DNA of 33,677 nucleotides from NCBI GenBank assembly GCA_003216575.1, contig QCIR01000015.1, positions 1 through 33,677 of the forward strand, given 5' to 3'. The DNA is from Prochlorococcus sp. AG-402-M23. Lineage in GTDB: Bacteria; Cyanobacteriota; Cyanobacteriia; PCC-6307; Cyanobiaceae. The notes below the pieces were generated by a model, which made no database searches, was not told the origin of the DNA, and saw only the letters and a list, made by a program, of their open reading frames with translations. Shown here in pieces: positions 1-33,677 of this stretch. Position numbers and translations under genes: made by a program. The stretch's first letter is position 1. Every line of letters starts with the position of its first letter.

Positions 1-1
1 T

Positions 2-928
2 AAATCTGGCCTAGAGAACTATGAATTTAGGTTTAAAAAGAAAAAAACTGCCTACCTTTATGGAAATCCAATCATTACTAAAATTGATGATAAAGATTTC
101 AAAAAAAGTAAAAAACTTTTAGTTGTGGGCGAACAATCTCCTGGTGATGTCATATTTCATATGCGTTATTTGTTGCCTCTTAAACAACAAGGAATAAATG
201 TATCTTTTTGTGCTCCGAAGAAATTACATAGCTTAATCAAAGACTCTGGTATTCATGCTAATCCTCTTACTCCTGATGAATGCAGCCTAGTAACTGAAGG
301 CGAATGGATCCCATTATTATCGTTACTTAAGTATTTTAATGTCAGCCCTCAAAATCCAATCATCAACGCTCCATATATCTCATCAACAGAGACACTAAAA
401 GATAAATGGAGGAATATTCTCTCTCATGAAAAAAGACCCATCATTGGTATTAATTGGCAAGGCAGTAAAAAAACGGAAAATAACTATAAAGGGCGTTCCA
501 TACCTTTAGAAAAATTCTCAAAGCTTCTCGAGAAAAATGACATTCGTTTCCTTTCTTTCCAAAAAGGATTTGGGTCAAATCAAATGGAGAGTTGTTCATT
601 TAAAGATCATTTTGTTAGTTGTCAGGAGAAAGTTAATGAAATATGGGATTACTCAGAAACAGCTGCAATTATAGAAAACTGTGATTTAATTATTACTAAT
701 GACTGCAGTTTAGGTCCTTTGGCAGCTGGATTGGGTAAAAAAGTTTGGTTGTTGCTAATAGATCTACCTTTTTGGTACTGGGGACTTGAAGGCGAAAGTA
801 CTTTTTGGTATCCATCGATGAAATTATTCCGTCAAAAAGAACGATTCAATTGGGATGAAGTACTAGAAAGGGTATCAATTGCAATCCAACAGGAAATAAA
901 ATACGGAAAATTTAATCCATTTAAGTAA
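2..928 (+). CDS. C-terminal part of a TPR protein with GT9-like glycosyltransferase domain (cut by window edge)
   Basis: The frame is open from base 2 to the TAA at 926-928, so this is the last 308 codons of a longer protein whose start lies outside the window. Its first visible residues (GLENYEFRF) match the GWEKFEWR junction that ends the TPR array in the gene at 10376-12262. The phrase LLVVGEQSPGDVIF matches LLWGEQGIGDQILF in that gene. The C-terminus has the acceptor/sugar-binding signature of heptosyltransferase-like (GT9) folds: ITNDCSLGPLAAGLGKKVW, then FWYWG and WYPSMKLFRQ. An internal ATG at 161 would remove the start of the Rossmann fold, so it is not the true start. By family this is a putative glycosyltransferase acting on cell-surface sugars; donor and acceptor cannot be read from the sequence. 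Confidence 0.85.
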   Translation, partial: KSGLENYEFRFKKKKTAYLYGNPIITKIDDKDFKKSKKLLVVGEQSPGDVIFHMRYLLPLKQQGINVSFCAPKKLHSLIKDSGIHANPLTPDECSLVTEGEWIPLLSLLKYFNVSPQNPIINAPYISSTETLKDKWRNILSHEKRPIIGINWQGSKKTENNYKGRSIPLEKFSKLLEKNDIRFLSFQKGFGSNQMESCSFKDHFVSCQEKVNEIWDYSETAAIIENCDLIITNDCSLGPLAAGLGKKVWLLLIDLPFWYWGLEGESTFWYPSMKLFRQKERFNWDEVLERVSIAIQQEIKYGKFNPFK

Positions 929-970
929 AGAAATTTGTATTCACACTAAAATCATGGTTCTCATAGAATT

Positions 971-1002
971 ATTGCCATTATTGTGATGAGAATAATGGCA
1001 AT
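971..1002. terminator. Perfect 12-bp inverted repeat, probable terminator between TPR genes
   Basis: ATTGCCATTATT (971-982) and AATAATGGCAAT (991-1002) are perfect complements around the 8-nt loop GTGATGAG. The hairpin starts 42 bases after the stop of the upstream gene and ends 136 bases before the next start. There is no clear T-run on either side, so it may be a 3'-end stabiliser or a factor-assisted terminator rather than a classical intrinsic one. Confidence 0.5.
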
Positions 1003-1138
1003 GTTAACAAAAAGATGGGATCAATCTAATCCAGCTACTATTAAAGTAGATTATTAATTTAGGTATTTAAATTGAAATCTATTGAATTAAAAATTTGCAA
1101 ATACTTTGCCAGTATATTTTTATTATAGAAAAATAGAA

Positions 1139-3091
1139 GTGATTAAGAAAAATACAGACCAAAATCAAGAAGGGTCTAAAGTAACAATATTCCAAGTTCC
1201 ACTCAGGACAGAGGATGTTAAAGAAAATATTAATCTGACGACTAATAATAATTCTAAGTTCTCTAAACAAAAAATAATTAATCAAGGATTGAGGCTTCAT
1301 TCAGAGGGGAAAGTTTTAGAAGCCGCAAAATATTATCAATATTTAATCGACCAAGGTTTTAAAGATCATATGATTTTTGCCAATTATGGTTCAACATTAA
1401 AAAGGCTTGGAAGATTAAAAGAAGCAGAATGCTCATTCCGTAAATCAATTGATATCACGCCTAATTCTTCCATAGTTCATTACAATCTTGGGAACACATT
1501 AAGAGATCTTGGAAACTTAAAAGAAGCTGAATTATATACTCGAAAAGCAATTGAACTCAATCCTAATTTAGCAGAAGCGCATTACAATCTGGGGACAACC
1601 TTAAAAGTTCTCGGTAAATTAGAAGAAGCAGAATTATCTCTACGCAGAGCTATTGAAATAAAACATGATTTCACTGAGGCTTATGCTAATTTAGGAAATA
1701 CATTGAGAGAGCTTAATAAATTACATGAAGCAGAATCATACATTCGAAAAGCTATTGAACTTAAACCTAATTACGCAATAGCATATTTAACTCTTGGAGG
1801 CATCCTGAGTGATCTTGATAAATTACATGAAGCAGAATCATACACTCGAAAAGCTATTGAACTTGACCCTAATTTAGCTGAATCTCACATAAGGCTTGGA
1901 GAAATATTATTTGAATTAGGGAACCTAGAAGAATCAAGGTTCTACGAATGGAATGCAATTAAGATCTTAACTTCATCTACATTTTTAAAGTCTTATCGAG
2001 CAAATGCAAAACCAATTAATAAAATCGCATTCTGGGTACATAGTTGCTCTATATTAAATCAATTCGAACCAGTAATAGAGATAAATCCAGAATCCTTTGA
2101 AATACTAGTCCCTAAAAATGTTGATAAAAAAATAATTCATAAAATCCGTAATAATATAAAGATTAAAAAAATACGAATTAGATCAATCAATGAACTTCTA
2201 GAAAATAATTTAATATATGAAAAGCTTATCTCCAATCGTGGTGATGACAAGTTCGAACCTAATAATAATTCCCATCCAAAAATAGTTGTTCCTACTATCA
2301 AATTACTTGGTAAAAAAAATATAAAATTTATGTATACTGCTGGTAAAAATAAATATACAATTTTCTCATACTGGAACAAATATTATGATGGAATTCTATG
2401 TTACGGAAAATACCACGAAGAGAAATTCAAATTAAAGCACAAAATATCTACACAACAAATGGGATACCCAAGGTTCGATAAATACTTCAAACCTGGATTT
2501 AAAAGGGATGTTCTTCTTAAAAAGTTTAAATGTGATCCTAAAAAGAAAACAATTGTATGGCTACCCACTTGGACTACTTTATCATCAATAGATAAATATT
2601 ATAAGGCAATTTCATCAATCAAAAGAAACCATAATATTGTTGTAAGACCTCACCCAACCATGAAAAGTAAAGATCCAGAAATATATAAAAAACTTTTTAC
2701 CGTAGATTTTAATTTTATTGACGAAAAAAATGAAGATGACAACGTTCAACTGTATTCACTTGCCGACCTAATGCTTTTTGACTATGGCGGTCCAATGTTT
2801 GGAGCCCTTTATTTAAAAAAGAATTTTTCTTTTTTAGAAATGAATTCAGAAGCTAAAAATCACAGATATTTAGGTAAATTATCTAGTGAAGACTATCTGA
2901 AATCATTCTTCCCTGATAGAATAGCAAAATTAGAAAATCTAAGCCAAATTTGCAATTATTGCCTAAATAATCCTCCTTCAGATTCTATTATTGAATTATT
3001 AAGAGAAGAGTTTTTTAATACAAGCTATCAAGGCAATAGTGCGAAAAGAGCTTATGAACTTTTGAATCAAACTGATTGGTTGATTAATTAA
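1139..3091 (+). CDS. TPR protein with CDP-glycerol glycerophosphotransferase-like (TagB/TagF) C-terminal domain
   Basis: I place the start at GTG 1139 rather than the in-frame upstream TTG at 1106, because the shared N-terminal tag of the TPR paralogues begins here (VTIFQVP, then EDVKENINL). About 650 residues. After the tag comes LEAAKYYQYLIDQGF, then roughly six 34-residue TPRs with the G-x-L-x-EAE...RKAIEL-x-PN pattern to about residue 280. The second half carries hallmarks of the glycerophosphotransferase GT-B fold: GYPRFDKYF, IVWLPTWT, VVRPHPTMKS and YSLADLMLFDYGG. That family moves CDP-linked polyol phosphates onto surface polymers; the donor here is unknown. Codons around 1700-1880 contain near-identical 102-bp DNA repeats. 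A decayed copy of its C-terminal end sits at 28168-28266. Confidence 0.85.
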   Translation: MIKKNTDQNQEGSKVTIFQVPLRTEDVKENINLTTNNNSKFSKQKIINQGLRLHSEGKVLEAAKYYQYLIDQGFKDHMIFANYGSTLKRLGRLKEAECSFRKSIDITPNSSIVHYNLGNTLRDLGNLKEAELYTRKAIELNPNLAEAHYNLGTTLKVLGKLEEAELSLRRAIEIKHDFTEAYANLGNTLRELNKLHEAESYIRKAIELKPNYAIAYLTLGGILSDLDKLHEAESYTRKAIELDPNLAESHIRLGEILFELGNLEESRFYEWNAIKILTSSTFLKSYRANAKPINKIAFWVHSCSILNQFEPVIEINPESFEILVPKNVDKKIIHKIRNNIKIKKIRIRSINELLENNLIYEKLISNRGDDKFEPNNNSHPKIVVPTIKLLGKKNIKFMYTAGKNKYTIFSYWNKYYDGILCYGKYHEEKFKLKHKISTQQMGYPRFDKYFKPGFKRDVLLKKFKCDPKKKTIVWLPTWTTLSSIDKYYKAISSIKRNHNIVVRPHPTMKSKDPEIYKKLFTVDFNFIDEKNEDDNVQLYSLADLMLFDYGGPMFGALYLKKNFSFLEMNSEAKNHRYLGKLSSEDYLKSFFPDRIAKLENLSQICNYCLNNPPSDSIIELLREEFFNTSYQGNSAKRAYELLNQTDWLIN

Positions 3092-3123
3092 TTAGACTAA
3101 TAAAAAATCATAGAATGTTGTTC

Positions 3124-3606
3124 TCAAGCTAATCCAACACCTCTAGCCATAAGAGTGGCGAGAAAGGGGATTGAAGCAAAGCCGAATAGTTCGATATTAA
3201 TGATTAGTCTTAATCTAGAAACAAGGCGCTCAGTAACCGAAGGAAGTGTTCCCTTGCTGAGAGGGATTGCCCATAAAATATAAGTAATTGTTGGATAAAG
3301 AGATAAAGATCCAACTAGAGCAAAAATGATAATTTTTGTCCAAAAAATTGGGTTTTCAGTATAAAATTCTGAACCCTGTCCAAACTTTATAACTCTATAA
3401 ATCCCAGTTAATAAAAGAGCAATTCCTGCAATTCCATAAATAATATCCGCAACAACCATTGATATAGCTTCATTTCTACAAGGATTGGCCTTCAGTGAAA
3501 TGCGCTCAAAGACCAACGCACCAAAACAAACCATGAAGCTCAAATAATGAATGTAAGCAACGGAGGCTGATTTAAATAAGTCAACTGGCACAGCGAATCC
3601 AAACAC
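3124..3606 (-). CDS. DUF2214-family membrane protein
   Basis: 160 residues from a GTG start, with four hydrophobic segments (about 12-32, 48-68, 88-110 and 133-152). The order of motifs fits the DUF2214 family, widespread in cyanobacteria and proteobacteria: AYIHYLSFMVCFGALVFE, then DIIYGIAGIALLLTGIYR, then ENPIFWTKIIIFALVGSLSLYPT. Its biochemical role is not established; it is an inner-membrane protein by prediction. It converges on the TPR gene, with 32 bases between the stops, and looks like an ordinary chromosomal gene rather than a glycan enzyme. Confidence 0.8.
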   Translation of the reverse strand: MFGFAVPVDLFKSASVAYIHYLSFMVCFGALVFERISLKANPCRNEAISMVVADIIYGIAGIALLLTGIYRVIKFGQGSEFYTENPIFWTKIIIFALVGSLSLYPTITYILWAIPLSKGTLPSVTERLVSRLRLIINIELFGFASIPFLATLMARGVGLA

Positions 3607-3860
3607 AACTAATTTGCTAACAATTTATACATTAGCAAAAATCATAAATCACAGTGATGGTAACTATGTTTTTTAATGGGGGAGAAAGATTATACCTTAC
3701 TCAAAATTGTTAATTAAACAGTTCATTACGATGAGTATAAAATTATAACCCTATTTACATAAGAAATTTCAATTGAGAGGATTGGATGCTATTACAAAAT
3801 TTTTTAATATTAGCCCTAAATATGATTTATTAGACTAATTTGATATTTTCAGACTTAATC

Positions 3861-4247
3861 ATGAAAGGGAAACTAAAGAAAATCTTCTATAGCATATTTG
3901 GATTTCTTTTTTTCATATGTACAACATTAACTGTTTTTAATACAGAAGTCGCACAAGCCACGGAAATTGATACGTCTACCCTAATAAAAAAAGTTTCAAA
4001 TTCATATACGAAAAAATTTTGCAATGCTATTGGATTTGGCCTCTCAAAAGAAAGTGCGATGAACTTTTCTATAGAAGAAAATAAACAAGTCTTTAAGAAT
4101 AAGAAAGGGATTAATGAAATTAATAAAGAATTGCTTGCAGAAGAAATAGCGACATTAGTTATTGAAAAATGTGGATATCCAATTAATTTATCAGGAGAAA
4201 AAGGGATTAATGATTTCAAGATTTATTATCTCTCGAAAGATAAATAA
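3861..4247 (+). CDS. Small exported protein of unknown function
   Basis: I choose ATG 3861 over an upstream in-frame TTG at 3840, because MKGKLKKIF begins a typical signal peptide: basic n-region, hydrophobic FLFFICTTLTVF core, and a likely cleavage site after VAQA. The mature part is about 100 residues with two cysteines (KKFCNAIGFG and IEKCGYPI), which could form a disulfide in the periplasm or thylakoid lumen. I do not recognise the family with certainty, though the pattern resembles small exported proteins conserved in marine picocyanobacteria. It has its own long AT-rich upstream region and no operon partner. Confidence 0.7.
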   Translation: MKGKLKKIFYSIFGFLFFICTTLTVFNTEVAQATEIDTSTLIKKVSNSYTKKFCNAIGFGLSKESAMNFSIEENKQVFKNKKGINEINKELLAEEIATLVIEKCGYPINLSGEKGINDFKIYYLSKDK

Positions 4248-4574
4248 AAATTCACTAAAAGCCAGCCAAATCATTAGCTAATGGAAAAAAAATTCGAGTA
4301 TAAATATATTTAAATTATTGTTATCAATATTTGACTCTTAGTAATTATTTATTAATATTCATACTATATATAGAGTTTTTTCATTGATTAAATCAATATA
4401 ATAATAATTTTTAAAACCATAACATTAGAATATTAAATCTATTAACTAATCAATATCATTGATTATATAAAAAAAAAAAAAAAAGATTTTATAATAAGCA
4501 CTAAATAGTTTTTTAATATATAACTTGTTTGCACATAGAAATAGTAGACTATTGACAAATAACTTATCCTACTA
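4248..4574. other. AT-rich gap with a 16-A tract
   Basis: 327 bases of very AT-rich sequence with no convincing reading frame. A run of 16 A residues occupies 4469-4484, about 90 bases before the next start codon. It may be curved DNA or a spacer; no recognisable promoter pair can be fixed. Confidence 0.5.
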
Positions 4575-6236
4575 ATGACAGATAAAAGAAATATTTTTAT
4601 TTGCTTATTATTTTTATCAGGTTTTTGGATTTATATTTGGGGTTCTTGTTCTAACCCATTTCAAGTATCTTGTTTTTCTTATGCTGGTTCGGGAGATCAT
4701 ATCCAACATTACTTGGGATGGATTTCATATGCAAAGGATACAAATTTGGATCTATTTTCCAGAACCTTTAATGGGTGGACATGGCCTATAAGTTCAAAAA
4801 TTCTATATTTTGATTCAATTCCTTTTTTATCAATTATTTTCAAACCTCTCTTATATTTGATTGGGATAGATTTTCAATATTTTAGCATTGCCTCTTTGGC
4901 AAATATACTCGCAACATATTACTGCGGACTATTAATTGGAAAATATTTCAAATTAAAAATTGGATTGTCTTCTTTACTAGGAATTTTATTGGCACTTTCC
5001 CCTATTAGTATAATAAGACTTATTGGCCATGAATCTCTTTCTCTTCATTTTTTCATTATATATCCAATTACATTGCTTATTATTAGGTCAGTTAATATTT
5101 GGAAATGGAGTTTTTTGATGTTTTTTTCATTAGGTACCCATGCATATTTTTTCCCTATTATTTTACTTTTTAAAATAAATAGTTATATTTATAAAATTAG
5201 GAATAGCTCTTTAATTAAACATAAATTATTGATTTCAGTATTAAAGGATATATGCATAACTATTTCTTTTATAACTTTAGGATTATATGCTTTTGGATAC
5301 ATCGGTAATTCTATATATCTCAACAAAATTGAACCTCTTTGGAGTGCAAATTTACTATCTTTAATAGACCCAGGAGATTTTTCACTAATATTTAATAAAT
5401 TAGATATAATAAGGCCTTATCAATGGGAAGGGTATAGCTATTTAGGTTTATTATTCTTTATCTTGTTATGTATTTCACTTATATTAAGAATAAATAGAAA
5501 AAAGCAGCTTATCTATATTTTCCCTGAGAAATCTTTTTATATTTTTACATTATTTTTGTTTTTCTTCTATGCTTTAGGATCACCTATTTACCTTGGCAAG
5601 ACTGAAGTCATTAACAAGTCTATTTTAATGTTTGATGGTTCAATTATGAATACTTTCAGATCTACAGGAAGGTTTATGTGGCCGATTTATTATAGTTTAA
5701 TTGTTTGGTCATATATTAGCGTAGCTATGAGAATAAATTTCAATATAAAATTAAAAAAGATATTTATATATATAGCATTAATTCTTATGATGGAAAATTA
5801 TTTTTTAGTTTTTGGCACGGTAAGAAATGTAATAAATAATCATTATATTTCAGGTCATAGATTTAAAAAAGAAACTAATAATAGTGAAATAGCAAAATTA
5901 TTAAGAGAAAACCAATATTTTATAAATGCTACAGGTCGACCTTTTTATTTATCGCCAAGCATACCTCCACTGATGCCTCAGGCTATTAATAATAATATAA
6001 TGACAAATTATTTTCCAAGACTTGCAAGGGACAATATAGAGTTTATGAATTTTTATAGTAAAGGTTCTTGCCAAATATTAAATAATATATTTGATGAAGT
6101 TAAAGAAGATATTATTGGCAGCTCAATAGTTCTTATAAATAACGAGAAAGTAAATGAATGTAATAACTACGATTTTAAAAATAAACTAAAACTACCTAAT
6201 GAAAATATATCAATTTTCTCATTAACTAGAAAATAA
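4575..6236 (+). CDS. Polytopic membrane protein, DUF6311-like, probable glycan-assembly enzyme
   Basis: 553 residues from ATG 4575, with roughly ten to twelve hydrophobic segments between residues 5 and 415 and a polar C-terminal domain of about 130 residues. The N-terminal loop after the first membrane segment reads GSGDHIQHYLGWISYAKD, followed later by DSIPFLSIIFKPL and the FQYF motif. That arrangement is typical of DUF6311 proteins, which resemble GT-C membrane glycosyltransferases with an acidic/histidine first external loop. By analogy it would use a polyprenyl-linked sugar at the outer face of the cytoplasmic membrane; this is inference. The GtrB-like gene follows on the same strand after 288 bases and could supply such a donor. 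Confidence 0.7.
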   Translation: MTDKRNIFICLLFLSGFWIYIWGSCSNPFQVSCFSYAGSGDHIQHYLGWISYAKDTNLDLFSRTFNGWTWPISSKILYFDSIPFLSIIFKPLLYLIGIDFQYFSIASLANILATYYCGLLIGKYFKLKIGLSSLLGILLALSPISIIRLIGHESLSLHFFIIYPITLLIIRSVNIWKWSFLMFFSLGTHAYFFPIILLFKINSYIYKIRNSSLIKHKLLISVLKDICITISFITLGLYAFGYIGNSIYLNKIEPLWSANLLSLIDPGDFSLIFNKLDIIRPYQWEGYSYLGLLFFILLCISLILRINRKKQLIYIFPEKSFYIFTLFLFFFYALGSPIYLGKTEVINKSILMFDGSIMNTFRSTGRFMWPIYYSLIVWSYISVAMRINFNIKLKKIFIYIALILMMENYFLVFGTVRNVINNHYISGHRFKKETNNSEIAKLLRENQYFINATGRPFYLSPSIPPLMPQAINNNIMTNYFPRLARDNIEFMNFYSKGSCQILNNIFDEVKEDIIGSSIVLINNEKVNECNNYDFKNKLKLPNENISIFSLTRK

Positions 6237-6524
6237 ATACTACTTTTATTTTTATATTAAAGTCTTTGCCATACTCGAACCTTTTTTGCTATTCATAAAC
6301 GTTTATCTTATTTAAATAATCCTTTTGGAATAGTCAAAAGACCTTTTACTAACTAATAGATCTTATTTTGAATCTCCAAGGGATTTGATGATATTATCAA
6401 TATATTAGGGTATTTCTCAAATAACAAGAAAATGTTTGTTATTTAGTCTTCGTATTAGTAAGATTTTGTTTGAGTTGATTAAATTCTCCAGGTTTAAGCA
6501 TTTTAAATTTTTGATGAATAATAG

Positions 6525-7490
6525 ATGATTAGTCCTCCACCTAACATAACTACGATGAAACCGTCAGTGTGGGTAGTTGCTGCTTGCTTCAATGAAGAGG
6601 ATGTTATTATTAAGTTCATTGAAAGAGTTATTGCGATACCTGAGGTAAATCGTCTGGTTTTGGTTGATGATGGATCTACTGACTGTACGGTTTCTAAAAT
6701 TATTAACTATACAAAATCTTTCCCTAATGCAAAAGTCACTCTGCTTGAACTTACAAGAAATTTTGGTAAAGAGGCTGCAATGCTTGCAGGATTAGATCAT
6801 GTAAAAGAAAATTGTTCAGCTGCAGTAATTATTGATTCAGATTTGCAACATCCTCCTGAGTTGATACCTGAAATGGTTCAGAAGTGGAGAGAGGGTGCGG
6901 AGGTTGTAACAGCCGTTAGAGATGCTCGTGATCAAGAGTCTCGACTAAAAATAGCCTCTGCCACTTGGTTTTATAAAATTTTTAATAGGCTAGTTGATTC
7001 TATTCAACTTAAAGAAGGTGCTGGTGACTTTAGACTTCTTAGCTCTCCTGTTGTTCAAGCACTAACTCAGATGCGTGAATTTAGCCGCTTTTCAAAAGGA
7101 TTACTTCCTTGGACGGGATATCAAAGTATTCATATTACTTATAAACGAATTAATCGTATCGGAGGGAAAAGTTCTTGGAATCCTTTTAAATTATGGAATT
7201 ATGCAATTGATGGCATTTTTTCTTTTTCTGTAATTCCTTTAAAGATTTGGACTTTTATTGGTATTTCAGTATCCACAGTTAGTTTCTTTTACGCTCTATT
7301 AATTATATTGAGAACAGCTTTGAATGGGATAGATGTTCCTGGTTATGCATCTTTAATAGTTACTGTTTTATTCTTGGGAGGTATTCAATTAATTGGAGTT
7401 GGAGTATTGGGTGATTACATAGGTAGGATTTATGTTGATACCAAAGCGAGACCTCATTATTTTATTAGGGCTATTCATTTGAATAAATAA
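6525..7490 (+). CDS. Polyprenyl-phosphate glycosyltransferase, GtrB/ArnC/DPM1-like (GT2)
   Basis: 321 residues. The GT2 catalytic part has VVAACFNEEDV (about 18-27), LVDDGSTD with D49/D50, and DSDLQHPPE with the D104-x-D106 metal site. The C-terminus has two membrane helices (about 233-262 and 270-300), as in GtrB and ArnC, which transfer a nucleotide sugar onto undecaprenyl phosphate on the cytoplasmic face. Start: ATG 6525 is used, but ATG 6555 (MKPSVWVV) also fits the fold. The last 20 bases overlap the end of the opposite-strand GtrA-YdjC fusion, an unusual tail-to-tail arrangement of two functionally linked genes. Confidence 0.9.
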   Translation: MISPPPNITTMKPSVWVVAACFNEEDVIIKFIERVIAIPEVNRLVLVDDGSTDCTVSKIINYTKSFPNAKVTLLELTRNFGKEAAMLAGLDHVKENCSAAVIIDSDLQHPPELIPEMVQKWREGAEVVTAVRDARDQESRLKIASATWFYKIFNRLVDSIQLKEGAGDFRLLSSPVVQALTQMREFSRFSKGLLPWTGYQSIHITYKRINRIGGKSSWNPFKLWNYAIDGIFSFSVIPLKIWTFIGISVSTVSFFYALLIILRTALNGIDVPGYASLIVTVLFLGGIQLIGVGVLGDYIGRIYVDTKARPHYFIRAIHLNK

Positions 7491-8766
7491 TATTAATCTT
7501 CTGATAGATTTTCTTGATCGCTTTCCACTCTTTTTCTCTCCATTTTGATGAGATAAATTGTTTAGATAGGGGGAAATCTGTTAGCGTATTTTTTTCAATA
7601 TTATTTAGACTAGCAGCTGGATGGGAAAGAATAATTGGTTGCGTTTGATTGATTTTTTTAGGAAGCAAACTTAGCTTATTAAAGGCAGATAGTAGATTTT
7701 CTTCTCCCATATGGCCAGTGAATAGAATACCTCCAAAAGCAAGATTCGTGCTAATTCCTGCCTTTAGAATTTTTGGTTTCGCAATATTTGTAAGAGTCTG
7801 AAGAATAATCCACTTTAGGAAGCCTTTATTGTATAAAATAGTATTCCAAAATTGAAACGGTAAGTTAGTAGGCAAAGGTTCTGACAAGGTACGTATCCAC
7901 TTAATATTTTCTTCCTTTTTAATTGCTATAATTACATCAAGAACAATTGGAATTAGATGAATATGTTGATGACCATCTAACTTTATTTGATTTATTTTAA
8001 GAAGCTTTTTATACATATGTATCTGCGCAATTAATTCTGTACGAATTTCACATTCAAGTTTTTTTCTGTAAGGTAATTTTTTAGGAAAGAAAGATACCAG
8101 AAGCAACTTTAAAAATGAACAATTAAGTTTTCCTTCACTATCAACAAGATTCTTTATTTGTTTTCTTGGAGTAATAGATTTCCCTTCCGTCAGGGTAAGG
8201 TGCAATGTAGGCGAAATCTTATCTTGTTTTCTCCATTCAATTACTGCTTCATTTACAGCGCTACCATTAACAATTAGGCTCGAGCCATCTAATACTCCAG
8301 CTTTTAATAGGTCAATTATCGCTGCGTTTGTAGCAGGTGTTAAGCCAAGGTCATCTGCATGCAAAATTGGCTTTGAATTCCCTTTAGGATGGAAATTTAA
8401 CCTGGTATGAGCAGCTTTAGAAAAAATCATTACATTTGCAATTGTTGCAATAGTAACCAAAATAGCTTTGAAAAAGATCAAATGATTCCATTGATTTAAT
8501 ATCAGTGGCAATAGAGCACTTAGGCAAGCATTTATTATTAATAATTGAAATACCCACCATCTATTAGTTAATTTAACTCCTTTGTCTTGTTTATAAAATT
8601 TATAACGAGAATTAAGTATAAAACTGAACAACGATGCCGCTATAAAACCTGATAAGTTGCTTATCCAAAGTGCTTGAAAATTTAGGAGTATAAATAAAAA
8701 AGCTATATGAATTGTACCTGCACATATCGCAACTAATGCGTAAAGAGAAGTTATCTTAGATTGCAT
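7471..8766 (-). CDS. GtrA-like flippase domain fused to YdjC/ChbG-type carbohydrate deacetylase
   Basis: 431 residues from ATG. Residues 1-120 hold four hydrophobic segments and the NLSGFIAASLFSFILNSRYKF motif of GtrA, the small membrane protein that helps flip undecaprenyl-phosphate sugars. Residues 133-431 form a YdjC/ChbG/HpnK deacetylase: PILHADDLGLTPATN (metal residues H136, D138, D139), TLHLTLTEG (H189) and LDGHQHIHLIP (H266, H268, H270). YdjC enzymes remove acetyl groups from N-acetylated sugars. Joining both in one chain suggests deacetylation of a lipid-linked amino sugar close to the flipping step; this is inference. It overlaps the facing GtrB-like gene by 20 bases at the 3' ends. 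Confidence 0.85.
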   Translation of the reverse strand: MQSKITSLYALVAICAGTIHIAFLFILLNFQALWISNLSGFIAASLFSFILNSRYKFYKQDKGVKLTNRWWVFQLLIINACLSALLPLILNQWNHLIFFKAILVTIATIANVMIFSKAAHTRLNFHPKGNSKPILHADDLGLTPATNAAIIDLLKAGVLDGSSLIVNGSAVNEAVIEWRKQDKISPTLHLTLTEGKSITPRKQIKNLVDSEGKLNCSFLKLLLVSFFPKKLPYRKKLECEIRTELIAQIHMYKKLLKINQIKLDGHQHIHLIPIVLDVIIAIKKEENIKWIRTLSEPLPTNLPFQFWNTILYNKGFLKWIILQTLTNIAKPKILKAGISTNLAFGGILFTGHMGEENLLSAFNKLSLLPKKINQTQPIILSHPAASLNNIEKNTLTDFPLSKQFISSKWREKEWKAIKKIYQKINIIYSNE

Positions 8767-9100
8767 AAACTTTGCAGGCTATACAAAAATATAAATTAAG
8801 AACATTGAAAATACTCAAAGGTCATATTGAGAAAAGAATCTACCTCTATAGTCCTATTGAAGGTGATGAAAAAATCTAATATTACTACTAAGTTTAATAA
8901 AAAACTACATTACATTCTAGTTTTTAATATAAATTAAAAGATTTTAATCTATATTATCCTTGAAAAATTAAGTGCATCCCTTCACACGATATAAAAATGT
9001 ACTAAATATTTTCATTTTTAAATTTCAAAGGGATAAGAAATATTTAGATCTAAAAGATAATAAGTATATTATATAAAAAATATGTTGGGATCTACCAGGA
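8767..9100. other. AT-rich gap, no feature recognised
   Basis: 334 bases between two minus-strand genes. It should contain the promoter of the GtrA-YdjC gene and the 3' end of the methyltransferase transcript. I see no coding pattern, RNA gene or strong hairpin. Confidence 0.4.
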
Positions 9101-9799
9101 TCAAAAATATTTAATACTTGATATAAAGGTTGATCTATATTGATTATGCCCAAGATTTCTTGATTCCTTAATGGGCTTAAATCCATACCTAGATAACTTA
9201 TCTTTTATTTCTTCATCAGTATAAGAAGCTAAGGAATTCTCTCTTCTTATTTTTCTATAACTAGAAAAATAAGTTCTAACCAAACTAAAAATTGCAGCTA
9301 GTAAAAAACCTTCTTCCAATCCAAAATATAACAAATCTAATGCATCTATTATGACATTTGATTTAGGATGTATGATATCTCCAATAATAAAGATACCTGA
9401 CGATCTTAGTATTCTTCTAATATTAGTTAAGGCCAACTTAATCTCACTATTAGTCATGTATTGAGCTACAGAATGCATCACTACTAAATCAATAGAATTA
9501 TCAGGCATTGAATAGACTTCCTTTAAAGAAACTACTTTTATTTTTTTATTATTATCAAACCTTTTTTTAATAACTCCTCTTAAACAAGGAGCAGGTTCTG
9601 CGAGAAATAATTGTGCACATGAATCCGAAACTATATTGGCTGAAATAGCCTCTCCAGAAGAAAAATCTAGAACTATTGAGTCTTCCGAACGGATATATCT
9701 AGCTATGTCATTTGCTATTAATTTAAAATGAGCGTTTCTATGCCGGGCATTTGCATAAATTGTATGTTTCGAATCAAAAAGATTTATCCAAGCACTCAT
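9101..9799 (-). CDS. Class I SAM-dependent methyltransferase (type 11-like)
   Basis: 232 residues from ATG. A SAM-binding strand-loop (SIVLDFSSGEAISANIV, about 40-56) is followed by FLAEPAPCLRGVI. Then comes the post-II motif DNSIDLVVMHSVAQYM and the LRSSGIFIIGDIIHP strand typical of Methyltransf_11 enzymes. The glycine-rich loop is weaker than usual (SSGEA rather than GxGxG). The substrate is unknown; the neighbourhood of glycan genes suggests a sugar or polyprenyl acceptor. It stands alone on the minus strand with long gaps on both sides. Confidence 0.75.
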   Translation of the reverse strand: MSAWINLFDSKHTIYANARHRNAHFKLIANDIARYIRSEDSIVLDFSSGEAISANIVSDSCAQLFLAEPAPCLRGVIKKRFDNNKKIKVVSLKEVYSMPDNSIDLVVMHSVAQYMTNSEIKLALTNIRRILRSSGIFIIGDIIHPKSNVIIDALDLLYFGLEEGFLLAAIFSLVRTYFSSYRKIRRENSLASYTDEEIKDKLSRYGFKPIKESRNLGHNQYRSTFISSIKYF

Positions 9800-10375
9800 A
9801 AATATTGCAAAGGTTGGTTAAGGCTTTTGTTTGGTATCGCCCTCTTAGAGCTCTGAACTTAGGCAACAATGAAACTTTGTTTCACATCATAATAGCTTAA
9901 TTTTTCAATATTAAAAAATATCGTTTTACTCCCATTTGGCAGCGAATTCCCTAAATCTATCGTTATATGAGAAATTCCAATAATTAAAGGAGGGCTCTAA
10001 TCGATTACTCTCACTTAATCCTGTGAAGGAATGCAAGTGTGTATTCTCCAATTATTGATTCAAAATAGCTACTAGAATAAACTTTAAATATTCTTAAGTA
10101 AACATAATTGACTATAGAAATCACAAGAGGTTTAATGTCATCCTGCAACAAATGGTAATTCAGATGAAGCTTTATTTCCTAAGGCTCCGCCAAAAGAATC
10201 TTTTATTTAAATCTTAATCACTTAAAATCTAAATAAAAATGATTCAAAATATTTTCTCTAAGAAATTAGGAAAAATGATGGAAATTCTACTGCCGACTTA
10301 ATAGGACTCTAAACCCCAAAAAAAGATATAATCATTTTAAATGTAAACCTACCAAAAAAAGAATAGGAGTGATAG
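9800..10375. promoter_or_regulatory. Intergenic region upstream of a TPR gene, with TATAAT promoter
   Basis: 576 bases without a convincing gene. The last part, CTCTAAACCCCAAAAAAAG then TATAAT at 10327-10332, matches the AACCCTAA..AAAGATATAAT element seen before the other TPR genes, and it ends 43 bases before the ATG. A good ribosome-binding site (TAGGAG) lies at about 10363. The rest of the conserved leader is missing. A short open stretch at 10136-10209 ending PKAPPKESFI has protein-like composition but no start and may be a gene remnant. Confidence 0.5.
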
Positions 10376-12262
10376 ATGAGTAGAAAAAATAATCAAAAAA
10401 AAGAAGGCTATAAAGTAAAAATATTTACAGTTCCAATAAAATTGGAAGAGATTCAGGACAATACAACTTTATATAGTAATACTCTACCTAGAGCTTCTAA
10501 GAAAGAAATACTCAATAAAGCATTTAAGTTGCATGAACAAGGAAAAATTTTAGAAGCAGCAAAAAATTATCAATATTTTATAAATCAAGGTTTTATTGAT
10601 CCAAGAGTTTTTTCCAATTATGGAACAATATTGAGTGATCTTGGCAAATTTAAAGAAGCAGAGATGGTCACTCGCAAAGCTATTAAATTTAAACCAAATT
10701 TTTCGGAAGCTTATTGTAATCTAGGTAAGATATTGATAGAAATTGGTAAATTAAAAGAAGCTGAAATATCGACACGTAAAGCTATTGAACTTAACCCTAA
10801 TCTAGCAGAAACTCATTATAATTTTGGTAAAATACTTAATGCTCTTAAAAAATTAGATGAAGCTGAGTTATCGACTCGTAAAGCTATCGAGATAAGACCT
10901 GATTTCGCTGAAGCTCATAACAACTTAGGAAATATATTAAGAAATCTAGGCAATCTACAAGCAGCAAAGTTATCCATCATTAAAGCAATTGACCTTAATC
11001 CTGATTTTGCTGAAGCATATTCCAATCTAGGAGCAATATTAAAAGATCTTGGTAAATTAAATGAAGCTGAAATATCACAACGAAAAGCTATTGCACTTAA
11101 CTCTAATTGCGCTAATGCTCATTTAAACCTAGGAAGCATTTTGAATGAGCTTGGTAAATTAAATGAAGCAGAGTTCTCTACACGAAAAGCACTCAAACTT
11201 AATGACAAATTAGCTGAAGCACATTCTAATCTTGGACTTATATTGAGTGGTCTTGGGAAACTAATAGAAGCGGAAAAGTCGGCTCGAACAGCTATACAAA
11301 TTGAACCAACTTCTATTGAACTAAATTATAATCTATCTTTAATACTTTTAAAAGCAAAGAAATTCAAAGAAGGTTGGGAAAAATTTGAATGGAGGGCAGA
11401 AAAAACTCCACAGAGAGAGTTAATTATGAATAAATCAAATTTGCAGAAACCAGAATGGACAAGAAAAGATAAAGGTAGAGTTTTACTTTGGGGAGAACAG
11501 GGAATTGGAGATCAAATTTTATTCTCATCACTAATACCTGATTTACTAAAGGAGGTTGAACAATTAATTATTCAAGTTGATGAAAGATTAATTCCAATTT
11601 TCAAGAGATCATTCGATGATCGAATAATTTATAATAAGAGTTATTTGTTAGAAGGAAAATATGATTTTCATATTTCAATAGCATCACTTCCAAAATTTTT
11701 TAGAAGTAATTCTAAAAGTTTTGAAAAAAGCCAAAAAAAATATTTAAAGGTTGATGAAAATAAAACAAAGTTTTTACAAAGAAAATTCAACATATCAAAT
11801 TCAAAAAAAATTGTTGGAATTTCATGGAAATCAATTTCTAAAATTAATAAGCAAAAGTCGATATCTTTAGAAGAATTGATTCTTGGGATTTATTCGCCGA
11901 ATATATGCTTTATAAATCTTCAATATGGAGATAATAAAGTTGAAATATATAATCTAAAAAGAAAATATAATATAAATATTTTAGAACTAGATGGATTAGA
12001 TATCTACAACAATATAGATGATCTTTCTGCTCTTATAAATTGTTGTGATTATATAGTATCTATAGATAATATAACTGCGATTCTAGCAGGTGCTATTGGT
12101 TCGAAGTGTCACTTATTGTTACCATATAATTCTCATTGGTACTGGGGTATGAGCGATACAAAGAGTTATTGGCTTCCATCATTGATGCTATACAAACAAA
12201 ATAAATTAAGAAGTTGGGAAAAACCATTAAAAACTATAAAAGAAATACTTAGTAAAACTTAA
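10376..12262 (+). CDS. TPR protein with GT9-like glycosyltransferase C-terminal domain
   Basis: 628 residues from ATG with a clear ribosome-binding site. Residues 1-75 are the family tag (KVKIFTVPIKLEEIQDN, then LEAAKNYQYFINQGF). Residues 76 to about 345 hold seven to eight 34-residue TPRs. The array ends in FKEGWEKFEWR, after which the Rossmann-like domain starts with VLLWGEQGIGDQILFSSL (about 369-386). The end carries DYIVSIDNITAILAGAIG, HWYWG and YWLPSLMLYKQ, the fingerprint of heptosyltransferase-like domains that follow TPR arrays in many bacteria. It is probably a cytoplasmic glycosyltransferase using its TPR superhelix to bind an acceptor or partner. It is the same architecture as the fragment at 2-928. 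Confidence 0.88.
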   Translation: MSRKNNQKKEGYKVKIFTVPIKLEEIQDNTTLYSNTLPRASKKEILNKAFKLHEQGKILEAAKNYQYFINQGFIDPRVFSNYGTILSDLGKFKEAEMVTRKAIKFKPNFSEAYCNLGKILIEIGKLKEAEISTRKAIELNPNLAETHYNFGKILNALKKLDEAELSTRKAIEIRPDFAEAHNNLGNILRNLGNLQAAKLSIIKAIDLNPDFAEAYSNLGAILKDLGKLNEAEISQRKAIALNSNCANAHLNLGSILNELGKLNEAEFSTRKALKLNDKLAEAHSNLGLILSGLGKLIEAEKSARTAIQIEPTSIELNYNLSLILLKAKKFKEGWEKFEWRAEKTPQRELIMNKSNLQKPEWTRKDKGRVLLWGEQGIGDQILFSSLIPDLLKEVEQLIIQVDERLIPIFKRSFDDRIIYNKSYLLEGKYDFHISIASLPKFFRSNSKSFEKSQKKYLKVDENKTKFLQRKFNISNSKKIVGISWKSISKINKQKSISLEELILGIYSPNICFINLQYGDNKVEIYNLKRKYNINILELDGLDIYNNIDDLSALINCCDYIVSIDNITAILAGAIGSKCHLLLPYNSHWYWGMSDTKSYWLPSLMLYKQNKLRSWEKPLKTIKEILSKT

Positions 12263-12507
12263 ATACCAATAAAATATAATATATATTTTACAACCTGAAT
12301 CCTTAAGATAAAAGTTCTCCATATTGCATGCAAACCTTCAAAATGTACATTTAAATTCAAGATTCATAATTAATAGCTGAAACGACTTTTTCATCATAAG
12401 CTTGAGTAACTTAAAATTAGTTCAAAAATATTTGCATAATTGAGATATCTGTATACAGTCAAATCATGGCTGCTAGCAAATCTATTAAAAAAAACATAAT
12501 AAGCTAA
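12263..12507. other. Non-coding stretch before the tRNA-Ala region
   Basis: 245 bases after the TPR/GT9 gene without a reading frame or hairpin that I can support. Together with the tRNA-derived sequences that follow, it forms a gap with no protein gene up to 13080. Confidence 0.4.
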
Positions 12508-12549
12508 TGGAGACAAGCGAACTCGAACCACTGTCCCCTACATGCCATG
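12508..12549 (-). pseudogene. Decayed 3' half of tRNA-Ala (putative attachment-site remnant)
   Basis: The 42 bases align with the 3' half of the intact tRNA-Ala at 12652-12694, with five substitutions and one missing C. They include the T-arm (TTCGAGT on the minus strand) and end exactly in the anticodon-loop core CATGCCATG (12541-12549). Beyond the core the similarity stops (AAGGGAAAATC). Without the D-arm and 5' acceptor strand it cannot form a tRNA. A break in the anticodon loop is the usual signature of a tyrosine-recombinase attachment site in a tRNA gene. Confidence 0.8.
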
Positions 12550-12605
12550 AAGGGAAAATCTCGCCTAAATCTCTTTGCATGAGAGAACTTAAGAAAAATA
12601 TCAAT

Positions 12606-12631
12606 AAAAATGCGCGCATTTTTGCGCGCAT
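12606..12631 (-). terminator. Intrinsic terminator of tRNA-Ala
   Basis: On the minus strand ATGCGCGCA, loop AAAA, TGCGCGCAT form a perfect 9-bp GC-rich stem followed by five T residues. It starts 20 bases after the 3' end of tRNA-Ala, so it ends that short transcript. It lies between the intact tRNA and the decayed 3'-half copy. Confidence 0.9.
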
Positions 12632-12651
12632 CTAAGACCTATCTACCTGTA

Positions 12652-12724
12652 TGGAGCCAAGCGGACTCGAACCGCTGACCCCCTGCATGCCATGCAGGTG
12701 CTCTACCAGCTGAGCTATGGCCCC
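12652..12724 (-). tRNA. tRNA-Ala(GGC)
   Basis: 73 nt. The acceptor GGGGCCA pairs with TGGCTCC (one G-U), with discriminator A. D-arm GCTCAGCTGGTAGAGC, anticodon stem CCTGC/GCAGG around loop ATGGCAT, giving anticodon GGC, and T-arm with TTCGAGT. CCA is not encoded. A -10-like TATAAC lies on the minus strand at 12742-12747, 18 bases upstream of the mature 5' end. This is the only complete copy among three tRNA-Ala-derived sequences in the window. The anticodon stem-loop is a perfect dyad CTGCATG-G-CATGCAG. Confidence 0.97.
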
Positions 12725-12820
12725 ATGTGTGTGTTTAACTAGTTATACCAAGCATTTTGGAAGATTCTGGTAAACCGGTGATGTTGCTTGATACCGCTTG
12801 ACATTGAATAATATAGCAAG

Positions 12821-12920
12821 ATCCCGCCACGAATCCCGCCAAAGCGGCCTAGTAATGACAAAGGCTAAATAGTTTTCTTTTCGGGTGCTATTTCGATTTG
12901 GCGGGACGAACGGCGGGATT
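12821..12920. repeat. GC-rich paired CCCGCC boxes, inverted, near left edge of putative element
   Basis: Two pairs of CCCGCC boxes stand out from the AT-rich background. On the plus strand they are at 12823-12828 and 12835-12840; on the minus strand at 12900-12905 and 12912-12917. In each pair the boxes start exactly 12 bases apart. A third pair with the same spacing and similar flanks lies at 24951-24968 near the right edge. The even spacing and the position at both ends of the tRNA-bounded segment suggest protein-binding arm sites or remnants of terminal repeats; this is inference. Confidence 0.6.
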
Positions 12921-12946
12921 GCGATCAAAACGCTTAAAGCATAATG

Positions 12947-13080
12947 GGTCTGAACTAATTACTTCCTTTTTCATATAGATCGACTACTGCTTACTACTAA
13001 GAGGATCAATTAATTTTTAAAGTCAAATTTCTAGTGCAATGTATAGTTGTCATTAATAGATCCTTTATAAAAGAATAGAT
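12947..13080 (+). promoter_or_regulatory. TPR-gene leader, diverged copy, with TATAGT -10
   Basis: It starts with GTCTGAACTAATTACTTCC, matching the first 18 or so bases of the leaders at 25309, 28049 and 33504. It keeps GATCAATT in the middle and TCCTTTATAAAA near the end. A -10-like TATAGT with upstream TG lies at 13042-13047, 33 bases before the TTG start of the TPR/GT41 gene. The central part is diverged. No strong Shine-Dalgarno precedes the start. Confidence 0.6.
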
Positions 13081-15333
13081 TTGAGTGAGGGAAGAAATCA
13101 AAAGAAAGAAAGAACTGAGGTGAAAACATTCTCAGTTCCATTTGCTTTAGAAGAAATTAAAGAGAATATTACTATTAATACCGATACTAATTATCAACTT
13201 TCTAAAGAAGAAATAATTAAAAAGGCATTTCAATTTGATACTCAAGGCAACACTATAGAAGCAGCAAAATTGTATCAAATTTGTATTAATCAAGGATTCA
13301 AGGATTACAGAGTTTTTTCGAATTATGGAGTGATTCTAAAAAATCTTGGCAAATTAGAAGAAGCAGAATTATCCACTCGAAAAGCGATTGAACTGAATCC
13401 TGATTTAGCTCAAGCTCATTCCAATTTGGGTGTCTTATTGAATGATCTAGGCAAATTACAAGAAGCAGAATTGTCATATCGTAAAGCACTTGAACTGAAT
13501 CCTGATTTCGCAATGGCTCATTACAATCTGGGAAATGTATTAAGAGATCTAGGCAAATTACAAGAAGCAGAATTGTCATATCGTAAAGCACTTGAACTGA
13601 ATCCTGATTACGCAGAGGTTCATTCCAATTTAGGTGTCTTATTGAATGATCTAGGCAAATTACAAGAAGCAGAAATCTCCACTCACAAAGCAATTGAACT
13701 TAAACCTAATTTCTCTGAAGCGCATTACAATCTGGGAAATATATTGAGAGATCTTGGTAACTTACAAGGAGCAGAATTGTCATATCTCAAAGCGATTGAA
13801 CTCAATCCAAATTTCACAGATGCTCATTCGAATTTGGGTGCCTTATTGAATGATCTAGGCAAAGAAAAAGATGCGATGAAACACCACAATTTAGCTTTAG
13901 AAAAGAAACAAAATAATATTTTCTTTTTTGTGAATTCCAAATTGAAATTATCACCAATAATGAATAATAACGAACAGATAGATACTGAGCGTGAAGAATA
14001 CAAAAGACAATTAGAAAAAATAAAGGATAATAACAATATTCATTATGAAAGCACAAACCTTTTTAATCCAAATATTTTCTACCTTGCTTATCACAATAGA
14101 TTAGATGACAAGGTTATTCTCGAAAAATTTAGTGATACAATATCCAAAGTTAAAGGAGTTATGTTTAAAGATTTTTCGATAAAAAATTATCTTGCCACTT
14201 CATCAAAAAGAACTAATTTAAAGTTAGGTATATGCTCTGAATTTCTTAGAGAGAATCATACCATAGGCAAATTATACACAAAAGTTCTCATAGATTTATT
14301 AAAAACTGATATTGAAGTTAGCATTTATATTCCGCCTAATACTATAAGAGACTCAGGTCTAGATCTTATTGAAAATAATTTTAAAAGAGTGATCTATCTT
14401 CCAAAGTCAACAGATAAAGCAAGCAAAATTATATTTTCCGACAACCTAGATATTTTATTTTATCCCGATATTGGTATGTCGAACTATACATATATTCTTG
14501 CATTATCAAGATTAGCTTTAGTTCAAGTGACCAGCTTAGGCCATCCAAATACAACGGGAATTAAAAATATTGATTATTTTATAACTACCGAAAAGTGCTC
14601 TCAAAGGAATGATTCATTTTATTCAGAACGTTTAATAAAATTTAGCAGATTACCATTCAATTATTCAATACCTAAAATCGAAAAAGATAATACTAATCAA
14701 AAAAATCTAATAGGTTTGGAAGAAAATTTCAAAATAGGGCTTACTCAAACTTTGTTTAAGTTACACCCAGATTACGATAAAATATTAGAGTCAATATTAA
14801 TGAAAATTCAGAGTTCATATTTAATCATTATAAAAGACAAGTACAATTACATAACTGAGGCATTAAAGAAAAGATGGGAAGAGAAAAGTAATTTGCTAAT
14901 AGAAAGATCTATTTTCCTAGACAGAATGAGTAAACATGATTTCATAAATACTATTAGCAAATTCGATATTATGCTTGATCCATTTTATTTTGGCAGTGGA
15001 AATACTTTCTATGAAGCAATGACCTTTGGGACGCCATTTATTACTTATACTTTAAATCAAGCCGCGAGCGCTGTAGCTGCGGGCTACAAGCAAATGCGAG
15101 TAGATAATCCACCAATTGCTTCGTCACCCGAAGATTATATAAACTGGTGCTCTAAATACGCTAATGATAGTTTATTACTAGAAAGTACAAAAAAAGATTT
15201 ATCAGATAAGGCTAGAAAGTATTTATTTAATGATCAAACAATATATAAGGAATATTATTCTTTTTTTAATGATGCTGTCAAAAATTCACGTATAGGAAAG
15301 TTCCTAAAGAAGGGTTGGAAAGCAAGTTATTGA
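13081..15333 (+). CDS. TPR protein with O-GlcNAc-transferase-like (GT41/SPINDLY) C-terminal domain
   Basis: 750 residues. The TTG start is supported by the family tag right behind it (EVKTFSVPFALEEIKENIT) and by the leader spacing. TPRs of 34 residues run from about 76 to 285 (six units), highly regular (LGKLQEAELSYRKALELNP). After a linker of about 90 residues, the GT41 part starts near 375 with LKLGICSEFL. It includes TSLGHPNTTGIKNIDYFI (about 483) and MLDPFYFGSGNTFYEAMTFGTP (about 632), equivalents of the UDP-GlcNAc-binding segments of OGT. Bacterial members glycosylate proteins or unknown acceptors. The DNA contains two identical 64-bp blocks 102 bp apart (13444-13507 and 13546-13609). 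Confidence 0.9.
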   Translation: MSEGRNQKKERTEVKTFSVPFALEEIKENITINTDTNYQLSKEEIIKKAFQFDTQGNTIEAAKLYQICINQGFKDYRVFSNYGVILKNLGKLEEAELSTRKAIELNPDLAQAHSNLGVLLNDLGKLQEAELSYRKALELNPDFAMAHYNLGNVLRDLGKLQEAELSYRKALELNPDYAEVHSNLGVLLNDLGKLQEAEISTHKAIELKPNFSEAHYNLGNILRDLGNLQGAELSYLKAIELNPNFTDAHSNLGALLNDLGKEKDAMKHHNLALEKKQNNIFFFVNSKLKLSPIMNNNEQIDTEREEYKRQLEKIKDNNNIHYESTNLFNPNIFYLAYHNRLDDKVILEKFSDTISKVKGVMFKDFSIKNYLATSSKRTNLKLGICSEFLRENHTIGKLYTKVLIDLLKTDIEVSIYIPPNTIRDSGLDLIENNFKRVIYLPKSTDKASKIIFSDNLDILFYPDIGMSNYTYILALSRLALVQVTSLGHPNTTGIKNIDYFITTEKCSQRNDSFYSERLIKFSRLPFNYSIPKIEKDNTNQKNLIGLEENFKIGLTQTLFKLHPDYDKILESILMKIQSSYLIIIKDKYNYITEALKKRWEEKSNLLIERSIFLDRMSKHDFINTISKFDIMLDPFYFGSGNTFYEAMTFGTPFITYTLNQAASAVAAGYKQMRVDNPPIASSPEDYINWCSKYANDSLLLESTKKDLSDKARKYLFNDQTIYKEYYSFFNDAVKNSRIGKFLKKGWKASY
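13444..13609 (+). repeat. 102-bp tandem DNA repeats encoding TPR units
   Basis: Positions 13444-13507 and 13546-13609 are identical over 64 bp at an offset of 102 bp, one TPR unit. A further partial copy begins at 13648 and shares GATCTAGGCAAATTACAAG. Identity at the DNA level, not only the protein level, points to recent duplication or gene conversion and makes TPR copy number prone to change. Confidence 0.85.
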
Positions 15334-15366
15334 AAACATATTAAACAAAAATCAACTTTATCTAAA

Positions 15367-16317
15367 TTAATTATCAAAAAAGTTCTTTCTAAAATAAATA
15401 CATGTTTTTTCAATCCCCTCATTAAAATTTATTTTGGGTTTCCATTTCAACTTTTGGTAAGCTAAATCAATCAAAGGTTTCCTTCTGAAAGGATCATCTA
15501 ATGGTTTTTCTAAATACTCAAATTTTTCAACATTATTAAATTTATTATTAATAATTTTTGCGACTTGGTTAATAGTCATTTCATCTGGATTACCAATATT
15601 GACAGGAAAACTATAAGAACTATTCATAAGTCTTATTAACCCATCAACCAAATCATCTACATAACAAAAACTTCTTGTCTGAGATCCATCACCATAAATA
15701 GTCAATTTTTTTTTATTCATTGCTTGTACGATGAAATTGCTAATGACTCTTCCATCATTGGGTAACATTCTGGGACCATAAGTATTAAATATCCTCGCGA
15801 TTCTAATTTGTGTATTATTCATTCTCTTGTAGTCACTACAGAGTGTTTCTGAAATACGTTTACCCTCGTCGTAGCAACTTCTAACACCAATTGTGTTTAC
15901 ACATCCCGCATAGCTTTCAGGTTGAGGATTCAATTCTGGATTTCCATAGACTTCACTTGAACTAGCCAATAAAAATCTTGCCTCAACTCTTCTAGCTAAT
16001 CCCAACATATTGTATGTTCCAAGAAAGCTAGTTTTGGCAGTTTTAATAGGATTAAATTGATAATGAACAGGAGATGCGGGACAAGCAAGATGCCAAATCC
16101 TGTCTACTTCTAAAAGAATTGGCTCGGTCACATCATGTCTGATCAACTCAAAATAAGGATTATCTATCCAATGCTCCAAATTCCTTTTTCTTCCTGTGAA
16201 GAAATTATCAATACATATCACTTCCTCTCCTGCTTTCATAAGGCGATCAACCAAGTGAGAGCCTAAAAAACCAGCTCCTCCTGTAACTAAATTTCGAATA
16301 GGAGAAGAAGTTTTCAT
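15367..16317 (-). CDS. uxs: UDP-glucuronate decarboxylase-like NAD-dependent sugar dehydratase/epimerase
   Basis: 316 residues from ATG, with an AAGGAT ribosome-binding site. It is an extended short-chain dehydrogenase: NAD-binding GGAGFLGSHLVDRL (13-26), DNFFTGRKRNLEHW, HLACPASPVHYQ (77-87), Y149-x3-K153 in SCYDEGKR, ARIFNTYGPRM and GDGSQTRSFCYVDDLV. The combination ACPASPVHYQ plus GRKRN is typical of UXS, which makes UDP-xylose from UDP-glucuronate in the cytoplasm. UDP-apiose/4-keto-pentose relatives share these motifs, so the exact product is not certain. It probably provides a pentose donor for the transferases nearby. Confidence 0.88.
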   Translation of the reverse strand: MKTSSPIRNLVTGGAGFLGSHLVDRLMKAGEEVICIDNFFTGRKRNLEHWIDNPYFELIRHDVTEPILLEVDRIWHLACPASPVHYQFNPIKTAKTSFLGTYNMLGLARRVEARFLLASSSEVYGNPELNPQPESYAGCVNTIGVRSCYDEGKRISETLCSDYKRMNNTQIRIARIFNTYGPRMLPNDGRVISNFIVQAMNKKKLTIYGDGSQTRSFCYVDDLVDGLIRLMNSSYSFPVNIGNPDEMTINQVAKIINNKFNNVEKFEYLEKPLDDPFRRKPLIDLAYQKLKWKPKINFNEGIEKTCIYFRKNFFDN

Positions 16318-16649
16318 ATATTTAATCCTTTATAAAGTTTCATACTTAAATTCTTTGGAAGTTTTCTCAAATAATTATCCTCTCTTTTATCCCTTAAGAC
16401 AAATAAAAATTTTTTAGCTATCTAGCATTCACAATATCTCCCACTACTTTAATATTAATAATACATAAAAAGTAGAGTTGTAATTACATATTTGAATGGC
16501 TTTAAATTCTTACTATATATGAATAGTTTATGATTTTATCTTGCCTTGAAAAATCATAGAATGAAAATAAATATCCTTTTGCCATTTGAGTATTGTAACG
16601 ATTTTCAATATCATTACAATGAAAGTTAGCTTGCCAGAGAATAAAGCCA
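16318..16649. other. Divergent promoter region
   Basis: 332 bases between the divergently transcribed UXS-like gene and the zinc-finger methyltransferase gene. Both promoters must lie here, but I cannot assign boxes with confidence. No RNA gene or repeat is seen. Confidence 0.4.
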
Positions 16650-17849
16650 TTGAAATACCTAGAAAAGAAATGTCCTATTTGTGGATATTCAATTGCAAAA
16701 AGTTTTTTTGATTCAGGTGAAAAGACTCTTTCAACAATAGTCTGGGCTGAATCCAAGCAAGAAGCCATTACACTAGAAAAATATAATCAGGAATATATTC
16801 AATGTTTAAATTGCACACATATTTGGAATCATCTTTTTGACTGGAATGAAATTCCTTACGACAAGAAGTCAAACAAAATGTTTAATAATGGTTCTAATTG
16901 GAAAAAACATCTCAACTATCTTGGCGAATGGTTATCTGAGAAATTAACTGATAAACCAACCATAATTGAGATAGGTTGCGGAAATGGACATTTCCTTCAA
17001 AGATTATCTTCTTTCTATAAAGGTAACTTTATAGGATTTGATCCTTCAGGGGACATAAATGAAAGTGATTCATCAATTACTTTCTATAAATCTTTATTTG
17101 AGCCCAAAAAAGATATTCCAAAATATAAACCTAATTTAATAATTATGAGACATTTACTTGAACATCTGTCAGAACCATCTTCATTCTTACAATCTATGTC
17201 TTGGGCTGTTCATTCTCAAAATATAGAGACATATTTATTTTGTGAAGTACCATGTATTGACAAAGTATTTGAAACTGCAAGAATTTCTGATTTCTATTAT
17301 GAGCACCCATCACAATTCTCAGCAAAATCATTTATAACATTAATGAAGTCTTGTGGAGAAATAATTGATATAAAGAAATTATACGGGGGGGAGGTTATTT
17401 GCGGTTTAATAAAATTAAAGCCAAAACAAAAGCAATTAGATATTGATCTTTTAGCTGAAGAAATTTCGAAAAAGATCGCATCTGGATTAACTGAAATTCC
17501 TAAAAAATTATCTTATTTAGTTTCCACAGGGAAAAGAATTGCAATATGGGGAGGAACTGGCAAGTGTGCTGCTTTCATGCATCATTACAATGTATCTGAA
17601 AAAGATTTTCCAATAGTCGTTGACTCTGATTCTCGAAAAGTTGGAACCTTTGTTCCAGGAGTTGGACAGGAAATCCTTCCAGCTAAATATTTGATTGAAA
17701 ATCCTGTAGAGATATTGATTATTCCAACACAATGGCGTGCAAAAGATATCCTTAAAGAAGCAGATAGTTTAAATTTAAATTTCGAATTAGTTTTAATTGA
17801 ACATAATGGTAAATTACTAGATTTCTATAATTCAAATCACCCTTACTAA
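16650..17849 (+). CDS. Zinc-finger sugar C-methyltransferase-like protein (Methyltransf_13/14 architecture)
   Basis: 399 residues from TTG 16650; an in-frame stop lies at 16620-16622 and no earlier start exists. C8-x2-C11 (KCPICG) and C52-x2-C55 (QCLNC) form the N-terminal zinc site. The SAM domain has TIIEIGCGNGHFLQRL (about 104-119) and RHLLEHLSEPSSFL. The C-terminal third carries GKRIAIWGGTGKCAAFM (about 292-308) and VVDSDSRKVGTFVPG, the putative helper domain of the TylC3/NovU-type C-methyltransferases. Those enzymes methylate a nucleotide-linked keto-sugar. A branched deoxysugar product is inferred. Confidence 0.88.
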   Translation: MKYLEKKCPICGYSIAKSFFDSGEKTLSTIVWAESKQEAITLEKYNQEYIQCLNCTHIWNHLFDWNEIPYDKKSNKMFNNGSNWKKHLNYLGEWLSEKLTDKPTIIEIGCGNGHFLQRLSSFYKGNFIGFDPSGDINESDSSITFYKSLFEPKKDIPKYKPNLIIMRHLLEHLSEPSSFLQSMSWAVHSQNIETYLFCEVPCIDKVFETARISDFYYEHPSQFSAKSFITLMKSCGEIIDIKKLYGGEVICGLIKLKPKQKQLDIDLLAEEISKKIASGLTEIPKKLSYLVSTGKRIAIWGGTGKCAAFMHHYNVSEKDFPIVVDSDSRKVGTFVPGVGQEILPAKYLIENPVEILIIPTQWRAKDILKEADSLNLNFELVLIEHNGKLLDFYNSNHPY

Positions 17850-17920
17850 TTAAATACTTTATTCAATATAATAAATAGTTTAAATTAATTATTATATTGA
17901 TTATATTATTATTTTATTTG

Positions 17921-18712
17921 TCATTCACCAATAATTGCATATGACATACAGGTAGCATACGAAAAACGTTTAAGATTTAAATTATTTAATCCAATAGCTT
18001 CCATTGCAGCTATAGTTTCTCCAGGGAATTGTCTCATATTAAGCTCATCAAAAACAATAACTGCACCTTTTGGCATTCTTGGAACTAATAATTCCAAAGC
18101 AACTTTAGTAGGTTCATATAAATCGACATCAAGATGTAATAGAGAAACAACTAGATGCGGATTATCTTTTAAATAATTTGGTAAAGTTTTTAAAAGATCA
18201 CCTTTAATTAACTTTAATTTTGGAATATGTCCCAGAAATCTAGTCTTATCAGCTATCGAAGTTGATTCTAAAATATCCTCTTTCATACCAGATTCAACTT
18301 GGAATCCACCCTTTTTTGTATGCTCACTAAGTATTTCAGTGTTAATATCATTTTCAGATATTTCAGGAAACCCCTCAAAAGTATCAAATCCAATTATTTC
18401 CCTCAGGTAATTAGTAGGTTCATATATTGAACTTAAATGATACCAAGCCATTAAACTTGCACCTCTTGCAACGCCCATCTCAACTATTGAACCATTAATA
18501 CCTAGTTGCTTTTGAAAGATTTCATTACGCGTCAAAAATTTAGTTAATGATTCTCTTGTTACATATTTTGTGAAATTTTCTAATTTAACATTATTACTTC
18601 CTGGACTTCGAGTGTAATATTTTTCATACTCTGATAAGGATTCAAAGTTTTTCTTATTTTGACGTGAACTTTCACGAATCATTCCTTTCAAAACTTCTTT
18701 TTTTTCTATCAT
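17921..18712 (-). CDS. TylF/MycF-like O-methyltransferase
   Basis: 263 residues from ATG. SIVEMGVARGASLMAW (75-90) is the SAM-binding segment, followed by GFDTFEGFPE (108-117), KLIKGDLLKTLPNYL, LLHLDVDLYEPTKVAL (191-206, metal D195/D197) and VIVFDELNMRQFPGE (218-232, D222). This is the motif order of the TylF/MycF family of metal-dependent macrocin-type sugar O-methyltransferases, also common in polysaccharide clusters. It follows the PhyH gene on the same strand with a 15-base gap, so the two are probably co-transcribed. A likely role is O-methylation of a surface sugar. Confidence 0.88.
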   Translation of the reverse strand: MIEKKEVLKGMIRESSRQNKKNFESLSEYEKYYTRSPGSNNVKLENFTKYVTRESLTKFLTRNEIFQKQLGINGSIVEMGVARGASLMAWYHLSSIYEPTNYLREIIGFDTFEGFPEISENDINTEILSEHTKKGGFQVESGMKEDILESTSIADKTRFLGHIPKLKLIKGDLLKTLPNYLKDNPHLVVSLLHLDVDLYEPTKVALELLVPRMPKGAVIVFDELNMRQFPGETIAAMEAIGLNNLNLKRFSYATCMSYAIIGE

Positions 18713-18727
18713 TTTTCCCTGTAATAA

Positions 18728-19519
18728 TTACTTTTCTTTTGAGTTTATAGCTTTGAGACCTTCTATTGATAGATCTTCCCAAACCCATCCACGTTGCTTA
18801 AAGAATCTATCGTTTAGGTCACTATAACGAATTGTTATTGCAAATCGTACATCGGTAGATTTGTTGACTCCAGCAGAGTGAGGTGTCAAGCCATTAAAAA
18901 GTAATAAGTCTCCTGCATTTAGTTTAAGCTGCTTAATGTTCTTGAATTTGTTTATTTTCTCATCAGGGATGGAAAGCCATTTATTATTTTTCCTTATTTT
19001 TTCATGAGGCATTAGTCCATTCTTATGTTCACCAACTCCAATTTTTATCATCCCATTATTTTCATCAGAAAATTGTAGGGGGATATACGCAACAAGATGA
19101 TTAGACTGATTATAGAAACCATCTTGATGCCACAGTGCCAAGTGCCATAAGTCTTTTGGCATAGCCATAATTATATTAATACGCGAATGGATGGCTATAT
19201 TCTGAGATAAAATTTCTCTTGCAATACTAATAAGAGTATTAGATGAGGCAAGTTGATGAATAAAGGGCATACGAGTTGCCTGATCATAAATATAGCCTTG
19301 CAACTTTTTATTTATAGCATCAAGCTTTATAAGGTTCTGCGAGAGAAGCCTATAACTGTCTTCGTAATATTGCATTTCAGTGCTATGGAGATTCAATTGT
19401 TGTTCAACTAACCATGCAAGTTGCAATGAATAATAACTGATATCACTTTGAGAAATAAAATCTCTAATTACACAATATCCATATTTTTCATATTCTTCTT
19501 TCTTTAATTCGTTAATCAC
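18728..19519 (-). CDS. Phytanoyl-CoA dioxygenase (PhyH) family oxygenase
   Basis: 263 residues from a GTG start. The Fe(II)/2-oxoglutarate facial triad is visible: H131-x-D133 in LALWHQDGFYN and H214 in LTPHSAGVNKS, with R225 and R231 as candidates for binding the 2-oxoglutarate carboxylate. AGDLLLFNG precedes the distal histidine, as usual. Members hydroxylate lipids, sugars or small metabolites; the substrate here is unknown. It lies immediately upstream of the TylF-like gene, so hydroxylation followed by methylation of the same surface sugar is a reasonable but unproven idea. Confidence 0.87.
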   Translation of the reverse strand: MINELKKEEYEKYGYCVIRDFISQSDISYYSLQLAWLVEQQLNLHSTEMQYYEDSYRLLSQNLIKLDAINKKLQGYIYDQATRMPFIHQLASSNTLISIAREILSQNIAIHSRINIIMAMPKDLWHLALWHQDGFYNQSNHLVAYIPLQFSDENNGMIKIGVGEHKNGLMPHEKIRKNNKWLSIPDEKINKFKNIKQLKLNAGDLLLFNGLTPHSAGVNKSTDVRFAITIRYSDLNDRFFKQRGWVWEDLSIEGLKAINSKEK

Positions 19520-19685
19520 AAATTTTAATCATTATTTAAATAATGATAATAATAATATCAGAAAATCAATCAAATAGATCTCTAGGTAAATTTTTCAGGA
19601 CTTTTTGTGCGATCAAAGTCATAGAAATATTATTTTTAGGTAAAAAATACAATTAATCTAAAAAGAAAAGACTATGTCCTAATTT

Positions 19686-20432
19686 TCATCCTTGCATACA
19701 TCGAATTTCTAAACTAATTCGGTTCTTTCTCATGTCCTTAGTCATATAAGTACGATGCACAGTGAAGTTAGAAAAAAACAACACATCGCCTACACAAATT
19801 TCGGGAGTCCAGATTTTTTCGCCGTCGAAATTTGATTTAATAAAATCTGCACTTAACTCAATATTTTGATATGGAGTAGCTGTAGGATTATTAAAATCTT
19901 CAGGTTTAATAAAAGCATTTAAAGGTTTAACTATAAGCTGTAAACCAGGAGAATCAACACCACAAGTTGTTAGAGGAACCCAAGAATTGATAATCAATGA
20001 ATTGAATGGAAGAAAGCTACAATCTTGATGAAAAGGAGTAGGCTCAAAATTTAACTTATCATTACAAACTTGCCTTCTTACTAATGAATAACCTGAAAGG
20101 ATATTTATTTTTTTGGAGAATATCGAACTATATAAACCAGGAATTTTAGAATGAATAAAAAATTTTGATAATATATTCTCTCCATTAGGTTCATTTAAAT
20201 CTGAAAGTGGAATATGACCAAATTCAAATTGTTGAGAAAAATGATCATCATTTGATCGATTGAGATATTGCGCTTCCCTAATCAAATAAGAATTTTTAGC
20301 CCTATCATTAATTTCTAATAAAAGAGATGGATCTATTAATTTCCTAACTAAAACGACACCATTTTGAATAAAAATATCCATAAATTTATTTGCATCAATA
20401 TCAATACAGTTAAAATCGGGAAAATGACGCAT
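19686..20432 (-). CDS. Second PhyH-family oxygenase
   Basis: About 248 residues from ATG 20432 (MRHFPDF). A longer in-frame start at 20507 would add a 25-residue hydrophobic stretch that I regard as unlikely. The iron site reads TPFHQDCSFLPF (H135, D137) and TVHRTYM (H226), with R238 as a 2-oxoglutarate anchor. INSWVPLTTCGVDSPGLQLIV is the usual PhyH double-strand segment. Similarity to the neighbouring PhyH protein is limited, so these are two distinct family members rather than a recent duplication. It is divergent from the glycosyltransferase gene at 20519. Confidence 0.85.
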   Translation of the reverse strand: MRHFPDFNCIDIDANKFMDIFIQNGVVLVRKLIDPSLLLEINDRAKNSYLIREAQYLNRSNDDHFSQQFEFGHIPLSDLNEPNGENILSKFFIHSKIPGLYSSIFSKKINILSGYSLVRRQVCNDKLNFEPTPFHQDCSFLPFNSLIINSWVPLTTCGVDSPGLQLIVKPLNAFIKPEDFNNPTATPYQNIELSADFIKSNFDGEKIWTPEICVGDVLFFSNFTVHRTYMTKDMRKNRISLEIRCMQG

Positions 20433-20518
20433 AAAAAAATACAGTGTAAAATGTATAAAAAATGCTAGCTTGTATAGTATATGATATACAAAAATTGATT
20501 TATACAAATATATAGAAA

Positions 20519-21409
20519 ATGAGATTTAATATATGCAAAATTTATCCGAAAAATTATCAACACTCTAGTTGCTTCGATGATTTATCTAGTCTTTTATGTT
20601 TTGGGATCATAGATGCAGGATATAAATGTACTTTGAGTACTAATAAATTGAATGGTGATTGTATAAATATCATAATTGGATCCCATCTATTATCGGAAAA
20701 AGATATCATCATATTGAATAGAGCCTTAGACAGAAAGAAAATTATATATCTAAATACAGAGCAACTAAATTATACAAGAGTTGAATGGCTTAAGACAATT
20801 ACATCAATTGCAAGCAAAAAAAACGTTTTATGGGATTACAGTAAATCAAACATAAATTATTTAAAAAAATATAATCCTAATATTGAAGTTTTATTTTTAA
20901 AGATTGGATATAATAAAAATCTGCAGAAGATTAAAATAAAAAATTATGAAGAAAGAAATATAGACTTTTTATTTTACGGCTCTACAAATAAAAGAAGGGT
21001 GGAAATACTTAATAGCTTAATACATAATGGAGTAAAGTTAAAACAAGTATTTGGCGTTTATGGCAAGGAACTTGATGAAATAATAAGTGATTCGAAGTTT
21101 GTCTTAAATCTTCATTATTACGAATCCAAAATCCTTGAATCAATAAGATTGTTTTACCTAATTACAAACAAGATACCGATTCTTACAGAAATATCTGATA
21201 AAACAGTAGACGACCAGGACTTTAAAGATTTCACATACCACGCAAAATATGAAAATTTAACAGATAAATGTATTGAATTGCTAAATAGTGATTTTAAAAT
21301 AATTATGGAGGAAACACAGCTAAAAAATAATAAATTTAAGACCAGGAGTCAAGAAAAAATAATGACTGATCTAATTAGAGAAACAATATTGATATTTGAA
21401 TCTTTTTAA
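20519..21409 (+). CDS. Putative CgeB-like glycosyltransferase
   Basis: 296 residues from ATG. The second half is characteristic of a GT-B family often annotated as CgeB-like or glycosyltransferase group 1: NIDFLFYGSTNKRRVEIL, VKLKQVFGVYGKELDEII, SKFVLNLHYYESKILESIR and NKIPILTE. The glutamate in HYYES may be catalytic or sugar-binding by analogy. The first half has a weak Rossmann pattern (INIIIGSHLLSEKDI). Donor and acceptor are unknown. Its promoter is in the 86-base gap shared with the divergent PhyH gene. Confidence 0.65.
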   Translation: MRFNICKIYPKNYQHSSCFDDLSSLLCFGIIDAGYKCTLSTNKLNGDCINIIIGSHLLSEKDIIILNRALDRKKIIYLNTEQLNYTRVEWLKTITSIASKKNVLWDYSKSNINYLKKYNPNIEVLFLKIGYNKNLQKIKIKNYEERNIDFLFYGSTNKRRVEILNSLIHNGVKLKQVFGVYGKELDEIISDSKFVLNLHYYESKILESIRLFYLITNKIPILTEISDKTVDDQDFKDFTYHAKYENLTDKCIELLNSDFKIIMEETQLKNNKFKTRSQEKIMTDLIRETILIFESF

Positions 21410-21560
21410 ATAATCTCTCCTACTATATTTATATAAAATACTTCAATTTATTTATAAAATTAACTTCAATAAAGTATAAATTTATCATTATTATCAAATA
21501 AAATTTAAGCTATTTAAATATATAATAAAAGGCTTTATATGTGTATTAGATATTGAGGAC

Positions 21561-23969
21561 CTAATTTGGTTTTATAGTATATAAAATACGATGTGGTCCA
21601 TCTATCTCAATCTTATTCCAAATCACACCATAAGATTTTATTGCATTTTCAAAATTAACTATATTATACTCTTCATCTATTGAAGATTTATTTCTTTTAA
21701 TATGATTGAAAATTTTTATCGCATCATCCTCGGGATCTACCCATTCGATTAGCAAAAACTTATCTGTAAAGTTTATTAAATACGAAATTATTTTACTAAA
21801 ATCATGGAATGATGATGTTAAGTTGAATATCCAATGAATCAAAGCACCGCAGTAAATTATATCAATCTTCTTATTCTTAATAAATTTATCTAAAGAATCA
21901 CCAAAATTAAATTCAAATGATATCAATCTTCCATTTAAGTTTAAAACTTTTGTAATTAGATCTACTATTTCAAGATATTGAACATCATGATCAAAGCAAA
22001 ACACTTTATCAAAACCAGAACTTAATGCAATAAGTCCAGCTAATCCTGAGTTACATCCAATATCTGCTATAATCCTACAATTATGATTAATACTATAGCT
22101 TTTAAAAATCTTAGATAATCTCTTAAATTTTTGATATTTATGATTAATTATTATCTCTTTAGTTTCTCTATTGATATTGAAAAATTGATACCCTTTCACT
22201 TCAATAAGGTAAGGTGTAATCTTGATCTCAGGAGATTCTTTTTGTGAACCGGTTTTCCTCTGGGGATCAATATAACTACTTTTAGAATTTTTATTATTAA
22301 AACACGTCTTATCTTCTATTAAACTATTTTGAAATACTTTTTCCATAGATTCATAATGCATAATTAGTTCATTTGTTAAGTCCTCTGATGAAATTGTATT
22401 AAAAGATAACTTCAATAAATCAATAATTTTGTTATCATCTATTTTAATTCCAAACCGTTTAACATTTACTATAAATGATAATATTCCTCTATAAACTAAA
22501 AAGCCAATTTGCAAATCTACAGTAGAAAACCATTCTAAATCAATGGCAATATAGTTTTCTACTGAAGAATCATCTATAAGTATATTTTTAGGGATCAAGT
22601 CTATAAATTTTTTATCTATTATCTTATTAATATTAATTGAATTTATTTTTAGTATTTGAATTAAGGCTTTTTTATAATTAAGACTAAATAAATTAAAATA
22701 ATTTAATAGTTGTTCAAAAGATATATCCTGAGAAACATCCTCAAGCATAAAATTTAAAAATTTATCCTCTATGCTTTGACCATTCAAATACTTTGTTGAT
22801 TCGATTTTTCTATTGATTGTTTTATCATATTTTTCTAATCGTTCTTCTAAGACTTCAATCTCAGAATTTTTATTTATTATAAAGGTCAGTTTTTTACTCA
22901 CCCTATTAGGGCCATCGCTTCTTATGTAATAACCTAGAGTATTATTCATTGATATAAGCAAATCATTTTTTTGCTTTGAGATAATTGTAAGGAAACTTCC
23001 TGAGAAATTTATTAGATTATGACTTTTAAATGAATTATATTTTCGAAGTGTGTAATTTAAAGACTTTATATTTTCATGGTTTCCTAAAACAGGGTCTTTA
23101 GTCATTGCATTTAAAATTAAAGATTTAGGATTGAAATTTTTCTCAATACTTCCTCTATCTGTAATAATAAAATTAGCGTATCTCCAATCAGGAAATACTC
23201 CCAGAGTGAGAAATTCACTGATTCCATTTTTATTTAATAAACTTATTAAATCTCTCTTATCAAGAAAGTTACCTGATTTGATTTTTTTAAGATTATCATA
23301 TCCCGAAAATTTATTATTAAAAGCAATATCCCGATTTGGAAAAAATGACTTGTGTCCTATTCTATTGTCTAAGGTCATGAATATAATTCCATTTGATTTT
23401 AATAATGAAAATATTGATTGTAGAAAATAATTTTTATTTAATTCTTTAAAGGATTCTTTATAATTATACTCTTCGAATCCATTAACATAAATAATATCAA
23501 ACAAAAAACTACTTCTAAAAAGAATATTAATTTCTGCACAAATTATATTTATATTCTTACAAGATTTTGTTCTTTTTTTATTTATTAAACAGTTTTCATA
23601 TGATTCATCAATTGATATTAACTCTTTGCAATTCTCAGATAGATATTTACTTATCGATCCACATTTTCCACCGATCTCTAAGACATACTTACCAATCAAA
23701 GATTCTTTAAATGGTTGTAATATGTTAGATCTACTCTTTGATAAATGATAATAACTGATCGGATCATATATTTTTTTTTCAAGTTCATCAGAACCAGTTT
23801 CTAATTTAGATGTACTTGCAATAATCTTGAATATTTTTTCTTTTGACTTTTTATTGATTCTTTCATTATTTGAAGTAGACCAAATTTGCACTTCTTCATC
23901 ATATATTAATCCAATTCTAAGTAAATATTGAGTAAGTTCATCTGTTTTACCTAATTTTTTTTCATTCAT
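21561..23969 (-). CDS. Large protein with two class I SAM methyltransferase domains
   Basis: 802 residues from ATG. The first methyltransferase domain has GKYVLEIGGKCGSISKYL (93-110), FDIIYVNGFEEYNY and SLLKSNGIIFMTLDN. The second has CRIIADIGCNSGLAGLIAL (about 625-643), VFCFDHDVQYLEIV and IDIIYCGALIHWIFNL. Between them, about 330 residues are low in recognisable motifs and may form an all-alpha spacer or acceptor-binding module. Two-headed methyltransferases occur in surface-glycan clusters, where each head caps or decorates the polymer; this is analogy only. The gene is very AT-rich and lies convergent to the CgeB-like gene. Confidence 0.8.
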   Translation of the reverse strand: MNEKKLGKTDELTQYLLRIGLIYDEEVQIWSTSNNERINKKSKEKIFKIIASTSKLETGSDELEKKIYDPISYYHLSKSRSNILQPFKESLIGKYVLEIGGKCGSISKYLSENCKELISIDESYENCLINKKRTKSCKNINIICAEINILFRSSFLFDIIYVNGFEEYNYKESFKELNKNYFLQSIFSLLKSNGIIFMTLDNRIGHKSFFPNRDIAFNNKFSGYDNLKKIKSGNFLDKRDLISLLNKNGISEFLTLGVFPDWRYANFIITDRGSIEKNFNPKSLILNAMTKDPVLGNHENIKSLNYTLRKYNSFKSHNLINFSGSFLTIISKQKNDLLISMNNTLGYYIRSDGPNRVSKKLTFIINKNSEIEVLEERLEKYDKTINRKIESTKYLNGQSIEDKFLNFMLEDVSQDISFEQLLNYFNLFSLNYKKALIQILKINSININKIIDKKFIDLIPKNILIDDSSVENYIAIDLEWFSTVDLQIGFLVYRGILSFIVNVKRFGIKIDDNKIIDLLKLSFNTISSEDLTNELIMHYESMEKVFQNSLIEDKTCFNNKNSKSSYIDPQRKTGSQKESPEIKITPYLIEVKGYQFFNINRETKEIIINHKYQKFKRLSKIFKSYSINHNCRIIADIGCNSGLAGLIALSSGFDKVFCFDHDVQYLEIVDLITKVLNLNGRLISFEFNFGDSLDKFIKNKKIDIIYCGALIHWIFNLTSSFHDFSKIISYLINFTDKFLLIEWVDPEDDAIKIFNHIKRNKSSIDEEYNIVNFENAIKSYGVIWNKIEIDGPHRILYTIKPN

Positions 23970-24293
23970 ATTAGAATCCTAGCAGTTTTTAATTACAATA
24001 GATTTTTGAAGTTTGTTCTTTCTTAAATCTTTTTAAAAGACACAGAACGACTTTATAGAAGATAAGAGGTACTTAAACTGATTAACTGTGCAAATTTTGA
24101 AGAAAAGTATTCGAAGTATTACTCCAGTATTTATTCATTCAAGGTTTTTTAACAAAATCTTAGAGCATACTAGATTTTTCTTACTCTTTTTTTTAAGAGA
24201 AATTAGCAGCTAATCCATTAAGTGAAATTATTAGACATGCATAAGGAGGCTAAACAAATTAATGAGTTATGAAAAGTTCTTTTTGAATACCTT
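23970..24293. other. Non-coding stretch, no feature recognised
   Basis: 324 bases between the two-domain methyltransferase and the small-gene trio. It should hold the promoter of the former on the minus strand. No coherent reading frame, hairpin or repeat could be supported. Confidence 0.4.
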
Positions 24294-24431
24294 CTAAATG
24301 TTTATTAGTAGTTTTGCCAGCATTTGCGGCCGCTCAATATTGATCTCTTCAAAGTCTTGAACGATCAAGTCCATTGCATTCTCTGTCATTCGCCTCGCTT
24401 GCCATCTACTTAAGCTGTATTTTTCGGACAT
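24294..24431 (-). CDS. Small protein of unknown function, third of an overlapping trio (45 aa)
   Basis: ATG at 24431 on the minus strand, stop at 24294, 45 residues: begins MSEKYSLSRWQARRM, then ENAMDLIVQDFEEINIERP. The composition is strongly protein-like, with helical heptad-like spacing. Its start lies inside the end of the preceding 38-aa frame (22-base overlap), suggesting translational coupling. It resembles small picocyanobacterial hypothetical proteins from memory; no function is known to me. It may be truncated, ending soon after LAKLLINI. Confidence 0.6.
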   Translation of the reverse strand: MSEKYSLSRWQARRMTENAMDLIVQDFEEINIERPQMLAKLLINI

Positions 24432-24526
24432 TTAGTCGTTACAAAGATGCAACTATGAACTTGAGCAAGTAGGTCAGCAGCAAAACCTGCCCTTAACTCC
24501 ATCTCTTGTTTATTAGCTTTTTTCAT
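24410..24526 (-). CDS. Small protein of unknown function, second of an overlapping trio (38 aa)
   Basis: ATG at 24526, stop at 24410, 38 residues including MELRAGFAADLLAQVHSC. The start overlaps the end of the 84-aa frame by 14 bases and its end overlaps the start of the 45-aa frame. An amphipathic helix is plausible for residues 10-25. A frameshift that has split one longer gene is the main alternative. Confidence 0.5.
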   Translation of the reverse strand: MKKANKQEMELRAGFAADLLAQVHSCIFVTTKCPKNTA

Positions 24527-24767
24527 ATTCCAGCTCGATGCAATGTAGATTCAATTCCCTCTGGAGCATGTGCCAACACAATGCCAATTCAGGAACCAAA
24601 GAAGGCATTAGATCCCAAGCTTGATTCTTTTCTATTGTTGAAAAGGCGGAAGTCATTGCTTCTGAGACAGTTAAAAAATCAGGGTGAATGACTTTAGTCA
24701 TTTGAGATTTTCTAGGCGTTGCTATTTGGCGTGAACTTATAAATTTATCAATCAAATAAGCAACCAA
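24513..24767 (-). CDS. Small protein of unknown function, first of an overlapping trio (84 aa)
   Basis: 84 residues from ATG at 24767, ending ELEYEKS. Visible segments are PRKSQMTKVIHPDFLTVSEAM and a C-terminal helix rich in L, C and E (ELALCWHMLQRELNLHCIEL). No known domain is recognised. It heads three overlapping minus-strand frames near the right edge of the tRNA-bounded segment, where an integrative element would be expected to keep its own maintenance or regulatory genes; that role is speculative. Confidence 0.5.
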   Translation of the reverse strand: MVAYLIDKFISSRQIATPRKSQMTKVIHPDFLTVSEAMTSAFSTIEKNQAWDLMPSLVPELALCWHMLQRELNLHCIELEYEKS

Positions 24768-24932
24768 AGTAATAACAAAAGTAGCTTAAAAACATAGTTA
24801 TTTCAAGTAAATTACGCCTGTTATCTAGGTTAGATTTTACGATCGTGGGCTACCCTTGGCGGCTCTTTTTTATAAAAATAGATAAAAAATAAAAGAGCTA
24901 TAATTCAGTTATATGAATAGAAGACATTAAAA

Positions 24933-24970
24933 AAGCGGGTCTATCAAAATCCCGCCACGGCTCCCGCCAT
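24933..24970 (-). repeat. CCCGCC box pair and terminator-like hairpin near right edge of putative element
   Basis: CCCGCC at 24951-24956 and 24963-24968 are 12 bases apart, matching the pairs at 12823-12840 and 12900-12917. About 30 bases align with the left plus-strand pair in the same orientation (minus strand: TGGCGGGA..CGTGGCGGGAT). On the minus strand GCGGG, an 11-nt loop and CCCGC followed by six T residues could act as an intrinsic terminator. Confidence 0.6.
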
Positions 24971-25033
24971 TTATATTCTTTTGTGTGCCTATATCTCATT
25001 GACTTCAGTACTTTACAGGGATTTGAAGTGCTT

Positions 25034-25073
25034 CATGCCATGCAGGTGCTCTACCAGCTGAGCTATGGCCCCA
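25034..25073 (-). pseudogene. Orphan 5' half of tRNA-Ala(GGC) (putative attachment-site remnant)
   Basis: All 40 bases are identical to 12686-12725: acceptor 5' strand, D-arm and 5' anticodon stem through the loop core CATGCCATG (25034-25042). Similarity stops immediately past the core on the left (TGCTT). There is no T-arm or 3' acceptor strand, so no functional tRNA. It is the mirror partner of the decayed 3' half at 12508-12549; the two share only the anticodon-loop core. Confidence 0.92.
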
Positions 25074-25147
25074 AATCGTTGATATGACTTTGATTCCTAT
25101 CAATATCATCCAACCCAACTATTATACTTCAAGAAAAGAGTGCATAA

Positions 25148-25285
25148 TTGCAACTCCTAACTACTCTCCAGGCAACGGGAGAGAAAGAAAGCAAATCAAT
25201 TGATATCAAAAGCTTTGATAAAGTTTCCAAAACTTTTCCCTCAGAGAAAGAAGTTTTACCCGTATGGAAAGCGATGGGCAATTAA
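25148..25285 (+). pseudogene. Remnant of a winged-helix gene (C-terminal part)
   Basis: The frame QLLTTLQATGEKESKSIDIKS, then FDKV, then SEKEVLP, aligns with the C-terminal part of the protein at 33153-33473 (QLLRNL, NSIDIKGFDKI, HEGKKVCP). A stop codon sits directly before it at 25145, so the DNA-binding half is lost. It ends 23 bases before a TPR leader, as the intact-looking copy ends 30 bases before the leader at 33504. Confidence 0.7.
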
Positions 25286-25308
25286 CAAAAGCAGTTGTTC
25301 ATAGTCAA

Positions 25309-25439
25309 TCTGGACTAATTACTTCCCCTCAAAGAGAAATTAACTCATGCTTATTTAAAGCGCGTCAATTTCTTTGGATAGTTCAAAACCCTAAAAAGAT
25401 ATAATTCTCATATATCGTTCCTTTATAAAGCCAATAAAT
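25309..25439 (+). promoter_or_regulatory. TPR-gene leader with TATAAT promoter
   Basis: It begins TCTGGACTAATTACTTCCCC, contains CATGCTTATTT and GTCAATTTCTTTGG, then AAAACCCTAAAAAGA directly before TATAAT (25400-25405). The GTG start is 34 bases beyond the box. It matches the leaders at 28049 and 33504 along its length. A TCCTTTATAAA element lies in the transcribed part, and there is no evident Shine-Dalgarno. A shared leader implies common control of the TPR genes. Confidence 0.75.
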
Positions 25440-26042
25440 GTGACTGAGGAAAAAAAAAACCACACACGGAACCAAAAGCAAATTGGCTATAAATTAAAAA
25501 TATTTCCAGTTCCATTTGATTTAGGAGAAATCAAAGAGAATATTACTATTAGGACTAATTACCCTTTTAAACCTTCGAAAGAAGAAATTTTTAATGAAGC
25601 ATTTAAGTTTCATTCAGAGGGAAATATTCAAGAAGCAGCCAAATATTATCAACAGTTCATCAATAGAGGTTTTAATGATCATAGAGTTTTTTCTAATTAT
25701 GGAATCATATTAAAAGACCTTGGTAAATTGCAGCAAGCAGAAGAATCTTTTCGAAAAGCAATTGAACTCAAACCAGATTTGGTAGAGGCGTATTCCAATC
25801 TTGGAAGCTTATTGAATGAACTTGGCAAATTACAAGAAGCAGAACAATCTCTGCGAAAAGCAATTGAACTTAAACCTAATTACGCAAATGCTCATTATAA
25901 TTTAGGTAAAATCCTAAAAGAACTGGGTAAATTACAAGAAGCAGAAGTATCACTACGCAATGCTATTAAACTTGATTCTGACCTCATACATGCTTATTCT
26001 TTTCTTGGAAAAATCTTACAAGAAATTGAGGAAATTTCTTAA
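25440..26042 (+). CDS. Short TPR protein coupled to carbamoyltransferase
   Basis: 200 residues from GTG (an ATG two bases earlier runs straight into TGA). The tag KLKIFPVPFDLGEIKENIT is followed by IQEAAKYYQQFINRGF and three complete TPRs plus a cut-off fourth, ending FLGKILQEIEEIS. Unlike its paralogues it has no catalytic tail; the next gene begins in the overlap TAATG. The paralogues carry enzyme domains after the array, so this looks like the split form of the same design, with the TPR part as targeting or acceptor-binding subunit for the carbamoyltransferase. Confidence 0.9.
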   Translation: MTEEKKNHTRNQKQIGYKLKIFPVPFDLGEIKENITIRTNYPFKPSKEEIFNEAFKFHSEGNIQEAAKYYQQFINRGFNDHRVFSNYGIILKDLGKLQQAEESFRKAIELKPDLVEAYSNLGSLLNELGKLQEAEQSLRKAIELKPNYANAHYNLGKILKELGKLQEAEVSLRNAIKLDSDLIHAYSFLGKILQEIEEIS

Positions 26043-27997
26043 TGAAAGATAATAAAGTTGTAATAGTTGGACTTCACTTTGGACACGATGCTGGTGTTGC
26101 TGTTTTGATAGATGGTATCCCTAAATGTAACTTAATAAGAGAGAGACATAATAGATCTAAACATTCATTTGGAATTAATGTTTCTCACATAGAAGAAGCA
26201 TTATTAGATGCAAAAGTAAAAGTAGAAGATATTGATATAATTTCTATTGCATCTACTCAAGGCTTTGAGCTTGTAGTGGTCGATCGTCCTAATGAATTAG
26301 AATTAAAATATGATGAAAACCCCAATAAGAAATATTTAAATCCAATTGATAATAGTTTTGAAAGGCGTTTGTGCGGAAATATGATTGAAACTCTTTATGA
26401 AGAAAATAGAAAATATGATGGTATAAAAAATTTATTTCCTGAATATAAAAATATAAAAAAAGAGGATTTAGGAATAACAAAATCATTGTTAGATTTTCAG
26501 TCAATAGATTTTTGGGAAAACGATATATATTTGAAAGATCTTAAGCAAATTAAGCTTCAAAATATATTAACTGCGAAAGAGAAAATTCAAAATCTTTTTC
26601 ATTACCCAATGCGAATAACTTTAAAGGGAAGGAAAATACCTGGTGTTTATATTCAACATCATATTGCACATGCAGCTTCTACTTTTTATCACTGTAAATC
26701 TGATGAATCTATAATTCTTACTCATGATGGTGGAATCCCTCCAGGTCCTAACAGTGGAATGATTTTTTATGGAGAATCAAATAAAATCATTCCAATTGTT
26801 CCTAATTATTTAGCTGTCGGAGACTTATACAAACAAGTTGGTATTTATCTAGGGTTTGGTCTCTTTAGTGCAGCTGGAAAATTGATGGGTTTAGCTCCTT
26901 ATGGTAAACCCGTTTTCTTCAACCGAAATATGGTTGGGAATACATATGACCTGCGGTCCAAAGGAATTAAAAATCCTACTAATTCTTGGCTTTTACATTG
27001 TATAAGATCTGCTAAATCAAATGGATATGATCTCGATCCCATAGGAAATACCAAACGAATCCTTGAACCAATTTGCGTTGATATTGCAGCTAGTACTCAG
27101 AAACTTTTTGAAGAAACTCTTTTATATACAGTCAACTGTATTTCAGAAATGTGTCTTAATAACCAAATCACTATTGATACTCTTTGTTATGCAGGTGGAA
27201 CAAGCTTAAATTGTCCTGCTAATTCTCTTTTACTGAAAGAGAGTGCTTTTAGAAATATCTATATTCCACCTAATTGTGATGACAGTGGTTTGTCTTTAGG
27301 AGTAGCTCAATATGCTTATCACCACTTACTAAATAAACCTCGACTAAAAATTACTCAAAAATCATATTTATCTCTACCATATCTGGGTTTAAAAAATAGT
27401 AAGAACGCTCTAAATAAGGCAATTAAGGAATATGAGAATCAAATCAACATCGAAGAAAATATTGATTGTGAACAATCAGCAGCGAAAGATCTTCATGAAA
27501 ATAAAATCATTGCATGGTTTGAAGGCCCTAGTGAAATTGGACCTCGAGCTCTAGGACATCGCTCACTATTAATCAATCCTACATATCCTGAAAATTGGGC
27601 TCGTATGAATGAATTAAAACAAAGAGAGAAATGGCGTCCTTTTGCACCTGCAGTTTTAAAAGAAGATGTTGATTTGTACTTTACTGGGTTGCCCAATGAA
27701 TCGCCTTTTATGCTTTTTACTGCTCAAGTTCTAAAAAATAATCTACCTGCAATTACTCATGTAGATGGTTCTGCACGGGTTCAAACTGTTACAGAAGAAA
27801 CAGGTGGGCTTTTTTTAATACTTAAGAAGCTTAAAGAAATATCAGGATATTCTGTAGTACTTAATACCTCATTTAATGGTCCCAAAGAACCTATTATTGA
27901 GAAACCTTCAGAAGCTATTAATTTTCTTGTAACTACAAAACTTGATGCACTTTATCTAAATGGAAAAAAATTAACAAGAAAAACAGAACACTCATAA
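26042..27997 (+). CDS. Carbamoyltransferase, NodU/CmcH/TobZ family
   Basis: 651 residues, start ATG within TAATG. The N-terminal Kae1-like domain has VGLHFGHDAGVAVL (9-22), HHIAHAAS (206-213, metal-binding histidines), LTHDGGIPPGPNSGM (226-240), SAAGKLMGLAPYGKP and CYAGGTSLNCPANS. The C-terminal YrdC-like region has WFEGPSEIGPRALGHRSL, KQREKWRPFAPAVL, HVDGSARVQTV and VLNTSFNGPKEPI. These are the complete signatures of O-carbamoyltransferases, which make carbamoyl-adenylate from carbamoyl phosphate and ATP and pass it to a sugar or antibiotic hydroxyl. Here a carbamoylated surface sugar is the probable product. It is translationally coupled to the upstream TPR gene. Confidence 0.95.
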   Translation: MKDNKVVIVGLHFGHDAGVAVLIDGIPKCNLIRERHNRSKHSFGINVSHIEEALLDAKVKVEDIDIISIASTQGFELVVVDRPNELELKYDENPNKKYLNPIDNSFERRLCGNMIETLYEENRKYDGIKNLFPEYKNIKKEDLGITKSLLDFQSIDFWENDIYLKDLKQIKLQNILTAKEKIQNLFHYPMRITLKGRKIPGVYIQHHIAHAASTFYHCKSDESIILTHDGGIPPGPNSGMIFYGESNKIIPIVPNYLAVGDLYKQVGIYLGFGLFSAAGKLMGLAPYGKPVFFNRNMVGNTYDLRSKGIKNPTNSWLLHCIRSAKSNGYDLDPIGNTKRILEPICVDIAASTQKLFEETLLYTVNCISEMCLNNQITIDTLCYAGGTSLNCPANSLLLKESAFRNIYIPPNCDDSGLSLGVAQYAYHHLLNKPRLKITQKSYLSLPYLGLKNSKNALNKAIKEYENQINIEENIDCEQSAAKDLHENKIIAWFEGPSEIGPRALGHRSLLINPTYPENWARMNELKQREKWRPFAPAVLKEDVDLYFTGLPNESPFMLFTAQVLKNNLPAITHVDGSARVQTVTEETGGLFLILKKLKEISGYSVVLNTSFNGPKEPIIEKPSEAINFLVTTKLDALYLNGKKLTRKTEHS

Positions 27998-28048
27998 AAA
28001 CTAGGTTTTGAAATCCAGCGCTTACTAGATTTTTCTTCTTATTTTAAT

Positions 28049-28162
28049 CGGCCTGAACTAATTACTTTCCCTCACAGAAAGATCAACACATGCTTATTTG
28101 CGTAGTGGATCAATTTCTTCTGAAAGTTAAAACCCTAATCAAAGATATAATGGTAATTAATT
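28049..28162 (+). promoter_or_regulatory. Orphan TPR-gene leader with TATAAT promoter
   Basis: It is nearly identical to 33504-33617, with about ten differences: CGGCCTGAACTAATTACTT, CATGCTTATTTG, CTAATCAAAGA then TATAAT (28146-28151) and GGTAATTAAT. No TPR gene follows; instead the sequence passes directly into the decayed tail of a TPR/TagF-like gene. If still active it would transcribe toward the deacetylase at 28452. Confidence 0.8.
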
Positions 28163-28167
28163 ATAAT

Positions 28168-28266
28168 TTCAAATCTATTTGCAATTGTTGCTTAGACAAT
28201 CCGCCCTCGAGCTCTATTACGAGATTATTGAGAGAAGAATTTTTCAATACAAATCTCGATATATAA
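28168..28266 (+). pseudogene. C-terminal remnant of a TPR/TagF-like gene
   Basis: The frame ICNCCLDNPPSSSITRLL, then REEFFNT, aligns with the end of the protein at 1139-3091 (ICNYCLNNPPSDSIIELL, REEFFNT) and stops at 28264-28266. It lies where a TPR gene start would be expected after the orphan leader. The body of the gene has been deleted, leaving promoter and tail joined. Confidence 0.82.
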
Positions 28267-28401
28267 ATGCTTCTATTTAAAGGTCTTGGGGATTAAGATA
28301 TAATGCTTAATGAATATAAAATTGAATTCTAAATAATGTAAAAGAACTAAAGAGATTATGTATACAATATATAATTATTATATTTGCTATATCTTTTAAT
28401 G

Positions 28402-28426
28402 ATAGTCTGCCAAGACTATATATAAT
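28402..28426 (+). promoter_or_regulatory. Dyad and TATAAT upstream of the deacetylase gene
   Basis: ATAGTCT-GCCA-AGACTAT (28402-28419) is a perfect 7-bp inverted repeat just before a -10-like TATAAT at 28421-28426. The ATG at 28452 is 25 bases further on. A dyad overlapping the -10/-35 spacer is a plausible operator; it could also be a weak hairpin ending transcription from the orphan leader. Confidence 0.4.
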
Positions 28427-28451
28427 AAAAATATATTTAAAGAGTCTGATT

Positions 28452-29141
28452 ATGATTGAACCAAATAATAATTTATTTTCTATTAAGTATTTAAGAAAGA
28501 TACTCACAAAAGCTATTTCTAATAATTATTTATTTCTGACTATGTCAGAGTATTTAGTGCATAAAAATACATCAAATCAGAAGTTATTCATGCTTAGGCT
28601 TGATTTAGATCTTAAACCAGAAAGACTTGTCCCTATAATTAATTTAACAAAGGAATTAGATATTCCATTAACATTATTCATAAGAGTTTCAGCTCCTTAC
28701 AACTTTTTATGGTATCCAAATTATGAAGCAATAGAGTTTGCAAGCAAAAATAAAGCTGAAATAGGTCTACATTCTAATCCAACTGAATGGTCTAAAATTA
28801 TTGAGAATAAGACTTCTGAAGAGGTTTTTAGTGCTGAATTGGAGATCCTAAGGTCTAAATTTAATGTTGATGGTTTTGCTCCTCATAGGGATATGAACTA
28901 TTCTTTCAATTCATTACCTTGGCTTGAACAAAATTGGGAAATATTTAAAGAAAAATATTCCTTAAAATATCATGCTTATGAGAAAGTATTCTTTAAGGAA
29001 TTTATTTATATTAATGAAGGATTTAATCCTCATTTGACTTGGAGAAGTGATAACCCTTTTGATAAAATTGAAGAGAATCAAAATATTTATATGCTTCTTC
29101 ACCCACATTGGTGGCATTTAAATCATCCTTTTGAATCATGA
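28452..29141 (+). CDS. NodB-like polysaccharide deacetylase-type protein
   Basis: 229 residues from ATG. LFMLRLDLDLKPERL (45-59) carries D51/D53 in the place of the first NodB motif, AEIGLHSNP (102-110) gives H107, GFAPHRDM (141-148) the R-containing third motif, and MLLHPHWW (214-221) the final histidine motif. It is shorter and more diverged than classical CE4 enzymes, so de-N-acetylation is likely but not certain. It overlaps the formyltransferase gene by ATGA, implying one transcript and perhaps consecutive steps: deacetylation of an amino sugar, then N-formylation. Confidence 0.7.
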   Translation: MIEPNNNLFSIKYLRKILTKAISNNYLFLTMSEYLVHKNTSNQKLFMLRLDLDLKPERLVPIINLTKELDIPLTLFIRVSAPYNFLWYPNYEAIEFASKNKAEIGLHSNPTEWSKIIENKTSEEVFSAELEILRSKFNVDGFAPHRDMNYSFNSLPWLEQNWEIFKEKYSLKYHAYEKVFFKEFIYINEGFNPHLTWRSDNPFDKIEENQNIYMLLHPHWWHLNHPFES

Positions 29142-29803
29142 ATATTAAAACAATCGCAATATGTGCTTATAGAGACTGGGCTATAAACACATATATTAAT
29201 TTACGAGAGCTATTCCCAAGTATAAATTTTATTTTAATTAAATCTGAGGATGAGTTCATCAATCTTAGAAAAGAAAGTAAATTACCAAAACTAATATTTT
29301 GCATTGGTTGGAGCTCTATTATATCTTCAGATATTATTAAAGAAAACATTATTTTAGGTGTTCATCCGTCAGATCTACCTGATTATGCTGGCGGATCGCC
29401 CATACAAAACCAAATCATAAATGGTATATCTAGTTCCAAAATGACTCTATTTAAACTATCTGAAGAATTAGATTCTGGTCCTTATATATCAAAATTACCC
29501 CTAAGGTTAGATGGACATATTAAAGATATATTTAAAAGGATGGAATTAACAAGTACTATATTATTTAGAGATTTCCTAAATAGTTATCCAAATAATGTTT
29601 TTAAAGATATAAATAGACCATCTAAATGTTTTAAGCGTATCAAGCCAGGAGATAGTGAATTAACAAAGAATATGTTCCTAGAATTAACTTCAAAAGAGAT
29701 TTTTGACTTAATCCGTTGTAGAGAAGATCCTTACCCAAATTGTTTTTTAAAAGATAGCTCTGGTAAATTAATATTTAAATTTTGTGAATTTGAGGAGAGT
29801 TGA
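29138..29803 (+). CDS. Formyltransferase-family protein, probable sugar N-formyltransferase
   Basis: 221 residues, starting inside the ATGA overlap with the deacetylase gene. The Formyl_trans_N signature is clear: ILGVHPSDLPDYAGGSPIQ (72-90), TLFKLSEELDSGPYI (103-117). H76 and D112 correspond to the catalytic His and Asp of 10-formyl-THF-dependent transferases. The residue normally Asn two before the His appears to be Gly74, as I recall for some divergent sugar formyltransferases. No C-terminal tRNA-binding domain is present, so it is not a true methionyl-tRNA formyltransferase. A 4-amino- or N-amino-sugar is the probable acceptor. Confidence 0.82.
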   Translation: MNIKTIAICAYRDWAINTYINLRELFPSINFILIKSEDEFINLRKESKLPKLIFCIGWSSIISSDIIKENIILGVHPSDLPDYAGGSPIQNQIINGISSSKMTLFKLSEELDSGPYISKLPLRLDGHIKDIFKRMELTSTILFRDFLNSYPNNVFKDINRPSKCFKRIKPGDSELTKNMFLELTSKEIFDLIRCREDPYPNCFLKDSSGKLIFKFCEFEES

Positions 29804-29978
29804 GAGTAATAGTTTTACTTGTCGTATTTTTTGATAGGTATTTTAGTATTTTTTAGAAAAAATTCTCTTTTTCATATAATCATAAATTCTTTGTTATTAC
29901 GTGGGATCTTAAATAATACCTTTAACTAAACATGAAATTATCATAAACAATATTTATTAAATTATAGATGTTAATGTT

Positions 29979-31100
29979 TTATTTTTGAAATTCATCGATA
30001 ATTGTTAATAGCTTTTCAATTTGCATATCTGTAAGCCACCAACCACATGGAAGCGCCAACATTTCAGATATAGCTATTTCTGTACCCGGTAAGTTAGAAA
30101 AACTCTTCCCAAACCCACTATATAGATCATTGCGATGATGCAGACAAGAGGCCTTTACTCCATGTTTTTCAAGGTGAACCAGTAACTCATCCCTTTTTGA
30201 TGACATTATAAGAAAGCCCCAATATGCAGGAATACTCTTATCAATTGGCTGAACAGGGTGCAAATTGGATAAGCTTGAAAGAGAATTAGCAAGTCTCTTT
30301 GCAATAACTCTTGTACGTTCTAGACGTATTGAAAGCGTAGACAATTGAGAGCAAGCCACTGCTGCATGTAGATTATTAAGTGTTGCTGACCATCCAATCT
30401 CAGTAATTTCCGACTTTGGATTGATTTCTCCTCGTTGATCCCTGAATGATTGAGAGTCAATACCAAAACGACGCAATCGTCTAGCATAATTTGCTTTTTC
30501 TAAATTTGGAGTGCTTAAAATACCTCCATCGATGCCATTAATTTGACGAGTAGGATAAAAAGAATAAACTGAATAATCACCAATTACTCCAACTGATTTC
30601 CCGTTTAATTTTGCCCCTATTGCATTATTGCAATCTTCAATAAGAGGAATTTGAAATGAATGACATAATGAATAAATTTCTTCTGAATCAGATGGATATC
30701 CTGCTATGTGATAAAGGACAACCGCTTTAATATCCTTACTTAATTTAGATTTCAGATCGTCAATGCACATAGTCATCGACAATGGTTCAATATCTATCCA
30801 GATAGGGGTTGCTGATAATCGAGCAATAGCACTAGTGCTTTGCAGACAATTAAATGCCGAGATAGCAACCTGATCACCAGCTCTAACTCCAGCAAGATGT
30901 AAAGAAATTATAAGTGAACTTGTTAAATCATTTACAGCTACAAAATTTTTTTGACCTATTAATTTAGAAAAAGATTCCTCTAATTCATGAACACTTTTTC
31001 CATTAGCTATATTTCCACTTCTTAGGACATTAATTGCTGCACTCTCCATTTCTGGTAATGAAGTAGGCTGAAATAAATTAATATTTAAATTTTTTTTCAC
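29979..31100 (-). CDS. DegT/DnrJ/EryC1-family protein lacking the PLP-binding lysine
   Basis: 373 residues from a GTG that overlaps the upstream stop as GTGA. The fold motifs are present: NVLRSGNIANGKSVHELEESF, IPLIEDCNNAIGA (151-163), GDYSVYSFYPTRQINGIDGG (174-193) and LPCGWW near the end. The internal-aldimine lysine of sugar aminotransferases should be at the position of R185 (codon CGT, minus strand, 30548-30546), where the neighbour has K193. In this superfamily loss of the lysine is known in dehydratases such as ColD (His), so the protein may be a dehydratase-like enzyme or an inactive partner in a heterodimer with the adjacent paralogue. Confidence 0.85.
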   Translation of the reverse strand: MKKNLNINLFQPTSLPEMESAAINVLRSGNIANGKSVHELEESFSKLIGQKNFVAVNDLTSSLIISLHLAGVRAGDQVAISAFNCLQSTSAIARLSATPIWIDIEPLSMTMCIDDLKSKLSKDIKAVVLYHIAGYPSDSEEIYSLCHSFQIPLIEDCNNAIGAKLNGKSVGVIGDYSVYSFYPTRQINGIDGGILSTPNLEKANYARRLRRFGIDSQSFRDQRGEINPKSEITEIGWSATLNNLHAAVACSQLSTLSIRLERTRVIAKRLANSLSSLSNLHPVQPIDKSIPAYWGFLIMSSKRDELLVHLEKHGVKASCLHHRNDLYSGFGKSFSNLPGTEIAISEMLALPCGWWLTDMQIEKLLTIIDEFQK

Positions 31101-32221
31101 GACTTCATTCCTTTTAAGGTGTTAACGATGAGCTCACGTTTTTCTTGTGACACCCACCAACCACAAGGAATATGGACTAACCGTTTATAATAAGAATCTA
31201 ATCCTGGTAAATTACGTCTATAAGGAGTAAATAAAGAATGCAGGTGATTGGGTCTATGAAGTTTAGATGCCACAACACCTATATCTCCTAAACATTTAAT
31301 TACAGAATCTGATTTATCAGTCAATAAAGTGTATATCCAATATGATGGTTTACTACAGACGCCTATTTTTGTTATTTCAAAGCCTGAAATATTAGCAATT
31401 TCATTATCAAAAAAAATTCCATTCTCTATATGTTTTCTTATTAGTTGATGGATATTCTCTAACTGAGAGAGACCTATTACTGCAGATACATTATTCATAT
31501 TATATTTAAACCCAATATGTGATACGTCTAATTTTGTACGTGGAACACCTTTAGGCAATCCAAACCAGCGAACCCTTCTAGCCTTTTTAGCTTTTGTCAA
31601 ATCTCGCATAGTCAATACACCTCCATCTACAGTTGTCATATGCTTAATTGCTTGAAAAGAAAATATTCCGTAATCTCCGAAAGTTCCGATGTTTTTTCCA
31701 TTGTAAGTTGCCCCTAACGCATGAGCACAATCCTCTATTAAAATAATTCGATATTTATCTGCTAAAGAACGCAAAGAATTAAGATCTGCAGGGAATCCAG
31801 CATAGTGCACTACAACTATTGCCTTGGTGCGTTCACTAATCAAAGACTCAACTGAGTCGGGATCTAAATTACCTGTTTGACAATCAATATCAGCAAAAAC
31901 TGGTGTGGCTCCTGATTGTAAGATAACCATATTAGTAGGCTCAGCAGTCATAGAAGTTGTTATAACCTCATCACCATTGCCTACCCCCGAAAGGATCAAA
32001 GCAATATGCAATGCTGCGCTTCCACTACTAGTAGCGATAGCAATAGGGAGGCCAAATGAATCTGCAAATTCAGATTCAAATTGATATACGTATTCACCTT
32101 CTCCAATCATGCCGCTATAAAGAACTTTCTCTAGATTCGGCAAAAGCTTCTCTCTTGGAGGCATAGCTACCTTCACAAGAGGAAGGTTATTATAATTAGG
32201 ATTAGTTGATTTCACTAACAC
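31097..32221 (-). CDS. DegT/DnrJ/EryC1-family sugar aminotransferase
   Basis: 374 residues from GTG (a second GTG two codons later is also possible). Canonical motifs: VLYSGMIGEGEYVYQFE, ATSSGSAALHIAL (63-75), ILIEDCAHALGA (160-171, D164), GIFSFQAIKHMTTVDGG (185-201, K193 as PLP lysine) and HIPCGWW at the end. It transfers an amino group, typically from glutamate, to a nucleotide-linked keto-sugar. It is paralogous to and overlaps the next gene by four bases, so both are made from one transcript, consistent with an obligate pair. Its products could feed the GNAT and formyltransferase nearby. Confidence 0.92.
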   Translation of the reverse strand: MLVKSTNPNYNNLPLVKVAMPPREKLLPNLEKVLYSGMIGEGEYVYQFESEFADSFGLPIAIATSSGSAALHIALILSGVGNGDEVITTSMTAEPTNMVILQSGATPVFADIDCQTGNLDPDSVESLISERTKAIVVVHYAGFPADLNSLRSLADKYRIILIEDCAHALGATYNGKNIGTFGDYGIFSFQAIKHMTTVDGGVLTMRDLTKAKKARRVRWFGLPKGVPRTKLDVSHIGFKYNMNNVSAVIGLSQLENIHQLIRKHIENGIFFDNEIANISGFEITKIGVCSKPSYWIYTLLTDKSDSVIKCLGDIGVVASKLHRPNHLHSLFTPYRRNLPGLDSYYKRLVHIPCGWWVSQEKRELIVNTLKGMKS

Positions 32222-32661
32222 GTCTATCTATTTTACTATAAGAAGCTTAAATACTATAAACCGAGTAGATAGTTCTATCTGCATCTATTTTTAGCAAGGG
32301 TATTTCACCTAACTTAGGGATAAAGGAGATAAGAGCCCGTTAACCCTTAAGCGAAGACCCAATACTAGCCAGGAGTATTAGTGATAGCAAAAACAGCATG
32401 AGAACAATTTTAGGTATAAGAATATCAAGCAAAACTAATGAGCTACTCGAATGCTTTAAGAGATACATAAGGAATAAATTACCAGCAGAAAAACTTGTCA
32501 GGCATTAAATACTTGAGTTTCAAATGAGTTTCAAATAGAATATTATTTAATTACTTTCAAGGGTTTTGAAATCAGTAATTTCAAACGTGTTTCACAAGTC
32601 ACCTTGTTACCTTGTCACCTTCTCTACAAAGAAATCGTAGAAAGTCCTCACTTTTAGTTGA
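32222..32661. other. Intergenic region with a possible 36-aa frame and short repeats
   Basis: 440 bases. A frame from ATG 32398 to the stop at 32506-32508 encodes 36 residues (MRTILGIRISSKTNELLE start), basic and helix-prone, with no recognised relative; I do not call it a gene. GAGTTTCAAAT occurs twice around 32515-32537, and the unit ACCTTGT is repeated near 32600-32620. The promoter of the DegT pair should be at the left edge. Confidence 0.35.
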
Positions 32662-33084
32662 ATGAATGTTTCTTTGGTTGAAGTAAAAAAGAATCATATG
32701 ACGGCAGTCATGGAGATTCTTCAATCCACTTCTCAATATAGAGCTGATGAAAAAGATTATGATCAAATATGGGGTGAGTTCCAATCTCAAACAAATCATT
32801 TTGGATTAGTTGCTCTTGATGAAAAATCAGATGTAGTTGGATATGGTTCTATATTTATTGAAAGAAAGATTCGTGGAGGAAAAATGGGACATATAGAAGA
32901 TATTGCTGTTCATCCAGGTTTTCGTAAAAAAGGTATTGGTAAATTACTTATCAATGCTTTATATCAAATTTCCCAGGAGGAGAAATGCTACAAGGTCTCA
33001 CTTGTTTGTAAAGAGCATAATTTATTCTTTTATCAGAAATGTGATTTTGTGATAGATGGCATCTCTTTATCTAAGTTTTTATAG
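32662..33084 (+). CDS. GNAT acetyltransferase, glucosamine-6-phosphate N-acetyltransferase (GNA1)-like
   Basis: 140 residues from ATG 32662. The acetyl-CoA loop is GHIEDIAVHPGFRKKGIGKLL (76-96, R88-K-K-G-I-G), followed by CYKVSLVCKEHNLFFYQKCDF. The combination EDIAVHP, CYKVSLVC and FYQKC is close to eukaryotic-type GNA1, which acetylates glucosamine-6-phosphate, but other small GNATs share it. It stands next to amino-sugar genes, so an amino-sugar acetylation is a sensible guess. No operon partner downstream on the same strand until the winged-helix frame. Confidence 0.82.
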   Translation: MNVSLVEVKKNHMTAVMEILQSTSQYRADEKDYDQIWGEFQSQTNHFGLVALDEKSDVVGYGSIFIERKIRGGKMGHIEDIAVHPGFRKKGIGKLLINALYQISQEEKCYKVSLVCKEHNLFFYQKCDFVIDGISLSKFL

Positions 33085-33152
33085 ACGATTTCTATTTTTT
33101 TGATGCTATCTATATATTTTTCTTTGGTTAAATTGATATCAAGTTTATTCCA

Positions 33153-33473
33153 TTGCGATTTCTAATCAGGAAACATCACATCTTCTATTATTTTTTAGGG
33201 CTAGAGGTGTCACTTATCAGTTTCAAAAAAGATTTCAAACTCCATAACTCATCATTGAAAACCGTAGAAACCACTCTCAGCACATTGATGAACAAAAAAG
33301 TTTTAGCACGACCAAAGCGAGGGCATTACTCTTTAGCTACAGCACAAGTGCAGCTCCTTAGAAATCTCGACTCTACGGGAAGTCAAGAGTTTAACTCTAT
33401 TGATATAAAAGGCTTTGATAAAATTCCCGATACTATTCACGAAGGGAAAAAAGTTTGCCCCCAAAGGCAGTGA
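33153..33473 (+). CDS. Small winged-helix-like protein upstream of a TPR leader
   Basis: 106 residues from TTG 33153; GTG 33207 is an alternative start, and the N-terminus may be eroded. SSLKTVETTLSTLMNKKVLARP, then KRGHYSLA, has the form of a recognition helix followed by a wing, as in small winged-helix regulators. The C-terminal tail (FNSIDIKGFDKI, HEGKKVCP) recurs in the remnant at 25148-25285, also placed just before a TPR leader. A regulator of the downstream leader is possible. A true start and functional domain are not certain. Confidence 0.55.
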   Translation: MRFLIRKHHIFYYFLGLEVSLISFKKDFKLHNSSLKTVETTLSTLMNKKVLARPKRGHYSLATAQVQLLRNLDSTGSQEFNSIDIKGFDKIPDTIHEGKKVCPQRQ

Positions 33474-33503
33474 TAGATAATTAGCAAACGACTTTATTTT
33501 CTT

Positions 33504-33641
33504 CGGCCTGAACTAATTACTTCCCCTCACAGAAAGACCAAAACATGCTTATTTGTGTAGTGGCTCTAATTTCTTGTGAAAGTTAAAAGCCTAATCAAAG
33601 ATATAATGGTAATTAATAAATCATTCCTAAAAGAAATAGAT
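33504..33641 (+). promoter_or_regulatory. TPR-gene leader with TATAAT promoter
   Basis: CGGCCTGAACTAATTACTTC opens the element. CATGCTTATTTGTGTAG, CTAATCAAAGA and TATAAT (33602-33607) follow, with the GTG start 34 bases beyond, exactly the spacing of the copy at 25400. The part up to GGTAATTAAT is nearly the same as 28049-28162. Confidence 0.8.
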
Positions 33642-33677
33642 GTGACTGAGGAAAAAACAGATAAAAAGAAAGAAAAG
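33642..33677 (+). CDS. Start of another TPR-family protein (cut by window edge)
   Basis: GTG at 33642 opens VTEEKTDKKKEK, beginning with the same VTEEK as the TPR protein at 25440 and preceded by the same leader. Only 12 codons are inside the window, so the TPR identity rests on leader and first residues. Confidence 0.7.
   Translation, partial: MTEEKTDKKKEK

Follow-up and report, generated by a model that had tools for sequence, protein, structure and literature searches.

Prochlorococcus carries islands known as tycheposons, which reportedly sit at tRNA genes, encode a divergent tyrosine recombinase and occur in cargo-carrying and satellite-like forms; a deep-branching tyrosine recombinase is their hallmark. 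A second picocyanobacterial integrase family was found with protein language models; in its description (PMC10187409), a divergent tyrosine recombinase usually lies upstream of a tRNA gene and is accompanied by variable cargo, in both Prochlorococcus and Synechococcus. For Islander-type islands, PMC4383910 counts an anticodon-centred site in 2083 of 3919 cases and a displaced 5' fragment in only 159 of 3919.

Here we analysed a window of 33,677 nucleotides that forms one whole contig of the draft assembly (87.88% complete) of Prochlorococcus sp. AG-402-M23. Positions 12726–25033 very probably constitute an integrative element that sits at tRNA-Ala(GGC), carries cargo and has no recombinase gene of its own. 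Like tycheposons, it is inserted at a tRNA gene of Prochlorococcus and carries cargo of possible ecological use, namely glycan-modification genes. In contrast to tycheposons, the window retains only a recombinase stub and lacks the replication and packaging genes that are present in the elements of relatives G007 and G033; among the eight cargo open reading frames and gene A, Pfam identifies no recombinase, replication or packaging hallmark genes. Likened by description rather than by sequence, it can probably be grouped with the tycheposon-type elements of Prochlorococcus. As in the Islander-type islands of PMC4383910, an intact tDNA and a displaced fragment mark its ends, but the window has the rare 5' fragment and lacks the integrase for which the Islander filter tests. 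The integrases of PMC10187409, compared by description, differ in that they sit at tRNA-Phe or tRNA-Cys and are reported as distinct from tycheposon enzymes.

ARAGORN detects a single tRNA in the window, tRNA-Ala(GGC). Local alignment of the 75-nt query recovers two partial copies on the same strand. The 5' half is identical to tRNA nucleotides (nt) 1–40 and extends with one mismatch to nt 43 (position 25031; score 82), and the 3' half aligns over nt 28–75 (score 66), with five substitutions and one gap over nt 32–75. The halves overlap only in the anticodon core, at nt 32–40 (CATGGCATG). Shuffled controls (20 Markov-shuffled windows) reach a maximum of 28, and no further match in the window exceeds them beyond the intact gene, the two halves and the palindromic anticodon arm. 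An earlier sequence-only reading had proposed all three copies, the decay of the 3' half and the restricted overlap, and each of these observations is real. The only other matches in the genome are tRNA-Ala(TGC) on contig C13 and part of the tmRNA on contig C23; therefore no second GGC gene was found in the draft assembly.

Table 1. Features of the tRNA-Ala(GGC) locus, in window coordinates.
Feature	Position	Strand	Basis
Gene pair adjoining the tRNA downstream in G022, G024, G025 and G028	3124–4247	.	
Further variable downstream DNA; absent between tRNA and gene pair in G022, G024, G025 and G028	4248–12507	.	
Decayed 3' half of tRNA-Ala	12508–12549	-	local alignment; comparison with G011
Spacer with 12-bp spaced pair ATGCGCGCA at 12611–12631; common to G011; also terminator-like	12550–12650	-	
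Intact tRNA-Ala(GGC)	12651–12725	-	ARAGORN and local alignment
Probable integrative element, 12.3 kb, restored 5' half to displaced 5' half	12726–25033	.	comparison with relatives
Left (tRNA-side) element end; kept in G010, G012, G032, G033 and G034 (87–91%)	12726–12866	-	
N-terminal stub of tyrosine recombinase gene; amino acids 2–28 of the G010 enzyme, 67%, one stop	12801–12881	+	
Long-arm motif pair TGGCGGGATTCGTGGCGGGA, centre about 141 bp from anticodon; also inside terminator-like hairpin match	12822–12841	-	
Junction where G010 holds 1,554 bp extra (recombinase gene minus first codons)	12865–12866	.	
Inverted copy of motif pair, 1 mismatch	12899–12918	+	
TPR plus GT41 glycosyltransferase (cargo)	13081–15333	+	Pfam
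NAD-dependent sugar epimerase/dehydratase, UXS-like (cargo)	15367–16317	-	Pfam
C-methyltransferase (cargo)	16650–17849	+	Pfam
TylF-like methyltransferase (cargo)	17921–18712	-	Pfam
Two PhyH-family oxygenases, 18728–19519 and 19686–20507 (cargo)	18728–20507	-	Pfam
296-aa protein without Pfam match (+); 802-aa protein with weak methyltransferase matches (-) (cargo)	20519–23969		
Right element end; with the 5' half counted in, G012 85.6% over 877 columns, G032 81% over 911	24201–25033	-	
Right-end gene B, broken copy; 120 aa and open in G012, G007 and G033	24276–24526	-	
Right-end gene A, 84 aa from TTG; conserved core about 62 aa	24513–24767	-	
Short-arm motif pair TGGCGGGAGCCGTGGCGGGA, centre about 79 bp from nt 36 of the tRNA half	24950–24969	-	
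Displaced 5' half of tRNA-Ala, nt 1–40	25034–25073	-	local alignment
Resident upstream flank; runs on into intact tRNA-Ala in G008 and G028	25074–25640	-	

The case for an integrative element is carried by comparison with relatives, which reveals conserved ends, motif pairs, the displaced 5' half, an empty upstream site and the absence of the recombinase gene that G010 has at the matching position. The left end matches G012 over 141 bp (90.8%) and G032 over 143 bp (89.5%), and the displaced 5' half with its flank is 85% identical in G012 over 96 bp. Both ends are common to G012, with no other DNA shared at E 1e-5, and to G032, together with parts of the TPR gene; both relatives hold the window's ends around different cargo. 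Gene B gives no informative match. At the upstream site, the alignment of window 25034–25640 continues into the intact tRNA of G008 (470 of 629 columns) and likewise into that of G028 (460 of 623). A before/after pair independent of the window comes from G007, whose displaced 5' half and upstream DNA (1,471 bp) are 92.2% identical to the DNA running into the intact tRNA of G036. An intact tDNA and a same-strand fragment stand at the two ends on the correct side, and the upstream site is empty in relatives, the latter being a comparison added here and not an Islander filter.

Both element ends carry one motif pair, TGGCGGGA-N4-TGGCGGGA, which occurs exactly 9 times among 41 genus genomes, in 6 of them, always at the tRNA-Ala locus and in one orientation; the reversed-pattern control gives 0. 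Paired outer repeats stand at fixed distances on both sides of the core (-141 and +79 in the window). Long-arm pairs centre at -132 to -144 in 17 of 35 genomes. Of the 12 displaced 5'-half junctions, 6 have a short-arm pair centred at +77 to +79 and, by the same pair criteria, 6 have no motif pair. In all six upstream elements that by these criteria show pairs at both ends (the window, G012, G032, G007, G020 and one of three in G033), the pair type agrees between the ends, which random pairing would produce 12 times in 720, with three of the six elements looking related. Since the long-arm pair also lies inside a terminator-like match, another role for it is possible. A pattern scan of viral contigs returned at least 120 stretches.

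The earlier statement that no recombinase is visible is correct as far as a functional gene is concerned; what persists beside the tRNA is a stub. Across 35 genomes, the same gene adjoins the tRNA as a stub in 18 and at full length in 4, and neither form is seen in 13. The integrase gene expected within an Islander is thus represented in the window by the stub only and is present in G010 next to the same left end. The G010 enzyme contains the invariant residues R278, K298, R390, H391 and Y425, gives an XerC-like match in a profile search (6.6e-06), and has a structure model that matches XerA and lambda integrase with low whole-length TM-scores (0.25–0.32 of the query). In the model, an N-terminal three-strand plus helix region is followed by further helical and catalytic regions. 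This N-terminal region and the outer paired repeats are shared with lambda-type heterobivalent integrases, and by that analogy the modelled N-terminal domain would bind the repeats. Divergent recombinases are present in G010, G007, G036, G083 and G033. The Pfam integrase model listed none of the tRNA-Ala enzymes, which were found instead through a sub-threshold match in G033. A 452-aa protein of G012 with a weak integrase-SAM match was weighed as a recombinase and rejected. Neither the G010 enzyme nor the element junction was found in viral and phage collections. The searched stretches of G010 contain no displaced 5' half, and so a complete parent element with a window-type left end was not seen.

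Taken together, the element most probably represents foreign surface-sugar genes placed beside the tRNA by a swap of its front half, the moving enzyme having since been lost. A circular form, in which tRNA nt 1 to about 40 accompanied the long and short arms, would have recombined with the chromosomal tRNA gene inside the nt 32–40 core, catalyzed by a G010-like tyrosine recombinase of the lambda type. Entry at the anticodon loop from the upstream side would bring in a new 5' half and upstream region from the element and move the old resident 5' half 12.3 kb outward. The intact gene would accordingly combine an element-derived 5' half with a resident 3' half: the earlier suggestion that an element inserted in the anticodon loop and that the intact gene is a restored one stands, but not that the element brought a whole tRNA. 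No consensus promoter was found at either element junction, and we therefore only infer that the tRNA promoter is replaced. The recombinase gene would later have been lost from about its first codons, which would leave the island fixed unless a cognate enzyme acts in trans. Continued mobilization by an enzyme from another element, a refinement of front-half swapping, would account for ends and motif pairs kept while the enzyme is gone; we regard it as possible but rather unlikely, given that the draft assembly holds no close recombinase, only a distant one on contig C6 (25% identity), and that gene B is broken in the window.

The decayed 3' half belongs to a different history. Together with its 100-bp spacer, it is common to G011 (151 of 180 columns identical), whose upstream end carries another motif type than the window's, and it is therefore the product of an older, separate event. 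The spacer is probably the remnant end of a downstream element, and the 3' half would be a trace of that earlier downstream-side event. These data bear on the earlier proposal that one element split the host tRNA into both halves and brought its own complete tRNA-Ala. The halves do lie on one strand in the right order with only the core in common, but beyond the G011 comparison, the resident upstream DNA of G008 and G028 leads into an intact tRNA, window 12263–12507 has no match in 40 loci compared, the long-arm pair lies upstream of the tRNA and not beyond the 3' half, and of the 14 genus genomes with any tRNA half, 10 have 5' or 3' halves alone. The loci read also include no empty site in which one tRNA joins 12507 to 25074. 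A single insertion is thus very improbable, and the two halves do not stem from the breakage of one tRNA. The alternative that the same reading had raised, in which only the 5' half was replaced and the other half records a separate event, is consistent with the findings.

A survey of the genus shows that insertions cluster at the tRNA-Ala gene on both sides, making it a two-sided hotspot. The partial copies found in 35 genomes comprise 12 five-prime halves upstream, 12 three-prime halves downstream and 1 exception, so that 24 of 25 obey side and strand, with breakpoints from nt 24 to 45; reversed or 20 shuffled queries return none. At 31 genus loci, the stretch read holds 5' halves alone in 5 cases, 3' halves alone in 5, both kinds in 4 and no half in 17. 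Tyrosine recombinase genes are located at tRNA-half breakpoints. At this tRNA, a downstream element of G033 encodes a recombinase, a VapE-type helicase and a phage capsid gene, and an upstream element of G007 a recombinase and helicase. Alternatively, half tRNAs might have been copied with no site-specific integration, the island being rich in repeats that allow segmental duplication or homologous recombination. Such copying could draw on the similar TPR genes abundant in the island and its relatives, but the rule of side and strand, the breakpoint range, the empty controls and the recombinases at the breakpoints make it very improbable.

A further reading holds that the ends were fixed after one older insertion and that homologous recombination has since exchanged the cargo, the island no longer moving as a unit. 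It agrees with the preferred element reading on the origin of the ends, and it suits the findings that G012, G032 and the window share little but their ends, that all three lack a recombinase and that their stub junctions differ. We consider it possible but unlikely, because displaced halves are stacked in series (three in G033; in G007 an older element with a broken recombinase is pushed outward), which requires repeated integrations. Repeated integration and cargo exchange may both act.

These observations lead us to a broader model, held at a little under even confidence: tRNA-Ala(GGC) would be a two-sided landing pad in this genus, where members of a single recombinase family insert at the anticodon arm from both directions and capture the 5' half in upstream arrays or the 3' half in downstream arrays, with mirrored att-site spacing (about 140 and 78–89 bp) and element-specific repeat pairs, and the islands repeatedly shed the recombinase, keep their ends and swap cargo between them. 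Against this mirror, a motif pair occurs at only a few downstream junctions, and the recombinase of the G033 downstream element lies at the far end instead of the near one. In tRNA-Ala(GGC), the anticodon arm forms a perfect inverted repeat of 7 bp centred on GGC. Core symmetry as a sufficient reason for two-sided use was rejected, because the tRNA-Thr(GGT) and tRNA-Gly(GCC) genes examined have the same perfect inverted-repeat arms, yet recombinases lie only on their 3' side (15 of 15 and 4 of 4). In a recombinase tree of 37 rows (36 of 61 loci plus the G033 enzyme, with L346 left out for stops), upstream-inserting enzymes occupy two places, a five-row group (four AlaUP rows and one with no tRNA in reach) and G036 on its own. 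Several rows are long-branched, and upstream insertion may reflect one gain plus losses. Loci L302, L310 and L341 were reclassed by eye as adjoining a displaced 3' half, since their ARAGORN 'tRNAs' carry a foreign 5' part.

The locus thus provides a before/after series, within one genus, of how surface-glycan islands of an abundant marine phototroph form at a single tRNA gene. Agreement between the paired repeats of the two ends offers a marker for delimiting integrase-less islands, which are missed by integrase-based searches. Finally, the rare 5'-displacing arrangement implies that each insertion exchanges the DNA before a single-copy tRNA gene, and any effects of this replacement on tRNA-Ala expression are directly testable.

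The window, a complete contig of 33,677 bp from a draft genome, holds a single tRNA gene, tRNA-Ala(GGC), flanked by two partial copies of it. The sequence-only reading had located and described these halves correctly: the intact tRNA and both halves were recovered, and the halves scored far above shuffled windows.

Features of the window and of related loci (G, relative genomes, with G000 the window's own; L, loci read from them)
Feature	Coordinates	Strand	Remark
tRNA-Ala(GGC)	12651-12725	minus	intact
5' half of tRNA-Ala	25034-25073	minus	perfect; 12.3 kb upstream of tRNA
3' half of tRNA-Ala	12508-12549	minus	decayed; 100 bp downstream of tRNA
Left end of element	12726-12866		
Right end of element	24201-25033		
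Inverted copy of arm pair	12899-12918		one mismatch; 57 bp from long arm
Right-end module	24201-24767; L233:15701-16063; L048:7304-7666; L044:11174-11539		two genes, ~62 and 120 aa, just inside displaced 5' halves
TPR-like-repeat genes	1106-3091; 10376-12262; 13081-15333; 25440-26042		similar N-termini; near island boundaries
Gene pair	3124-4247		8.5 kb from tRNA nt 1
G033 element	L045:1077-9651		8.6 kb; downstream of tRNA-Ala
Distant recombinase relative	G000:C6:45928-47175		415 aa; 25% identity

The surroundings of tRNA-Ala were sampled in 30 same-genus relatives and 4 others, giving, with the window, 35 genomes, 46 loci and 836,534 bases; the remaining 10 of the 41 genus genomes were omitted, their best tRNA match being absent or no better than 85%, the level of tRNA-Ala(TGC) in the window's own genome. 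At E up to 1e-3, a threshold that the window's own 3' half misses in the 46-locus set, 25 partial copies were found. All 12 five-prime halves lie upstream and all 12 three-prime halves downstream, on the tRNA's strand; the single exception is a 5' half in G033 with the opposite orientation. The reversed tRNA and 20 shuffled tRNAs, used as control queries, found no partial copies in the same loci. The 5' halves extend to nt 36-45 (median 42), and the 3' halves begin between nt 24 and nt 44 (median 32). When 31 genus loci, including the window, were classified by the halves within the stretch read, whose length varies between loci, five carry 5' halves only (G003, G012, G031, G032, G039), five 3' halves only (G002, G009, G011, G014, G030), four both (window, G007, G020, G033) and 17 neither, and the halves are therefore not paired.

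Before-and-after comparisons were found on the upstream side. The displaced 5' half of the window and its resident flank, 607 bp together, align into the intact tRNA of G008 (470/629 columns identical) and G028 (460/623), and shorter alignments with G003 and G014 are consistent with this upstream empty site. In a second case, the displaced 5' half of G007 and its upstream DNA (1,471 bp together, including a recombinase gene with two stops) are 92.2% identical to a stretch of G036 that leads into an intact tRNA. On the downstream side, the gene pair lies 145 (G025), 183 (G024), 237 (G022) and 252 bp (G028) from tRNA nt 1, versus its far greater distance in the window, and 4248-12507 is therefore also extra DNA. 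Rearrangement occurs too, since the same pair is upstream of the tRNA in G007, G010, G026 and G039, inverted in the first two. The four TPR-like genes, two assigned by Pfam scan and two judged from translations, may provide homology for cargo exchange.

The 3' half has a separate history. The unit composed of the 3' part of the tRNA, a 100-bp spacer with a ATGCGCGCA pair and the decayed half has a counterpart 1.3 kb downstream of the G011 tRNA, with 151 of 180 positions identical. The upstream end of G011 is of another type than the window's, and the 3' half is therefore older than the window's upstream element. There is a terminator-like hairpin match in the spacer as well, an alternative role for it. 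Some 9.5 kb downstream of the tRNA in G011 (locus L036) lies a second, inverted tRNA-Ala copy (91%, nt 1-75).

The ends of the window element recur in relatives. Its left end is found again beside the tRNA in G010, G012, G032, G033 and G034; G012 and G032 have its right end too, next to their displaced 5' halves. Beyond these ends, the 14.3-kb G012 element has no DNA in common with the window element at E 1e-5, and the 8.3-kb G032 element only parts of TPR genes. The 120-aa protein of the right-end module is 91-92% identical among three genomes, is matched in 28 of the 41 genus genomes, frequently broken, and weakly matches phrog_34910.

Both ends carry paired motifs. The exact pair TGGCGGGA-N4-TGGCGGGA occurs in nine copies in 6 of 41 genus genomes, every one at the tRNA-Ala locus, and in 11 of 300 family genomes; the copy in G083 is likewise at tRNA-Ala, but in five other carriers, all from other genera, the 3-kb locus lacks a tRNA-Ala. 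Pairs resembling it, with 12-bp spacing, are present in 17 of 35 genomes at 132-144 bp from the anticodon; on the other side, six of the 12 displaced 5'-half junctions have one at 77-79 bp and six have none. Wherever both ends carry a pair, its type is the same (6/6 elements), namely GGCGGGA in the window, G012 and G032, GGCGCA in G007, and TACCGCA in G020 and one G033 element. Mirrored spacing is seen less often in downstream elements (proximal at +140 in G030; distal at -80 to -89 in the window, G002, G011 and G030); six genomes have a further downstream motif, TTAGTGCA or TAGTGCA, at +120 to +122. The window's long-arm pair coincides with a hairpin match. Its inverted copy, of which a degraded form was seen by eye beyond the recombinase gene of G010, is possibly a regulatory or old attachment site.

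A weak integrase match in a G033 element (E 3e-4, under Pfam's cut-off) was the entry point to a divergent recombinase family whose best genus members are located at tRNA-Ala. The satellite-like G033 element encodes a VapE-type helicase, a phage capsid protein and, near a displaced 3' half, a divergent tyrosine recombinase. Upstream of the tRNA, the matching region starts at 139 (G010), 144 (G007) and 165 bp (G036), and G083 has a full-length copy. The window aligns with G010 at 79% over 566 columns and then 90% over 181 bp; the intervening 1,554 bp of G010 contain a 450-aa recombinase frame except for its first codons. Beside the tRNA, 18 of the 35 genomes keep N-terminal stubs (that of G025 weak, G030 with additional pieces farther out), four have full-length genes and 13 have neither. 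The stubs, of 23 to about 176 residues, end short of the catalytic residues, and their junction sequences differ between the window, G012, G032, G033 and G034; from these sequences, recombinase loss therefore looks repeated. The family has tyrosine-recombinase residues and a XerC-like profile match, and the predicted structure (pLDDT 81.8, pTM 0.48) best matches XerA, lambda integrase and XerH; the whole-length TM-scores are low. No tRNA was found in the 13 kb read around the distant relative in the window's own genome.

Among 61 recombinase loci in named genomes, nearly all from Prochlorococcus, Synechococcus, Cyanobium and kin, 34 have an ARAGORN tRNA no more than 500 bp from the start of the gene, 20 have none and seven are at a contig end. 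The tRNAs are Thr(GGT) in 15, Ala(GGC) in 11, Gly(GCC) in four and Arg(TCT) in two; two called Asn are taken for artefacts. Once locus L302 is assigned to the displaced-half class, five loci use Ala from the 5' side and five from the 3' side; Thr, Gly and Arg are used from the 3' side only.

In earlier work, Islander lists a 5' fragment in 159 of 3919 islands (PMC4383910), and a different recombinase lies upstream of tRNA-Phe and tRNA-Cys (PMC10187409). A search of titles and abstract openings, with most subscription literature outside it, found no report of two-sided use of tRNA-Ala in Prochlorococcus. We infer integration itself, as well as binding of the motif pairs by the enzyme, replacement of the tRNA promoter and any trans-mobilisation of the window element: the element would have entered from the upstream side through a lambda-type recombinase, capturing a new 5' half of tRNA-Ala, with the recombinase gene lost later and gene B, one of the small right-end genes, broken. 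Confidence in this reading, the best one, is high, though lowered slightly by the hairpin match at the long-arm pair and by the six junctions that have no pair. Tycheposons are reportedly the subject of Hackl et al. in 2023. As far as the available portions of the literature extend (PMC10872708, PMC11389934, PMC10803314, PMC12416821), tycheposons are the natural home of the window element.
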